From Leucobacter viscericola (GTDB lineage: Bacteria > Actinomycetota > Actinomycetes > Actinomycetales > Microbacteriaceae): a stretch of 64,000 nt of DNA. Positions 1 through 64,000 of the stretch are shown piece after piece. Position numbers and translations under genes: made by a program. Numbering within the stretch: position 1 is the stretch's first letter; each line of letters starts with the position of its first letter. The stretch covers positions 3,038,001 through 3,102,000 of the forward strand of contig NZ_CP049863.1 of assembly GCF_011299575.1 (NCBI RefSeq), in the 5' to 3' direction. The notes under the pieces are model-generated. The model searched no databases and was not told where the DNA came from. It was given only the letters and a program-made list of their open reading frames with translations.

Positions 1-522
1 AGTTTTCCGCGGGCTATGCGCCTGGTAGATGAGTCCGCCGAGACCGGCGAACACGGCGGAACCGTTTCAACCTGGCTGGGGCGCACCTCGCCACCACCCG
101 GAGCCGAATGGGCCGAGGTACAGGCGGTTGCAAACGGCGTGAATGCTACCTCGCGAGACGAGGATCGGGCCCGCCGGGTTGCGCGTGACTTCGGCCGGTT
201 CACCCGCAACTTTGTGGTGCAGGGAACCGCCGCGGAGTGGGCGCTTGCCTGGATCGCCGACCTGCGCACGCGCTTAATGGATCTCGGTGAGGCGACAGAC
301 ACGCGGCCGGCCACGGCCTCCGGGGTGATGTTTGAGCGTCGCCCGCACCTGGTCTTCTTTCTGCACGACGAAATTATCGTTCATACACCGGCCGAACTTG
401 CAGAGAAGGTTGCTGAGGTTGTCGCTGAAACAGCGGTGACCGCCGGGAGGCGCATGTTCGGATCAGTGCCGGTAGATTTTCCACTCGACCTGCGCATCTC
501 GGAGCGTGCCGAGAAGGGGTAA
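1..522 (+). CDS. DNA polymerase I-family protein, C-terminal part (5' end outside window)
   Basis: The reading frame is open from the first base, so only the last ~173 residues are present. The segment FLHDEIIVHTP matches motif C of family A DNA polymerases (HDE with hydrophobic flanks, metal-binding aspartate), and NFVVQGTAAEWALAWIADLR matches the preceding 'QGTAA' helix. In actinobacteria a short family A protein with a 3'-5' exonuclease-like N-terminus is common beside the full PolA, and the text here fits that bifunctional exonuclease/polymerase family. Because the N-terminus is missing I cannot tell whether it is the main PolA. It converges with the next gene, leaving only 4 bases between the stops. 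Confidence 0.8.
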   Translation, partial: SFPRAMRLVDESAETGEHGGTVSTWLGRTSPPPGAEWAEVQAVANGVNATSRDEDRARRVARDFGRFTRNFVVQGTAAEWALAWIADLRTRLMDLGEATDTRPATASGVMFERRPHLVFFLHDEIIVHTPAELAEKVAEVVAETAVTAGRRMFGSVPVDFPLDLRISERAEKG

Positions 523-526
523 CTGG

Positions 527-2035
527 CTACTCGACAACGACCCGAATCTGCGAGACCTGCGGATCGGCCGCGCCACGCACGTAACCGGTTGAGGTCTGCG
601 CAACCGCCTGCAAAAACGCGACCGTCTCTGCTGTGACCTCTTCGCCCGGCAAAAGATTTGGGATGCCCGGTGGGTAGGCCGCGAGAGAGTCGGCGCTGAT
701 CCTGCCAACCGCGACGCTTGCCGGCACCAGCTCAGACTTCGCAAAGAACGCTTCCCGAGGCAGCAGGCGAGCGACCCCCGGCTCGGGCAGCGAGAGCGCG
801 GCATCCCACGCAGCTGGAGCGTCGGCTTCCGCAGCAGCTCCTTCCCTTGAAACTGCAATCCGAGCGATGGCGCCGAGCAGCTGGTCCAGCTGAGGGCGCT
901 TGCCCGCGCCAACGAGGGGCACGATGGTCGTCTGCGTCGACATCTCAACCCAGATGCCCTCTTCTGCGGCAAGCCGGATGCGAAGGTCGTGACCGGTCAT
1001 GCCGGTCGCCGTGATGTCGAGCGGAATGCGCAGTGGATCAAACGCGACGATGTCGGGGTAGTCGGCGAAGGTCTCGTCGATGAGGGTGCAAAGGTTATCT
1101 GCGCGCACCTGATCTCTGAACTCGGCGACGAGGGCGAGCGATGTTTCGATCCGCTCTGCTCCGTGCTGGAGTTCTTTGCGAGCCACGTCAATAGATGCGA
1201 GTAGGAGTGAGCTTTCGCTCGTTGAGGCCGTCATGCGGTAGGCGCGATCAAGCAGCGGCTCAAGCTCGTCAGCGAGCGCGGTGTTGCCGAGGTGGATCAC
1301 GGCGCTCTGGTGGAGCGAGGCCGCCATCTTGTGGGTGCTCATGATCACGATGTCAGCGCCCTGCTGCACGGGTGAGGCCGGCAGCTCGGGGTGAAACCCG
1401 AAATGCGCACCCCAGGCGCAGTCCACGATCAGGGCGGCTCCCGCCGCGTGCACGACGTCGGCAATCGCGGGGATATCGGCGACCGCACCAAAGTAGCTGG
1501 GGCTGACGACGTAGACCGCCGTGACCGGGCCGGGATGCGCAGTGATCGCCTGCTGAACGCTCTCCGCGGTGACGCAGTGCGCGATCCCGTTCTGCAGGTC
1601 GATGCTGGGAATGACGAAGCTGGACCGGAGCCCGGCCGCGATGACCCCGTCGATGATGCTCGAGTGGGCACTGCGCTGCAGCACGATGTCGCGACCCAGC
1701 TGGCCGATTGCCAGGGCGGCCGTTTTGTTGCCCTGGGAAGATCCGTTCGTCATGAACCAGGTTCGGCGAGCGCCCCACGCCTCGGCGGCAAGCTTTTCGG
1801 CTTGAACGCGGGGTGAATTTGCGCCGAGGTCGATGCCGCTGAGAAGGCCGGTGACGTCGAGCCCGAGGGCTTGCGATCCCAGAAGATCTTGCAGCCCTGC
1901 GGCGGATCCTTCTCCATCGGACTGATGACCGGGGATCAGAAGTGAGATGGGCTGGCGTTCGGCGTGACGCACGAGCGCCTCTGCGTAAGGTGCGTGGGCG
2001 GAGGAAGCCTCAGCGCTGAGGGGAGTGTTAGGCAT
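527..2035 (-). CDS. PLP-dependent Orn/Lys/Arg decarboxylase-fold enzyme
   Basis: 502 residues. The fold-type I PLP-enzyme pattern is clear: an N-terminal 'PGHQSDG' segment (family PGH motif), the phosphate-loop region TNGSSQGNKTAAL, the cofactor-binding aspartate in IVDCAWGAHFGFHPELP and the Schiff-base lysine in MSTHKMAASLHQSAVIHL. This is the major domain of Orn/Lys/Arg decarboxylases followed by a shortened C-terminal domain, as in Gram-positive SpeA/Cad-type proteins. The substrate (arginine, lysine or ornithine) cannot be read from sequence. An agmatine deiminase lies 9 kb away, which makes arginine decarboxylation to agmatine attractive but unproven. The start ATG lies 7 nt after a TACGAT hexamer on the minus strand (2043-2048) and lacks a Shine-Dalgarno sequence, so the mRNA is probably leaderless. 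Confidence 0.85.
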   Translation of the reverse strand: MPNTPLSAEASSAHAPYAEALVRHAERQPISLLIPGHQSDGEGSAAGLQDLLGSQALGLDVTGLLSGIDLGANSPRVQAEKLAAEAWGARRTWFMTNGSSQGNKTAALAIGQLGRDIVLQRSAHSSIIDGVIAAGLRSSFVIPSIDLQNGIAHCVTAESVQQAITAHPGPVTAVYVVSPSYFGAVADIPAIADVVHAAGAALIVDCAWGAHFGFHPELPASPVQQGADIVIMSTHKMAASLHQSAVIHLGNTALADELEPLLDRAYRMTASTSESSLLLASIDVARKELQHGAERIETSLALVAEFRDQVRADNLCTLIDETFADYPDIVAFDPLRIPLDITATGMTGHDLRIRLAAEEGIWVEMSTQTTIVPLVGAGKRPQLDQLLGAIARIAVSREGAAAEADAPAAWDAALSLPEPGVARLLPREAFFAKSELVPASVAVGRISADSLAAYPPGIPNLLPGEEVTAETVAFLQAVAQTSTGYVRGAADPQVSQIRVVVE

Positions 2036-2042
2036 GATCCTA

Positions 2043-2048
2043 ATCGTA
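2043..2048 (-). promoter_or_regulatory. -10 element of a leaderless promoter (PLP decarboxylase)
   Basis: TACGAT on the minus strand, followed by 7 nt and then the ATG at 2035. It matches the TANNNT -10 consensus, with the start codon at the expected transcription start. No -35 match is obvious. Confidence 0.5.
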
Positions 2049-2095
2049 GGGGAGAAAGGGACTGCAACGTTCAGTCAGGACTGCGCCGCACCGAC

Positions 2096-2101
2096 TACCC
2101 T
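2096..2101 (+). promoter_or_regulatory. -10 element of a leaderless promoter
   Basis: TACCCT, followed by exactly 6 nt and an ATG at 2108. The same geometry is seen before radA, argF and the nucleotidyltransferase at 38.8 kb in this window. Confidence 0.45.
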
Positions 2102-2107
2102 GGCTTC

Positions 2108-2167
2108 ATGGTTACTGCTCGCGTTTGGATCGCCCACGAAGCAAACTTCGTGTTTTGTGAGGAGTGA
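2108..2167 (+). CDS. Possible 19-residue leaderless peptide upstream of the Cys-rich protein
   Basis: The ATG at 2108 opens MVTARVWIAHEANFVFCEE and ends at TGA 2165-2167. It sits 6 nt after a TANNNT hexamer. Its end carries GAGGAG (2158-2163), the likely ribosome site for the next gene, whose start GTG (2173) is 5 nt past this stop. That arrangement suits translational coupling of a short leader ORF to the downstream gene. The peptide matches no family I know, has no run of a single amino acid that would suggest attenuation, and could be a chance frame. Ribosome profiling or a test for conservation in related genomes would decide. Confidence 0.35.
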   Translation: MVTARVWIAHEANFVFCEE

Positions 2168-2172
2168 GCGGC

Positions 2173-2355
2173 GTGACCCAGACGCAAAGAAATTATCTGT
2201 GCGTTCGATGCGGCAAAGATGTCGTCGCCGGGCGCAAGGACTACGAGCTATTCGAGCACATGCATTGGGTCTGCTTTCACTACGAGTTCGAGCACGAAGG
2301 CGATCCAGATGTGCGGTGCTGTGATCCGTCCTGCACCAGCCCACTCCCACGCTAA
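2173..2355 (+). CDS. Small Cys/His-rich protein, putative zinc-binding
   Basis: 60 residues from GTG 2173, chosen because GGAG at 2161-2164 lies 8 nt upstream; an in-frame GTG at 2164 is too close to the same site. Cysteines occur as CVRC near the N-terminus and CCDPSC near the C-terminus, with several histidines between (FEHMHWVCFHYEFEH). This looks like a small zinc ribbon or treble-clef fold. I do not recognise the family and give no function. It stands alone between a divergent PLP enzyme and the SRAP gene, on the same strand as the latter, 78 nt upstream of it. Confidence 0.6.
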   Translation: MTQTQRNYLCVRCGKDVVAGRKDYELFEHMHWVCFHYEFEHEGDPDVRCCDPSCTSPLPR

Positions 2356-2433
2356 AGAACCACCTGCGAACAGGCCGTTTCAGGAGCCCGCAAGCCCCTA
2401 GCGAGCTTGGCTTGCGCGACGTACCGTGCTTCC

Positions 2434-3060
2434 ATGTGTGCGTCATATGGGTTGAGTGGCAGCGGCAAGAGGATCGAGCTGCCTGATGGGTTGGAACCGA
2501 TGGATGATCGAGATTCGCAAGCACTGCTGTCGGAATGGATGGAGCAGCAGAGCGGGAACGCGAAGATCACCGGCAAGAATGCGCTCAACCTGAACCCGAT
2601 TATTCGTGCGAACGAGTCGGGGAAGCGTGAGCTGCTGATGGCTTGGTGGTGGCTCTGGTTCAGCGGGGTCGGCCCCAACAAATTCTCATCATTCAACTCG
2701 CGCGATGACAAGCTGCTCGGTCCCTGGAAGGGGGCATTCCAGCACCGGGCGATCTTGCCGGCAGACTGGTACGTCGAGAAGGGCGGAAAGTTTCATCTGC
2801 CCGATCATGCGCCTTTCGGGGTTGCAGCAGTCACGAGCACCGTCAAGCGTGACGACGGCAGTGAGCTTGTCACCTACTCGATGGTCACCCGAGATTCGGT
2901 AGGGGAGGCAGCCGAATATCACCCGCGCATGCCACTCGTTTTGCCACAGGACATCTACCGGGAATGGCTCGACCCTGAGCGCGCCGGCGATGAGAGCTTG
3001 GTGTCTGAGGTGCAGCACGGATCTGACGAGATCTCGCGCGCACTCACTGCGGCCACGTGA
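2434..3060 (+). CDS. SRAP-domain protein (HMCES/YedK family), divergent
   Basis: 208 residues when started at ATG 2434, the start that puts Cys at position 2 (MCASYG). The family needs Cys2 exposed after Met removal because it forms a thiazolidine crosslink to abasic sites in single-stranded DNA. The other active-site residues can be placed: Asn88 in FNSRDDKL (normally NARAET), Glu115 in PADWYVEKG (normally PADGFYEW) and His163 in YHPRMPLVL (normally H-x-RMP). The flanking motifs are strongly altered, so this is a diverged subfamily with the catalytic set kept. The expected role is shielding abasic DNA, often SOS-linked. No SOS box was seen upstream. An in-frame upstream start (2407) would bury the Cys and is rejected. 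Confidence 0.8.
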   Translation: MCASYGLSGSGKRIELPDGLEPMDDRDSQALLSEWMEQQSGNAKITGKNALNLNPIIRANESGKRELLMAWWWLWFSGVGPNKFSSFNSRDDKLLGPWKGAFQHRAILPADWYVEKGGKFHLPDHAPFGVAAVTSTVKRDDGSELVTYSMVTRDSVGEAAEYHPRMPLVLPQDIYREWLDPERAGDESLVSEVQHGSDEISRALTAAT

Positions 3061-3436
3061 AGGCCAGAGGCGCACCCTATCTTGGCAATGTTATGACGAG
3101 GGAAGTCGAGCCAGCTCAACGCCGAACTGCAGCGGGTGTTTCCTCTTTGTTGGAGTGTGGGCCAACGCGGGCTACTGGCCATACGTAGTAGAGAGAGCCC
3201 CCGATCTAGCCCGTTTCTCGGACGGTCCAGGCCCTTCCTCCCGCTGCTGACGCCGTGCTGCAATAGTGGCAAGGATCTTCGCAAGTGGCAAGGAAACGCA
3301 CTCGTCGGCAACCTGGCCAGTGGTTCGCAACCTTGCCTTGGGTCGCGGCAAGCAGCAAGCCAGCAAGAAAAATTCACTCGACCCCATCCGCTATGAATGG
3401 CCGGTAACTCGCAATCGCTGCCGCAGGGAAAATAAG
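3061..3436. other. Intergenic region with no recognised gene
   Basis: 376 bases between the SRAP gene and the tRNA-Ser terminator. Short frames exist on both strands but none has a ribosome site plus a recognisable product. No tRNA, repeat or insertion-sequence end was seen. The position beside a tRNA 3' end would suit a decayed element, but nothing in the sequence shows one. Confidence 0.4.
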
Positions 3437-3482
3437 AAACCCCCGCGATCCCAATCTGTGAAAGGGATCTGCGGGGGTTTTC
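3437..3482 (-). terminator. Rho-independent terminator after tRNA-Ser
   Basis: Inverted repeat: arm 3437-3452 pairs with 3464-3480 with one bulge (core CCCCCGC/GCGGGGG), flanked by AAA on the left and TTT on the right. It therefore ends minus-strand transcripts from the tRNA and could also act for plus-strand transcripts from the SRAP gene. Confidence 0.7.
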
Positions 3483-3484
3483 TG

Positions 3485-3575
3485 TGGCGGTGACGGTGGG
3501 ATTTGAACCCACGGTAGGGGGTTACCCTACACGACTTTTCGAGAGTCGCACCTTCGGCCGCTCGGACACGTCACC
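3485..3575 (-). tRNA. tRNA-Ser(CGA), CCA encoded
   Basis: On the minus strand the 7-bp acceptor stem is GGTGACG (3575-3569) with CGTCACC (3495-3489), discriminator G at 3488 and genomically encoded CCA at 3487-3485. The anticodon stem CGACT/AGTCG holds the loop CTCGAAA, giving anticodon CGA. A long variable arm (GGGTAACCCCC region) marks a class II tRNA. The T arm carries GGTTCAAATCC. It reads UCG codons, which are frequent in this genome. Confidence 0.95.
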
Positions 3576-4001
3576 GCGGAAAAGCTTATGGGATTTACGC
3601 CCAGATCGCCAATCGACCCGCTGAAGAGACACCCGAAGACCCCTGGGAAACACCACAACGGCAGGGAAAGAGGCCAATATCCAGATAAAATAAAACTCAG
3701 GTACGTCTGGGGAGACGTTTCAACGATCCATGCCGGAGATCGTTGCAGTTGTGTGCCTGCGATCGAACGAGAGTCACGAAAAAGTTCTGACTTCGCGTTA
3801 GATTCCGTCGCCGATGGAGTTATCCATTGTGTAGCAACGTTGCAAAACGTTGATTTTGTGGTGTTCGCGTGTGTGCGCGTGCATCTCAAAAATACTGGGT
3901 TGGGCAATTGTGTTTTGGGATCTCCAAGGAATGGGTTGAAGAGATTGAGTCGTTTAAGTCAACATAGAAACAACGCCGCGTTGGCGGTGGAGGGTTCGTC
4001 T
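3576..4001 (+). other. Long 5' region of the first surface-protein gene
   Basis: 426 bases between the tRNA and the chosen start of the surface protein. The frame is open through most of it, but the translation lacks any secretion signal and has mixed composition, so I treat it as untranslated. It contains AT-richer patches (around 3685-3700 and 3840-3890) and an inverted CAACG...CGTTG pair near 3835-3853. A purine-rich site GGAGGG (3989-3994) lies 7 nt before TTG 4002. A regulated promoter for the surface protein is expected here, but I could not assign -35/-10 boxes with confidence. Confidence 0.45.
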
Positions 4002-7000
4002 TTGACGAGCCCGATGTATCGGGTGGTTGCCGTTGCACTGGCGCTACTTCTTGCTTTGGTCGCAGCGGTTGGTTCTGGCACGGTGCCGGCGCTCGCCGCA
4101 GGTGGCACGCTGTCAAGCATGAGCTGGAAGCTCGTCGCAGACGGTCAGAGTCCGTTCACCGCTGATAATAGCCCCGGCGGTGATGCTGGCGATCACAACG
4201 GAATCGTTCGCACGCAAGACACGGTGTTTTGGGGGCTCAACTACTCCGCTGCTCAAGACGGAGTTGTTGACTTTGTTCTCACCCTGCCCGCGGGCATGAC
4301 GTGGACAGCAGGATCGACCGACTCAAGCGTTTGTAACGGGGCAGCCGGAGGCACTCTGAGCGCAGACAAGACAGTGCTTACCTGTCAGCGTGAGGTCACT
4401 GCCGGTGATGTCACCCAGCTTCCGTTCTCTGCTGTTGTTGGCGCGCTCGCCAACGGCACCGCGTTGAGCGTTTCGGCTGACGCCGACGGTCTCAATGCCG
4501 TTTCTTCCGACTCACTCGTGGTCTCGGCCGCTCCGAAGACTGAGATTGGAATGTCTGGTGTCAGCCACGAGCAGAACGTCATGGTTGGTGGAACAAAGGG
4601 CATGACCGTGGCCGTCGATGCGCTGCTCGGCGCCAAGATTGATCCTGCCAACCCGAACTTCTTCGGGTATGAGTCACTGAGCAATCCATTCTCAGTCACG
4701 ATCGATGTGCCGGCGGGTGCGGTTCCGTACTCGAGCGGAATGTATGTGGGTGGCGGTTCGGTTGCCGCTTCGCAGCCTGGTGGTCCCGGCACCCCCATCA
4801 CGTACACGGTCACCGGTGCGAACACCAGCTTCCTCAACCCACAGCTCAGCCAGTACATCGGGCCGATGGGTGGGGGAGACTACTCAAAAGCGAGCCTCAT
4901 CGCCGCGTTGCGCGTGAAGGTCTTCATTCCCTACGGGCCTGACCTTGATCCTGAGGTGCCCAAGCCGCTGACCTTCCAGACGGTCAATTTTGACCCGCAG
5001 TCGCTCTCTGGCCAGTCGAACTTTGGTTCGGGGTACGCTCCAGGGCAGCAGCCCGGCGCTACCTGCGATGACTCGGGCCTGAACTGCGTTGTGGTGAACT
5101 TTGAGGTACTCAAGCCTGTACAAATCGGAACGGGCTTCAGCAATGCGATCTCGTTAGCAGCCGACAACGGTCTGATCTATGGTGACCCGAGATCCTCGAT
5201 TGACGGTGGCGAGTCCGTTGTCGTGGGCCAGCGCTACGAGGCTCTCACGAGTGTCTACAACGACGGGACCTCTACTGATCAGCTGCAGAGTCCCTATGCA
5301 AGCCTGACCTGGAATCCGAAAGAGCAGCAGCTCGTGGCACCTCCCACAGTGAAGACTCGGGCCTGGGCAAACATTTGGACGTTCGCCAACAAAAACGATG
5401 TCGCGGTCTCCACCGCGGTCCCGTCGAGCGATTACACCATCGAATACACGGACTTCGCATTTGCGGATCTGTCGGATCGCCAGTCACGCGAGTCGTTCAA
5501 CGACCCGGCAATCAACTGGGTGCAGGATCCGTCGACGCTGCCCGGAGGAATCTCCTCCGTGTCGAGTTACCGCATCAAGTACCTCAAGCCGCTCGACCCG
5601 AACAATGCGATCGGCGTCGTCACGCCACTGCAGCGTGCCGAGGCGAGCGCGTCACTTCCGTCGGGAACTCCGCTGCTTTGGAACTGGCAGGTCGGGGCCG
5701 ACAACGCTCCGCTTGTGAAGTCGAACTACGCGAGCTGGATGGGCGTAAGCTCCTGGCTCGGTGGCATGGTTCAGGCGAGCGGTCCGCTCGTGCGCGCGGA
5801 AGCCTCGTGGCAGAAGGTCGAGGACGCTTCTTACGCGGCGGGCACCGCCGAGCGCGGTGACCTCGCGTACCTGAAGGTCACCCCGACCATCATTGGTCCT
5901 GTCACCGGAGCCGACGCAACCGCAAAGAACGTCCGCTACACCGTCACGTTCCCGAACGCCTGCCTGCAGCCGGTGGAAGCTGCCTTGCCGGAGGGCGCTG
6001 AACTGACTCCGGCGATCCCCGGTAGCGACTGCATGAGCGGCACCCCCGCCAAGATCGTGTTCAAGCTTGGTGATGTGCCGGCGCCGGCCGGTGAAGCCGG
6101 TCCCGCTCCTTACCAGGGACACGCGACGGCGCTCGAGGACTGGTTGATTCCGGTGACTGTGGGAATCGGACACTCCGCCCCGCAGACTGCAGTGACGACA
6201 ATCGTAAGTGAGTCCGACAACGACTCAAGCATCGCAAACAACGAAACGATTGTGTCGGCAAATCCGGCCAGCCTCGATCAGGATCGTACGAAGAAGGTCG
6301 CCCTGACAGTGTCGGGTGCGTCGACCTTCAAGGTTCGCAAATCGGCGGCAACCAAGGTTGCTGGCTACGCGGGGCCGCACGAAAAGTTCCCGTACGTGCT
6401 GAGCTGGTCAAACTCTTCGGTGCAGAGCTACGACCCCGTCTCCATCGTTGACGTGTTGCCCTTTAACGGTGACCAGCGTGGCACCCAGGGCCTGTTGGGT
6501 CCGATCAAGGTGACCGAGGTGTCAGCGAGCATGGCTTCGGGATCCATCGGAAGCGTGCATGTTGAGTACACGACCGATGCGGCAGCAGGCGTTGAGACTG
6601 CAGTGCACACAGCCGGCAACGAATCCGGCGCGACAGGTGTGCAGTGGCACGCGCTCGGTGCTTCGGTGCCCAACGGCGTGACTGCTCTGCGCTTTACCTC
6701 GGATGGTCCTGTGGCCCCCGCAGACATGGGTACGGCAACTGTACGAGTAGAGATGCCAAACCTGACCTCCGATGCGACCATTAACAACAGCCTTGCAGTG
6801 CGTGCGATCGGTGATGCTGGCCTTCAGATCATCTCCTCCGATATCGCTCGACGTCCGTTGCTCTCGTCAGCCTCTGGCATACGTGGAAACGTGTGGCGCG
6901 ACCTCGACTTCGACGGCGCGATTTCGGCGGCGGATGGAAAGTGGCCCGCGGGCGCTGATCGTGTTGAACTGCTGAACGATGCTGGACTCGTTGCGACGTC

Positions 7001-9308
7001 AGACATCGCAGCTGACGGCAGCTACAGTTTCAGCGAGATTTCGGCTGACGACTACACAGTTACGCTGATTGATTCTGAGGCTGACGGCTGGGTGCCCCTG
7101 CTCAACCAGAATGTCACCCCTGTTATCGGTGAAGACGCGGTGGTGGATCTGCTCTACCAAGAGGATGTGCCCGCCGCCAACCTGGAAGACGACAGTGCAA
7201 GCGTTTCTGTCGGCCAGAACGTGAGCGTTGACGTCACAGCAAACGATCAAATCTCACTGCCGCACGCACTGGGAAGTGTGATCTCTGAGCAGAACACAAT
7301 TGCCGTAGCAACGGCTCCGAGCTTCGGAACCGCCACGGTGGGTGCTCCTGTCTCTCCCTCGGTGTACTCGACGATTGCATACACAGCAGCAGCGACCTGG
7401 CCAGCTTCCGCGGCCGGTCAAAGCTCCTACGAAGACACCTTCACCTACTCCTACACCAACGTGCGCGGTACGGTTTCGACCGCAAACGTGACGGTTACCG
7501 TGTACGCGGCACCCGTCGCAGTGGATGATGCCTTCGGAACGATCGCTGACAAGCCAGTGGTGCTTGATCCTCGTCTGAATGACGCTGGCGACGGCATCAC
7601 CTGGTCAACCACCGACCCGGTTGTGACAGGGGACGCCACGGCGAGCTACACATCAGCTGGTCTCTCGGTTACCCCCACCCACGTGTGGGGTGCGACCGAG
7701 ACCGAGTACCCTGTGTCGATTCAGTACTCGATCACAGATAGCCACGGTGGTGCTGCCTCAGCGAACGCGACACTCACTGTGCAGCGTGCTCCGGTTGCAC
7801 AGGCAGCGACCTCGTTGCCGACCATCAAGCTGGGTGACACCGCTTCGTTTGATCCCGAGCTCCTGAACCCGGGCGTTGTTGCGGCATCGGGGATCACCAG
7901 CTCGCTGGTTACTTCGGGCTCCGTGTCGGTTGCGAGCGACCAGCGGGTGAGCTTCACGCCCACCGCTGATGGGCTGCAGAGCTTCCAGCTCACCTACACC
8001 GACAACCTGGGGCAGTCGACCACCGCCACCTACACCGTCATGGTGCAGGCCGGTCCGAAGGTGCTCGTTGACTCCGACAGTATGACCATCGGGGTCGGTC
8101 AGACGGCGAACTTCGGCGAGCCGACCGTGACGACCACGGGCACAATCACCAGCGTGACCTCGGACACCGCAGATGCTGCGGCCGGCGGAAACGTGACGGT
8201 TGATCCTCTCACCGGACGCGCGAGCTTTGTGCACGACGAGTCGAAGCCGACCGGCGACTACTCGTTCAAGGTGAGCTACACCGACGATCTCGGTCAGGTC
8301 GCAACGGTGACCTACAAGGTTCACGTGCAGCCGAAGGCGATCATCAACATTGAGACGAACCGCACCATCGGTGTCCACCAGGACGCTAAGTTCGTTCCGA
8401 GTGAGATCTTGACCGAGGGCAGCCTGGCCTCTGTGACACCGAAGGCGATCGCAAGCTCGAAGTCGATCAACGGGGCCACGGTTGAGACCGATGTCGCAAC
8501 CGGGAGCGTAACCTTCCACTCCAACGATGCAGAACCTGGCGTCTACACCTTCGACGTGGTCTACACCGACAACCTCGGCAACGAGACGACAGTGACCTTC
8601 ACTGTTACGGTGCAGGCTGCTCCGGTGCAGACAGATGCTGAGGTGTTCAGGATCATCCCGCTCAACGGAAAGACCACCTTTGCTGATGCGGTGAGCACCA
8701 CGGGCACCATCGAATCGCGCGAGCTCGGTGGCGCCGCGAAAGATTCGGTGACGATGCAGAGCGGCGGAAGCCTCTTTGACGGAGCCGATCTCAAGCCGGG
8801 CAAGTACACCTGGGAGGTTCGTTATGTCGACAACGTCGGCCAGAGCGTGACCGTGAAGTACACCGTGCAGATTCAGGAGCCGCCGCGTGGCAAGGTCGTG
8901 AAGCTGAAGGTTGCTTATGGCACCGAGCGAGTGATTGTTGATCCGCTCAGCGAAGCGAAGGGAACCAAACTGCAGTCGCTTACCGCGGCCGCCGTCGGTG
9001 CTCCTGGTTCTGGCAAAACGAGCCTCAACAAGACCGGGCTTGTGGTCTACACACCAAACAGCGGCTATAGCGGAACCACTCGCTTCGACGTAACGGTGCG
9101 AGACAACCTCGATCAGACCGCGGCGGTGAGCTACGAGATCACGGTTGAACCGCAAGAGATCGTGGATTATCTCAGCCCGGTGAAGCCCTCGGACCTCGCC
9201 GTAACCGGTGGCAGCGTTAGCTCGCTGTGGCTGTGGAGCTTGCTCGCGCTGCTCCTGGGTGGAGGCTTGCTGCTTGCAAGACTGGTGGGCCGTAGACAGA
9301 AGCGATAA
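4002..9308 (+). CDS. Giant wall-anchored surface protein 1 (SdrD_B/Ig-like repeats, LAVTG)
   Basis: 1768 residues from TTG 4002, chosen for the GGAGGG site 7 nt upstream and because it places a signal peptide (TSPMYRVVAVALALLLALVA, cut near ALAAGG) at the N-terminus; ATG 4014 is the alternative. The N-terminal ~950 residues are adhesin-like beta-rich domains. An SdrD B-like domain follows near residues 955-1040 (GIRGNVWRDLDFDG), then cadherin/Ig-like modules (VDDAFGTIADKPVVLDPRLND), then a series of ~85-residue repeats each ending in a variant of YTDNLGQ...YTVxVQ. The C-terminus has LAVTG (residue 1732), a hydrophobic helix and RRQKR, a class E-type sortase signal. It is exported and presumably linked to peptidoglycan, probably for adhesion or as a surface layer component. 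No sortase gene is in the window. A fused sigma/anti-sigma gene lies just downstream. Confidence 0.85.
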   Translation: MTSPMYRVVAVALALLLALVAAVGSGTVPALAAGGTLSSMSWKLVADGQSPFTADNSPGGDAGDHNGIVRTQDTVFWGLNYSAAQDGVVDFVLTLPAGMTWTAGSTDSSVCNGAAGGTLSADKTVLTCQREVTAGDVTQLPFSAVVGALANGTALSVSADADGLNAVSSDSLVVSAAPKTEIGMSGVSHEQNVMVGGTKGMTVAVDALLGAKIDPANPNFFGYESLSNPFSVTIDVPAGAVPYSSGMYVGGGSVAASQPGGPGTPITYTVTGANTSFLNPQLSQYIGPMGGGDYSKASLIAALRVKVFIPYGPDLDPEVPKPLTFQTVNFDPQSLSGQSNFGSGYAPGQQPGATCDDSGLNCVVVNFEVLKPVQIGTGFSNAISLAADNGLIYGDPRSSIDGGESVVVGQRYEALTSVYNDGTSTDQLQSPYASLTWNPKEQQLVAPPTVKTRAWANIWTFANKNDVAVSTAVPSSDYTIEYTDFAFADLSDRQSRESFNDPAINWVQDPSTLPGGISSVSSYRIKYLKPLDPNNAIGVVTPLQRAEASASLPSGTPLLWNWQVGADNAPLVKSNYASWMGVSSWLGGMVQASGPLVRAEASWQKVEDASYAAGTAERGDLAYLKVTPTIIGPVTGADATAKNVRYTVTFPNACLQPVEAALPEGAELTPAIPGSDCMSGTPAKIVFKLGDVPAPAGEAGPAPYQGHATALEDWLIPVTVGIGHSAPQTAVTTIVSESDNDSSIANNETIVSANPASLDQDRTKKVALTVSGASTFKVRKSAATKVAGYAGPHEKFPYVLSWSNSSVQSYDPVSIVDVLPFNGDQRGTQGLLGPIKVTEVSASMASGSIGSVHVEYTTDAAAGVETAVHTAGNESGATGVQWHALGASVPNGVTALRFTSDGPVAPADMGTATVRVEMPNLTSDATINNSLAVRAIGDAGLQIISSDIARRPLLSSASGIRGNVWRDLDFDGAISAADGKWPAGADRVELLNDAGLVATSDIAADGSYSFSEISADDYTVTLIDSEADGWVPLLNQNVTPVIGEDAVVDLLYQEDVPAANLEDDSASVSVGQNVSVDVTANDQISLPHALGSVISEQNTIAVATAPSFGTATVGAPVSPSVYSTIAYTAAATWPASAAGQSSYEDTFTYSYTNVRGTVSTANVTVTVYAAPVAVDDAFGTIADKPVVLDPRLNDAGDGITWSTTDPVVTGDATASYTSAGLSVTPTHVWGATETEYPVSIQYSITDSHGGAASANATLTVQRAPVAQAATSLPTIKLGDTASFDPELLNPGVVAASGITSSLVTSGSVSVASDQRVSFTPTADGLQSFQLTYTDNLGQSTTATYTVMVQAGPKVLVDSDSMTIGVGQTANFGEPTVTTTGTITSVTSDTADAAAGGNVTVDPLTGRASFVHDESKPTGDYSFKVSYTDDLGQVATVTYKVHVQPKAIINIETNRTIGVHQDAKFVPSEILTEGSLASVTPKAIASSKSINGATVETDVATGSVTFHSNDAEPGVYTFDVVYTDNLGNETTVTFTVTVQAAPVQTDAEVFRIIPLNGKTTFADAVSTTGTIESRELGGAAKDSVTMQSGGSLFDGADLKPGKYTWEVRYVDNVGQSVTVKYTVQIQEPPRGKVVKLKVAYGTERVIVDPLSEAKGTKLQSLTAAAVGAPGSGKTSLNKTGLVVYTPNSGYSGTTRFDVTVRDNLDQTAAVSYEITVEPQEIVDYLSPVKPSDLAVTGGSVSSLWLWSLLALLLGGGLLLARLVGRRQKR

Positions 9309-9317
9309 CAACATGAG

Positions 9318-9356
9318 CCTTCGGGCGGGTATGGTTACTACCCGCCCGAAGGTTTT
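9318..9356 (+). terminator. Terminator after surface protein 1
   Basis: Perfect 14-bp arms, 9318-9331 and 9339-9352 (CCTTCGGGCGGGTA and its complement), 7-nt loop, then TTTT. It separates the surface-protein transcript from the sigma-factor gene that follows. Confidence 0.85.
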
Positions 9357-9374
9357 CGCGTGTGTAAAATCTCA

Positions 9375-9396
9375 TCGACTCCTCGGAATGAGTCGA
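9375..9396 (+). promoter_or_regulatory. Inverted repeat upstream of sigma factor 1
   Basis: TCGACTC and GAGTCGA flank an 8-nt centre (CTCGGAAT), 31 nt before the sigma-factor start. It could be an operator or a 5'-UTR hairpin; nothing else identifies the binder. Confidence 0.35.
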
Positions 9397-9426
9397 TAAT
9401 AAGAAGTGATGCGGGGGGCATGACAG

Positions 9427-10617
9427 ATGGTTCAGGGAGAGGACCCGGGCGGCGCCGGTGAGGTGACCGACGCCGAGCTCATTGAGAGCTATAGAAATGG
9501 CGACACCAGCGCGGCTGCGACACTGTATGTGCGGCACCGCGAGAGTGTGATGCGCCTCTCCCATCGTTTTGTTCCGCCGGGCGCTGTTGAAGAAGTTACC
9601 TCGGAAACCTTCACAAAGGTCTTCGAAACGATCAGCCGCGGCAAAGGACCCAAAGACAACTTTCTGCCGTACACCTTTGCGGCGCTGCGATCGGTCTCGA
9701 CCGACTGGCGGCGCGATCGCGCAAAGTACAACACCGTCGATGAAATCGATGACCTTGAGATTGAGACGGCGCCCGCTGCTGACCGGGAGCTTGAAGAGGG
9801 CGACGCCGAGATTATGGCGGCGTTTCAGCAGCTTCCTGAGCGCTGGCAGAAGGTGCTGTGGCTTCGCACAGTGCAGGAATCTTCCGTGCAAGACATTGCT
9901 CGAGTGGAAAACGTCTCTGCACCCGCGGTGAGTGTGCTCTACCAGAGAGCTCGCGAGGGGTTGCGAAAGAAGTATCTGGAGCAGCTGTCTATCGTTTCGG
10001 CCCGCGGGGCATGCCGCGATTACAGCAAGTCACTTGCGCAGTCATCGTTCGCTTCGCTGTCTGGCCGCCGCCAGAACCAGCTTGAGGCGCACGTGCAGGG
10101 CTGTGAGCGATGCCAGGAGACACGAGAGCAGCTGGATCACCTGGTGCAGCGCTTCTCGAAAACCGCTGCAATGGGCATTCTCCCGGCGGGGCTCGGCGTT
10201 TCTGCACTGTCGGTGAACCTGAGTCGTTCCGCAGCCGCAGCCGCGCTTCTCGGGGCTGGCGCAGCCACGTGGATCACGGCGGCCGTTATTACCTTGCTCG
10301 TTGGTACCGGAGGGGTGCTCGGGGTGCTTGCCGCCATCAACTCGAGCGAGTCTCAGGGGCTCGCCATCGACACCGGCAGTGGGCAGTGCGAGTTAGATGT
10401 TCGGGATCGAGATTCGGGAGCGGGCGTCGAGCTTGCGACCAAGAACACCGGCGAGAAGGCTTGTTTTGTGACGCTGCTGCGCGATGGGGCGGTCATCGAC
10501 GGGCCCAGCGAGGTGCGTAAGGAGCAGGTGCTCGTTACGGCGCGCGCTGGTCGCTATGAGATCGTGATGGCGGCAAACGGCGAAGAGAAACGCCTCGCCT
10601 ACACGGTCGAGCCGTGA
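9427..10617 (+). CDS. ECF-type sigma factor fused to a ZAS anti-sigma-like domain and membrane anchor (copy 1)
   Basis: 396 residues, with a G-rich ribosome site (GCGGGGGG, 9411-9418) ~8 nt upstream. Region 2 lies near residues 28-95 and region 4 with the HTH near 131-184 (LPERWQKVLWL, VSAPAVSVLYQRAREGLR). Then comes a zinc-binding anti-sigma motif with C196, H222, C226 and C229 (HVQGCERC), a transmembrane segment near 280-304 and ~90 outside residues. The usual two-gene pair, sigma plus membrane anti-sigma, is here one polypeptide. Released or unmasked sigma would direct RNA polymerase to its own promoters; plausible targets are the adjacent surface protein and itself. A second gene with the same architecture lies at 51720-52874. 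How the sigma part is freed (proteolysis or conformational change) is not visible. Confidence 0.85.
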   Translation: MVQGEDPGGAGEVTDAELIESYRNGDTSAAATLYVRHRESVMRLSHRFVPPGAVEEVTSETFTKVFETISRGKGPKDNFLPYTFAALRSVSTDWRRDRAKYNTVDEIDDLEIETAPAADRELEEGDAEIMAAFQQLPERWQKVLWLRTVQESSVQDIARVENVSAPAVSVLYQRAREGLRKKYLEQLSIVSARGACRDYSKSLAQSSFASLSGRRQNQLEAHVQGCERCQETREQLDHLVQRFSKTAAMGILPAGLGVSALSVNLSRSAAAAALLGAGAATWITAAVITLLVGTGGVLGVLAAINSSESQGLAIDTGSGQCELDVRDRDSGAGVELATKNTGEKACFVTLLRDGAVIDGPSEVRKEQVLVTARAGRYEIVMAANGEEKRLAYTVEP

Positions 10618-10677
10618 ATCAGGCCACTAGGGTCCTCGACCTTGGGCCACCTGGCCCAACTCGGGTGCCGACGGCGC

Positions 10678-11712
10678 TCAGACGCGAGGCTGGTGCTGCG
10701 TGATGCAGTGAATGCCACCTCCGTAGCGAAAGATGTCGCGCGCGTCGACGCCAACGATCTCGCGGCCCGGGTAAGCCTCAGCGAGACCGGCCAGGGCGAT
10801 CTCATCGTTCGGGTCGTCGAAGGTGCAGGCAATCACGGCACCGTTGGTGACGAGGTGGTTGACGTAGCTGTAGTCGGTCCAGCCGTCTTCATCCCGCACT
10901 CGCTTGGGCGCGGGAAGGCTGATGACGTTCCAGGGGCTGCCGTCGATCGCGGTCGTGTCTTCGATGAGGTCGTCGTACACCGGGCCGAGGTGGAAATCAG
11001 GGTGGGCAGGATTGTGCTGCCTGTGGACGAGGAGTGTGTGCTCATCGGGCAGGGTCGCGACAATATCAATGTGCCCACGAGTGCCGAAGCGTTGTGAGTC
11101 TCGGTAGAGGCCTCGAGGGAACCAGATTGCGCGTTCGATGCCGAGCGTGCGGCGGAATTCGTCTTCAATCGCATTTCGCGACCAATCAGGGTTGCGGAAA
11201 CGGTCGAGTTGCACGGTGTCGGTGAGCAGCACGGTGCCCCGCCCGTCGACGTGGATCCCGCCGCCTTCATTCACGAGCGCTGAATTCACGATCTCGGCGC
11301 CCGCCAGTTCAGCAACAAACCGGCCGATGCTGCGATCCTTTTCCCAGGAGGCCCACTCCTGTTGGCCCCAGCCGTTGAACTCCCAATCAACTGCGCCGAG
11401 CTGTCCGTTGTCGTTGACGACGAAGGTTGGCCCGATGTCGCGCATCCAGGCATCGTCAAGCGGGGCTTCCACCAGTTCGATGTTCGAAGAGAGTCTCCGC
11501 TGCGCGTCTTCGCGATCAGCAGGATCCACAACCATGGTGACTGGAACGAAGTCAGCGGTCGCGTGTGCGACGTCGGTCCACGCCGTTCGTGCGACGGCGG
11601 TCTCCTCCTCGGTTGAACCGAAGGATTCCCCGCGCGGAGGGAACGCCATGAAGACGCGCTCCTGCTCGTCGGTCTCGCTCGGCATCCGCCACTGGGTTTC
11701 GTTTGTGGTCAC
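10678..11712 (-). CDS. aguA: Agmatine deiminase family protein
   Basis: 344 residues, GTG start with GAGGA 6 nt upstream. It belongs to the peptidyl-arginine-deiminase/agmatine deiminase family of guanidino-modifying enzymes. Motifs in order: DDAWMRDIGPTFV near residues 85-97, NEGGGIHVDG in the middle, GTRGHIDIVA with the catalytic His, and the nucleophile Cys336 in YGGGIHC near the C-terminus. The expected reaction is agmatine + H2O to N-carbamoylputrescine + NH3 in the cytoplasm. Length is normal for the family (330-370). It is last in a minus-strand operon after an NCS1 permease and a TetR gene (33-nt gap), so uptake of a nitrogen compound and its deimination look co-regulated. No N-carbamoylputrescine amidase of the nitrilase family is nearby; a signature amidase is. 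Confidence 0.88.
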   Translation of the reverse strand: MTTNETQWRMPSETDEQERVFMAFPPRGESFGSTEEETAVARTAWTDVAHATADFVPVTMVVDPADREDAQRRLSSNIELVEAPLDDAWMRDIGPTFVVNDNGQLGAVDWEFNGWGQQEWASWEKDRSIGRFVAELAGAEIVNSALVNEGGGIHVDGRGTVLLTDTVQLDRFRNPDWSRNAIEDEFRRTLGIERAIWFPRGLYRDSQRFGTRGHIDIVATLPDEHTLLVHRQHNPAHPDFHLGPVYDDLIEDTTAIDGSPWNVISLPAPKRVRDEDGWTDYSYVNHLVTNGAVIACTFDDPNDEIALAGLAEAYPGREIVGVDARDIFRYGGGIHCITQHQPRV

Positions 11713-11745
11713 GACTATTCCTCGTTTTCTGGTGTGTGAGTGGTG

Positions 11746-12315
11746 CTATGTGATCGTTGCGGCGAGGATCGCAGAGACTCCGCGGCGCATGAGTTTTTGT
11801 GCAGTGGCGGTATCGAGCTGGCCGGAGAGCCAGCGGCTGGAGAGCCCTTCGACGAGACCGGTAAGAAGGGTCGCGGTTTCTGCGATGGCTTCCGACGGCA
11901 CTCCGGCGTGCTCAAGTGGTTCAGAGAGACGTCCCTCCCACTCCCGAGTTGTTTGTGAGAGTGCGGCTTGGATCTCGGTTTCAAAGACGGCGATCGCCCG
12001 AATCTCATTCCAGACGACGGAGTCATCGCGGGTGGATCCGGCATCGCCAAACTCCGCGGCGAGCATGGTGGTGATTGACTCGGCGGGGGAGAGCGAGGCA
12101 TCCGACACGGGGCCGCGATCCTGAACCGCTCGGTTGACGGCGTCGATGGTGGCATTGAGAAGACCTGTGCGATCCTCGAAGTGGTAGTACACCAGGCCAA
12201 GCGAGACGCCTGCGCGCTTCGCAACCTGTTGGACCCGCAGGCCGCGCACCCCACTGGCTGCAATCTCCTGTCGACTTGCGGTGAGGATCCGCTCGCGCGC
12301 GTCCAGTTCTGCCAT
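11746..12315 (-). CDS. TetR-family transcriptional regulator
   Basis: 189 residues. The N-terminal helix-turn-helix is classic TetR (RERILTASRQEIAASGVRGL, VAKRAGVSLGLVYYHFEDRTGLL); the C-terminal ligand domain is unremarkable. A strong ribosome site (AAAGGAG) precedes the ATG. The gene lies 30 nt after the NCS1 permease and 33 nt before agmatine deiminase, so it is the middle gene of a three-gene unit. The palindrome at 13872-13889, in the promoter region of this operon and the divergent amidase, is the natural candidate operator. That would give autoregulation and joint control of permease, deiminase and amidase, with the ligand unknown. Confidence 0.9.
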   Translation of the reverse strand: MAELDARERILTASRQEIAASGVRGLRVQQVAKRAGVSLGLVYYHFEDRTGLLNATIDAVNRAVQDRGPVSDASLSPAESITTMLAAEFGDAGSTRDDSVVWNEIRAIAVFETEIQAALSQTTREWEGRLSEPLEHAGVPSEAIAETATLLTGLVEGLSSRWLSGQLDTATAQKLMRRGVSAILAATIT

Positions 12316-12345
12316 GCCAGTCTCCTTTTTGCTCTCCGCCGCGGG

Positions 12346-13827
12346 CTAGTCGCCCTGCGCCGAGACTCCGTCATTGATTCCAGTCTCGGGCCAAATGCGG
12401 AGTGCAAGCAAGTACGCACCGCCACCGACCAGCATGGAGAGGGGCAGGCTGATATCGAGTCCGCCGGCAATGTTCGCGAGAGGTGCTTCGTAGAGCTCAT
12501 TCTGAACCGTCAGAAGGCCAACTGCTGACCCCAGCAACAGCGGCACAATCGCCCTAAAATTCCAACCGTGGAAGAACCAGTATCGGCCGCCGCCCATTCC
12601 CAAGCCGAAGCGCTGAAGTGCGACCGGATCGTATCTGCCTTTTCTTGCCACCAAAAACCCGATCCCGTTGATCACGACCCACGGGCCAGCGATCGCGTTC
12701 AGCACAACGGTCATCGCAGTGATTGACGAGATCGCATCAGTTGCGATCACACCGAGGTACATGACCACGATCGCGATCCCGGACGTGATGAGGGTCGTCT
12801 GCGTTCTGCTCAACCGCGGAATGATGGATTCGAGATCAAGGCCGCTCGCGTAGATGTTAATGACCCCCTGACCGAAGCCTCCCATGATGGCGAGAAGCAG
12901 AAGCGGCACCAGGAACCAGCCCGGCGACCCCGCAACGAGGTCCGCGACGTACGAGGGCGAGAGCACCTTGAACGTGCTTGCGGTGAACGCACCGAAAGCG
13001 GCGGTCGCAAACAGTCCCGCGAAGATCCCCGCACAGACGGCCACCGCGACCTGGAGATCGGTGAACTTTTTCGGGTTGATACGGCGGGTGTAATCGCCAA
13101 CGGAGGGGGCGTAGGAGAGAGGACCGCCGATCGAAATGGTGACGGCGAAGAGCCAGGTCGGCCAGAAATCTCCCAGTAGGTACTCGCCCGAGGATCGTGT
13201 CGCGTCGAACTCCGGGGCGAACGCGATCAGGCCGACGATGAGCAGGACGCCCGCGATGGGGATGATGAATTTCTGCAGGGCAACGATGGTGCCGTGCCCG
13301 TAGAGGGCGATGAAGATGACCTCGATGGCGATGATGGCATAGCCGATGATGAATGCGGTGTCGTTCTGAGGAGTGCCGAAGAGCCGGTGGGCCCCGGAGA
13401 CGAGCGCCTCACCCGAGGTCCACACTGCGATGGCCGCGTAGGCGATGGCGAAGAGGAGCGTGAGGGTCGAACCGAGCAGGCGGCCTCTCATGCCAAAGTG
13501 AGCACCGCTCGATACGGGGTTGTTGGTTCCCGTGCGGCTGCCAAGCAGTGTCATCGGGATCATCAGCGCGAGCCCAATGACCAGGCCGACGGCGCTCGAC
13601 GCGATTGCCTGCCAGAAGTTGAGCCCGAAGGTGATCGGCAGCCAGCCGAAGATCACGACCGAGAGTGCGAGGTTGCCACCCACAAAGACTCGGAAAATAT
13701 TGCCCGGAGTTGAGTGTCGCTCAGCTGTCGGAACGTAATCGACGCCGGCCTGCTCGACCCGGCCAAACTGATCGATCAGTTGGGTGGCGGATCCCACTTC
13801 CGTGTCTGGCTGCGTTGCCTTGCTCAT
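12346..13827 (-). CDS. NCS1-family nucleobase/cation symporter-like permease
   Basis: 493 residues from ATG 13827, chosen because GGAG lies 5 nt upstream; the longer frame from 13890 would run over the operator-like palindrome. About twelve hydrophobic segments follow a ~45-residue soluble N-terminus (VDYVPTAERHSTPGNIFRVF). The pattern PTFGLNF/GSRTGTNNPVSSGAHFGMRG is typical of the purine-cytosine permease/NCS1 family, whose members import cytosine, purines, allantoin, hydantoins or thiamine with Na+ or H+. The genes beside it (agmatine deiminase, amidase) suggest an amide, guanidino or ureido substrate. It is first in the minus-strand operon. Confidence 0.85.
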   Translation of the reverse strand: MSKATQPDTEVGSATQLIDQFGRVEQAGVDYVPTAERHSTPGNIFRVFVGGNLALSVVIFGWLPITFGLNFWQAIASSAVGLVIGLALMIPMTLLGSRTGTNNPVSSGAHFGMRGRLLGSTLTLLFAIAYAAIAVWTSGEALVSGAHRLFGTPQNDTAFIIGYAIIAIEVIFIALYGHGTIVALQKFIIPIAGVLLIVGLIAFAPEFDATRSSGEYLLGDFWPTWLFAVTISIGGPLSYAPSVGDYTRRINPKKFTDLQVAVAVCAGIFAGLFATAAFGAFTASTFKVLSPSYVADLVAGSPGWFLVPLLLLAIMGGFGQGVINIYASGLDLESIIPRLSRTQTTLITSGIAIVVMYLGVIATDAISSITAMTVVLNAIAGPWVVINGIGFLVARKGRYDPVALQRFGLGMGGGRYWFFHGWNFRAIVPLLLGSAVGLLTVQNELYEAPLANIAGGLDISLPLSMLVGGGAYLLALRIWPETGINDGVSAQGD

Positions 13828-13841
13828 CTTTGCTCCTTTGG

Positions 13842-13855
13842 AAACAACGTTGTTT
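13842..13855. promoter_or_regulatory. Perfect 14-bp palindrome AAACAACGTTGTTT
   Basis: CG-centred perfect palindrome 14 bp upstream of the permease start. Its CAACGTTG core recurs at 13918-13925, 73 bp away, over the amidase start. CG-centred palindromes are typical LacI-family operators; no LacI gene is present in the window. Confidence 0.45.
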
Positions 13856-13871
13856 GGCGCTACAGTAGCAC

Positions 13872-13889
13872 TGACTGAATTTTCAGTCA
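13872..13889. promoter_or_regulatory. Candidate TetR operator between permease and amidase
   Basis: TGACTGAATTTTCAGTCA: 8-bp perfect arms with a 2-nt centre. The form (TGACTGAA and TTCAGTCA) is the one many TetR regulators use. It lies midway in the 95-bp divergent region, so one bound dimer pair could block both promoters. Confidence 0.65.
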
Positions 13890-13922
13890 AAGGTTTTCAT
13901 TTCACTCGCAAGGGAGACAACG

Positions 13923-15608
13923 TTGATTCCCAACCCACCGCTTTCGCCCACCGCGTCAGTCGCGCCCACCGCCTCGATAGCCGAGATTCGCTCGCAACTA
14001 CGTGCTGGCTCGTTTACCGCGGTCGAACTGTTGGAGCAGCACCTCGCCCGTGTCGCGCGGCACCCTGAGCTGAACGCGATCGTTGTACCGAACCCGAGAG
14101 CGCGGGAAGAAGCAGAGGAGTCTGATCGGCGGCTGCGGTCAGGATCAGCTCGCCCGCTTGAGGGCGTGCCGTTCACCGTGAAGGACTCGTACATGGTGAA
14201 GGACCTCACGGTCGCTTCAGGATCTCCCGCGTTCAAAGATCTCGTCGCCCAGTGGGACGCATTCACTGTTGCGAAGCTGCGTGAGGCCGGTGCCGTACTG
14301 ATCGGGAAAACAAACATGCCCCCCATGGCAGATGGGGGCATGCAGCGCGGCGTATACGGGCGTGCCGAGAGCCCGTTCAATCGCGAGTACTTGGCCGCGG
14401 CTTATGGATCAGGATCGTCGAACGGTTCCGCCGTCGCTGTCGCGGCCTCGCTGTGCCAGTTTGGTATGGGGGAAGAAACCGTATCGTCGGGACGCAGCCC
14501 GGCATCCAATAACGGCATTGTTGCCTACACTCCCTCGCGGGGCCTCCTTTCGTTGCGGGGCAACTGGCCGCTCTTCCCAACCCGTGACGTTGTCGCACCC
14601 CACACAAAATCCGTTGCCGACCTTTTTGAAGTTTTGAACGTGCTCATGCGAGATGACGCCGAGACGCGAGGTGACTTCTGGCGCGCCCAAACCGCGGTTG
14701 AGTTGCCGTTGCCGAGCGAACACAGGCCCGAGGACTACCGCGAGCTCGCGACCCCGGGTGCCCTTGTTGGGACGCGGCTTGCTGTTCCGAGGCGTTTTCT
14801 GGGACGAGACGGAGATGTGCCGCTTGAGGTGCACCCCGACGTGCTTGAACTTTGGGAGGTTACGCGATCCCGACTTGAGCAAGCCGGTGCAGTCGTGGTT
14901 GAGACGGATTTCCCGCTCGTTGATATCTATGAGGGAACGAGCCCCGCGCACGAACGTCTCGACGAGTTTGGTGAGCTGCCTGACGAGTGGATGGTGCACG
15001 AGTTCACGACGCTTGTGGCCGCGGCGTGGGATGACTTTCTTCGAGCAAACGGAGATCCGCGGCTCAACCGACTCGCGCAGGTTGATCCCTCAGAGATCTT
15101 CCCGCTGCCGACGGGGGCGCTTGCTGATCGTTACCCCGAAGTCGCCGACAATCTGAACCGCTACGGTGACATCTTTGACGTCGTGCGCGCGTTGCCCGCG
15201 GCCTTGAATCCCAGCGGTCCTGAACTCCGCGCTGAGGAGACCCCAGGGTTCAGTGCAGCGCTCCGTCGCCTCGAAGCATTGCGCGCTGAATTGCTTGAGA
15301 GTTGGCTCGAGACTGAAGGATTCGACGCGGTGGTGTTCCCGGCGAACGCAGATGTTGGTCCGTCGAACGCTGATCGGGATCCGGCCGCGGCCGACCTAGC
15401 CTGGCGCAACGGCACGCACTACTCGAACGGCAACCTTGTGATCCGCCACCTGGGGGTGCCGACGGTGACGACCTCGATGGGAACGATGCGATCGACGAGT
15501 ATGCCCGTTGGTGTGACGTTCGCTGGAGCGGCATACTCCGACCTCAAGCTATTGAGTCTTGCGTGGGACTTCGAACGGGTGCGCGGGGATCGCCCGCTGC
15601 CAAGCTAA
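13923..15608 (+). CDS. Amidase (amidase signature family)
   Basis: 561 residues from TTG 13923 with AAGGGAGA ending 5 nt upstream. The Ser-cisSer-Lys triad of the amidase signature family can be placed: Lys87 in GVPFTVKDSY, cis-Ser165 in YGSGSSNGSA, and nucleophile Ser189 in TVSSGRSPAS (the usual GGSIRIP is altered to SSGRSP). It hydrolyses a carboxamide or ureido bond; the substrate is not predictable from sequence. The N-terminal ~20 residues are low-complexity. Divergence from the permease-tetR-deiminase operon and a shared palindrome suggest it acts in the same nitrogen-scavenging route, possibly on the carbamoyl product, though that step normally uses a nitrilase-family enzyme. Confidence 0.85.
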   Translation: MIPNPPLSPTASVAPTASIAEIRSQLRAGSFTAVELLEQHLARVARHPELNAIVVPNPRAREEAEESDRRLRSGSARPLEGVPFTVKDSYMVKDLTVASGSPAFKDLVAQWDAFTVAKLREAGAVLIGKTNMPPMADGGMQRGVYGRAESPFNREYLAAAYGSGSSNGSAVAVAASLCQFGMGEETVSSGRSPASNNGIVAYTPSRGLLSLRGNWPLFPTRDVVAPHTKSVADLFEVLNVLMRDDAETRGDFWRAQTAVELPLPSEHRPEDYRELATPGALVGTRLAVPRRFLGRDGDVPLEVHPDVLELWEVTRSRLEQAGAVVVETDFPLVDIYEGTSPAHERLDEFGELPDEWMVHEFTTLVAAAWDDFLRANGDPRLNRLAQVDPSEIFPLPTGALADRYPEVADNLNRYGDIFDVVRALPAALNPSGPELRAEETPGFSAALRRLEALRAELLESWLETEGFDAVVFPANADVGPSNADRDPAAADLAWRNGTHYSNGNLVIRHLGVPTVTTSMGTMRSTSMPVGVTFAGAAYSDLKLLSLAWDFERVRGDRPLPS

Positions 15609-15633
15609 CGCCGTGAATGTCGGAGGCTCCCGC

Positions 15634-15639
15634 TAGGCT
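15634..15639 (+). promoter_or_regulatory. -10 element of a leaderless promoter (radA)
   Basis: TAGGCT followed by exactly 6 nt and the radA ATG at 15646, with no Shine-Dalgarno sequence between. Confidence 0.6.
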
Positions 15640-15645
15640 CCCAAC

Positions 15646-17001
15646 ATGGCAAAAATGACGAGCGGGTACGTGTGCACCGAGTGCGGGTGGCAGGCCGCCA
15701 AGTGGGTCGGGCGCTGCGGTGAGTGCCAGCAGTGGGGCACGGTCGTTGAAGCGGGGGCGCCGAAAGCCTCTCTTTCCCGCACCAATCGCGCGACCGCGCC
15801 CGCTCCAGGGCGTGAGGCTCGGCCGATTACTGAGCTTCAGGGGGATGCGCTTTTCCATCGCCAGACGGGCATCGGAGAGTTTGACCGGGTGCTCGGCGGT
15901 GGGGTGGTGCCGGGGGCCGCGATCCTGCTCTCTGGCGAACCCGGCGTTGGCAAGTCGACCCTGTTGCTCGACGCGGCAGCGCGGGCCGCAATGGTCGGGG
16001 CGCGTGTGCTCTACGTCAGCGGTGAGGAGTCGACCGGGCAGATTCGTATGCGGGCCGAGCGCACCGGTGCTCTGCACAACACACTTTTCCTCGCGAGTGA
16101 GACCGACCTCGCGACGGTGCTCGGACACATCGAAGCGGTGAATCCCGAGCTCATCATCGTTGACTCGGTGCAGACCCTCGCCAGCAGCGAAGTTGAGGGT
16201 GGTGCTGGCGGTCCCGCGCAGGTGCGGGAGGTCGCGGCGGCGTTGATTCGTGTCGCGAAGGATCGCAGCACCCCCGTCATTCTCGTCGGTCACGTCACCA
16301 AGGATGGCGCTGTTGCCGGCCCCCGACTGCTTGAGCACCTCGTTGATGTTGTGTGTCACTTCGAGGGCGATCGAAACACGGCGCTGCGCTTTCTGCGCAC
16401 GCTCAAGAACCGTTACGGGCCAACCGACGAGGTGGGGTGCTTCGAAATGACGGGCAGCGGTATTCGCGAGGTCACGGATCCGAGTGGTCTATTTCTCAGT
16501 CGCGCCACAGAGCCAGTGAGTGGCACCTGCGCGACGGTCGCGATGGAGGGGCGCAGGGCACTGCCCGTAGAGGTGCAGGTGCTTGTCGTGCCGACGACGG
16601 CACCCAACCCGCGTCGGGTGACGAGCGGAGTTGAATCGGCCAGGGTCGCGATGATTCTCGCGGTGCTCGAGAGGCGACTCAACGCGAAAACTGGTGACAA
16701 AGATGTGTACGTTTCAACCGTTGGTGGGGTGAAGCTCACCGAACCTGCAGCCGATCTCGCGATTGCGCTCGCGATCCTCTCCGCTCTTGAAGACCGGCCT
16801 TTGCCGCACAACCTGGCGGCATACGGTGAGATCAGCCTGGCGGGGGAGGTGCGTCCCATCACAGCGCCACAGCAGCGAGCGAACGAGGCGAAGCGGCTCG
16901 GATACACAACGATCGTGGACTCAAGCGTCGAGCGACTCGATCACGCGCGAAGCGCCGCGGGCCTCGACTCATCCATGGCGCGGGGCGGGAGCCGCGGTTG
17001 A
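15646..17001 (+). CDS. radA: DNA repair protein RadA/Sms
   Basis: 451 residues, the usual RadA length. Domains in order: an N-terminal C4 zinc finger (C10, C13, C24, C27), a RecA-like ATPase with Walker A GEPGVGKST near residue 100 and Walker B IIVDSVQT, the RadA-specific KNR motif as KNRYG (commonly KNRFG), and a C-terminal Lon-protease-like domain without the protease active site. RadA is a DnaB-like branch-migration helicase that helps process recombination intermediates. The start follows a TAGGCT hexamer by 6 nt, so a leaderless message is likely. It stands alone between the amidase and mqo, 52 nt before the latter. Confidence 0.95.
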   Translation: MAKMTSGYVCTECGWQAAKWVGRCGECQQWGTVVEAGAPKASLSRTNRATAPAPGREARPITELQGDALFHRQTGIGEFDRVLGGGVVPGAAILLSGEPGVGKSTLLLDAAARAAMVGARVLYVSGEESTGQIRMRAERTGALHNTLFLASETDLATVLGHIEAVNPELIIVDSVQTLASSEVEGGAGGPAQVREVAAALIRVAKDRSTPVILVGHVTKDGAVAGPRLLEHLVDVVCHFEGDRNTALRFLRTLKNRYGPTDEVGCFEMTGSGIREVTDPSGLFLSRATEPVSGTCATVAMEGRRALPVEVQVLVVPTTAPNPRRVTSGVESARVAMILAVLERRLNAKTGDKDVYVSTVGGVKLTEPAADLAIALAILSALEDRPLPHNLAAYGEISLAGEVRPITAPQQRANEAKRLGYTTIVDSSVERLDHARSAAGLDSSMARGGSRG

Positions 17002-17053
17002 ACGACAGCTGTGCGGCTAATCACCAGAAGTAACAGAGGTAGACTTAACGATC

Positions 17054-18547
17054 GTGAGCAAGAACACAGTAGATGTCGTCCTCATCGGCGGTGGCGTGAT
17101 GAGCGCTACCCTTGGCACTTTGATCAAGCAGGTTCAGCCTGACTGGTCGATCGAGATTTTCGAGTCGCGCAACAGCGTCGCCACGGAGAGCACCAACGCC
17201 TGGAACAACGCCGGTACCGGCCACGCAGCACTCTGCGAGCTGAACTACATGCCCGAGGGTGCCGACGGAAGCCTCTCGCCCGACAAGGCCATTGACATCA
17301 ATGAGCAGTTCCAGCTGTCTCGCCAGTGGTGGTCGACGCTCGTGAAGAAGGGCATCCTGAACGATCCCCCCTCCTTCATCAACCCGACCCCGCACATGAC
17401 ATTCGTGAGCGGCGAATCAAACGTTGATTACCTGCGTCGCCGTTTTGAGATCCTCAAGAACGAACCGCTCTTCTCTGACATGGAGTTCAGTGACGACCCC
17501 GAGCAGATCGCCAAGTGGGCGCCATTGCTCGTAGACCGCCGCTCAAAGGACGAGGTGTTCGCTGCGACACGCTCCGAGAGTGGCACTGACGTCGACTTTG
17601 GTGCGGTCACCCACCAACTCTTCGACTACCTCGTCTCTGAGGGAGCGAAGATGAACCTCGGCACTCAGGTGCGCAAGGTGCGTCGCCGCGCTGATGGCAC
17701 CTGGGACGTATTCGTGCGCAACCTCTCGGGCTACGGTAAGACCGTTGTCAACGCGAAGTTTGTGTTTGTCGGTGCGGGCGGAGGTGCGCTTTCGATCCTG
17801 CAGTCCTCGGGCATCCCCGAGATCAAGGGCTTTGGTGGCTTCCCGATCAGCGGCAAGTTCCTCAAGACCGACAACCCCGAGATTGTCGCCCAGCACAAGG
17901 CGAAGGTCTACGGCAAGGCCGCGGTGGGTGCGCCCCCGATGTCGGTACCGCACCTCGATACGCGCGTGGTTGATGGCAAGGAGAGCATCCTCTTCGGGCC
18001 GTACGCCGGCTTCAGCCCCAACTTCTTGAAGAAGGGCTCGTGGTGGGATCTGCCCGGCTCGATCCGTCTTCACAACCTTGGCCCGATGATCAAGGTTGGC
18101 CTCACGCAGTGGTCGCTCGAGAAGTACCTCGCTGGTGAAGTGGTCGCGAGCCGTCAGAAGCAGATGGAAACCCTGCGGCAGTACATGCCGACCGCACGCA
18201 CTTCCGACTGGGAGATGATCACGGCCGGCCAGCGTGTGCAGGTCATGAAGAAGGACCCTGAGAAGGGCGGCATCTTGCAGTTCGGCACCGAGGTTATCAC
18301 CGGTGCGAGCGGCTCGATCGCGGGCCTGCTGGGCGCATCGCCCGGCGCTTCAACCGCGGTTCACGCGATGCTCGGAGTGCTCGCAAAGTGCTTCCCTGAA
18401 CAGTTCGAAAAGCGGTGGAAGAAGACCTTCACTGAGCAGGTTCCTTCGTTCGGCAAGGGCCTGAACGGCGACGCTGCTGCCGCAAAGGCATCGCTGGCCG
18501 AGACCGCTGAGACCCTCGGTCTCAACCGGGTCACTGAAGCCGCGTAG
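17054..18547 (+). CDS. mqo: Malate:quinone oxidoreductase
   Basis: 497 residues from GTG 17054. The FAD-binding start VDVVLIGGGVMSATLGTLIK, the family segment ESTNAWNNAGTGHAALCELNYMP and the C-terminal GASPGASTAVHAML are diagnostic of MQO. The enzyme is peripheral to the membrane and oxidises malate to oxaloacetate, passing electrons to quinone; in many actinobacteria it carries the TCA-cycle malate step together with or instead of NAD-malate dehydrogenase. The gene is monocistronic as far as seen and is followed by a strong perfect-stem terminator. Confidence 0.96.
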   Translation: MSKNTVDVVLIGGGVMSATLGTLIKQVQPDWSIEIFESRNSVATESTNAWNNAGTGHAALCELNYMPEGADGSLSPDKAIDINEQFQLSRQWWSTLVKKGILNDPPSFINPTPHMTFVSGESNVDYLRRRFEILKNEPLFSDMEFSDDPEQIAKWAPLLVDRRSKDEVFAATRSESGTDVDFGAVTHQLFDYLVSEGAKMNLGTQVRKVRRRADGTWDVFVRNLSGYGKTVVNAKFVFVGAGGGALSILQSSGIPEIKGFGGFPISGKFLKTDNPEIVAQHKAKVYGKAAVGAPPMSVPHLDTRVVDGKESILFGPYAGFSPNFLKKGSWWDLPGSIRLHNLGPMIKVGLTQWSLEKYLAGEVVASRQKQMETLRQYMPTARTSDWEMITAGQRVQVMKKDPEKGGILQFGTEVITGASGSIAGLLGASPGASTAVHAMLGVLAKCFPEQFEKRWKKTFTEQVPSFGKGLNGDAAAAKASLAETAETLGLNRVTEAA

Positions 18548-18559
18548 TCTCTAACGTTT

Positions 18560-18633
18560 CACCCCTGCGGTGAACGCATCTCAACATTGTGATCGCTCAT
18601 AATGTTGAGATGCGTTCACCGCAGGGGTGTTTT
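18560..18633 (+). terminator. Perfect 29-bp stem terminator after mqo
   Basis: Arm 18560-18588 is exactly complementary to 18601-18629, with a 12-nt loop (GTGATCGCTCAT), then TTTT. This is much longer than a usual intrinsic terminator. It lies between convergent genes (mqo and the HAD phosphatase), only 9 bases from the latter's stop, and the hairpin would form on both strands. Confidence 0.8.
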
Positions 18634-18638
18634 AGGGA

Positions 18639-19391
18639 CTAGTCCAGCAACTGCTCCAAGAAGTCTGCGGTGTCTTCCCAGTCGGTGACCGCGTGGCAGG
18701 CGACGCCGAGCGCCTTCACCGGGTAGTCATTACCGTCAGGATCAAGCCGATCCCCGACAAACAGCATGTCGCTGAGCGGAATACCGGTGTGCTCCTCAAG
18801 CTTGCGCATGCCGTACGCCTTGTCGATTCCGCGGCGAGTAATGTCGACCGACGTCGATCCGCCGCTACGCACCTCAAGCCCGGGTAGCCGATCCGCCACC
18901 GCCGCGCGCAGCGTGTTCTTTTTGCTGCCGTCGGGATCCCAAGCCTGCTTCGCCGCAACCGGCGCGCGCTGCCCGAGCGCCGAGAATGTGACCTGTGAGC
19001 CGCGATCCTCAAGGATCTCGCCCCAGGGTGAGGTCTCCCACAGTCCGAGGCGTTCCGCCTCCTCGCGCAGCGCGGTGAGCGCGGCGGTGCTCTCCGCGGC
19101 GTCGAGGTTCTCGCGGTAGACCGTGTGCCAGGCCCCGTTTTCGCGTCGTTCGTAGCGGGTACCGCAGGTGGGGAGTAGGTGGAGGCGCTCAAGTGAGGTC
19201 TCGTCTACGCCCTCAAGGCGCTCCACCAGCTGCATCTCGAACTGCTCAAAGTTGCCACCCGAGATGACGGCGACGGTTGTGCGCTCAAGTAGGCGTGAGA
19301 ACACCGCGAGCATACGCGGATCCACCGCTGACTTAGAGGGAGCAAGGGTGTCGTCGAGATCGAACGCGATGAGGCGAGGGAGCGTGGTCAT
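18639..19391 (-). CDS. HAD-superfamily (subclass IIB) phosphatase
   Basis: 250 residues. HAD motif I is LIAFDLDDTLAPSK (nucleophile and acid/base Asp pair), motif II is VAVISGG (Ser), motif III is the lysine in GIDKAYGMRKL and motif IV is MLFVGDRLDPDGNDYP. This resembles the Cof/phosphomannomutase-like and sucrose-phosphatase branch. The expected substrate is a small phosphorylated metabolite, probably a sugar phosphate, but it cannot be named. It probably forms an operon with the small gene immediately upstream on the same strand (24-nt gap). A GAGAAT hexamer 6 nt before the ATG hints at a second, leaderless start site. Confidence 0.85.
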   Translation of the reverse strand: MTTLPRLIAFDLDDTLAPSKSAVDPRMLAVFSRLLERTTVAVISGGNFEQFEMQLVERLEGVDETSLERLHLLPTCGTRYERRENGAWHTVYRENLDAAESTAALTALREEAERLGLWETSPWGEILEDRGSQVTFSALGQRAPVAAKQAWDPDGSKKNTLRAAVADRLPGLEVRSGGSTSVDITRRGIDKAYGMRKLEEHTGIPLSDMLFVGDRLDPDGNDYPVKALGVACHAVTDWEDTADFLEQLLD

Positions 19392-19415
19392 CGGGCCATT
19401 CTCCCACGCGCCCGC

Positions 19416-19865
19416 TTAGTCTTCGAAGTCGGAGTCGTTGAACTCCGGGTCTTCGAGACCCGGCATGGAACTCGGGTTCGCGTAGAAACGCACGTCAACG
19501 CGCTCAAGACCTGTGCCCTCGAAGATGATCCGGTAGCTGCCGGGCATCGGAATCTGGGCTTCCGTGAGCGGAAATACCATCGGAATGTAGCCAAAGCTGT
19601 CGTTTCCGCCGCCGAGGCTGAAGGTTCCCTCGAGGCTGAAGATCTCGCCGCCGCCCACGGCGGGCTCGCAGCGGGCGCGGAAGGTGCGCTCGGGATCGCC
19701 GCGGCGTGCCTCGTTCTCGTCGTACTCAACGACAACCACGAGTGTCGCACCCAGCGAGGCGGGGAACTCCTCGCGGTTAATGGTGTTGATGAAGCCGGAG
19801 AGAACGCCGAGCGTACCCTCGCGAATGTTTGCGGCGTCAGCTAAGAAGGCTGCTGCAATTCTCAT
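19416..19865 (-). CDS. Conserved small protein, DUF6941-like
   Basis: 149 residues from ATG 19865, chosen for the GGAGGA site just upstream; a longer frame to 19985 would overlap the divergent argF start and promoter. The opening (IAAAFLADAANIREGTLGVL) and pattern of beta strands resemble the actinobacterial family I know as DUF6941, from memory. No catalytic motif or signal peptide is visible; the protein is acidic at its C-terminus (EDPEFNDSDFED). It is likely cytoplasmic and of unknown function. It sits upstream of the HAD phosphatase and diverges from argF. Confidence 0.6.
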   Translation of the reverse strand: MRIAAAFLADAANIREGTLGVLSGFINTINREEFPASLGATLVVVVEYDENEARRGDPERTFRARCEPAVGGGEIFSLEGTFSLGGGNDSFGYIPMVFPLTEAQIPMPGSYRIIFEGTGLERVDVRFYANPSSMPGLEDPEFNDSDFED

Positions 19866-19961
19866 GGGTTCCTCCGAGGTTCGGTACTTCAGCGTTAATA
19901 GTAACCCTTTCACGCCTTGCTGAGTGGTGTCGCTTGGAATCCGCTCAATGCCCGCCCGTAC

Positions 19962-19967
19962 TAGGCT
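19962..19967 (+). promoter_or_regulatory. -10 element of a leaderless promoter (argF)
   Basis: TAGGCT followed by exactly 6 nt and the argF GTG at 19974; same hexamer and spacing as radA. Confidence 0.6.
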
Positions 19968-19973
19968 AGAACG

Positions 19974-22348
<2,375 letters not shown>

Positions 22349-22365
22349 CCTCAAATTCGCCGAAC

Positions 22366-22660
22366 CTGCGTTTCAGCGTTGAGACTGCGGTTCAGTGCTG
22401 AGACTGCGGTTCAGTGCTGAGCCTGCGGTTCAGTGCTGAGCCTGCGGTTCCTAACTGCAGGCTCGGCGTTGGGATGCAGGCTCGATGGTGGATTGCAGGC
22501 TCGGCGTCGGGTCGCGGGTTCGATGCTGGGCTGCAGGCTCGGCGTTGGGATGCGGGTTCGGCGTCGGGCTGCGGGCTCGGCGTCGGGTAGCGGGCTCGGC
22601 GTTGGGTCGCGGGGTCGGCGTCAGGGTGCAGGTTCAGCGTCAGGCTGCAGGTTCGGTGCG
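22366..22660. repeat. 19-bp degenerate tandem repeat array (about 16 units)
   Basis: Two sub-arrays share a 19-bp period. Type A, about 4.7 units at 22366-22454, has the consensus CTGCGGTTCAGTGCTGAGC. Type B, about 11 units at 22455-22660, has the consensus TGCAGGCTCGGCGTTGGGA with C/T and A/G changes. The units are diverged enough to suggest age. The array fills the space between the convergent argH and GMC oxidoreductase genes and runs ~20 bases into the latter's 3' end. An open frame through it is a by-product of the repeat, not a gene. Confidence 0.85.
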
Positions 22661-24325
22661 ATCGTTTAGCCCCGCAAGCAGCGCCTCCTGCGCCGGCCGG
22701 TGGTCGGGTTCGCCCGCGGCGGGCCAGTGCGACAGCGCCCGCTCCGCCAGCGCGGTGATGGTGAGCGAGGGGTTGACCCCGGGGTTTGCGGGGACCGCCG
22801 CGCCGTCGACCACGTATAGCCCAGGGTGGCCCCAGACTCGGTGGTAGGGGTCGATCACCCCGTCAGCCGGTGACGCCGAAATGACCGCGCCACCGAGAAA
22901 GTGTGCGGTGAGCGGGATGCCGAACACCTCGGGCCAGGATCCACGGGCCTCCGTAGGAATACCGCCCTCTTGCTCCAGGCGTGCAGCGATCGCCTCGGTC
23001 GCCCGGTGCGCCTGTGGCAGATACGAAGGGTTGGGCTCGCCGTGACCCTGCGCACTCGTCATTGAGAACCGACCGAATCGACGGCGCAGCGAAAGGGTCA
23101 GCGAGTTGTCGGCCGTCTGCATGACGAGTGCGATGATCCCGCGATCGCTCCAGCGGCGAAGCGACCCAAGCTTGAACTGCTTCACGGGATTGCGCAGCGC
23201 ACGCCCGAGCACAAACCCAAGACGCGCGGGCAGAGACCGGTCACCCGGCACCATGATGGTCGCGAGCGCTCCCATCAGGTTGGATCCGGGGCCGTAGCGC
23301 ACATTTTCGACGTGCGTACGCTCGTCAACGTGAAACGAGGTGGTGATCGCGACGCCGCGGGTCAGTTCGGCGGATGCGGGAACTTTGGTTGCAACCGCCC
23401 CGTCCAGCGCCTCAGAGTTGGTTCGAGTGAGTACACCCACAGCATCTGAAACGCGGGGCAGATCCCCACTCGCCTTCATGCGGTGCAACAACTGCTGGGT
23501 GCCCCAGGTGCCCGCGCCAAGCACAACCTCGCGGGCGGTCACGGTGCGCTCGTCCCTCTGTGTCCACGCTCCGCTGCGCCGCGAGGTCACTGCAAAACCG
23601 CCGCCGGGCAGCTCTCGCACGCGGGTCACGGTGCGCAGCGCCTCGATCGTCACACCTCGCCGCTCCGCGAGTGCCAGATAATTCTTCATGAGCGTGTTTT
23701 TTGCCCCGACGCGGCAGCCGACCATGCAGTTACCGCAGAGCGTGCAGCCGGTGCGCGAAGGCCCTTCTCCGCCGAAAAAGGGATCGGGCACGCCCACCCC
23801 GGGGGTGCCGAGGAACACGCCCACGGGTGCGTGGCGAAAAGTCGATCCAACCCCGAGATCTTCGGCGGCGCCCTGCATGATCCGCTCGACCGGCCCGGTG
23901 TGCGGGTACCGCTCGACAACGCCGAGCATGCGTTTAGCCGTTGCGTAGTGCGGGGAGAGCTCGGTGGCCCAGTCGGCGATCTCGCGCCACTGCGGGTCGT
24001 TGAAGAACGGGGATCCCGGCTCATAGAGGGTGTTGGCGTAGTTGAGGGATCCGCCGCCGACACCAGCGCCCGCGAGAATCATCACGTGGGGGAGCCGGTG
24101 GATGCGCTGTACCCCAAAGCACCCCAAATAGGGTGCCCAGAGGTAGCGCCGCAGGTTCCAGCTGGTCTTTGCGAAGTCCTCATCTTCGAAGCGGCGGCCG
24201 GCCTCGAGCACTCGCACACGGTAGCCCTTTTCCGCGAGCCGAAGCGCGGAGACGGACCCGCCAAATCCCGATCCGACAATCACAACGTCGGTATCGAACT
24301 CAACTGCGCTGTTGAAGTTAGCCAT
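22640..24325 (-). CDS. GMC-family FAD oxidoreductase (cholesterol oxidase-like)
   Basis: 561 residues. The Rossmann start is VVIVGSGFGGSVSALRLAEK (near residue 14), the second FAD motif region is AGAGVGGGSLNYANTL, and the C-terminal GMC segment is NPGVNPSLTITALAERAL. A CTLCGNCMVGC cysteine cluster near the middle is shared by the actinobacterial cholesterol-oxidase-like (ChoD) proteins. It probably oxidises an alcohol on a hydrophobic substrate; the sterol assignment is not safe. Only 8 nt separate it from the lipid kinase gene upstream, so it is third in the flavoprotein-kinase-oxidoreductase operon. Its last codons (TEPAA) are encoded inside the 19-bp repeat array. Confidence 0.85.
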   Translation of the reverse strand: MANFNSAVEFDTDVVIVGSGFGGSVSALRLAEKGYRVRVLEAGRRFEDEDFAKTSWNLRRYLWAPYLGCFGVQRIHRLPHVMILAGAGVGGGSLNYANTLYEPGSPFFNDPQWREIADWATELSPHYATAKRMLGVVERYPHTGPVERIMQGAAEDLGVGSTFRHAPVGVFLGTPGVGVPDPFFGGEGPSRTGCTLCGNCMVGCRVGAKNTLMKNYLALAERRGVTIEALRTVTRVRELPGGGFAVTSRRSGAWTQRDERTVTAREVVLGAGTWGTQQLLHRMKASGDLPRVSDAVGVLTRTNSEALDGAVATKVPASAELTRGVAITTSFHVDERTHVENVRYGPGSNLMGALATIMVPGDRSLPARLGFVLGRALRNPVKQFKLGSLRRWSDRGIIALVMQTADNSLTLSLRRRFGRFSMTSAQGHGEPNPSYLPQAHRATEAIAARLEQEGGIPTEARGSWPEVFGIPLTAHFLGGAVISASPADGVIDPYHRVWGHPGLYVVDGAAVPANPGVNPSLTITALAERALSHWPAAGEPDHRPAQEALLAGLNDRTEPAA

Positions 24326-24333
24326 GATTTCTC

Positions 24334-25242
24334 CTACTCAGAAGCGGGTTCTGGGACCATCATCCGCAGCATCGCGGGGCGCACCGAAATAGTGCACTCG
24401 TCGGCCCCGACGAACTCACCATCAGCGTAGACCGTCAATCCCGGCGCAGACACCCGGACCGACCTTGCCCGCCGGTGCGTCACCTCGGGGCGCGAAAAGT
24501 GCTCGCCCTTCAGCATGAGCGGAAACAGTCGAATCAGGCTGAGCCGCTTGAGCGGCGCGACGTGCACAACGTCAATTAGCCCGTCGTCGGGCAAAGCCCC
24601 GGCGCAAATCGGCATGCCCCCGCCATAGGTTTCGGTGTTGCCAATAGCGATGAGTGTTCCGGGCTCCGCAACCGCGGCCTCACCGTCGATCGTCACGCTG
24701 AACGCAAGTGGGCGCAATTGGATCAGCTCAATGATGAGCGCAAGATAGTAGCGCAGCGCCCCGTGAGGCCAGCGCAGCCGATTGGTGCGGTCGCTCACTT
24801 TCGCGTCGAAGCCGAGCGCGGCGATTGTGAAGAAGTGCTTCACTCGTCCGCTGCAGTGCAGCTCGCCGATGTCGAGGGGCTTCGCGACTCCGGTCAGCGC
24901 GAGCCCTGCCGCCTCCGCTGTATCGCGGGGGATCGCGAGCGCCCTGGCGAGGTCGTTGCCCGTTCCCGCGGGAATGAGCGCCAGCGGCACTTCGCTGCCG
25001 ATCAACTTTTCCAAGATCTCAGTGAGTGTTCCGTCGCCACCGACAATCACGAGCAGCGCAGGATCATCTTGCAGTGCCTGACCCGCGAGTTCGATCGTAT
25101 CCGCCGCAGAGGCGCCAGCATAGGCGTGCACCTCAGCTCCACGAGCGCGCAGCTCTGCGATGGCTTCCTCGGCGGCTCCCCGCCCTCGGCCCTTGCCTGC
25201 GAAGGGATTTGAGAGCACCGCGATGTGCTTGCCCACGATCAA
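24334..25242 (-). CDS. Diacylglycerol kinase-family lipid kinase
   Basis: 302 residues. The glycine-rich ATP site VVIGGDGTLTEI-type motif (IVGGDGTLTEILEKL), N-terminal AVLSNPFAGKGRG and PAGTGNDLARAL are diagnostic of the DagK catalytic family. It phosphorylates a lipid such as diacylglycerol at the membrane face. The start is TTG at 25242 overlapping the TGA of the flavoprotein gene (TTGA), or GTG two codons later. The same flavoprotein-then-kinase order is found as Rv2251-Rv2252 in Mycobacterium tuberculosis, where the kinase affects phosphatidylinositol mannosides. Confidence 0.9.
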   Translation of the reverse strand: MIVGKHIAVLSNPFAGKGRGRGAAEEAIAELRARGAEVHAYAGASAADTIELAGQALQDDPALLVIVGGDGTLTEILEKLIGSEVPLALIPAGTGNDLARALAIPRDTAEAAGLALTGVAKPLDIGELHCSGRVKHFFTIAALGFDAKVSDRTNRLRWPHGALRYYLALIIELIQLRPLAFSVTIDGEAAVAEPGTLIAIGNTETYGGGMPICAGALPDDGLIDVVHVAPLKRLSLIRLFPLMLKGEHFSRPEVTHRRARSVRVSAPGLTVYADGEFVGADECTISVRPAMLRMMVPEPASE

Positions 25243-26879
25243 GAATCCTGTGCGGAGGAACTGGCAGAATCAGCGGCAATGACCGCGCCGGGGTTCAGGA
25301 TTCCGTGCGGATCCAGCTCGCGCTTGATCGCCTCGAGGATCCGGATCCCGGTTTCCCCAACTTCTTCCCGCAGCCACGGTGCATGATCCCGACCTACTGC
25401 GTGGTGATGGCTGATCGTGCCCCCGGCGGCCAGGATCGAGTCATTGGTGTGCGCCTTGATTTTGAGCCAGGCTTCGAGTGGATCCTCGCGGATACTCGCG
25501 AGCACTGTGAAGTAGAGAGACGCGCCCGTGGGGTAGATGTGCGAGACATGGCACATCACGTAAGACTTCGAGCCGATGGCGGAAAAGCCATCCTTCAGAG
25601 AAGCCTCGACCGCGCTGCGTAGCTCTGACAATTTCGCCCAAGTGGTCGCCGTCTCAAGGGTCTCGCAGAAAACGCCCGCGTCGAGCAGTGAGTCGCGCAG
25701 GTAGGGGCCGTCGAAGCGACCCTTCATCCATTCGGCCGCGTCCCCTTCGCCCGAAGAGGTGCCGCCCGCTGCCCGCAAAAGCTCCGAGGTGCGCGCTCGC
25801 CGCAGGGGAATCCCCTCGCCCTCGTAAACGGTGACAACACTCGCACCTTTTGCCAGCGCCTTACCGATCTTGCCGACCTGCGCCAGGCTGACTGCGGTCT
25901 CGGCCTCATCGGAAAGGCGAATAACCGTGGGGCCCGATGCGTGCTGGGCGACCTGGCGCAGCCCCTCTGCTCCGGCTGCAAAGTTCGGAAACGTCCAGGC
26001 CTCAAACACCCGGTGTTGAGGCGTGGGGTGCACCCGAACCTTGACTTCGGTAATCACACCAAAGATCCCCTCGGAACCAAGAAAGACACGAATGAGATCT
26101 GGTCCGGCGGCAGAGCCGGGGGAGCGGCCAAGTTCGAGGTCCCCGGTTGGGGTGGCGACGCGGATCCCGGTCACCATCGTGTCGAATCGGCCGTAACCCG
26201 CCGAGTTTTGCCCTGATGATCGCGCCGCGGCGAATCCGCCAATCGTTGCATAGCGGAAGCTCTGCGGGTAATGCCCAAGCTCAAAGCCGTGTTCGGCGAG
26301 CAGCGACTCGGCCTCAGGGCCGGTGGTGCCGGCGGCGAGCACGGCCTCTCCGCTGACCGGATCAAGGTGAATGAGTCCGCTCAGTCGGCGCAGATCGAGG
26401 CTCACGACCGCCAGCTGCGCGCCGCGCTCGGGGTCGAGTGCTCCAACCACACTTGTGCCGCCTCCGAATGGGATGACAGCTATCTTGCGAGCGGTTGCGA
26501 GATCGAGACAGGCCCGGACCTCCTCGTGACTGCCGGGGCGCACAACAGCGTCGGGTGCCTCTTGCTCAATCGCTCTGCGACGAAGTAGATCAAGGGTGGA
26601 TCGCCCGCCCGAGTGATAAATGCGCGCTTCGGGGGCGGCGGAGACATTCTCGTCACCGACGGCGCCGCGAAACGCGTCGAGATCCTCGCCGCTCAGTGCG
26701 GAAGGTGTGAGCCGAACATTCGCAAGCTCGACGGGTGCAGCTGGCTTTCTCACTCGTCCCAGCAACAGCGGGAGTAGAGCCTGCACGGCGCGAGGGAGTG
26801 GTTTTGCTCGCTCGGGATCGCCCCAACCGTTCCAGCGCATCGGCTGGTCATCATTGGCCCTGCCATTTTCTGCGGTCAT
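25239..26879 (-). CDS. FAD-binding oxidase, alkylglycerone-phosphate synthase-like
   Basis: 546 residues. The PCMH-type FAD domain (DAVVRPGSHEEVRACLDLA, VIPFGGGTSVVGALDPERG, GQNSAGYGRFDTMVTGIRVATPTG, FLGSEGIFGVITEVKVRVHP) followed by the FAD-oxidase C-terminal domain matches the AGPS/DLD branch. Eukaryotic AGPS makes the ether bond of ether lipids; the actinobacterial relatives are uncharacterised or only partly known. It heads the minus-strand lipid operon and diverges from a TetR gene with 20 bp between start codons. Whether it makes ether lipids or oxidises another lipid alcohol or acid is open. Confidence 0.85.
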   Translation of the reverse strand: MTAENGRANDDQPMRWNGWGDPERAKPLPRAVQALLPLLLGRVRKPAAPVELANVRLTPSALSGEDLDAFRGAVGDENVSAAPEARIYHSGGRSTLDLLRRRAIEQEAPDAVVRPGSHEEVRACLDLATARKIAVIPFGGGTSVVGALDPERGAQLAVVSLDLRRLSGLIHLDPVSGEAVLAAGTTGPEAESLLAEHGFELGHYPQSFRYATIGGFAAARSSGQNSAGYGRFDTMVTGIRVATPTGDLELGRSPGSAAGPDLIRVFLGSEGIFGVITEVKVRVHPTPQHRVFEAWTFPNFAAGAEGLRQVAQHASGPTVIRLSDEAETAVSLAQVGKIGKALAKGASVVTVYEGEGIPLRRARTSELLRAAGGTSSGEGDAAEWMKGRFDGPYLRDSLLDAGVFCETLETATTWAKLSELRSAVEASLKDGFSAIGSKSYVMCHVSHIYPTGASLYFTVLASIREDPLEAWLKIKAHTNDSILAAGGTISHHHAVGRDHAPWLREEVGETGIRILEAIKRELDPHGILNPGAVIAADSASSSAQDS

Positions 26880-26899
26880 GCATTACAGTGTGACACATC
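26880..26899. promoter_or_regulatory. Very short divergent control region with GTGTGACAC palindrome
   Basis: Only 20 bp separate the two start codons. It contains GTGTGACAC (9 bp, symmetric about G, 26888-26896) and TACAGT (26884-26889), a possible -10 for the plus strand. Promoters must overlap each other and extend into the coding regions; messages are likely leaderless or nearly so. Confidence 0.45.
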
Positions 26900-27529
26900 A
26901 TGGAAAAACGTCAAGCGTCTGTGTTGTCTCCTGATAACCCTGTGTCGCCCCTAGGCCACGCGGCTTCAACGTGGGATTCCACGCAGTCGCGAGTGCTTGA
27001 CGCTGCCGATGTGCTCATTCAACAGCGCGGCATTCACGGGGTGACGATCGCTGAGCTGGCGCGAAGCTCCGCGCTCAGCAGACCCACGATCTATCGCAGT
27101 TGGACCGATGCAGACGACGTCGTGCGGGCGGCTCTGCTGCGTCGTGTGGTTCTTGTGCTTGAGGCGTTTCCTGACCCTGCCACAACCAGAGACGCTCTTG
27201 TTGACGATGTTTTGCGGTTCTCTGAGCTCTTCCGTGCCGACCCTGTCTACAGCCGTCTGCTTGACCAGGAGCCCGAAGCTTTCACGCGCTACATGTTGCA
27301 GCGTGTCGGCTCGAGCCAGCGGCTGATTCACGGTTGGCTGACCCAGGCAATCACCGCGGCCCAGCGCGAAGGATCTGTGCGGGCCGGGGATCCCCAGCAG
27401 ATCGCGGTCATGCTGCTGCTCATCGCACAGTCTGCGGTGCTCTCCCACGGCACCGTTGCTGAGCTCATTGATGAAGAATCGTGGGAACGCGAACTCCGGG
27501 TCGCACTTGAAGGGTACTTACGTCCATGA
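26900..27529 (+). CDS. TetR-family transcriptional regulator
   Basis: 209 residues with the TetR helix-turn-helix near residues 30-75 (SRVLDAADVLIQQRGIHGVT, LARSSALSRPTIYRSWTDADD). It is divergent from the AGPS-like operon and overlaps glpD by 4 nt (ATGA), so it probably controls both directions through the GTGTGACAC palindrome. The order TetR-glpD opposite flavoprotein-lipid kinase is the same as Rv2250c-Rv2249c opposite Rv2251-Rv2252 in M. tuberculosis (from memory), supporting a conserved regulator of glycerol-phosphate or lipid metabolism. The ligand is unknown. Confidence 0.9.
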   Translation: MEKRQASVLSPDNPVSPLGHAASTWDSTQSRVLDAADVLIQQRGIHGVTIAELARSSALSRPTIYRSWTDADDVVRAALLRRVVLVLEAFPDPATTRDALVDDVLRFSELFRADPVYSRLLDQEPEAFTRYMLQRVGSSQRLIHGWLTQAITAAQREGSVRAGDPQQIAVMLLLIAQSAVLSHGTVAELIDEESWERELRVALEGYLRP

Positions 27530-28992
27530 ACCTCTCCGCCACTTCTCTGACCGCAACCAGGCGCCGCAGCGAACTTGAACTCTCTGCGGTGGATACCGTT
27601 GACGTGCTTGTGGTGGGCGGTGGAATCACGGGAGTGGGTGTGGCGCTTGACGCGGCTTCCCGGGGCCTGAGCGTGACGCTTATCGAGGCTGAGGATCTCG
27701 CCTTCGGCACAAGCCGCTGGAGCTCGAAACTGGTGCACGGCGGTCTGCGTTACCTCGCAACGGGAGACTTCGCCACGGCGAAGGAGAGTGCCACCGAGCG
27801 CCACCTGCTGATGACCAAGATCGCCCCCCACTTGATCAGGCCGCTGCCTCAACTCCTGCCGTTCGCGCCCGGTGTCACCATGATGCAGCGTGCCGCTGGT
27901 GTTGTTGGCATGGGTGTGGGGGACCTGTTGCGCATGCAGGCGCGCACCCCGCGCCGAGTGCTTCCTGGACCGCGGATTGTGGGCGCTCGCAAGGCACTGC
28001 GCCTGGCCCCGACGCTGAATCCCCGAGGGCTACGCGGAGGCATGCTCTCGTTTGATGGCCAGCTTGTTGACGACGCCAAATTGGTTGTCACCGTCGCCCG
28101 CACGGCAGCGGGGTTGGGGGCGAGGATCCTGACCCGTGTGCGTGCCACTGAACTGCGGGGCGACGGTGCCAGCGTTGAAGACACACTCACGGGCGAGCGT
28201 CTTGAGGTTCGCGCGCGCAGTGTGATCAACGCCACCGGCGTGTGGGCCGGTGGGCTCGACGGCGCGATCACCGTGCGCCCGAGCCGGGGCACCCACGTGG
28301 TCTTCGATGCGGCGGATCTCGGCAACCCGCGGGCTGCGATCACGATCCCGCACGAGGGATCAGTGAGTCGTTATGTGTTCGCCCTGCCGCAGGGGAATGG
28401 GCGCGTGATCCTGGGCCTGACCGACGAGGATGCCCCGGGGCCAGTGCCCGCGATCCCGAAGCCCACCGAAGACGAGATTTCGTTTCTGCTTGCGAGCCTC
28501 AATCGGGTTGTTGAGACACCGGTGCGGCGGGATCAGGTGCGCGGATCCTTCGCGGGGTTGCGACCGCTGATCGACGCTGGCGCGGAGAGCACCGCCGATA
28601 TTTCGCGAAAGCACCTCGTCAAGCAGTCGGCCGCCGGGTTTATTAATGTGCTCGGGGGCAAGCTGACGACGTATCGCCGCATGGCCGAGGACGCCGTTGA
28701 TCTGGCAGTGAGTGCGCGTGGACTGAACGCCCTCGCGAGCCGGACTTCTTCTCTGCGGCTGGTTCCGGTGGATGATGCGCTCGCTCGCTCGGAGCGGTCC
28801 GATGCGGCTGAGTTAGTGGCCGAGGGAGTGCCCGTGACCCGCGCCGCAATTGAATATGCGGTGCGGGTTGAGGGGGCTCTGACTGCTGACGATGTGCTCG
28901 ATCGTCGCACTCGCATTGGCCTGGTTGATGAAGATCGCGCCCGGAGCTTTGACGCGGTCTCCAAGATTGTTGCAGAGGCTCTAGCGGTCTGA
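27526..28992 (+). CDS. glpD: Glycerol-3-phosphate dehydrogenase (FAD, GlpD-type)
   Basis: 488 residues. The dinucleotide-binding start is VDVLVVGGGITGVGVALDA, followed by the family's GTSRWSSKLVHGGLRYL and the C-terminal VKQSAAGFINVLGGKLTTYRRMAEDAVDL. It oxidises glycerol-3-phosphate to dihydroxyacetone phosphate at the membrane, feeding electrons to quinone. It is on the short side for an actinobacterial GlpD (often ~570), mainly at the C-terminus. ATGA overlap with the TetR gene gives translational coupling. Its link to the AGPS-like and lipid kinase genes makes sense because DHAP and G3P are the backbones of glycerolipids. Confidence 0.92.
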   Translation: MNLSATSLTATRRRSELELSAVDTVDVLVVGGGITGVGVALDAASRGLSVTLIEAEDLAFGTSRWSSKLVHGGLRYLATGDFATAKESATERHLLMTKIAPHLIRPLPQLLPFAPGVTMMQRAAGVVGMGVGDLLRMQARTPRRVLPGPRIVGARKALRLAPTLNPRGLRGGMLSFDGQLVDDAKLVVTVARTAAGLGARILTRVRATELRGDGASVEDTLTGERLEVRARSVINATGVWAGGLDGAITVRPSRGTHVVFDAADLGNPRAAITIPHEGSVSRYVFALPQGNGRVILGLTDEDAPGPVPAIPKPTEDEISFLLASLNRVVETPVRRDQVRGSFAGLRPLIDAGAESTADISRKHLVKQSAAGFINVLGGKLTTYRRMAEDAVDLAVSARGLNALASRTSSLRLVPVDDALARSERSDAAELVAEGVPVTRAAIEYAVRVEGALTADDVLDRRTRIGLVDEDRARSFDAVSKIVAEALAV

Positions 28993-29071
28993 GCGGCCCC
29001 GCTACTGGCCTGACTCGGCGTCACCCCGCGTAGGTTGACGCCGCTGGAGCGCGTCTGCAGAATGCTTGTGC

Positions 29072-29114
29072 TATCGTTTTTCGATACATGTCAAACGATT
29101 ATCGATGGGTATCG
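29072..29114. promoter_or_regulatory. Cluster of TATCG/CGATA inverted repeats upstream of DUF2975-XRE
   Basis: TATCG-N5-CGATA at 29072-29086, then CGAT-T-ATCG at 29096-29104 and CGAT-GGGT-ATCG at 29103-29114, ending just before the ATG at 29116. Such repeated half-sites suggest an operator for the XRE protein encoded one gene downstream. Confidence 0.5.
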
Positions 29115-29115
29115 C

Positions 29116-29592
29116 ATGCAGTCACGACTTATTCAGACACTCAGGGCACTCATTGCGCTGATGCTTCTACTTCTGCTGGTTGCGCAGATTGTGGCTGTGC
29201 CGCTCGTGGCAAGTACCTTCGCGTATCGGTATCCAGAGTTTGCGGGTCTCGAACTGCCGGGCATTGTGGCGGCGATCCTCTTGATCCTGTGTGTGCAGGT
29301 GGTATTTGTGTGCGTCTGGCAGCTTCTGTCGCTCGTGCGAGTCGACCGTATCTTCAGTCGGGCCGCGTTCAGATACGTTGACGTGATCCTCATCAGCATC
29401 CTCGCCGCAACACTGATCGTGATCATTGCGTTTGTCGGGTTGATCCTCGCCGAGGCAACTACACCGACGCTTTCCCTGCTCGTTGTGTTCGGGATTGTCG
29501 TTGGGCTCGGGCTTTCGCTGCTCGTGATGGTGATGCGCGGATTGCTGACCAAGGCCCTCCAGCTTGAGCAAGATCTTTCAGAGGTTGTCTAA
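29116..29592 (+). CDS. DUF2975 family membrane protein
   Basis: 158 residues from ATG 29116; upstream in-frame starts would translate the operator-like repeats and add no conserved sequence. Four hydrophobic segments are visible (near residues 10-35, 50-75, 90-115 and 120-145). The four-helix layout followed by an adjoining small XRE regulator is the hallmark of DUF2975, found widely in Firmicutes and Actinobacteria with no known activity. The stop TAA shares its last base with the ATG of the XRE gene. Confidence 0.75.
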   Translation: MQSRLIQTLRALIALMLLLLLVAQIVAVPLVASTFAYRYPEFAGLELPGIVAAILLILCVQVVFVCVWQLLSLVRVDRIFSRAAFRYVDVILISILAATLIVIIAFVGLILAEATTPTLSLLVVFGIVVGLGLSLLVMVMRGLLTKALQLEQDLSEVV

Positions 29593-29822
29593 TGCCCATT
29601 GTTATCGACATCGACGTGCAGCTCGCGCGCAAGAAGATGAGCGTCGGCGACTTCGCCGCAGCCATCGGCATCTCACCCGCCAATGTGGCAGTGCTCAAGA
29701 ACGGGCGCGCCAAGGCTGTGCGGTTCACCACGCTCGACGCAATTTGCCGAGTGCTTGAGTGTCAGCCCGGCGACATCTTGAGGTGGGTTGCGGACCCAGA
29801 AACTGAGGGGACGGGCGCTTGA
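29592..29822 (+). CDS. Small XRE-family HTH regulator (YozG-like)
   Basis: 76 residues, almost entirely one helix-turn-helix domain (LARKKMSVGDFAAAIGISPA, NVAVLKNGRAKAVRFTTLDA) with the C-terminal family segment LECQPGDILRW. It is the usual partner of DUF2975 proteins and likely binds the TATCG/CGATA repeats upstream of the pair. Its stop overlaps the TTG start of the large membrane protein (TTGA), so all three genes are one transcript. Confidence 0.88.
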   Translation: MPIVIDIDVQLARKKMSVGDFAAAIGISPANVAVLKNGRAKAVRFTTLDAICRVLECQPGDILRWVADPETEGTGA

Positions 29823-32800
29823 CCAACACAGATTACTCAAGCCAGGGGGCAGCTATACCCGCCGCCACAGCCCAACCGGGACGCATGTCTCCGGGCGTTG
29901 CCTGGAGCGAAGAGGTCGCGGGTTGGATGCTGGAGGGCACGCGCTGCCCCGTGTGTTTCGCAACACCACTGGTGCAGGGGTGCTGCACTGCGTGCGCGTC
30001 CGACCTTCGCGGACCAGCTGGAGCGCAGCTCTCTCAGCTTTCTGCAGTGGCGGCAGACGCTATCCGGGCTCGGCAGATGGTGCTTGCAACGGTGCCGCGA
30101 GTTGCGGTGCCAGCGGTGCCAGTGGCGCCAGCGATGCCAGTGGTACCGGCGGTTGATTCTCTCCCAACGAATCAAAACCCCGCTCAAACTTCGTACTCGC
30201 CAGAGCAACGCTTTCTGCCCCCTGTCCCCACACCCGCGCCAGCCTCGAGCGCCAGCCTCCAATCGGTGCTGGCGGTTGCCGGCGCAGGGCTGGTTGCAAT
30301 CGCCGCGATCGTGTTCACTTTTTTCAATCCGGATCTATCTGACAAGGGCCTGCGGAGTGCGATTGTTGGTCTCACGACACTCGCGTTTGCGGGCGGTGCA
30401 TCGCTGCTCGCTCGTCGCGGCCTGCAGTTTTCTGCTGAAGCCATTGGTGGGCTCGCGGTTGTGTTCGTCGGGCTCGATATTTGGGCGTTCGCGCGCTGGG
30501 CCCCCGACGGCACAAATCCCTGGCTGCTTACGGCCTTTGCGACGCTGGTCGCAGCAGGGTGCCTGGCTCTGGCCGGAAAATGGTGGGGCGTGCGAACCTG
30601 GAGCTTCGGTGCTGCCGTGGCGGTGACGTTGGTGCCCATCATGTTTGCTGGCTCCAGCAATGTTTGGTTCGCAATGCCGCTCGGGTTTGTCACCATGGCG
30701 TTTGTCGGGTTTGGTGCTGCTGCGCGAGTGAGGGCCATCGTGCCGCGCACAGCCCTGGGCAGCCTGACCGGACTGCAGATAGTTGCAGGTTTGAGTGCGG
30801 TCGGGTGGGCCATCTCGGAATTCTCGTGGGGCTACAACGGTGTCTTGATCGACCTCGCAGCCTGCGGTGTGCTGGCGGCTCTCGCTGCGCATTCCGCATT
30901 GGCGACGCGACTGCAGATCCCGCGCGTCTGGAGCGTTACGGCTGGAGTGCTCGCTGCAGTCTCAGCGGGGCTCTTCGCCAGCACCGTCGTTGGTGAGGCC
31001 ACCCGTGTATTGAGCGGCGGGGCCATCTTTGGCCGGGTTCCTTACGCTTCGACCGGATTCGTGGCGGTTGTCTTCGTTATTGCGGTGGCAACGCTCCGAA
31101 TTCCCCTCCCGAAACGTGTCTTTCGAGCGCAAATGACTGCCGGTGTGCTCAGCGTGCTTGGTCTGTCACTTGCCGGGCCCCTGGTCATGAGCGTCTTGAA
31201 TATCTGGGAAGCCCTGATCGCTCCGCTGTGGCTTGTCGGGGCTCAACAGGTTGGGCTGGGCACGTCAGGAATTCTGAGTGCTGCGGATTCGTGGCCAAAC
31301 ATCTTCAGCGTTTCGATCGCGGCGGTGGGGTGCCTGTACCTGAGCAGGACCGTACGTCGCCGTTGGAGTAACAGGCTGGCCGTCATCGGCCTCTTCACTG
31401 TGCTCGGGGTTTCGTTTGCAACGATCGCTCTACTCGCGATGGTGTCTCCTCCGACCGGGTGGGTGCCCGGGCGCCTAGCGATCCCCCTTGTGGCTGCCGC
31501 GGTCTGGGCCGTCGGCGTGCGATGGTCTCCCGCGCTTCGCGCAAAGATTTCGGATCAATCTAGCCAGCTTCGGTTTGCGGTCCATGTGCTCGTTATCGCT
31601 GCCGCGATCATGTCATGGCGAGACCCCGTGGTGGGCCTCGTCACGGGCGTTGGCGTGTTAGTAGTGCTCGCTCTCGTTGCCCAGGCATCCTCGAAGGAGC
31701 GCAGCTGGTACGTCGGTTTCGGCTACGCTTACGGCCTCACACTTGTCGCGGTGGCGCTCGCGCAGCTCAACAACATCCCTGGCGTAGATCTGAGCGGCGC
31801 GCTGCAGCTCAGTGTGGTGACTTCGCTTGGGTTGCTTGTCGCGCTTGCTGCAACGATCTTTCGCGTGTGTGAGTCTCGCTCGTGGCTTGCGATACTGCTC
31901 GTTACGCTCGTGCCGTTTGGTCTTGGGATCGCGCAGGTTGTCATGGAACGCAGTGGCTGGACGGCGCTCTCGACGGGCCTGATGTGTGCGCTCGCGTTTG
32001 TGCTTATGGTCACTCGCAGGCCTGGGCTTGGAGGGGGCGCGAGGGCTGTAGCAGCGGGAATGCTCGCGCCAAGCCTCTCGGTCTTTGCTGTATGCCTGGG
32101 TGCCGAGGTCATTCCGGGCAGCGCATCTCCGGTTATCCTTCCGATTATTGCTGTGGTCGTCGGTGTCGCTCTGTTGCTGGCAAAGCCCACGCGTGGGCTG
32201 CTGGAGCGCCGCGGTATTGCCGTGCCCATTGCCCAAGCGGCGTCGCTCGCGATTGAGATCTCTGCGCTTGTCACCGGAGCTATCGCCGTCATGCTTTCGC
32301 TCATGCGACAGGCGGCTGGCCTCGGTACGACACTCTCCGTGCTCCTCATTCTTGGAGCAGCCGCGGCCATGACTGCAAAGCTCGCTGGTCGCAAGTATGC
32401 CTGGTGGGTCGCCGGTGCGTGCCTTACGGGAGCGCTTTGGTGCGTGTGGGGAATGACCGGTGTCACGCTGCTGGAGGCGTACCTCTTGCCGCCGACGCTC
32501 GGGGCAGCGGGTGTTGCTGCGGTACTCACTGTGCGTGGTAAGCCCGCCGCGCACCTCTATGTGGGCTGGCTGGGGCTCGCGATCTTTCCGGTGCTCGTGC
32601 GGTTTACGTTCAACGGCAGTGTTGCGCGAGGCTTCGGGCTGCTCGGTGGGGCGCTGCTGCTGCTCGCGATTGGCAGTTGGCTCCGCTGGGTGGGTCGTCG
32701 AGCCGAGACGCGCGGCGGGTTCGCCAAGCTGAGCGAGCCGACGCTGCTGGCTTCGATGCTTGCGGCTGTGGCTGGCCCGGTGTTCGGGGCGAGATTCGGG

Positions 32801-33700
32801 ATCGGCGCAGACACGCTCAGCCCAACCGGTGAGAGCATGCACGGTGCACTGCTGTTCTTCGTGTGCCTGGCAGTGGCCGCGCTGGCATCGTGTGTCATGG
32901 CGTTTGCCGCGGGAGGTATGAGCACAAAGAGCCGCTGGCTGGGCGCGCCCGCCGTGCTCGCGCTCGCAGTCGGCGTTTGGCCCAGTATCGAGCGGGACTG
33001 GTTCAACATCTGGGCGATGTGGGGCATGATGTGCATCGGGATCGTCACGATGATCGTCGCAGCCAGGTCGGCGGGCGAATCGGGATCCGCGAGCCCAGCG
33101 AATCGCTCGCGTCTGGCGCGCGTCGCAGATGCATTTCCGCCCGTGTGGTTTGTGTTTTTGGTCACGTTCCTCACCGCGATTGTGGCTTGGTCCCCTCGCG
33201 ACCTGCGTGTTGAATGGTTCTCGCTGCCACTGGGTATCGGTTTGCTCGCCGCTGGTGCGCTTGCAGCTTCGAAGGCAGATAGTGCTGGCGCAGCCGATCG
33301 CGCGCAGCCTCGCGGCACACTAAACGATTGGCCGGGCAGGTGGGTCGGATCCTGGGCCACTTATGCACCGGGCCTCATCGTAACCATTTCCGCCTCGGTG
33401 ATTGCGACCTTTACCGACCCGCAGACCTGGCGGGCGATCCTCGTTATTGTGATCGCTCTGATCGCCATCGTTGTCGGTGCCGCGCGTCGCCTCGCCGCCC
33501 CGTTCATCCTGGGCATCATTGTGTTGCCTGTTGAAAACGTGATCGCGTTTGCCGTGCAAATTGGGCGCGGCATCGAGTCAATGCCGTGGTGGATCACACT
33601 CGCGATTGTTGGGGCCGTGCTGCTGACGATCGCTGTGACGTATGAGAGACGAGCGGGGGAGGCAGAGACACTCGTGGCCAGACTGCGCGATTTGAGATAG
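29819..33700 (+). CDS. Giant polytopic membrane protein with N-terminal zinc ribbon (SCO7613-like)
   Basis: 1293 residues from TTG 29819 with GAGGGGA 7 nt upstream. A short soluble head carries CPVC and CCTAC cysteine pairs (residues 43-46 and 55-59), a likely zinc ribbon, then an Ala/Pro/Val-rich linker. From about residue 145 to the end it is nearly continuous hydrophobic helices, roughly thirty or more, with short Arg-rich turns. This matches the family annotated in actinobacteria as SCO7613 C-terminal domain-containing membrane protein, function unknown. Coupling to DUF2975 and XRE genes is the only functional hint. No transporter or enzyme motif was recognised. Confidence 0.75.
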   Translation: MTNTDYSSQGAAIPAATAQPGRMSPGVAWSEEVAGWMLEGTRCPVCFATPLVQGCCTACASDLRGPAGAQLSQLSAVAADAIRARQMVLATVPRVAVPAVPVAPAMPVVPAVDSLPTNQNPAQTSYSPEQRFLPPVPTPAPASSASLQSVLAVAGAGLVAIAAIVFTFFNPDLSDKGLRSAIVGLTTLAFAGGASLLARRGLQFSAEAIGGLAVVFVGLDIWAFARWAPDGTNPWLLTAFATLVAAGCLALAGKWWGVRTWSFGAAVAVTLVPIMFAGSSNVWFAMPLGFVTMAFVGFGAAARVRAIVPRTALGSLTGLQIVAGLSAVGWAISEFSWGYNGVLIDLAACGVLAALAAHSALATRLQIPRVWSVTAGVLAAVSAGLFASTVVGEATRVLSGGAIFGRVPYASTGFVAVVFVIAVATLRIPLPKRVFRAQMTAGVLSVLGLSLAGPLVMSVLNIWEALIAPLWLVGAQQVGLGTSGILSAADSWPNIFSVSIAAVGCLYLSRTVRRRWSNRLAVIGLFTVLGVSFATIALLAMVSPPTGWVPGRLAIPLVAAAVWAVGVRWSPALRAKISDQSSQLRFAVHVLVIAAAIMSWRDPVVGLVTGVGVLVVLALVAQASSKERSWYVGFGYAYGLTLVAVALAQLNNIPGVDLSGALQLSVVTSLGLLVALAATIFRVCESRSWLAILLVTLVPFGLGIAQVVMERSGWTALSTGLMCALAFVLMVTRRPGLGGGARAVAAGMLAPSLSVFAVCLGAEVIPGSASPVILPIIAVVVGVALLLAKPTRGLLERRGIAVPIAQAASLAIEISALVTGAIAVMLSLMRQAAGLGTTLSVLLILGAAAAMTAKLAGRKYAWWVAGACLTGALWCVWGMTGVTLLEAYLLPPTLGAAGVAAVLTVRGKPAAHLYVGWLGLAIFPVLVRFTFNGSVARGFGLLGGALLLLAIGSWLRWVGRRAETRGGFAKLSEPTLLASMLAAVAGPVFGARFGIGADTLSPTGESMHGALLFFVCLAVAALASCVMAFAAGGMSTKSRWLGAPAVLALAVGVWPSIERDWFNIWAMWGMMCIGIVTMIVAARSAGESGSASPANRSRLARVADAFPPVWFVFLVTFLTAIVAWSPRDLRVEWFSLPLGIGLLAAGALAASKADSAGAADRAQPRGTLNDWPGRWVGSWATYAPGLIVTISASVIATFTDPQTWRAILVIVIALIAIVVGAARRLAAPFILGIIVLPVENVIAFAVQIGRGIESMPWWITLAIVGAVLLTIAVTYERRAGEAETLVARLRDLR

Positions 33701-33794
33701 TGAATCTCGCATTTTCGAATCAATCCGCACAGATCTGTCGATGAGTCATCGCCCCTGCCGGTAGAGTCAGGATTGCAGTCGGAGGGAGTTCACG

Positions 33795-35594
33795 ATGGCG
33801 GGACTGAGCAGGCGCAGTTTTATGCACGGCATTGGTGCACTCGCCGTGGTGCACGGACTCCAGACCGACGCCTTTGGTCGGCAGACGGTTCGGCGGCTTG
33901 AAAGCATCGAAAAGGGCGCGCCGCTCGATGACTTCCCGACGACACTGCAGCAGACGTTCCTGCGCGGCCCAGTGCTGCAGGGGGAGTACCGCAAGCTCGA
34001 AACCGGCCCCGGCGAAAAGTACCTGCCCCGCCTCGACATCCTTCGTAAGAAGGCCGATGCGGCGCGCACAAAGAATCGTCGTTCGCTGCTGTACTTCGCG
34101 CACCTCTCCGATCTGCACCTGATCGACGCACAGTCACCGTGCCGCCTTGAACCGCTGATCGATCTGAACCACGGCACCTGGGCAGGAGCGTTTCGCCCGC
34201 AAGAGCAGCTCACTGCCGCGGTCGTCTCCAAGATGGTCGAGGGCTACTACGAGGCCCGCTATAGTCCGCTCACGGGCGCGCCACTCGGGGCCGCCGTCGT
34301 GACCGGCGACAGCACCGACATGCTCTCGGAACTGGAGCTGCGCTGGTACATCGATCTGCTCGACGGTGGCACTGTCGATCCCGGATCCGGCGGCGACGAG
34401 TACCACGGCGTGCAGGCCTGGAAGGACGCCAACTGGGCCTACCGGCCGGGCGACCCCGAGGGCAGCGAGTTCGCCGAGTACGGCTTTCCGAAGCTCCCCG
34501 AACTGCTGCACCAGGCGGTCAGCAAAAAGATCTCCTCGATCGGGCTCTCGGCCCCCTGGTACAGCGTCTTCGGCAATCACGACGTGCTGCTCTACGGAGC
34601 CTTTGGTGTGACCGACCAGATGCGGCAGCTCGCGGTCGGCAACCGCAAGTCGTACTCAATGACCACAACCCTTGCGAACATGCTGAACGAGTACTCCTCG
34701 CAAAACAGTGCGTGGACGCAGGCGGGCGGATCGATCCGCGACGTTGTTGGCGCGGCCGGCATGAAGACGGTGCCCGCCAATGAAAAGCGCCGCCTGCACG
34801 ATCAACACATGTTTATGGCGGAGCACTTCAAATCTCCGGCGAGTCCGGGGCCGGTCGGTCACGGCTTCACCGAGCACAACCTGCTCTCGGGCGAGACCTG
34901 GTGGAAGGCCGATCTCAGCGGATCCGTGCGCCTGCTCGGCCTCGACACCTGCAACGGGGTTGCCGGCCCCGATGGTGCGGTCACCGAAGCCCAGTTCACA
35001 TGGCTCGAGGGCGAACTAAAGCGGGCCGAAAAAGAGCGCAGGCTGATCCTGATCGCCTCGCACCACAACAGCCACACGCTCGACAATCCCTCGCGCAGGC
35101 CAGGGGAGACCGGCCGTCTGTATTGGTCGCAAGAGTTGCTTGACCTGCTGCTGCGATACCCCGTGGTGGTCGCGTGGCTCAACGGGCACACGCACGTCAA
35201 CGAGATTCTGGCGCACACGACGGACACGAGCGGGTTCTGGGAGATCACAACCGCATCCTGCATCGACTTCCCGCAGCAACAGCAGACAGTCGAGATCATG
35301 GACAACCGCGACGGCACCCTCTCGCTGTTCACGACCGTCATCGACCACGCTTCGCCCGCCACACCGACCGGCGACGGCTCAGCCGCCGACCTCGCATCGC
35401 GCAGCCGCGAGTTTGCGCTCAACGACTGGATCGAAGTGCCACTAATGCGCCGCGGATCCCCGCTCGATCGCAACACCGAGCTGCTGCTGCCAGCACCTTT
35501 CCCGCTCGACGACGTTACCGACGCCACGATCGAGGCAGAACGCATGAAACACCTGGCGAGGATCGCGGCGCACGAGAAGGAGGTCGAGGGATGA
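33795..35594 (+). CDS. Tat-exported metallophosphoesterase (TIGR03767-like)
   Basis: 599 residues, GGAGGG site upstream. The N-terminus LSRRSFMHGIGALAVVHG is a twin-arginine signal. Metallophosphoesterase metal motifs appear in order: DLHL in FAHLSDLHLIDAQSP, GDSTD, GNHD in FGNHDVLLYG, SHH in LIASHHNSHTLD and GHTH in WLNGHTHVNEI. The large insert region and length match TIGR03767, an actinobacterial family. The substrate, a phosphomonoester or diester outside the membrane, is unknown. It overlaps the next gene by 4 nt (ATGA), starting a three-gene envelope operon. Confidence 0.88.
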   Translation: MAGLSRRSFMHGIGALAVVHGLQTDAFGRQTVRRLESIEKGAPLDDFPTTLQQTFLRGPVLQGEYRKLETGPGEKYLPRLDILRKKADAARTKNRRSLLYFAHLSDLHLIDAQSPCRLEPLIDLNHGTWAGAFRPQEQLTAAVVSKMVEGYYEARYSPLTGAPLGAAVVTGDSTDMLSELELRWYIDLLDGGTVDPGSGGDEYHGVQAWKDANWAYRPGDPEGSEFAEYGFPKLPELLHQAVSKKISSIGLSAPWYSVFGNHDVLLYGAFGVTDQMRQLAVGNRKSYSMTTTLANMLNEYSSQNSAWTQAGGSIRDVVGAAGMKTVPANEKRRLHDQHMFMAEHFKSPASPGPVGHGFTEHNLLSGETWWKADLSGSVRLLGLDTCNGVAGPDGAVTEAQFTWLEGELKRAEKERRLILIASHHNSHTLDNPSRRPGETGRLYWSQELLDLLLRYPVVVAWLNGHTHVNEILAHTTDTSGFWEITTASCIDFPQQQQTVEIMDNRDGTLSLFTTVIDHASPATPTGDGSAADLASRSREFALNDWIEVPLMRRGSPLDRNTELLLPAPFPLDDVTDATIEAERMKHLARIAAHEKEVEG

Positions 35595-36058
35595 CCGGCC
35601 AAGGCACGGCCCAGAACAGGCCCGCCTGGCCGATTCGTGCGCTCGTCGCGGTGGCCGAGGTGGTGCCGCACACGCGGCTTGCCCGCAGAATCATCCTGTC
35701 GATTGTTGGCCTGCTCGGCGCGGTCGGTGTTGTGCTGCTGGGTCTCTCGGTGTACTCGCTCACCCAGGGACTCGCGCCCGTGAGCGGGGATCGAGCCTCG
35801 ACCGTGCGGATCGCGACGGTCGACTTTTTGGCCTCGGAAGACACCGCGTTCCTTGAGGTGCCAGCGTGCGAGACCGCCGAGGACTGGACGGTAACCTGCT
35901 CCGGAAAAACTGTTGATGGCGAAGCGCTGAGCGCGACCTCACCGGGTGAGAAACCCGAAACCGTCAAGATTAGTTTGGGCGATCGAGTGGTGTATTCGGG
36001 GCCGATTGATGACCTGCTGTCTGCAGCAGCCGACGGCACGAAGGTGGTGACACCGTGA
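35591..36058 (+). CDS. Single-pass membrane protein with extracytoplasmic domain, unknown
   Basis: 155 residues from ATG 35591. The frame is open much further upstream but that part lies over the phosphoesterase gene and is a shadow. One membrane segment (IILSIVGLLGAVGVVLLGLS, near residues 35-57) is followed by ~95 outside residues with two cysteines (PACETAEDWTVTCSGK) that could form a disulfide. No family recognised. Tight overlaps with both neighbours indicate a job tied to the secreted phosphoesterase. Confidence 0.7.
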   Translation: MTGQGTAQNRPAWPIRALVAVAEVVPHTRLARRIILSIVGLLGAVGVVLLGLSVYSLTQGLAPVSGDRASTVRIATVDFLASEDTAFLEVPACETAEDWTVTCSGKTVDGEALSATSPGEKPETVKISLGDRVVYSGPIDDLLSAAADGTKVVTP

Positions 36059-36609
36059 GTGATGCAGTGAAGGTCAAGCCAGCGCCACCCGTTGGAGGTG
36101 TCGTGATTACCCTGGCGGCGCTGTTGCAGGCTCTACTGTGGGGCTTCGGAGGCGCACCGATTGCGGCAGTGCTCTCGGGAATCGTCATTGTGCTCGCGCT
36201 CGCCGTTTCTGCGGCGTGGGTTGCCGCTGGCTCCGTCGAAGCGTTTCGTGGCCCCGGTTGGGCGCTGATGCTGTGGAGCCTCGGCGGAGTGCTGGTCGTC
36301 AGCACACTGCTGGTCGCCCTGCCCATGGTGGCCCCGGTGGTTGCGGCGATCCTGCCCGTCATTTTGATGACCGTGGCCGCGCGGCGCCCCTGGCGAGATC
36401 TTGGGCTGATCTGGCGGAGGGCACCGCTGCGAACCGTGGTGTGGCTACTTCTGACCATCGTGATCTGCGCGGCCATCTGGCTGCTCAGTGTGGTGCTGGG
36501 TCTGGTTGGTGCCGGTGTGATCGGGGCCTTCGCCTGGTGGGTGCTGTTCGGGATCGTGCAGCTGCGCCTACTCCGGGTTTGGCTCGGGGTGCTGCGCCGC
36601 GCTACTTGA
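36055..36609 (+). CDS. Multi-pass membrane protein, unknown
   Basis: 184 residues from GTG 36055, overlapping the previous stop (GTGA). Five or so hydrophobic helices with a basic loop (AARRPWRDLGLIWRRAPLR) between the third and fourth. No family recognised. It is the last gene of the metallophosphoesterase operon and converges with the ABC permease gene 20 nt away. Confidence 0.65.
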   Translation: MSDAVKVKPAPPVGGVVITLAALLQALLWGFGGAPIAAVLSGIVIVLALAVSAAWVAAGSVEAFRGPGWALMLWSLGGVLVVSTLLVALPMVAPVVAAILPVILMTVAARRPWRDLGLIWRRAPLRTVVWLLLTIVICAAIWLLSVVLGLVGAGVIGAFAWWVLFGIVQLRLLRVWLGVLRRAT

Positions 36610-36629
36610 TTCGCAGCGCGAGTTGATCC

Positions 36630-37958
36630 TCACGCCCGCACCACCTGCCGCAGCAGCGGCTTGGTCGCGGAGAGGGTTCCCGCAACAACGAGCACCCCGA
36701 CCGCGATGCTCGAGAGCGTTATGACGAGCGAGAGCGGCGCAAAAATGACCGCCATGCCGACGAGCGGAAAGAGCAGGACTCCAGCGAGGATCGCCGAGCC
36801 CACCGAAGCGAGCAGCAACGGCAGCATGGTTGCGCCCCTGCGGGCCCGATCCTGCACCTTAAGTGGTGTGCCCATGATGTCGAGCGAGCGCGACACGTCG
36901 CGTCGGTCGAGAATCTGCGCGGCCTGATTGACCGCGACCGAGCACGCCACCATCAGGAACGTGCCGATGACGGTGATGGCGACACCCGTGCGAACATCAC
37001 CGATCAGGTAGCGCTCCATCGGATCGCTGGCGGTTCCGCCTTCGCTCTCGGCAATGCTCATGAGCGCGATGCCTGAGCCGGCAAACACGGCCATAAAGCT
37101 CGACATCGCGACTCCCGACACCTGACGCCAGGCGGCACGGGGCGACTCGAGGATGGACCGTGCCGAGAGCAGATCAGCGGGTCTTTGCGCACGGCGAGCC
37201 TTCGCGCGACCGAACAGCGAGAGCACCCACGCCCCGATCAGGTCGATGGCAAGGAGCGTGACGGCGAAGCTGATCCCGAGCGCTGCAATCACGACTCCGA
37301 CGCCGTCGAACGCACCAACACTATTAACGACCGTGGCAGAAACAATGATCGCCCCTATTGCGATGAGCGCCTGTAGCCATGGGGCCTTGGGTGCTGATTG
37401 TTTCAGCGCGACGCCGAGTGGCGAGATGATGACACGACGCAGACTGAGTAGGGCGCTCACCGCCGCAATCAGGGCAACACCAACAACGAGGAGTCCTGAG
37501 ACCCAGAGCGGTAGCGCGACGCCCGCGGCTCCCAGGGCTTCGCCGCGAAAGTGAATGAGTCCAACGAGGGGAGACACCGCGTAGGCGAGAACCGCGCCTA
37601 CCAGCGCCCCGGCAAACGCGATACCCGTTGCCTCAATAACGGCGAGGCTCGCTGTGGATCGGCCCGTCGCGCCGAGCAGTCGCAGGATCGCGAGCCGGTC
37701 ATCGCGCCGGCGTGCCGAGAGCCTGGCTGCTGCGGCGCCGAGCGAAACGAGCGGCACGACGAGCAGGGCGAGCGCGATCACGGCGAAACCGATGTAGAGC
37801 CCGGCCATTTCGTCGCTGTATCCCCAGAACGTTTGGGCACCGCCGAGCACGATGGCGAGCAGTGCCGTGACCGCGAGAAACGCGAACCCGGGGAGCAGGA
37901 TCGCACTCGCGCCCTGACGCCTGGGCCGGGAAAGAAGAGGGAGAACGTTGGTAATCAT
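36630..37958 (-). CDS. ABC transporter permease, FtsX/MacB-like
   Basis: 442 residues with about eight to ten hydrophobic segments. The pattern is that of FtsX-fold permeases: an N-terminal helix, a repeat of the region SLGAAAARLSARRRDDRLAILRLLGATGRSTASLAVIEA, and a matching C-terminal bundle with DVSRSLDIMGTPLKVQDRARR. Such proteins work with MacB/LolD-type ATPases in lipid, peptide or antibiotic export or in envelope signalling. The start overlaps the stop of the ATPase gene by 4 nt (37955-37958), a dedicated pair. Confidence 0.85.
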   Translation of the reverse strand: MITNVLPLLSRPRRQGASAILLPGFAFLAVTALLAIVLGGAQTFWGYSDEMAGLYIGFAVIALALLVVPLVSLGAAAARLSARRRDDRLAILRLLGATGRSTASLAVIEATGIAFAGALVGAVLAYAVSPLVGLIHFRGEALGAAGVALPLWVSGLLVVGVALIAAVSALLSLRRVIISPLGVALKQSAPKAPWLQALIAIGAIIVSATVVNSVGAFDGVGVVIAALGISFAVTLLAIDLIGAWVLSLFGRAKARRAQRPADLLSARSILESPRAAWRQVSGVAMSSFMAVFAGSGIALMSIAESEGGTASDPMERYLIGDVRTGVAITVIGTFLMVACSVAVNQAAQILDRRDVSRSLDIMGTPLKVQDRARRGATMLPLLLASVGSAILAGVLLFPLVGMAVIFAPLSLVITLSSIAVGVLVVAGTLSATKPLLRQVVRA

Positions 37959-38692
37959 CGAGCAACCTCGGATTCTGTGGCAGCGGAGTTAATGACGTCG
38001 CCGAGGATCCGGCCGTCGCTCAGCGTCACGACCCTGCGGCACCTTGCCGCAACGGAAGGGTCATGGGTGACGACCACGAGGGTTCGCCCCTGACCCACGG
38101 TCGAGCCGAGCAGCGCGTCCATGACTTCGCCCGAAGTCTTGGAATCGAGGGCTCCCGTTGGCTCGTCGGCAAACACGATGCGCGCGCCGGTCACCTGCGA
38201 CCGCGCAATCGCGACTCGTTGCGCCTGGCCGCCCGAGAGCTCGCCGATCCTGCGATCCTCCAAACCCGCGAGCCCGAGCGCGGCGAGCCATTGAGCGGCG
38301 GGTCCGATGGCCTGGCGCTTCGACATGCCGTTCAGCATGAGCGCGAGCGCAACGTTTTCGACCGCGGTGAGTTCGGGTACGAGCAGGCCCTGCTGAAAGA
38401 CGAAGCCAAAGTGCTCGCGGCGCAGGCGGCTGCGATCTGCATCGGAGAGACCGCTGATCTCTGAGCCCGCGTAAGTCGCGGAGCCGTAGTCAGGGGTGAT
38501 GATCCCCGCGAGGAGGTGCAGCAGCGTGGTCTTGCCCGACCCCGACGCGCCCATGATCGCGGTCGAGGTGCCCTCTGTGAATGTGAGAGAGACACCGTCG
38601 AGCGCGCGGGTCGATCCGTACTGCTTTGTGAGGTGGCTGGCGTACAACACCGTGTTCGAAGTGGGTGTGCTGGGTGAGAGGTGATCGTTCAT
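37955..38692 (-). CDS. ABC transporter ATP-binding protein (MacB/LolD-type)
   Basis: 245 residues from ATG 38692; upstream in-frame starts lack conserved sequence. Walker A GASGSGKTTLL, Q-loop FVFQQGLLVPELTAVENV, signature LSGGQAQRVAIAR, Walker B RIVFADEPTGALDS and switch His in VVVTHDPSVAARC are all intact. The 'EPTGALDSKTSGEVMDAL' form is typical of the LolD/MacB/BceA branch partnering FtsX-fold permeases. No regulator or two-component system is adjacent, so the inducing condition is not evident. Confidence 0.92.
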   Translation of the reverse strand: MNDHLSPSTPTSNTVLYASHLTKQYGSTRALDGVSLTFTEGTSTAIMGASGSGKTTLLHLLAGIITPDYGSATYAGSEISGLSDADRSRLRREHFGFVFQQGLLVPELTAVENVALALMLNGMSKRQAIGPAAQWLAALGLAGLEDRRIGELSGGQAQRVAIARSQVTGARIVFADEPTGALDSKTSGEVMDALLGSTVGQGRTLVVVTHDPSVAARCRRVVTLSDGRILGDVINSAATESEVAR

Positions 38693-38799
38693 GCTTCTAC
38701 CCTCGCCCGATTCGGGCGTCACGGGATCGCCCCGCGGTACCACGGCGTTGCACCCAGGTCTGATTGTGGATGGGTCCGGCGCACTGCGCCGGTGAAGTA

Positions 38800-38805
38800 T
38801 AAAAT
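38800..38805 (+). promoter_or_regulatory. -10 element of a leaderless promoter (nucleotidyltransferase)
   Basis: TAAAAT followed by exactly 6 nt and ATG 38812, with no Shine-Dalgarno sequence. Confidence 0.55.
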
Positions 38806-38811
38806 CTGTAG

Positions 38812-39621
38812 ATGCGAGCAATACCCTCCTCCATGGACTCTGCTGTCGTTGAGAGCATCGACGATCGCCTCGCGCAGGTCGCGCGCGACCAAGGGGTACG
38901 GATCCCGTGGGCAATCGAAAGTGGCAGCCGAGCGTGGGGGTTCCCCTCGCCGGATAGCGACTACGACTGCCGGTTCATTTACGTGCGGCAGGCCTCGGAC
39001 TACCTGTCACTGTGGCCAGCGCGCGACGTGATCGAGACTCCGCTCGACGCAGTGCTCGACGTGAACGGTTGGGATCTCGCGAAGGTAGTTCGGCTGCTCC
39101 TGAAAGGCAATGCGGCTGCACTGGAGTGGCTGCGCTCGCCCATCGTCTACACCGGCGATGAGGCGTTTCGAGACCGGTTGCTGGCGCTCGCCGCTGAGAC
39201 CGTCGAGAGGGACCTGATCCTGCGCCACTACTTGCATATCGGTCAGCAACAGCTGACGAGTGGCACATCGCTCAAGCGGTTCTTCTATGCGCTGCGACCG
39301 GCGGTGACGCTGCGGTGGCTCGAGGATCATCCCGAATCTGCCGTGCCCCCGATGGACCTGCCGACACTCCTCCGCGAGTCATCGGTGAATGCCGAGATTG
39401 CCGAAGCTGCGAGCGAGCTCATTGCGGCGAAGGCCGTGACCCGAGAGCTTGGCAGCAGCACCAGACCTCCGGTGCTGCTCCGCTTCGTCGAGGCCGAATT
39501 CGAGCGCGCTGCTCTGCGCGATGAGAAGCTACTCGCGCAAGATTGGAGCGACCGGATCGAGGTGGCCCGCCAGCGCGCAGATGCCTGGTTCCTCGCTGAG
39601 CTGCAACATCTCGGCGAGTGA
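38812..39621 (+). CDS. Nucleotidyltransferase-fold protein (YcgL/COG3541-like)
   Basis: 269 residues. The nucleotidyltransferase core is ESGSRAWGFPSPDSDYDCRFIYV: a GSRAxG motif and a D-x-D metal pair. The rest (LEWLRSPIVY, LKRFFYALRPAVTLRWLE) is as in the predicted nucleotidyltransferase family sometimes linked to RNA repair. The target, protein, RNA or small molecule, is unknown. It is probably leaderless. It diverges from the ABC transporter genes and lies 28 nt before tyrS. Confidence 0.8.
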   Translation: MRAIPSSMDSAVVESIDDRLAQVARDQGVRIPWAIESGSRAWGFPSPDSDYDCRFIYVRQASDYLSLWPARDVIETPLDAVLDVNGWDLAKVVRLLLKGNAAALEWLRSPIVYTGDEAFRDRLLALAAETVERDLILRHYLHIGQQQLTSGTSLKRFFYALRPAVTLRWLEDHPESAVPPMDLPTLLRESSVNAEIAEAASELIAAKAVTRELGSSTRPPVLLRFVEAEFERAALRDEKLLAQDWSDRIEVARQRADAWFLAELQHLGE

Positions 39622-39636
39622 TGCCCGTGAACGCGG

Positions 39637-39642
39637 TACGAT
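39637..39642 (+). promoter_or_regulatory. -10 element of a leaderless promoter (tyrS)
   Basis: TACGAT followed by 7 nt and GTG 39650. The ATG at 39641 overlaps the hexamer, so GTG is preferred as the start. Confidence 0.5.
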
Positions 39643-39649
39643 GGCAGGC

Positions 39650-40963
39650 GTGTCTGTAGTGAATGAACGCACCGAGATCCTGTCGGCCCAGAAGAACGAC
39701 GACAGCTTTGCCACCCTGTGGGAAGAGCTGGAGTGGCGCGGGCTGATCCATGTTTCGACCGACGCCACGGCGTTGTCGGAACTGCTTGAGGGCAAGCCGT
39801 TCACCTATTACTGCGGCTTCGATCCGACCGCACCGAGCCTGCACCTGGGTAACCTCGTGCAGCTGCTGCTGCTGCGTCGTCTGCAGCTCAAGGGCCACAA
39901 GCCGCTCGGGCTGGTTGGCGGATCCACCGGGCTGATCGGCGACCCCCGCCCCACCGCTGAGCGCACGCTCAACAGCCTCGACACCGTGGCCGAGTGGGTC
40001 TCGCGCCTGCAGGCGCAGGTCTCGAAGTTCCTGTCGCAGGATGGTGACAGCGCCATGCGCCTCGTCAACAACCTCGACTGGACTGCCCCGCTCAGCGCGA
40101 TCGACTTCCTGCGCGAGATCGGCAAGCACTTCCGCGTCGGCACGATGCTCAAGAAGGACGCCGTCGCCGCGCGCCTGAACTCCGACGAGGGCATCAGCTA
40201 CACCGAGTTCAGCTACCAGATTTTGCAGGGCTTCGACTTCTTGGAGCTCTTCCGCCAGTACGACTGCGTGCTGCAGTCGGGTGGCAGTGACCAGTGGGGC
40301 AACCTGACGAGTGGCACCGACCTGATTCGTAAGGTCGAGGGCGCTTCCGCCCACGCGATCGGCACACCGCTCATCACCAACGCCGACGGCACCAAGTTCG
40401 GTAAGAGCGAGGGCAACGCTATCTGGCTCGACGCCGAGATGTGCTCGCCCTACGCCTTCTACCAGTTCTGGCTCAACCAGGCCGACGCCGACGTGGTGGA
40501 TCGCCTCAAGGTGTTTACGTTCCTGTCTCGCGCCGAGATCGAAGAGTACGAGCGCTTGGTCGCAGAGGAGCCATTTAAACGGGCCGCCCAGAAGCGCCTC
40601 GCGCTCGAGGTGACCACACTCGTGCACGGTGCGGCGGCGACCCAGGGCGCCATCGACGCCTCGGGTGCGCTGTTTGGTCAGGGTGACCTCGCGGTGCTCG
40701 ACTCCGCAACCCTGGCAGCTGCGCTCAGCGAACTGCCCCAGGCAGCGGGTGCGGCAGGATCGCCGATCGCCCAGTTGCTGGTCGACACTGAGCTTGTGAA
40801 GAGTCTCGGTGAGGCTCGCCGTGCGATCGCGCAGGGCGGGGTTTACGTGAACAACGTGGCAGTCACTGCTGAGGATCAGGCGCTTGCCGCCGAGGACCTG
40901 CTGCATGGCGAGTTCGCCGTGCTGCGCCGCGGCAAAAAGACCCTCGCGGGTGTGCGGGCGTAA
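39650..40963 (+). CDS. tyrS: Tyrosyl-tRNA synthetase
   Basis: 437 residues from GTG 39650; ATG 39641 is the alternative. Class I synthetase signatures: the HIGH equivalent HLGN in PSLHLGNLVQL, and KMSKS equivalent KFGKSEG. The tyrosine-site segments YCGFDPTAPS and YTEFSYQILQGFDFLEL, with GGSDQWGN, are TyrRS-specific. A C-terminal S4 RNA-binding domain (IAQLLVDTELVKSLGEARRA, GGVYVNN) completes the usual bacterial TyrRS. The frame runs open far upstream over the nucleotidyltransferase gene; that extension is not coding. Essential, cytoplasmic, dimeric. Confidence 0.97.
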   Translation: MSVVNERTEILSAQKNDDSFATLWEELEWRGLIHVSTDATALSELLEGKPFTYYCGFDPTAPSLHLGNLVQLLLLRRLQLKGHKPLGLVGGSTGLIGDPRPTAERTLNSLDTVAEWVSRLQAQVSKFLSQDGDSAMRLVNNLDWTAPLSAIDFLREIGKHFRVGTMLKKDAVAARLNSDEGISYTEFSYQILQGFDFLELFRQYDCVLQSGGSDQWGNLTSGTDLIRKVEGASAHAIGTPLITNADGTKFGKSEGNAIWLDAEMCSPYAFYQFWLNQADADVVDRLKVFTFLSRAEIEEYERLVAEEPFKRAAQKRLALEVTTLVHGAAATQGAIDASGALFGQGDLAVLDSATLAAALSELPQAAGAAGSPIAQLLVDTELVKSLGEARRAIAQGGVYVNNVAVTAEDQALAAEDLLHGEFAVLRRGKKTLAGVRA

Positions 40964-40968
40964 TTTTA

Positions 40969-41892
40969 TTAGTCCCGCGCTTGCTGCAGGATCCGATCCA
41001 TTCCCCACTCGTAACGCTCGAGCCAGACGTGAGCGTGCACCCAGGTTTCAACGAGGTGCACGCTCGGGTGCTCGCGTATTTGTCGTGCGATGTCGGTGAA
41101 GCCGGTGAGGGAGCGAGCCGCGATGGTGGCGATAATGCTGTAGCGCCCGAGAGTGCGCGCCGCGAACTCGATGGTGGGGAGTTCAAGCAGCATCTTCTCG
41201 ACTGAACCGGCTGCGTTCTCTTGCCCGGTGAGCATGATGCCAAACCCGGAGAGCACCGACGTCGTGGCTGTGCGCCGTCGCCGCACGGCACCGATGCGCA
41301 TGACACGCGCCTCAAGCAGCCGCAGGGTGCGGGCCCGGCATGCAGATGTCGACCGCCCGGTGCGCCGCGCGAGCTCACCAAATGTGAGTCGTCCGTCGGT
41401 CTGCAGCTCGGCCATCAGTGCGATGTCGAAGTCGTCAAACACCAAATCGCTGGGCTCGGGATCGCGCCCGAGGCGCAGGCGGCGCAGCACGCGGTCGTAG
41501 ATGGTGAGCTGAGCCTCGACCACTCCCTCGATGGCCTGGATCTCGCGCACCGATCTGCCCACATCGTCGAGATCTGCGGCCCAGACCTCCACCACCGCCT
41601 GTGACTGCCCGCTGATCTCCGAGAGAAATACCACGTTGGGAAACTCAAGGAGCTGCTCAAAAACGGGGGTGGTTGGCCCGCTGATGCGCAGCTGCAGATT
41701 CACCTGAACAGGGAGCCCGACGGCGCTGGGGTGCACGGCCGCGAGGATCCTGATCTCATCCGACTCGAGCAGTTCGTTGACTCGCTGCGCTACGAGTGTG
41801 CGGTGCACACCGAGTTCGTTCGCCAGGGTCGAGAACTGCGCCCTGCCGTCGAGTTGCAGCGCCCGGATGAGGTCTTCGTCAAAGCTATCCAC
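40969..41892 (-). CDS. Lrp/AsnC-family regulator with two HTH/AsnC units
   Basis: 307 residues, about twice the usual Lrp length. Two tandem copies are visible: HTH one (DEDLIRALQLDGRAQFSTLA, VHRTLVAQRVNEL) with a ligand (RAM-like) segment, then HTH two (DFDIALMAELQTDGRLTFGE, GRSTSACRARTLRLL) with a second RAM-like segment. Such double Lrp proteins usually sense amino acids or related nitrogen compounds. Start is GTG 41892. It diverges from the amidohydrolase and the island of catabolic genes at 42-51 kb, the likely regulon. Convergent with tyrS, 5 nt apart. Confidence 0.88.
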   Translation of the reverse strand: MDSFDEDLIRALQLDGRAQFSTLANELGVHRTLVAQRVNELLESDEIRILAAVHPSAVGLPVQVNLQLRISGPTTPVFEQLLEFPNVVFLSEISGQSQAVVEVWAADLDDVGRSVREIQAIEGVVEAQLTIYDRVLRRLRLGRDPEPSDLVFDDFDIALMAELQTDGRLTFGELARRTGRSTSACRARTLRLLEARVMRIGAVRRRRTATTSVLSGFGIMLTGQENAAGSVEKMLLELPTIEFAARTLGRYSIIATIAARSLTGFTDIARQIREHPSVHLVETWVHAHVWLERYEWGMDRILQQARD

Positions 41893-42043
41893 GAGTAAAT
41901 TGTCTCAGAGTCGAGCCTAGACGCGTGACATAAAAACGAGCCATCGGCAATATTTGCAGTTATCGAGGTGTATCTGGCGCATGCGGGTGACATTTTTGCT
42001 TTCCATTGATCTATCGACAATTTTTGGTCTGCGGGCGACGAGA

Positions 42044-42075
42044 TTGTTGCGTATTCTCATATCGATTCGCAACAA
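42044..42075 (+). promoter_or_regulatory. Inverted repeat overlapping the ribosome site of the amidohydrolase
   Basis: TTGTTGCG (42044-42051) and CGCAACAA (42068-42075) with a 16-nt centre. The right arm abuts and partly overlaps AAAGGAG (42074-42080) before GTG 42087. It could be an operator for the divergent Lrp protein or an RNA hairpin that affects ribosome access. Confidence 0.45.
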
Positions 42076-42086
42076 AGGAGTTCACC

Positions 42087-43757
42087 GTGCGCAAACTTGC
42101 TTTTACCCAGGCCCCCGTGCCGTCTGCACCAAAGATTGTCACCGCCGAGCGTATTCACGCGCTTGATGACAGTGGCTCAAACCCCGAAGCGTTTCTCGTG
42201 ATTGACGATCGGATTCAGCACATCGGATCGGTGGCTGAGTGCCGTGCGGCGGCTGGCAGGATCAGCGCAATCGATCCCGAGCTCATCGACCTGGGCGACA
42301 AAACGGTGGTGCCGGGGTTCATCGACGCCCACGCGCACCCCCTCATGCTTGGCCAGATGATGAGCTGGGTCGACTGCGGCCCCGATAAGGCTGGCTCGAT
42401 CCCCGAGATCGTTGCGCTGCTCAGCGAGGCCGCTAAGTCGCTGCCTGCGGGCCGGCCGATCCGCGGTTACGGCTACGAGCAGCGAAACCTTGCCGAGCGT
42501 CGCCACCCCACACGCTTTGAGCTCGACGAGGTTGCCAAGGACCGCGAGGTCTACCTGATGAACGCTTCCGGCCACGGCGGTGTTGTGAACAGCTACACGT
42601 TCGAACTGCACGGTGTCACCCGCGATACCCCGAACCCGAAGGGCGGCGAGTTCTTCCGCGACGCCGACGGTGAACTTACCGGCGAGCTGTCTGACGCGGC
42701 GTGCAACGTGCTGACCGGACTCGAGGGCGTGAAGATCGGCCATCACGGCCCCAACTTCCACCTCGCCGACGAGCCCGAGGAACACAAGCGCCAGCTCGCG
42801 GCAGCCCAGGAAAACTTCCTTGAGGGTGGCGTCACGACCATCGGCGACGCGCAGGTGAGCCGTCGAGAGTTCGACATGTACCTGCGTCTCGCCGAGTCGG
42901 GTGACCTGAAGGTGCGCGTCAGCATGTACCTGCTGTCGCACCTGCTCGAAGAAGCGATCGAGATGGGTCTGCACGGCCAGTTCGGCAACGAGTACCTCAG
43001 CTTCGCGGGCATCAAGTTCTACTCCGACGGCACCCTCGGCGGCTGGACCGCCTACTTCCCCGACGGCTACGTCGGCGACCCCTGCCGCACCGGTCAGCTG
43101 TACCACGACCCCCGCGACTACACCGCCCTCATCGCGAAGGCGCACCGCGTGGGCCTGCAGACTGCAACGCACTCGCAGTCGCCCACCGCACTCGAGATGG
43201 TCATCACCGCAATCGAAGCCGCGCAGGCAGAGCGCCCCGACGCAGACGCACGCCACCGCATCGAGCACTGCGGTCTGCCGACCCCGGAACAGATCACGCG
43301 CATGGCCGCCGCAGGCATCATGCCCGTCAACCAGCCGCAGCACCACTACAACTGGGGCGAGGGTGTCGAGCAGGCCGTTGGCACACCGGGGGAGCGGTTC
43401 AATCCGCTCGGCGAGTTTGAGCGTGCGGGAGTACCCGTAACGATCTCCTCAGATGCGCCGGTTGCCGATCCTCGCCCAATGGAGGCAGTGCAGGCTGCGG
43501 TTTCGCGCATCACCCGCCGCGGCACGCAGCTCGGTTCTGACGACCTCGCCGTCTCGCTCGACACCGCGCTTCGCGCACACACGATCTCCGCTGCCCGCGC
43601 GCTCGGCCGCGAAGACGAGCTCGGCAGCATCGAGGTCGGTAAACGCGCTGACTTTGCCGTGCTTGATCGCGATCCGCACGCAACACCGATCCCCGAGCTT
43701 GCCCAGGTCGGCATCGCAGAAACCTGGATCGGTGGCGAACGAGTCTTCACCCGCTAG
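42087..43757 (+). CDS. Amidohydrolase-family protein (YtcJ-like)
   Basis: 556 residues from GTG 42087, preceded by AAAGGAG. Metal-site motifs of the amidohydrolase superfamily: VVPGFIDAHAHPL (HxH) near residue 80, later ATHSQSP and RIEHCGL histidines, and the aspartate in TISSDAPVADP. The long form with the inserted lid (DGTLGGWTAYF) is the YtcJ/Amidohydro_3 type, which hydrolyses amides or removes formyl/acyl groups from small molecules. It is first in the catabolic island, divergent from the double Lrp regulator; the MHS transporter gene follows 59 nt on. The substrate is not predictable. Confidence 0.85.
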   Translation: MRKLAFTQAPVPSAPKIVTAERIHALDDSGSNPEAFLVIDDRIQHIGSVAECRAAAGRISAIDPELIDLGDKTVVPGFIDAHAHPLMLGQMMSWVDCGPDKAGSIPEIVALLSEAAKSLPAGRPIRGYGYEQRNLAERRHPTRFELDEVAKDREVYLMNASGHGGVVNSYTFELHGVTRDTPNPKGGEFFRDADGELTGELSDAACNVLTGLEGVKIGHHGPNFHLADEPEEHKRQLAAAQENFLEGGVTTIGDAQVSRREFDMYLRLAESGDLKVRVSMYLLSHLLEEAIEMGLHGQFGNEYLSFAGIKFYSDGTLGGWTAYFPDGYVGDPCRTGQLYHDPRDYTALIAKAHRVGLQTATHSQSPTALEMVITAIEAAQAERPDADARHRIEHCGLPTPEQITRMAAAGIMPVNQPQHHYNWGEGVEQAVGTPGERFNPLGEFERAGVPVTISSDAPVADPRPMEAVQAAVSRITRRGTQLGSDDLAVSLDTALRAHTISAARALGREDELGSIEVGKRADFAVLDRDPHATPIPELAQVGIAETWIGGERVFTR

Positions 43758-43816
43758 ACCCGCAACGCCGATCCTCACGCACGACACCCCCTCACACATC
43801 CAGCAAAGGAGCTCAT

Positions 43817-45172
43817 ATGTCCGCAACTACGGCGTCCCAGCCGAACACGCATAAGCGTGCCCTGAAGGGAGGATTTGCCGCGCTCGTCGGCACCTCCATC
43901 GAGTGGTACGACTTCTACGTCTACGCCACCGCGGCCGCGATCATTTTTCCGCACGTCTTCTTCCCAGAGGATCTTGATCCCGCGCTCGCGACGCTCGCCT
44001 CGTTCGGCACCTACGCAGTCGCATTCTTCATGCGTCCCCTCGGCGGCATCATCTTCGGCCACATCGGCGACAAGCTCGGGCGTAAGCCCGCGCTCACCAT
44101 CACCCTCGTGCTGATGGGTGTTGCGACGACGCTCGTCGGCCTGCTCCCCGGCTACGCCGCGATTGGCATCTGGGGCCCTGTGCTGCTGATTCTCTGCCGT
44201 ATTGTGCAGGGTCTCGCCGTCGGTGGCGAGTGGGGCGGCGCGAGCCTCATGGCCGTGGAGAGCGCACCGCCGAAGTGGAAGAGCTTCTACGGTGGCTTCA
44301 CACAGGTCGGTAACCCTCTCGGCGCTGCAATGGCAACGGGTGCGTTCTGGGCACTCTCCGGACTGGGCGAAGAAGCGCTGCTGAGCTGGGGATGGCGTCT
44401 GCCGTTCATCTTCAGCATCGTGTTGATCGCGGTTGGGTTCTGGGTGCGCTACCGCGTAGAAGAGACCCCCGTCTTCGAAGAAAAGGTTGAGGGTAAAGAA
44501 CAGTCGACTCCACTTCTATTCGCGCTGAAGAACAACTGGCGTCCGATTCTGCTCGGCTTCTGCATCATCGCGATGTCGTCGGGTGGTTACGTGATCGCGA
44601 CAACGTTTGTGCAGAACTACGCCGATACCCCCGAGATCGGTCTTGATCCCGGGATCATTCTTGGCGCGCTCACTGTCGCCTCTCTTGTTGAGATGGTCGT
44701 GACCCTGCCAATCGCAGCGCTCGGCGACAAGATCGGCGTGAAGTGGGTCATGTACCTCGGCATCATTCCGTCGTTCCTGGTCATTATTCCGCTGGTGCTG
44801 TCGATCCAGGCAAAGAACGTCGCGCTGATCTGGCTGTTTGTGATCCTCATTCGTGTCACTCTCAGCGGCGCTTGGGCACCGCTCTCAACCCTGATGGCGC
44901 AGATGTTCCGCCCGCAGGCTCGCTACACCTCGATGTCACTCTCATACGGAGTTGGCGCCGCGGTTTGGGGTGGACTGTCACCGGCCATCGCATCTGCACT
45001 GCTGCTCGCGACCGGAGGCAACTTCTGGTCGGTGGTCGGTTTCTTCGGGGTACTCACGCTCGCCGCCTGGATCGGCGTGCGCTTCGCGCCGCAGCACTCC
45101 GACATCGCGCCGGTGACGGGATCCTTTACCGCCCGCACAGACACCACAGCGGTCAACATTTCAGATTCGTAA
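43817..45172 (+). CDS. MFS transporter, metabolite:H+ symporter (MHS) family
   Basis: 451 residues with twelve hydrophobic segments. MHS signatures: GTSIEWYDFYVYATAAAIIF near the N-terminus, DKLGRKPALTITLVLMG in the 2-3 loop, and RIVQGLAVGGEWGGASLMAVE. Relatives import dicarboxylates, shikimate, proline-betaine and other organic acids with protons. A ribosome site (AAAGGAG) precedes the ATG. Within the island it probably brings in the substrate of the amidohydrolase or the acid handled by the ThDP enzyme. Confidence 0.9.
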   Translation: MSATTASQPNTHKRALKGGFAALVGTSIEWYDFYVYATAAAIIFPHVFFPEDLDPALATLASFGTYAVAFFMRPLGGIIFGHIGDKLGRKPALTITLVLMGVATTLVGLLPGYAAIGIWGPVLLILCRIVQGLAVGGEWGGASLMAVESAPPKWKSFYGGFTQVGNPLGAAMATGAFWALSGLGEEALLSWGWRLPFIFSIVLIAVGFWVRYRVEETPVFEEKVEGKEQSTPLLFALKNNWRPILLGFCIIAMSSGGYVIATTFVQNYADTPEIGLDPGIILGALTVASLVEMVVTLPIAALGDKIGVKWVMYLGIIPSFLVIIPLVLSIQAKNVALIWLFVILIRVTLSGAWAPLSTLMAQMFRPQARYTSMSLSYGVGAAVWGGLSPAIASALLLATGGNFWSVVGFFGVLTLAAWIGVRFAPQHSDIAPVTGSFTARTDTTAVNISDS

Positions 45173-45239
45173 GACCCAGATCCGGCTCTCGCACACGCGG
45201 GGGCCGGATCACCCACCACTTGAAGAACTCGAGGAACAC

Positions 45240-46877
45240 ATGCAAACCACCCCCAAGCGCACGACCGGCTGGGTCGTTATGGAAACCCTTCGCGGCTACG
45301 GCATCGACACGGTGTTCGGTATTCCAGGCACCCACAACCTCGAGTTCTACCGCCCGCTCACTTCGCTCGGGATCCGTCCCGTGACAACGCGTCACGAGCA
45401 GGGTGCGGGCTACGGCGCAGACGGTTGGTCGCTGCAGACCGGCCTGCCAGGCGTTGTTATCACGACCAGCGGCCCCGGCCTGCTGAACGCGCTCTCCGCC
45501 GCGGGCACCGCCTACTGCGAGTCGCGACCGATGATCCTGCTCTCACCCGGGCCCGCGCTCGGTGCGGAGTTCGCCGACGTCGGCACGCTTCACGAGACGA
45601 AGGATCAGCTGAGCGCTGCCTCCGCGATTGTCGAGTGGGGGCGCCGCGTGCGCTCCGCCGAGGAAGCGGTCGCCGCGATCCACGACGCGTTCGAACTTTT
45701 CGCGACGACCCGGCCCCGACCCGTCTACATCGAGGTGCCGCTCGATGTGCTCGAGGAGGTCACCGAGCTCGCCGAGACGGTCACCGCTCCACGCACCTTC
45801 GCCGCACCCGCGGCGGCAGACTCGAAGGCCATCGCTGAGGCGGCGGCACTGCTGGCTCGGGCTGACCGCCCTGCGATCCTCGCGGGCGGTGGCTCCCGCG
45901 GCGCAGCCACCGAGCTTCGTGCGCTCGCCGAACGGCTGAGTGCGCCCGTCGTCACGACCCTCAACGCGAAGGGTGTGCTCGACGAGTCCCACCCGCTCGC
46001 TGTCGGCTCGTGCCTGCGCCTGGCCGCGGGACGTCGGGTAGCCCAAGAGGCCGATGTGCTGCTGGTTGTCGGCTCGAAGCTGGGGGAGGCCGAGCTGTGG
46101 GTTTCCGCGCTCGAAGCCGAGGGCACCGTCATTCGCGTTGACCTGCTCGAGTCGCAGATCTCGAAGAACCAGCGTGCAGACATCGGACTGGTGGGCGACG
46201 CGGCCGCGATCCTCGCCGCGCTGAATGCGGTGGTTCAGGATCGCGGAGCAAGCACAGAACTCCTCGAGACGACTGCGGCTCGCGTGCAAGAGATCCGCGC
46301 CGCGGTGCGTGCCGAATCGGCGGAACTGTCGGCCGTCAATACCGAGCTCGCCGAGACGATTGCGGCGGCTCTGCCCAAAAACGCGATCGTGGCGACCGAC
46401 TCGTCGCAGATCGCTTACTGGGGACTGCTCAATACGCTCACCGTTGCCGAAGCAAATTCGACTCCCTACATGGCAACCTACGCCACACTCGGGTACGGGC
46501 TGCCCGCCGCACTCGGCTCGCGGATCGCGGCCCCACACCGCCCGTCGTTTGTTGTGACCGGCGATGGTGCGCTGATGTTCTCCATGAACGAGTTCATCAC
46601 CGTGGTCGAGCAGGGCGAAGACGTCACCGTGATCGTTGTTGACAACGGCGGCTACGCAGAGATCAAGCAGAACGAGGCCGACGCGGGCATCGCGCCGATT
46701 GGTGTTGACCTCGTGCAGCCCGACTGGGCCGCGGTCGCAACGGCCTTTGGCGGCAGGGGTACGCGCGTGGCTGATGCCGCTGAACTCTCCGCGGCGGTCG
46801 ACGCGGCGGTTGCTACGGGAGGCCTGCAGCTGATCCACATTGATCAGAACACCTTCTCGACCACCCAGGGGGCCTAG
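45240..46877 (+). CDS. Thiamine-diphosphate-dependent 2-oxoacid decarboxylase/acetolactate synthase-like enzyme
   Basis: 545 residues, full three-domain ThDP enzyme. The Pyr domain has the catalytic Glu53 in TTRHEQGAGYGADG; the central domain starts near residue 195; the PP domain has GDGALMFSMNEF...VDNGGY, the GDG...N metal motif. Family members include IlvB, AruI (5-guanidino-2-oxopentanoate decarboxylase) and benzoylformate decarboxylase. Biosynthetic IlvB is unlikely because no IlvN follows and the neighbours are catabolic. With a ureohydrolase and a D-2-hydroxyacid dehydrogenase beside it, a 2-oxoacid decarboxylase acting on a guanidino or ureido oxoacid is a reasonable guess. Only 2 nt to the next gene. 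Confidence 0.82.
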   Translation: MQTTPKRTTGWVVMETLRGYGIDTVFGIPGTHNLEFYRPLTSLGIRPVTTRHEQGAGYGADGWSLQTGLPGVVITTSGPGLLNALSAAGTAYCESRPMILLSPGPALGAEFADVGTLHETKDQLSAASAIVEWGRRVRSAEEAVAAIHDAFELFATTRPRPVYIEVPLDVLEEVTELAETVTAPRTFAAPAAADSKAIAEAAALLARADRPAILAGGGSRGAATELRALAERLSAPVVTTLNAKGVLDESHPLAVGSCLRLAAGRRVAQEADVLLVVGSKLGEAELWVSALEAEGTVIRVDLLESQISKNQRADIGLVGDAAAILAALNAVVQDRGASTELLETTAARVQEIRAAVRAESAELSAVNTELAETIAAALPKNAIVATDSSQIAYWGLLNTLTVAEANSTPYMATYATLGYGLPAALGSRIAAPHRPSFVVTGDGALMFSMNEFITVVEQGEDVTVIVVDNGGYAEIKQNEADAGIAPIGVDLVQPDWAAVATAFGGRGTRVADAAELSAAVDAAVATGGLQLIHIDQNTFSTTQGA

Positions 46878-46879
46878 TC

Positions 46880-47872
46880 ATGACAGCATCCACGCGACCC
46901 ATCGCGGTCTACACCGACGTTGATGACACGGACCCCACCCCGGGAATCCGGCTGCTCGAGGCGAACGGCTTTGAGGTTCGAGTGCTGGGCACGCGTGACC
47001 CAGACGAGATCATCGCCGGGGCAAAAGACGCGACCGTGTTGCTGCCCGGCTACGCCGAGATTCCGCGCCGCGTCATCGAAGCGCTGCCCGAACTCAAGCT
47101 CATCGCACTCATGTCGATGGGGTTTGACTACGTTGACATCGCGGCCGCTACCGAACGCGGTGTTTGGGTCACAAACGTTCCCGGGGCCGCAACAGAAGAG
47201 GTGGCAACCCACGCGCTCGCGATCCTGCTCGCCAGCGTGCGCCAGCTGAACTTCTACACGGCGTCAGCGAACCCGACCGACTGGAACGACCGCGCTCCCG
47301 CTGCTCCGCCGCGGCTCAGCGAGACCACCCTCGGCATTATTGGACTCGGCAAAATTGGGCGCGAACTCGTGCGCCTCGCAGGGCCGCTGTTCGGCGAGGT
47401 CGTTGGTTACGACCCCATGCTGCCCGATACCCCCGAGGCGCGTGCCGAGCTTGAGGCTCTGGGCGTTCGTCGCGCCGAGCTCGAAGAGGTGCGGGCTGCC
47501 GCCAATGTGCTTTCGCTTCACCTACCGCTCACTCCGCAGACGGAGCGCATGGTTGACGCGGAGTTCATTGCGGCGATGCCGCGCGGATCGGTGCTTGTGA
47601 ACGTGTCTCGTGGAGCGCTCGTTGACCACACCGCACTCGCTGCCGCGCTCGACGCGGGGCAGCTCTCGGGTGCGGCACTCGACGTGCTTGAGCAGGAGCC
47701 CCCGGCTGCGGATCACCCGATGCTGGGTCGGGAAGACGTGGTGTTGACCCCGCACATCGCCTACTTCTCCGCGCGCACAGAGATCGAATACGTGCGCATT
47801 CAGGCGCAAAACGCGGTTGCACTGCGGCTTGCGGGTGCTCCGGAGACCCCCGTCAACCGCCCAGGGGCGTAA
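46880..47872 (+). CDS. D-isomer-specific 2-hydroxyacid dehydrogenase
   Basis: 330 residues. The NAD-binding motif is LGIIGLGKIGRELVRLAG, and the catalytic Arg (NVSRGALVD), Glu (DVLEQEPP) and His (LTPHIAYFS) are in order. It interconverts a 2-hydroxyacid and a 2-oxoacid with NAD(P)H. Its start is 2 nt after the ThDP enzyme's stop, so the two are co-translated and probably work on the same oxoacid. Convergent with the XRE-cupin regulator 19 nt away. Confidence 0.9.
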   Translation: MTASTRPIAVYTDVDDTDPTPGIRLLEANGFEVRVLGTRDPDEIIAGAKDATVLLPGYAEIPRRVIEALPELKLIALMSMGFDYVDIAAATERGVWVTNVPGAATEEVATHALAILLASVRQLNFYTASANPTDWNDRAPAAPPRLSETTLGIIGLGKIGRELVRLAGPLFGEVVGYDPMLPDTPEARAELEALGVRRAELEEVRAAANVLSLHLPLTPQTERMVDAEFIAAMPRGSVLVNVSRGALVDHTALAAALDAGQLSGAALDVLEQEPPAADHPMLGREDVVLTPHIAYFSARTEIEYVRIQAQNAVALRLAGAPETPVNRPGA

Positions 47873-47891
47873 CGGTCAGGGGCGGAAAGTA

Positions 47892-48473
47892 CTAGGCCGA
47901 TCCGCTCCACGCCGCGGGCACGAGGGTCCAGGTGATCTCGGCTCCCTCCGAGTCGGTGCGCCAGGTGTGCGGGGTCGGGCCGGGGAAGGTGATGGTGTCA
48001 CCGGCCAGCAGCTCTTCCTCGCGTCCGACCAGCACGAGTGTGAGGCGGCCTGAAATGACGTGGAGCACCTCGAGCGTGCAGTTGACCGTGTAGAGAGTGT
48101 CGCCGCCGGTGGCGTGCGGTTTGAGTGAGGATCGGATCACCTGCACCTCGTCAACCGAGCGTGGGGTAACGAGCCGCTCGTCTACGAGTTCTCCGCCCAT
48201 ATTGATGTGCGGTGCGTCGGCGAGCGCGATGCGCTGAATGTTGGGTTCCTCGAAGAGGCTGCCGATCGGGAGCGAGAGTGCCTGGCACAGCTGCACCAGA
48301 GTCGGCACGCTGGGCAGGGTGTCGTCGCGCTCGATCCTGCTGATGAATCCCTTCGTGAGCCCGGTCGCGGTTGCGAGCTGTTCCAGCGTGAGTCGCTGCG
48401 AATTACGCGCTGTACGGAGCTTTGCGCCGATCTGCACGTTTCCTTCGTCCGCTGTCGGGTGGACTGGGCGCAC
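47892..48473 (-). CDS. XRE-family regulator with C-terminal cupin sensor domain
   Basis: 193 residues. N-terminal HTH ([40 protein letters not shown]) and C-terminal cupin_2 barrel ([31 protein letters not shown]). This architecture (PuuR/SutR type) usually controls catabolism of amines, amino acids or similar small molecules. Start GTG 48473 is the longest reading; GTG 48437 (with GAAGGA 3 nt upstream) is a weaker choice. It lies divergent from the ureohydrolase gene and likely represses it and possibly the whole island. Confidence 0.88.
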
Positions 48474-48514
48474 TGGCTTACCGTCCCTTTCTGCGGAATT
48501 CGCGAGGCGTGGCT

Positions 48515-48544
48515 TTGACCGCGCGGGGGATTCCAGCTTATAGT
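48515..48544 (+). promoter_or_regulatory. sigma-70-type promoter of the ureohydrolase gene
   Basis: TTGACC (48515-48520), 18-nt spacer, TATAGT (48539-48544). The transcript would start near 48551. The region just after it, 48552-48565, holds AGTTAACT and a second GTTA half-site, a plausible binding site for the divergent XRE-cupin repressor. Confidence 0.6.
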
Positions 48545-48607
48545 GTGAGAAAGTTAACTGTTAGAATTCACAAGTTTACTACTATGCAACTTGAAGGGAC
48601 AAGAATC

Positions 48608-49555
48608 TTGAGTGCTCACACCCCGCAGGGGCCGGTTGATGCAAGCCTCACTCCCCGCTACGCAGGGATCGCAACATTTGCAAAGCTGCCGCGTATCGAA
48701 GACGTGCCCGCCGCCGATATCGCAGTCGTGGGGGTGCCGTTTGACAGCGGTGTGAGCTTCCGCCCCGGCGCCCGCTTTGGCCCGACGCACGTGCGCGAGG
48801 CTTCGCGCCTGCTGCGTCCCTACAACCCCGCTCAAGACGTTTCGCCGTTCGCGGTGAAGCAGGTCGTTGATGCGGGCGACATTGTTGCCAACCCGTTTAG
48901 CCTTGACGAGGCGGTCCGCCAGGTCGAAGAGGCAGCGACCGAACTCGGCGAGCGTGTCGACAAGATCGTCACGATCGGTGGCGACCACACCATCGCGTTG
49001 CCTCTGCTGCGCGCGATCAACAAGAAGCACGGCCCGGTTGCTGTGCTTCACTTCGACGCACACCTTGACACCTGGGACACCTACTTTGGTGCCCCGACAA
49101 CTCACGGCACCCCGTTCCGCCGGGCGTCAGAAGAGGGCCTTATCGACCTCACCGCCAGCATGCACGGCGGCACCCGCGGCCCGCTCTACGGCAAGGGAGA
49201 CCTCGAAGACGACGTGAAGCTCGGTTTCCAGATCGTCACGAGCGAGTTCATCGAAGAGAACGGCGTACCCGCCGCCCTCGAGCGCATCCGCGAGCGAGTG
49301 GGTGACAAGCCGCTCTACATCTCGATCGATATCGACGTGCTCGATCCCGCGCACGCACCCGGCACCGGCACACCGGAAGCTGGCGGTCTGACCAGTCGCG
49401 AGATGCTGCGCCTCATTCGTGGGCTCGCGGACCTGCACATCGTTGGGGCCGATGTTGTTGAGGTTGCTCCTGCCTACGACCACGCACAGATCACCGCCGT
49501 GGCCGCAAGCCACGTCGTTTACGAACTGGTGAGCGCTATGGCAGCACGCGACTAG
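48608..49555 (+). CDS. Ureohydrolase (agmatinase/guanidinobutyrase family)
   Basis: 315 residues from TTG 48608, chosen because GAAGGGA lies 8 nt upstream; ATG 48584 has no ribosome site. The binuclear manganese ligands are complete: [14 protein letters not shown] and [22 protein letters not shown]. Members split urea from agmatine, guanidinobutyrate, guanidinopropionate and related compounds; arginase is less likely from the substrate-loop sequence [10 protein letters not shown] hairpin and then the NTF2-like gene follow. In the island it fits removal of a guanidino group as urea. Which guanidino acid or amine is used needs enzymology. Confidence 0.9.
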
Positions 49556-49564
49556 AACTTCCAC

Positions 49565-49615
49565 GTGTGGTGCGGTTTCTCGGATGGGCAGGGGGCCCGG
49601 GGAACCGCACCTCAC
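49565..49615 (+). promoter_or_regulatory. Hairpin between ureohydrolase and NTF2-like gene
   Basis: GGTGCGGTT (49569-49577) pairs with AACCGCACC (49603-49611), extendable by GTG/CAC beyond one mismatch. The loop is G-rich and no T tract follows, so it is more likely an RNA stability or processing element than a terminator. Confidence 0.35.
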
Positions 49616-49667
49616 AATCCATTTCAACGGCGACTCGCCAAACTCAATATTCTCGGGGAGAAATATT

Positions 49668-50081
49668 ATGAACACACCAAGCGAAGCTGCAGTCCTTGCC
49701 GCGGCTGACAACATCATTCGCGCGTTTGCAGATACCGATACCGACGCATACTTTGCGGGTTTCGCAAGCGACGCGACCTTCATCTTCCATCCAGAGGCCG
49801 CTCGCCTCGACTCTCGCGAGGCGTACGAGCAGATCTGGGCTTCCTGGCTCGAGGCTGGCTGGCGGGTAACCTCCTGCACCTCGACGGATCGTCTTGTGCA
49901 GGCGTTTCCCGGCGGCGCGGTCTTTAGCCACACCGTCGCTACGAGCATCGACTCGAACGACGGCCCCGACTCCTACGTTGAGCGCGAGAGCATCATCTTT
50001 CGCGCCGACGAAGACGGTTCGCTGACCGCGATCCACGAGCACCTCTCGACGACGCCCGAAACCGAGGCGGCGGCATCATGA
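49668..50081 (+). CDS. NTF2-like/SnoaL-type small protein
   Basis: 137 residues from ATG 49668 with GGGGAG 7 nt upstream. The pattern of an N-terminal helix (AAVLAAADNIIRAFADTDTD), AYFAGFASDATFIFHPEAARL and the curved beta sheet with RADEDGSLTAIHEHLST is that of the SnoaL/DUF4440 branch of the NTF2 fold. These are small enzymes, isomerases or ligand-binding proteins; the conserved histidines cannot be assigned to a reaction. It overlaps the permease gene by 4 nt (ATGA), so it is part of the same unit. Confidence 0.75.
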   Translation: MNTPSEAAVLAAADNIIRAFADTDTDAYFAGFASDATFIFHPEAARLDSREAYEQIWASWLEAGWRVTSCTSTDRLVQAFPGGAVFSHTVATSIDSNDGPDSYVERESIIFRADEDGSLTAIHEHLSTTPETEAAAS

Positions 50082-51502
50082 GTTCACCAGAAACGATGGC
50101 CGTCAACCTCGACGGCGACGACGACTCTGCCGGTCCCGTACGAGGCACACAGTCGCTACTTCGTATCGGCATGATCTGGCTCGCGGCCAACCTTGTGGTC
50201 ACGACGCTGCTCACCGGAACCCTATTCACGCCCGCCGTGTCGTTTGGCACCGCGAGCGCGATGATCGTGGTGGGCACCCTGATCGGTGTTGTCGTGCTTG
50301 TGCTCGTAGGCAATATGGGAACCCGCACGGGTCTGCCGACCATGGCGCTGACGCGTGGCTCCTTTGGCATCCGCGGCAGTGTGTTGCCCGCGGCAGCGAA
50401 CCTCCTCATCCTGATGGGTTGGAGCTGGGTGCAGGCGATGCTCGCCGGCGTCACCGTGAACTACCTCGTGCACGAGGCGACGGGGTTCTCGAACCCGATG
50501 CTGTTCTCCGCGCTCTGCCAGGCGATTGTTGTGGTGCTCGCTATCTTCGGGCACACCGGCATCTCGCGGGTTGAGCCCTGGCTCGCGCTCGCGATCCTCA
50601 TCGTCATGGGCTTTGTGTTCGCGGCAGCGTTTGGCGCGTTCTCTCCGTCCGAGTTTGCGTCGATCCCGGTTGATACCTCGCTCGGCGGCACACCTTTCAT
50701 CACGCTCGACATGGTGATTGCAACCGCGATCTCGTGGACGGTGCTCTCGGCCGACATGAACCGGCACGCGAAGAGCAGCAAGGCAGGAATCATCGGTTCG
50801 GGAGTCGGCTACACGCTGTCGACCTCGATCGCGATGTTCCTCGGACTTGTTGCTTTCTCGACCGTGCTGCTGCGCGGGCATGACGCTGTTCCGTTCGATC
50901 CGACCGTTATTGTCTCCGAGTTTGGCTGGCCACTCGGCATCGCCATCTTCCTCTCGGTGATGGCAACAAACACCATGGTGGTGTTTGGCATGGTGACCTC
51001 CGTCGTAAACGCGCAGTCCACGTGGCGACTGAAGTTCCTGCCGACCGCGCTGGTGCTCGGGGTTATTTCGGTAATCGGATCAACGTTCCTCGGTCTGTTG
51101 AACCAGTTCACCGACTTCCTGTTTGTGATCAGCGCGTTCTTCGTGCCGGTGTTTGCGATCATGATTGCCGATTACTACCTGCTGAAACGACGCGGTTATT
51201 CCCGCCAGATTTTGCACGAGCGACCCGAGAGCCGCTACTGGTACCTCGGCGGCGTGAACTGGGTTGCGGTTGTGGTCTGGGTCATCGGCGCTGTGCTTTC
51301 GTACATGCTGGCCTACATCACACCAAGCCCGATTGGTGCGAACATTCCCGCGTTTGCGGTGAGCTTCCTGCTCTACCTGGGGCTCATGATGCTTATCGGC
51401 CGTAACGGGGCGATGGGGCTGCGGGATCCGCGCGATGCGCAACCGACAGGTCACCTGCTCGACGGCGCTGACGAAACTGCGGCGCTGCGGCTGGGCGGCT
51501 AG
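50078..51502 (+). CDS. NCS1-family permease (CodB-like)
   Basis: 474 residues, about twelve hydrophobic segments. Features of the cytosine/purine permease branch: NMGTRTGLPTMALTRGSFGIRG near residue 80 and SWTVLSADMNRHAKSSKAG in the middle. It is distinct from the NCS1 protein at 12.3 kb, sharing family motifs only. The coupled start with the NTF2-like gene and the ureohydrolase upstream suggest import of a guanidino, ureido or nucleobase-type compound. A strong terminator follows. Confidence 0.85.
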   Translation: MSSPETMAVNLDGDDDSAGPVRGTQSLLRIGMIWLAANLVVTTLLTGTLFTPAVSFGTASAMIVVGTLIGVVVLVLVGNMGTRTGLPTMALTRGSFGIRGSVLPAAANLLILMGWSWVQAMLAGVTVNYLVHEATGFSNPMLFSALCQAIVVVLAIFGHTGISRVEPWLALAILIVMGFVFAAAFGAFSPSEFASIPVDTSLGGTPFITLDMVIATAISWTVLSADMNRHAKSSKAGIIGSGVGYTLSTSIAMFLGLVAFSTVLLRGHDAVPFDPTVIVSEFGWPLGIAIFLSVMATNTMVVFGMVTSVVNAQSTWRLKFLPTALVLGVISVIGSTFLGLLNQFTDFLFVISAFFVPVFAIMIADYYLLKRRGYSRQILHERPESRYWYLGGVNWVAVVVWVIGAVLSYMLAYITPSPIGANIPAFAVSFLLYLGLMMLIGRNGAMGLRDPRDAQPTGHLLDGADETAALRLGG

Positions 51503-51539
51503 TCGCGACGGGCTTCAGCGCCCGCGTTGATAGATAACA

Positions 51540-51590
51540 AAAACCAGTGGAGCGCCAGAGTCATCACGACTCTGGCGCTCCACTGGTTTT
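51540..51590 (+). terminator. Terminator after the catabolic island
   Basis: Perfect 22-bp arms, 51540-51561 and 51569-51590, 7-nt loop. The right arm ends in TTTT and the left begins AAAA, so it works in both directions. Confidence 0.85.
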
Positions 51591-51719
51591 CGTGTTACGC
51601 AGTGGAAACCGTTGGGCGCACCAACATTCTTGAGTTTTCCACTGAATTTTTGCCTCCTACTACGGGTTATTCGTTCGGTGTACACGGACGCCGAACTTTA
51701 GCTGCAAGTATTGTTCGTT

Positions 51720-52874
51720 GTGAGTTTATGGGGTGAATTCAGTGAATCTGAGCTGTGTGACGTTGTGCGCACAGAGCCCGGAGATTCCGCGCGGAGCCGC
51801 GCGGCGTTCGCTGAGCTCTATTCCCGCAGTTACACGCTCGCATTGGCGAACGCCTATCAGTTCTTAGGCGACGATCACCGCGCCGAAGACGTGGTTTCAG
51901 AAGCTTTCGCAAACACGCTGCGGGCGCTGCAACGCGGTCTCGGCCCCAATGATTCCTTTAACGGGTACCTGATGACTGCCGTGCGGTCGGAGGCGTTCAA
52001 AGTTTCTCCTTCTGAACGCGCCACCGTCTCGGTGTCGCACGACCAGCTTGAGGGGCTCTCTCAATCGGTCGAGCCAGACAGCGCTGTGGGGATCGCCGAG
52101 CGCGACCAACTCATGCGTGCGTTTGAAGCGTTGCCGGAGGACTGGCGGCGGGTGCTCTACCTCATCGAGGTTGCCGGGGAGCCCCCGGTCGTCGCGGCGC
52201 AGAACCTCGAAGTGAGCGTCAGTGCGACCAACGCGCTCCTCTTTCGTGCACGCGAGGGGCTGCGCACGACATATTTGCAACAGTATGTGGAGCGAGCGCA
52301 ACCGCAGTGCGAGGGAATCGCGCCCGCACTGGGGCGGTTCGTTCGCGGCGGGCTTCGTGCGCAGAAGAAAACCAAAGTGGTGAGACACCTGCAGGGTTGC
52401 TCCGCGTGCAGCGCGCAGCTCCACAGGCTGCGTCTCATTAACGAGAACCTGCGCGGTTGGGTTGGCCCCGCAGCTGCGGGGATTGGCCTGGCGGGTGCCG
52501 CATCGTTTGGTGGCAGCGGTTCAGCGGGTGCGGCGGCTCTGACAGGATCCGGTGCGGTCGGTGCGTCGACGGTCGTCGCGGCGAAGCCCGGTCTGGCGCT
52601 GAAAATCTGGATAGGGGCGACTGTCGGGGTGGCCGTAGCGGCGACCGCGGTCGTTCTGTGGCCGAGCGCGGAAGCTCCTGCGCCCGCGGCGCCGGCCCCG
52701 CCAGTAGAGATAGTGACGCCCGAGCCGACGCCCAATCCTGAACCAGCACCGGAGCCAGAACCGCCGCCGCAGCCTGAGCCAGAACCACCGAGTGTGATTC
52801 CTGAGCCTCCAGCGCCCGAGCCGCCAGCTCTATTAGAGGACGACGATTCTCCGAACTGGGTCGAGATCGAGTAG
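51720..52874 (+). CDS. ECF-type sigma factor fused to a ZAS anti-sigma-like domain, membrane anchor and Pro/Glu-rich tail (copy 2)
   Basis: 384 residues from GTG 51720 (TTG 51711 is an alternative; no strong ribosome site for either). Region 2 is near residues 28-95 and region 4 near 132-185 (LPEDWRRVLYLIEVAGEPPV, SATNALLFRAREGL). The zinc motif has C197, H223, C227 and C230 (HLQGCSAC), the same spacing as in the copy at 9427-10617. One membrane helix lies near 293-314, then a 70-residue tail rich in PEP repeats and acidic residues, which could span the wall. It precedes surface protein 2 by 126 nt on the same strand. A membrane-bound sigma factor that sees the outside directly is inferred; release needs proteolysis or another trigger. 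Confidence 0.85.
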   Translation: MSLWGEFSESELCDVVRTEPGDSARSRAAFAELYSRSYTLALANAYQFLGDDHRAEDVVSEAFANTLRALQRGLGPNDSFNGYLMTAVRSEAFKVSPSERATVSVSHDQLEGLSQSVEPDSAVGIAERDQLMRAFEALPEDWRRVLYLIEVAGEPPVVAAQNLEVSVSATNALLFRAREGLRTTYLQQYVERAQPQCEGIAPALGRFVRGGLRAQKKTKVVRHLQGCSACSAQLHRLRLINENLRGWVGPAAAGIGLAGAASFGGSGSAGAAALTGSGAVGASTVVAAKPGLALKIWIGATVGVAVAATAVVLWPSAEAPAPAAPAPPVEIVTPEPTPNPEPAPEPEPPPQPEPEPPSVIPEPPAPEPPALLEDDDSPNWVEIE

Positions 52875-53000
52875 CGGCCGCCGAGACACGAACAAATTCT
52901 TTTTGTCCAGCGCACACATTTTGTATCGCAATCCGCTCTTTATATCTGTGGCACTTTTGCCTGAACGTATGAGCCATAAATGTAGGGAAGCAATATCGTA

Positions 53001-56000
53001 ATGAGCAACAAACCCAGTCATCTTTCACCCGCCCGTGAGCGCAGACGTTCTCGTCTGCGCGCGGGTCTCGGCGGTAGCCTGGCCGTCTTACTGGGAGTAT
53101 CGCTCGCAGGGGCTGCCGTACCGGCGCTGAGCGCGGCGGCGCTGAGTGCTTCGTCAGCGACAGTTTCAGGTGCGACGCCCCTAACGCTCGCCCCCTCGAC
53201 AGAAGCCCCGCTGCTGGCGGTGCCCAGTGACCTACCAACGGCGTCATATACGCCAGAAGACTACTCAGTGGCCGACGAGCCAGCACCACTGAGAGATTGT
53301 GTGCCGAACCTCCTGGGTGCGAGTGGCGACACGAGCATGATCCCCTCACGAGACTTCTGGTTGCTGCGCGGCGACACGATGCAGTTTAAGGCGCTCACAA
53401 CACTCTGCGCGCAGATTAACAATCAGTGGAACTCGACACCCGATCAGCTGAACTTCTCGCCGCCGGCTTCTCGCATCAACTGGTACGACCCAGACGGCGA
53501 CACAAAGGGTGAGGCAGTAGACGTCGGTCCGCTGTGCACGCTGACGGCAACCACCGGCTGCTGGGATCCGACGTTTGCGACGTCGCTGTACAAAGTTACG
53601 GTGACCGATCCAGTTGTTGACTCGGGTTACTACACCCGGCAGGTTTCGGGAATCCGCGCACCTGCGGGCAGGACGGGTGTCGTTCAGGCGGGGTTGGGCA
53701 ACACGACGGGATCCCAGGCGCTGCGAATTGCCGATCCTCAGCTCAAGCTGAAAAAGGAAGTCTGCATCAACTCGGGCGATGCGGGCAACGACGGCACTGG
53801 CGCAGGTGAGGGTTGTGACCCAAACGATGACGCTCTCTGGGTGCCGAGTCAGCTGGTAGCGGCGGATTCGACAGTGCTGTGGCGACTCACGGTGACCAAC
53901 ACCGGCAACGTCAATCTGCAAGACGTGAAGCTTGCAACTGAGACGAGCTCTCCCGAAAGCAACACCGACAGCTGCCTTGCGGGCTTCCAAAACGTGGATC
54001 TTGCCTCCGGTGTGGAGTTTGACGCCGGTGCGGGCGAGTGGTCGGAGGTGCCAAACGAGGACGGCGAGTGGCCGGGTGGTGAGACCGCGAGGCACGTCTG
54101 CGCGACTGAGGTTGGAAAAGCAGACCTGACAAACTCGGCGCACGCAAACGCGACCTTCAGCGAGGTAGACCTCAACGGAAACCCGCTGGTCGATCGATTC
54201 ACGGATCCGATGGACAACAATTCGCACCGGGTCGGCTCAGGAGTTGCGGGCGCCACGGTCCACACTGTGCACGCCGACCTCACGCTCGAGAAGTTTGTGT
54301 GCGCGAGCGGCACCGGCTGTGAACCCTACGAAAGCGACACCTCTGCGTGGGTGAAGTCAACGAGCGTTGACCGGGGGAGTGACGTCGAGTGGACTCTCGT
54401 CGTGACCAACACCGGGAATGTTCCGCTCGGCGAAGTTGCCCTCAACTCCGATGTCTTAACGAATGAAAACGCGGGCAACCTCTCGGACTGCGTGGTCGGC
54501 ACGAAGTTCCCATCCCCCTCGGGCGATGGCCTCCTTGCGGTCGGGGCGTCGACCTCGATCTCCTGCAAAACCCAAAAGGTCGCTAACACCAACAAACTGT
54601 TGCCCCTGATCAATACGGCGAAGGTTTCAGCTACTCCGATCGTGACAAACCCGGATGCGCCCGGCCAGCCCTTCGCGTCTTCGTTGAGTGACGAAGTGTA
54701 CTCAAACGAAGATTCAGCGAGTGTGTTTGCCGAGCTGCACCCGGCACTCACTATTCAGAAGTCTGCGAGTGTTTCGACGGTGTCGAAGGCGAACGACGTG
54801 ATCCAGTACTCGTTCCTGGTGGAGAATACCGGAGACGTGCCCCTGTCCGACGTGAAGGTGACGGACGATCCCGCGAAGTTTACGGGTTCGGGAGCCCTCT
54901 CCGCCATCGTCTGCCCGACGACCGAACTTGCAGTTGGAGCCTCGTTCAACTGCCTGGCTTCGTACAGAGTCACGCAGGCCGACGTTGACGCGGGATCGAT
55001 CCTCAATGTTGCGACAGCGTCGGGCACCTCACCCGAGGGTGACCCGGTAGACGCGCCCGAATCTGAGGTGATCGTCACCGCTCCAGCGGCCCCAGCGATT
55101 TCGCTTGTGAAGTCGGCGGATCGCACAAAGTTTGATGCTGCGGGCGAGAAGGTGGAGTACTCGTTTGTTGTCACAAACACGGGGAACACGACCCTCAAAG
55201 AAATCACCGTGGCCGAAACGAGCTTCACCGGAGAACCCGGCAACCTTGCGGCCGTTGACTGCCCGGCTACAACGCTCGCTCCCGGCGCTTCGGTGACGTG
55301 CACTGCCACCTACACGACGGTGCAGGCCGATGTGGATCGCGGATCGGTCTTGAACACCGCAACCGCCGAGGGCATCTCGCCGGCTGGTGCAGCCGTCGTC
55401 GCAGACCCCTCCGAGTGGAAGCTCACCGCCGAACAGAACCCGGCAGCATCCCTGAAAAAGGTCGCCTACACCGATGAGCTGATCCTGGGAGAGACGGTGA
55501 GGTATGGCTTTCGCGTGACCAACACGGGCAACGTCACACTCACAGACGTTTCTGTGTCTGAGGAATCGTTCACGGGGAATCCCGCGTTCCTTTCCGAGAT
55601 CACGTGCCCGACAGAGCCACTCGCCCCCGGTGAGACGGTTGAGTGCACCGCTAACTACGTGGTGCAGCAGGCCGATGTCCACTCCGGGTACCTGGACAAC
55701 ACAGCAAGTGCAAAAGCGATGCCCTTCGGCATGCTCGGCGCACCTGGTCTTGAGGTGAAGACCTCTCCGAGTGAGACGACACTGCCGGGTGATCCTCGCC
55801 CCGAGCTTGAGCTCGTTAAGACAGCCGATCTCTCGCTCATTAAGGCAGTCGGTGATCCGATTGTTTACACCTTCACCGTAACCAACACTGGCAATGTCAG
55901 GATCAACGACGTGACTGTGGAAGAGACCTCGTTCTCCGGAGACGCGAAGGCGCTCTCAGCGCTGGAATGCCCGACAGATCGGGTGCTTGCTCCGACAGAG

Positions 56001-57356
56001 TCTCTGAGCTGCACTGCCACCTACGCGGCGACGCAGGCAGATCTCGACTCGGGTGCGTTGAAGAACGTGGCGATCGCGACAGGGAAGGCCCCGAGGGGTG
56101 ATGCGGTTGAATCCGCTGAGGCCAAGGTGACGATCCCAACGGATGCGAAACCCGCTATCTCGCTCGTCAAGTCGGTCGATAAGACGTCGGTGTCGAAAGC
56201 CGGAGAGTCGGTGAAGTACTCCTTCGCCGTCACGAACACCGGCAACACAACCTTCACCGATCTAAAGGTTGTGGACGACGCCAAGAAGTTCACCGGAACA
56301 GGCAAGCTCTCCGCGGTGAGCTGCCCGACTACAAAACTCGCGCCGGGCGAGAGCGTAACGTGCACGGCGACGTATGAAATGACCCAGGCCGATATCGACT
56401 CGGGATCGGTTGTCAACGTGGCGACCGCAAACGCAGCGTCGCCGAGTGGGATTGCCGTCACAGCCCCTGAAAGCAAGGCGACGGTTTCAGCCAAGCCGAA
56501 CGCGGGGCTCGCCATTGTGAAGACCGTTGACGCGAAGGTGATCCAATCGGTGGGGCAGACCCTGAACTACTCGTTCAAGGTCACAAACACCGGAAACGTG
56601 ACGATGGGCAACGTCAAGGTGGTCGACGATGCGAAGCAGTTCTCCGGAACGGGGAAGCTCTCCGCGGTGACCTGCCCGGTGACCGTTCTGGCCCCGGGAG
56701 AATCCGTCACCTGCGTTGCCACCTACCGTGTCACGCAGGCTGACCTTGGGACTGAGTCGCTCGACAACGTTGCCTTTGCAACCGGCCTGCCACCTCGTGC
56801 GCCTGGCGCGGTGATCTCTGAGAAGTCCGCTGTTGTGTCCTCCAACAGCGCGGTCACCACTCCGGTGACACCCGCCTCGGGCAACCTCGTTGTTGAGAAG
56901 CAGCTTGACGGTCTTGCGGCAGGAAACGCCGCAGTGCAGGGCAAGGTGTTCAAGATCGCTGTCACGTGTCAGGCACCCGCCGAAAACGGAGGCCCGGGGT
57001 CCGTTCTCTGGTCTGGCGAGGTCAAAATCAAGGGTGGACAAAAGAAGCTGCTCGTTGACGATGCGGGGGATCCGTGGGCCCTTCCCGGTGGTACCCGCTG
57101 CTTCGCGCAGGAGATTGATCGGGGCGGCGCCGACGTCACGACAATCGAGCACGATAGCTGGGAGAACGGCGTGGTTGTGACGGCGGGCAACCCCGCCGAT
57201 CCGCAGCGACTGCAACTCCTCGTGACGAACACGTTCGGACCGTCTGCTCTGGCACTCACGGGTTACGGGGTGTCGGGGATCCTGATCCTCGCGGCCATCG
57301 GCGGGGCAGCGGGCCTCTTGCTGATGTTCGTTCGCCGGCGCAGGCAGAGCGCATGA
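53001..57356 (+). CDS. Giant wall-anchored surface protein 2 (DUF7507 repeats, LALTG)
   Basis: 1451 residues with AGGGAAG upstream. The signal peptide is RRRSRLRAGLGGSLAVLLGV followed by an AxA region. After an N-terminal head come about eight related ~115-residue beta-sandwich modules with YSFxVTNTGN, CPTTxLAPGESVTCTATY and TQADxDSG signatures, the DUF7507 (DUF11-type) pattern. The first two carry extra cysteines. A DUF5979-like domain (NLVVEKQLDGLA, KIAVTCQAP) follows, then LALTG (residues 1417-1421), a hydrophobic helix and RRRRQSA, a sortase signal of LAXTG type. Exported, wall-linked stalk; the head may bind a surface or another cell. Its gene follows the second fused sigma factor and ends with its own terminator. 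Confidence 0.88.
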   Translation: MSNKPSHLSPARERRRSRLRAGLGGSLAVLLGVSLAGAAVPALSAAALSASSATVSGATPLTLAPSTEAPLLAVPSDLPTASYTPEDYSVADEPAPLRDCVPNLLGASGDTSMIPSRDFWLLRGDTMQFKALTTLCAQINNQWNSTPDQLNFSPPASRINWYDPDGDTKGEAVDVGPLCTLTATTGCWDPTFATSLYKVTVTDPVVDSGYYTRQVSGIRAPAGRTGVVQAGLGNTTGSQALRIADPQLKLKKEVCINSGDAGNDGTGAGEGCDPNDDALWVPSQLVAADSTVLWRLTVTNTGNVNLQDVKLATETSSPESNTDSCLAGFQNVDLASGVEFDAGAGEWSEVPNEDGEWPGGETARHVCATEVGKADLTNSAHANATFSEVDLNGNPLVDRFTDPMDNNSHRVGSGVAGATVHTVHADLTLEKFVCASGTGCEPYESDTSAWVKSTSVDRGSDVEWTLVVTNTGNVPLGEVALNSDVLTNENAGNLSDCVVGTKFPSPSGDGLLAVGASTSISCKTQKVANTNKLLPLINTAKVSATPIVTNPDAPGQPFASSLSDEVYSNEDSASVFAELHPALTIQKSASVSTVSKANDVIQYSFLVENTGDVPLSDVKVTDDPAKFTGSGALSAIVCPTTELAVGASFNCLASYRVTQADVDAGSILNVATASGTSPEGDPVDAPESEVIVTAPAAPAISLVKSADRTKFDAAGEKVEYSFVVTNTGNTTLKEITVAETSFTGEPGNLAAVDCPATTLAPGASVTCTATYTTVQADVDRGSVLNTATAEGISPAGAAVVADPSEWKLTAEQNPAASLKKVAYTDELILGETVRYGFRVTNTGNVTLTDVSVSEESFTGNPAFLSEITCPTEPLAPGETVECTANYVVQQADVHSGYLDNTASAKAMPFGMLGAPGLEVKTSPSETTLPGDPRPELELVKTADLSLIKAVGDPIVYTFTVTNTGNVRINDVTVEETSFSGDAKALSALECPTDRVLAPTESLSCTATYAATQADLDSGALKNVAIATGKAPRGDAVESAEAKVTIPTDAKPAISLVKSVDKTSVSKAGESVKYSFAVTNTGNTTFTDLKVVDDAKKFTGTGKLSAVSCPTTKLAPGESVTCTATYEMTQADIDSGSVVNVATANAASPSGIAVTAPESKATVSAKPNAGLAIVKTVDAKVIQSVGQTLNYSFKVTNTGNVTMGNVKVVDDAKQFSGTGKLSAVTCPVTVLAPGESVTCVATYRVTQADLGTESLDNVAFATGLPPRAPGAVISEKSAVVSSNSAVTTPVTPASGNLVVEKQLDGLAAGNAAVQGKVFKIAVTCQAPAENGGPGSVLWSGEVKIKGGQKKLLVDDAGDPWALPGGTRCFAQEIDRGGADVTTIEHDSWENGVVVTAGNPADPQRLQLLVTNTFGPSALALTGYGVSGILILAAIGGAAGLLLMFVRRRRQSA

Positions 57357-57393
57357 GCTAAGCGGGAATCTCCCGCAGGCTGAGTGAGCAACG

Positions 57394-57435
57394 CGAGTCG
57401 AAACCATGGATCCGTCCAGGGTTTCGGCTCGTTTT
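57394..57435 (+). terminator. Terminator after surface protein 2
   Basis: CGAGTCGAAACC (57394-57405) pairs with GGTTTCGGCTCG (57420-57431) with one G-U wobble, followed by TTTT. Confidence 0.75.
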
Positions 57436-57521
57436 GCTATACCCGCGACACAAGATTTGCTGGGGCTTGCCCTGGACCCCTCCAACCCGAGATGATCTTG
57501 TGGATAGATGAGGAGGTCTGG

Positions 57522-58916
57522 ATGTCACCGGACAACACACCCGAGACTGATCACACCCGCATGCACTCGGTTTCAGACGAGACGCGGCGCATCGTGGATC
57601 AGGTGCTCGACTACTCGCGGCGCCGGATCCTGTCCGACGACACTCCGCTTGACCACGCTGCGACCGCGGCGGAGCTTAAGCGACTCGCCGGTGTCACCAT
57701 CAGCGAGGACGGGATCGGAGCCTCTCGGGCCCTCGCGGTGTTTGAGCACGTGCTCGCTCCCGCCTGCATCACAACCGACCACCCGCAGTTTTTGTCCTTC
57801 ATTCCGAGCGCACCATCGAAGGCAGCTGTCGCGTTCGACCTGGTGGTGTCAGCCAGCGCGCTCTATGGAGGCTCCTGGCTTGAGGGTGCCGGAGTCGTGC
57901 ACGCCGAGAACGAGGTGCTGACCTGGCTAGCCAACGAGTTTGGTTTGCCCGCAGGATCGGGTGGTGTGTTCGTGCAGGGCGGCACGATCGGCAACCTGTC
58001 GGCGCTCGTGGCTGCCCGCGAGTATGCACGAGAGCGTCTCGATGATCGTGATGCGCCGCGCGGCCGCTGGGTGATCGTGTGCAGTGCCGAAGCGCACTCG
58101 TCGATCGCATCGGCCGCTCGAGTGATGGACGTCGACGTTGTTGCGGTGCCCGTTGGTGCCGATGGTGTGTTGCGAGCCCCCGAGGTCCGCGCGGCTCTCG
58201 AGGAGCACGGCGACCGGGTAATCGCCGTTGTTGCGACGACCGGATCCACAAACTTTGGCACGGTAGACGACGTTGCGGGAATCGCCGCGCTCAAGCAAGA
58301 ATTTGACTTCTGGCTGCACATCGACGGGGCCTATGGCCTCACGGCAATGCTCTCGCCCCTGACCCGCGAACTCTATGCCGGTGTTGAGGCAGCCGACTCG
58401 GTGATCGTTGATCCACACAAGTGGATGTTCGCCCCCTACGACGCGTGTGCGCTCATCTATCGTGACCCCGAAACCGGGCGCCGCGCACATACTCAGCACG
58501 CGGAGTACCTCGACACGCTCACGGAGGCCGCGGACTGGAGCCCCTCCGACTATGCGGCCCAGCTGACCCGCCGCCCACGCGGCCTGCCGCTCTGGTTTTC
58601 ACTCGCGACGTATGGTGCGACGGCGTATCGCGAGTCGATTGGCCACGCGATCCAGCTTGCCCGCCGAATTGCCGAGGAGATTGCTAAGCGACCAGGGCTC
58701 ACTCTGGTTCGGGATCCGCAGCTCTCTGTTGTGGTCTTTGAGCGAGACGGCTGGGAACGCGCGGACTACAACCGCTGGTCGGATCGTCTGCTTGCGGATC
58801 AACAGGCCTTCGTCGTGCCGAGCTCGTACAACGGTCGGCCCAACGCGCGCTTCGCGATTATTAGCCCGCTGACTACCTTCGAGCAGCTATCCGCGATCCT
58901 CGACACGATGGAGTGA
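57522..58916 (+). CDS. Group II PLP-dependent decarboxylase (aromatic/diaminobutyrate/glutamate type)
   Basis: 464 residues from ATG 57522 with AGGAGG just upstream; a longer frame would overlap the terminator. Family marks: HPQFLSFIPS near the N-terminus, GVFVQGGTIGNLSALVAARE, SAEAHSSIASAARVMDVDVV, the cofactor Asp in WLHIDGAYG and the Schiff-base Lys in VDPHKWMFAPYDA. Substrates in the family include aromatic amino acids, diaminobutyrate, glutamate and cysteine sulfinate, and cannot be separated here. Leucobacter walls contain diaminobutyrate, so a diaminobutyrate link is possible but only a guess. It has no operon partner before the rRNA region. Confidence 0.85.
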   Translation: MSPDNTPETDHTRMHSVSDETRRIVDQVLDYSRRRILSDDTPLDHAATAAELKRLAGVTISEDGIGASRALAVFEHVLAPACITTDHPQFLSFIPSAPSKAAVAFDLVVSASALYGGSWLEGAGVVHAENEVLTWLANEFGLPAGSGGVFVQGGTIGNLSALVAAREYARERLDDRDAPRGRWVIVCSAEAHSSIASAARVMDVDVVAVPVGADGVLRAPEVRAALEEHGDRVIAVVATTGSTNFGTVDDVAGIAALKQEFDFWLHIDGAYGLTAMLSPLTRELYAGVEAADSVIVDPHKWMFAPYDACALIYRDPETGRRAHTQHAEYLDTLTEAADWSPSDYAAQLTRRPRGLPLWFSLATYGATAYRESIGHAIQLARRIAEEIAKRPGLTLVRDPQLSVVVFERDGWERADYNRWSDRLLADQQAFVVPSSYNGRPNARFAIISPLTTFEQLSAILDTME

Positions 58917-59119
58917 AGCGCGCGACACGCCCGGGTAAGTGGCGCAGCTTGCGGGGGAGGCGGGATCCCCGTAATGTTATCTCTTGTCAGCGCGACGGAG
59001 CGGGTAGCGAGAGCGGCCCGCTGATAACGTTGCGCTAAAGACTTGCCGCCACAGCTCGTGGAACTCGGTCTTCGGAACGAGTGAGTCTTGCATGTGAAGG
59101 AATCTAATTCCAACACGAT

Positions 59120-59148
59120 TTGCAAGATGAAATCGGGTGTGGTAAGTT
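59120..59148 (+). promoter_or_regulatory. rrn promoter
   Basis: TTGCAA (59120-59125), exactly 17 nt, TAAGTT (59143-59148). It is the best -35/-10 pair upstream of 16S; additional promoters may lie further up. Confidence 0.6.
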
Positions 59149-59202
59149 AGACAGGTTGCTCTTCGGAAGCCCGGTTGGGTGTGTACGGGGGGTGTCTGGT
59201 CC

Positions 59203-59222
59203 TTGAGAACTCAATAGTGTGC
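59203..59222 (+). promoter_or_regulatory. rRNA leader antitermination/processing motif
   Basis: TTGAGAACTCAATAGTGTGC. A closely related motif is at 61238-61257 before 23S. Such TTGAGAACT elements recur before 16S and 23S in actinobacterial rrn operons, where they are taken as box-type antitermination or processing signals. Confidence 0.6.
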
Positions 59223-59396
59223 ACTTTAATTGTCAAATGCCAATTATTTATCCCGTCGCTGACCGCTTTGGTGGTTGGTTGATGGCGATTCCTTTTGGAC
59301 AAAATTATAGATGAACGTCAGTAATGATGTTTGTTTTTTGTCAGGTTGAACTCGCTCACGTTCCGGCTTATTCCGCTGGTTTGTGGGCATGTAATT

Positions 59397-64000
<4,604 letters not shown>

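Follow-up and report, generated by a model that had tools for sequence, protein, structure and literature searches.

A fused ECF sigma/anti-sigma factor as a putative dedicated switch of the adjoining sortase-signal surface protein in Leucobacter

Background

The 64-kb stretch of a Leucobacter genome analysed here (the window) contains two genes that join an ECF sigma factor and an anti-sigma domain in one polypeptide, each next to a gene for a large sortase-signal protein. Does such a fusion control its neighbour, or do the two genes only lie side by side? An earlier note on this DNA had proposed a modular system in which each surface protein has its own sigma switch. Our preferred reading, to which we give a probability of about 0.7 on the basis of the sequence data, is that the product of 51720-52874 would be a membrane-tethered ECF sigma factor with a built-in anti-sigma domain, a dedicated activator of 53001-57356 that is released by proteolysis.

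Anatomy of the fusion gene and of its neighbour

The fusion gene (51720..52874; like all genes and promoter candidates of the window given here, on the + strand) encodes 384 aa from a GTG start, ahead of which lies an alternative in-frame TTG at 51711. Sigma region 2 (51816..51995, residues 33-92; Pfam Sigma70_r2, E 9.8e-8) and sigma region 4 (52104..52256, residues 129-179; Sigma70_r4_2, E 2.6e-6) are both above the Pfam cut-off and are the only sigma regions present, which defines an ECF factor; TIGR02937 is also passed (46.5 bits, cut-off 42.9). A zinc anti-sigma domain follows at 52296..52484 (residues 193-255), with the ligands C197, H223, C227 and C230, invariant in the alignment. In single-sequence Pfam searches its zf-HC2 match stays below the cut-off (E 0.003; 18.1 bits, cut-off 22.2). 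We nevertheless accept the domain because a 17-sequence profile matched residues 193-255 to ChrR, known from the solved SigE-ChrR structures (E 7.7e-4), and because the helices of this region are predicted with confidence in the AlphaFold model. With an Hx3Cx2C motif (H223, C227, C230) in a ChrR-like helical fold, this is an anti-sigma domain of class I (zinc). Beyond it come a single transmembrane helix predicted from hydropathy (52590..52652, about residues 291-311), a Pro/Glu-rich, presumably extracellular stalk (52653..52838) and a C-terminal peptide, DDDSPNWVEIE (52839..52871), which in the alignment of related fusions (clade A) reads DDxTPxWxLxE; in that clade the outer C-terminal end is conserved and the stalk is not.

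The adjoining open frame (53001..57356) encodes 1451 aa with eight DUF7507 stretches recognized by Pfam and with hydrophobic segments at residues 21 and 1415. Its end (57249..57353) carries the sorting signal LALTG, a transmembrane segment and an RRRR tail, although TIGR01167 scores 14.0 bits, below its cut-off of 15.9. Given the N-terminal export signal, LALTG, the membrane segment, RRRR and sortases in the genome (three genes matched), the protein is of the sortase-anchored type, and the proposal that the fusion adjoins a giant LAXTG protein is confirmed.

Two modules in the window

The other module (copy 1) consists of a surface protein ending in LAVTG (open frame 3588..9308, with a likely start near 4000) and a sigma/anti-sigma/transmembrane fusion of 396 aa (9427..10617). 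As previously suggested, both fusions share the same architecture and the same spacing of zinc ligands (26-4-3; C196, H222, C226 and C229 in copy 1), and the gene order is reversed, the sigma gene coming first at 51720 and second in copy 1. The two fusions are distant paralogues, with 30% identity across 239 columns (E 1.4e-23), and the closest relative of the 51720 fusion in its own genome is another copy, at G000:3341747 (40%). The surface proteins show no significant similarity to each other (best E 1.5). The earlier statement that they are built from different repeat families stands for DUF7507 at 53001, while SdrD_B is found in copy 1 only below the cut-off and its place is taken by Big_9, with four stretches above it. 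Local duplication as the origin of both modules was considered and rejected, since the sigma parts are only 30% identical, the surface proteins are unrelated and the sigma clades differ; copy 1 is included in the sigma tree (as L020), while the 51720 fusion, absent from it, is assigned by similarity, its nearest relatives being clade A members.

Linkage within the genome and beyond

A search of the 3.70-Mb genome returned 22 matches below E 1e-8, one of which (L028) has no zinc domain, leaving 21 fusions. Eighteen directly adjoin a sortase-signal gene (51720-52874 itself and 17 of the 20 distinct copies that were fetched), and three do not. In the first set of loci, which counts one fusion of this genome twice, 69 of 103 fusions adjoined a sorting-signal gene, versus 26 of 578 distant genes. 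The corrected counts take that fusion once (L019:311-1735 is the same as L023:5311-6735) and place L121 in genome G071, where it belongs.

In other Leucobacter, a sorting signal is encoded directly next to 53 of 83 fusions with a lax motif and 49 of 83 with a strict LxxTG motif (34 without), in a set that includes fusions truncated at the edge of a locus and a pair of near-identical loci (L036, L037); the 80 loci are mostly the best-ranked among the matches listed, tiny contigs being left out, and the genes come from a simple caller trained on the genome of the window. Two multi-copy genomes of other genera, G056 and G071, show the same association (22 of 27 fusions lax, 18 of 27 strict). The strict-motif background for the genome of the window, the other Leucobacter and these two genomes is 3/79, 11/410 and 3/79, in this order, and overall it is 0-4%. 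The neighbourhood is thus conserved beyond this genome. However, fusions of this kind are not linked in this way everywhere. With the strict motif the linkage is found at 0 of 19 in the family's other genera and 1 of 20 in the wider class; the lax motif, which also picks up ordinary membrane proteins, gave three matches in the family's other genera, all lost under the strict motif. At most 19 candidates per genome were scored in the family search and at most seven in the class search, and copy numbers there are to be read as "at least".

The arrangement of the genes and the outer part of the fusion largely track the sigma clade: the sigma gene comes first in clade A, the surface gene mostly first in clade C, and the pair is mostly divergent in clade D. 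The difference in order noted between the two copies in the window is real and goes with the clade. In the sigma tree (printed order, midpoint root), 19 of the 20 class-level copies fall together, apart from clade A. We also compared sigma and surface similarity among paralogues. Within the genome of the window there is no overall correlation (Mantel 0.13, a value matched or exceeded in 252 of 2000 permutations), though in 10 of 18 cases the paralogue closest in the sigma part is the closest in the surface protein too; in G056 the correlation is 0.46, reached by 0 of 2000 permutations.

Promoter-like motifs

Between the two genes of the module, an A/T-rich tract resembling an UP element (52891..52904), of a kind found at most of the 28 training sites, precedes a candidate ECF promoter that would drive the surface gene, CACATT-N14-GCTCTTTA (52915..52942). 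This is the single match of CACATTN{12,15}GCTCTTTA in the whole genome, for a pattern drawn up after the region had already been inspected, and the pooled matrix chose another position in this region, with a score of 3.1 against 8.4 for the 95% point of the all-gene background. The upstream part of a copy 1 promoter may lie at 3779..3804, where an A-tract is followed by GTTAGATT; the candidate is weak (score 9.5; 95% point of the all-gene background 8.4), and the same combination stands ahead of the surface genes of two loci from its clade, L139 and L140.

The clade A motif, TGTAAC-N15..19-STCTTTA, was found 11 times in 54 whole genomes, always between the stop codon of the sigma gene and the next gene, and both modules of G005 are among these matches; it was first read in loci that were later counted, and the scan measures its specificity rather than its discovery. 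A sorting signal was detected in the product of the next gene in 9 of 11 cases, the other two encoding 1681 and 572 aa, and the reversed control gave 8 matches. The exact consensus has no match in the genome of the window, and the promoter candidate of the 51720 module deviates from it. The clade D motif matched 24 times, spread over 20 of the 54 genomes, and its reversed control 7 times. Thirteen of the matches were opened and precede a surface-type gene (nine with a detected sorting signal, four large without); six more, left unopened, flank a fusion gene on its divergent side, and five are of other kinds.

A matrix combining the A-tract and the -35 element placed 23 of 73 held-out surface genes, from loci partly of the training clades, above the 95% point of the intergenic background (p 7e-9), versus 1 of 15 surface genes distant from fusions, while the -35 matrix alone did not separate held-out genes from that background (p 0.065). 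Enumeration of dyads gave no convincing motif in clades B, C1, C2, E and Fd, for some of which the pooled matrix proposes weak candidates. Other clades appear to carry their own variants of the promoter-like motif, and 52915-52942 is the candidate at the window module. The matching promoter in relatives suggests that the switch turns on its neighbour.

Outer parts of the fusions

In five Leucobacter fusions the outer part is 45-56% identical to the neighbouring pilin and ends in a sorting signal, and in a fusion of Arthrobacter alkaliphilus it is 79% identical to a nearby pilin across 450 aa, again with the sorting signal. Two such pilus modules (L063, L072) include, as neighbours, a large SpaA-domain protein, a GramPos_pilinD1/SpaA backbone pilin and a sortase. 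This is the gene company of sortase-dependent SpaA-type Gram-positive pili, from which the sigma-pilin chimera is the difference. When the outer part of every fusion with at least 40 aa of it was compared with its own neighbour, a clear match was seen only in the five pilus-type Leucobacter fusions; the remaining matches had E 0.07 and 0.71. Pilin mimicry is thus established only in the pilus class and in Arthrobacter. Matches at L147 were rejected as mimicry, two paralogous fusions having been miscalled there as neighbours. The literature searched showed no precedent for a sigma factor that bears a pilin together with a sorting signal, and to our knowledge none is known.

A tentative extension, which we consider somewhat less probable than its opposite, is that the outer part mimics or binds the very surface structure under control of the sigma factor. 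The fusion in a pilus module, in which sigma factor, anti-sigma domain and transmembrane helix are followed by a pilin bearing an LxxTG signal, would then itself be a sortase substrate, open to covalent attachment to the growing pilus or the wall, and transcription of the pilus operon could respond directly to pilus assembly state (or pulling force); in clade A the peptide DDxTPxWxLxE might dock on the surface protein or the sorting machinery.

Proposed mechanism and alternative explanations

We propose that, at rest, the zinc anti-sigma domain would hold both sigma regions (2 and 4) against the membrane's inner face. Once the extracellular tail perceives a signal, the protein would be cleaved, outside the membrane at first and then within it by the M50 protease, of which the genome has one match; proteolysis has also been proposed as the way in which ECF48/52/53 fusions are activated (PMC8999054). 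The freed sigma part would bind RNA polymerase and start transcription of the surface gene from an ECF-type promoter immediately ahead of it. As the sigma domains, tails and promoters of the 21 fusions have diverged, surface proteins could in this way be switched separately. The tail probably senses the state of the surface structure itself, because the pilus modules of relatives have a pilin copy as outer part. The sequences show the anatomy, the multiplicity, the linkage, promoter-like motifs particular to a clade and, in relatives, the pilin mimicry, while inhibition by the fused domain, proteolytic release, the signal and activation of the neighbour are what we infer. The modular system proposed earlier is well supported at the sequence level by the 18 of 21 linked fusions, the recurrence of the linkage in other Leucobacter, G056 and G071, and the clade motif.

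The same observations could arise if fusions and surface proteins were accessory genes gathering in variable regions while the sigma factor acts elsewhere. Surface genes are abundant here (61 matches to the LPXTG model with an E-value of 1 or less, some of them below the cut-off), and the fusions are unlinked outside the expanded lineages, as the strict counts in the family and class indicate. However, we regard such co-location as quite unlikely in view of the excess over distant genes in the first locus set (one fusion counted twice), the rare clade A motif that occurs between both genes and nowhere else in 54 genomes, and an arrangement and outer part that largely follow the sigma clade. 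It is less improbable, though still rather unlikely, that each fusion also controls other surface or envelope genes in trans, the neighbour being only the most conserved target. Clade D motifs indeed also stand ahead of surface genes at L245 (752 aa), L247 (531 aa) and L250 (517 aa), all with LATTG, where the 4 kb fetched contain no fusion, and SCO4117 of Streptomyces is described as pleiotropic (PMC5826349); against this, the clade A motif has no exact match away from clade A modules in the 54 genomes, a scan that degenerate sites would escape. Some switches may therefore serve more than one gene, and of the strict version of the earlier proposal, one switch per surface protein, the core idea is retained, while these few clade D genes indicate that the wiring is not one-to-one throughout.

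Two further readings concern the signal. The zinc domain might be a cytoplasmic redox or zinc sensor that responds to oxidative stress, with the tail as a mere anchor, since the anti-sigma domain resembles that of ChrR and some zinc anti-sigma domains are described as redox sensors (PMC7406223). But a mere anchor would need neither the conserved outer end of clade A on an unconserved stalk nor the SpaA-type domains and whole pilins of other clades, and the same source finds the zinc motif in 48%, or about half, of the class I anti-sigma factors that are membrane-bound, from which its authors infer a non-sensing role; we consider the redox or zinc sensor very unlikely. Equally improbable in our view is phase-variable expression of the surface proteins, on which the sigma switch would be superimposed; the earlier note had raised phase-dependent expression as a possibility. 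At L036, L037, L038 and L046, all of clade A, the linked surface gene has a run of 13-14 G close to its start, a feature of 4 of 136 linked genes (L036 and L037 being near-identical) versus 1 of 1347 background genes, and one fusion of this genome (L017) and one Leucobacter copy (L031) are broken in frame. However, 132 of the 136 (the window's own genes not being counted) have no such tract, and there is no G run of 9 or more within 51441-53160, so the hint holds at four loci only.

Comparison with known systems

The layout of 51720-52874, in which a zinc domain, a transmembrane helix and a Pro-rich extension follow the sigma domain, is that of ECF52 (the SCO4117 type). In ECF52, ECF53 and ECF48 of Actinobacteria, including S. 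coelicolor SCO4117, an ECF sigma, a zinc finger, a transmembrane helix and a Pro-rich C-terminal extension are described in one protein (PMC8999054, PMC5826349). SCO4117 is described as the sole ECF52 member of its genome, in contrast with 21 fusions here; it bears a carbohydrate-binding domain, of which Pfam gives no match in 51720-52874, whose tail ends DDDSPNWVEIE; and its reported role is pleiotropic (PMC5826349), whereas the Leucobacter fusions mostly adjoin a sortase-signal protein. Fused ECF52/53-like sigma factors are thus already known, and new are the proposed wiring and the putative pilin-mimic sensors.

SigI/RsgI of Clostridium thermocellum likewise comprises several paralogous sigma/membrane anti-sigma units with sensor domains and diverged promoters governing surface machinery (PMC4711584, PMC12203970, as described there). 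It differs in belonging to the sigma-I family rather than ECF, in having separate sigma and anti-sigma proteins and in sensing polysaccharides, while 51720-52874 encodes a single fused ECF protein. Activation of SigI/RsgI begins with autoproteolysis. IutY (ECF243), a factor of cell-surface signalling, likewise has a membrane anti-sigma domain fused to the sigma factor, described as freed by regulated proteolysis (PMC8999054). It differs in being Gram-negative and responding to the siderophore aerobactin under iron starvation, with no sortase or pilus.

If the preferred reading is right, an actinobacterial group runs its many giant surface proteins and pili through private membrane-tethered sigma factors, and separate expression of the members of such repertoires would be explained. 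A single genome would then offer about twenty sigma/promoter pairs that have diverged in nature and might be used as orthogonal switches, and the sigma-pilin chimera would be a sensor whose ligand, the assembly state of the pilus, could be guessed from sequence.

Region upstream of the sigma gene

A sigma-70 promoter scan of 51450-57700 returned zero sites. An intrinsic-terminator-like stem of 20 pairs (strand not assigned) lies upstream of the 51720 sigma gene at 51543..51587. Ahead of several clade A sigma genes, a TTAT-containing, -10-like string was seen.

The fusion gene and its surface protein gene

The gene at 51720-52874 (forward strand) encodes a protein of 384 residues that fuses an ECF sigma factor (regions 2 and 4) to a zinc anti-sigma domain, a transmembrane (TM) helix and a stalk. 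In a profile of 17 relatives, residues 20-183 match solved ECF sigma factors and residues 193-255 match the ChrR anti-sigma domain. In the AlphaFold model (mean pLDDT 73.7) the sigma and anti-sigma helices are confident, the linker and tail are not, and the top fold matches were ECF sigma structures, with coverage to about residue 192. On the presumed outer side, a Pro/Glu-rich stalk follows the single TM helix and is closed by a short acidic end, DDDSPNWVEIE. The surface protein gene starts 126 bases downstream on the same strand and encodes 1451 residues, which include eight DUF7507 stretches and carry the sorting signal LALTG. The spacing of the zinc ligands is the same as in the fusion at 9427-10617, which with the surface gene at 3588-9308 forms the other module of the window (copy 1). 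Domain anatomy, sorting signal and ligand spacing thus bear out the earlier observation of a second fusion beside a giant LAXTG-type protein at 51720-57356.

Between the surface and sigma genes of copy 1 (9309-9426), a G+C-rich hairpin followed by TTTT was read by eye, and is missing from the list of the computed scan; because of it, these two genes may not form one plain operon.

Copies and linkage to surface genes

The Leucobacter viscericola genome (G000) is a single contig of 3,697,133 bases, in which a protein search with the window's fusion gave 22 matches below E 1e-8. The Hx3Cx2C domain is present in 21 of them, the exception (locus L028) being a sigma gene without zinc domain, followed by a separate gene for a small TM protein. 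A sorting signal is found in the direct neighbour of 18 of the 21 fusions, that is, 17 of 20 distinct fetched copies and the window's gene. The former count is unchanged when the motif is restricted from a lax definition, which also catches ordinary membrane proteins, to strict LxxTG. The neighbours of the other three (L022, L025 and L030) include large or secreted-looking proteins in which no sorting signal was detected.

Among the matches listed, at least one relative (E 1e-8 or better) occurs in 46 of 54 Leucobacter genomes. Copies per genome, counting all relatives listed, fused or not, range from 0 to 7, except for 13 in genome G012 and 22 in L. viscericola. Linkage was evaluated in 80 loci from the list of relatives, containing 83 fusions. 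By the lax motif 53 of these have a linked direct neighbour, and 62 a linked gene within two genes. The earlier note had read the two window modules as a system in which each surface protein has its own sigma switch. The neighbourhood on which this reading is built recurs in other Leucobacter (strict motif in the direct neighbour in 49/83 fusions, background 11/410) and, outside the genus, in the multi-copy genomes G056 and G071 (18/27 strict and 22/27 lax, background 3/79), and does not recur in other genera of the family (0/19 strict, 3/19 lax) or in the wider class (1/20, background 2/135). From these frequencies it follows that fusions of this type are widespread in actinobacteria, while the link to surface genes belongs to the lineages where the fusion multiplied. 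In Brevibacterium, two fusions (L171, L175) adjoin divergent LPRTG proteins and two (L173, L174) are without this neighbour; an Auraticoccus fusion (L189) adjoins an LASTG protein of 2263 residues.

Some further features of the L. viscericola genome were noted. At L028:8360-9749 (near G000:2794000) the sigma gene and the gene for a small two-TM protein are separate, with a 441-residue gene after them; this may be the same module in unfused form. At L017:8739-10744 (near G000:2028400) the sigma and zinc part lies in one frame and the TM/outer part in a second, overlapping one, which could be a split gene, a frameshift or a sequencing error. The LPXTG anchor model gave 61 matches at E 1 or better, against only three sortase matches.

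Sigma clades and gene arrangement

In a tree of the sigma and anti-sigma part, copies with similar outer parts and gene arrangement group together. Clade A, in which similarity places the window's copy, mostly has the sigma gene first and a short stalk ending in DDxTPxWxLxE; in the alignment this end is conserved and the stalk itself is not. Clade C, which includes copy 1, has a small outer domain and mostly the surface gene first; in clade D the two genes are mostly divergent. Since arrangement largely follows clade, the inverted order of the two window modules, as previously noticed, is clade-specific.

Another common outer end, YFGDWTGW or similar, lies near the C-terminus of three Leucobacter fusions (L090, L100, L102). 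In L031:8131-9438 (G048) the conserved C-terminal peptide is gone from the frame and an SPNW-like end lies past the stop in another frame; this stalk appears to be frameshifted.

Promoter-like motifs

The string TGTAAC-N15..19-[GC]TCTTTA, which is specific to clade A, was first read in the stretch that separates sigma gene and surface gene in this clade. The 2.83 Mb of DNA fetched contain 11 copies of it, each just before the gene after a clade A sigma gene; nine of these downstream genes have a detected sorting signal, and those at L040 and L045 encode 1681 and 572 residues. Across the 54 whole Leucobacter genomes there are 11 occurrences in 10 genomes (two in G005, which has two clade A modules), all 11 directly past a clade A sigma stop as judged by coordinates; the reversed pattern gave 8 matches. 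None of the motif matches precedes a sigma gene, so that we see no sign of autoregulation through this motif.

The motif specific to clade D, GTCACGAN12-17GTGTTA, gave 24 matches in 20 of the 54 genomes (reversed control, 7). Thirteen matches were inspected and stand before genes of surface type; in nine of these a sorting signal was detected (L053, L082, L088, L092, L101, L103, L245, L247, L250) and four are large genes without one (L071, L109, L246, L248). Six, by coordinates only, lie next to a fusion gene on its divergent side (G004, G005, G028, G031, G039, G046). The remaining five are one in G019:C6 (coordinates only), one before a 329-residue gene that does not fit (L249), and three in L. 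viscericola, of which the two inspected (L251, L252) look like chance. At L245, L247 and L250 the motif stands before surface genes of LATTG type, and the short stretch fetched there contains no sigma fusion; these are possible trans targets.

In the pilus class described below, all five loci read have GTCACATT, then CTCT 12-15 bases on. Most of the 28 sites used for training show an A/T-rich stretch about 10-20 bases 5' of the -35, and a matrix built on both elements of these sites was tested on 73 surface genes of other loci, partly from the training clades. With this matrix 23 of the 73 exceeded the 95% point of intergenic background (p 7e-9); surface genes away from fusions showed no such excess (1 of 15), and the -35 part alone separated insufficiently (7/73, p 0.065). 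Taken by themselves and set against all genes as background, 7 of 18 own-genome and 8 of 26 other-genus genes passed the 95% point.

A whole-genome scan of L. viscericola found no exact clade A motif. A candidate promoter for the window's surface gene, CACATT-N14-GCTCTTTA, lies at 52915-52942 (forward strand), 58 bases before the ATG and after an A/T-rich stretch. It is the sole match in this genome of a pattern that resembles the pilus-class motif and was written after its author had viewed that region, and in the same region the pooled matrix chose another position, with a low score of 3.1. For copy 1 there is a weak candidate near 3797 (forward strand, score 9.5), an A-tract followed by GTTAGATT; loci L139 and L140, which share the clade of copy 1, have this arrangement ahead of their surface genes.

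Sigma factors carrying a pilin

Each of five Leucobacter fusions has its own sorting signal at the end (L063 and L065, LARTG; L067 and L081, LSNTG; L087, LVNTG) and stands ahead of genes for a large protein with an LPxTG signal and for an LPLTG pilin. They mimic this pilin: in 5/5 the outer part shares 45-56% identity with its end. In the neighbourhood of the L063 fusion (L063:7601-9328), Pfam identifies SpaA domains as well as a GramPos_pilinD1/SpaA pilin and a sortase. In Arthrobacter alkaliphilus a single open frame (L178:8863-11496, forward strand) encodes sigma region 2, the zinc domain, a TM helix and then a complete pilin (GramPos_pilinD1, pilinBB, SpaA, LPTTG anchor), which over 450 residues shares 79% identity with a pilin encoded two genes further on. 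The 282-residue gene after that pilin is, by its position, a putative sortase gene. The sensor here copies the very product that it presumably regulates.

Possible mechanism and phase variation

Beyond what the sequences show (how the fusions are built, how many there are and which genes they adjoin, the clade-specific motifs of A and D, and pilin mimicry in the pilus class), the fused anti-sigma domain would inhibit the sigma part, and the state of the surface structure would be the signal. Release of sigma would occur by proteolysis, possibly through the M50 protease encoded in the L. viscericola genome, as has been proposed for ECF48, 52 and 53 (PMC8999054). Fused sigma/anti-sigma proteins with this layout are already known from ECF52 (PMC5826349). 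Cellulolytic clostridia, too, are known to have sigma factors in multiple copies, each set with its private sensors (PMC4711584). Searches of open-licence PMC papers turned up no description of sigma-pilin chimeras or of sigma factors wired to sortase-anchored proteins; the ECF reclassification paper might mention either.

Alternatively, expression of the surface protein could be phase-variable. Runs of 13-14 G, as in phase-variable genes, stand near the start of 4 of 136 linked surface genes, against 1 of 1347 background genes, but by eye no comparable run is present in 51441-53160, the window's module, for which we consider this explanation improbable. The four genes are at L036, L037, L038 and L046, all of clade A, the first two loci being near-identical, and there a slippage layer is plausible from these runs.
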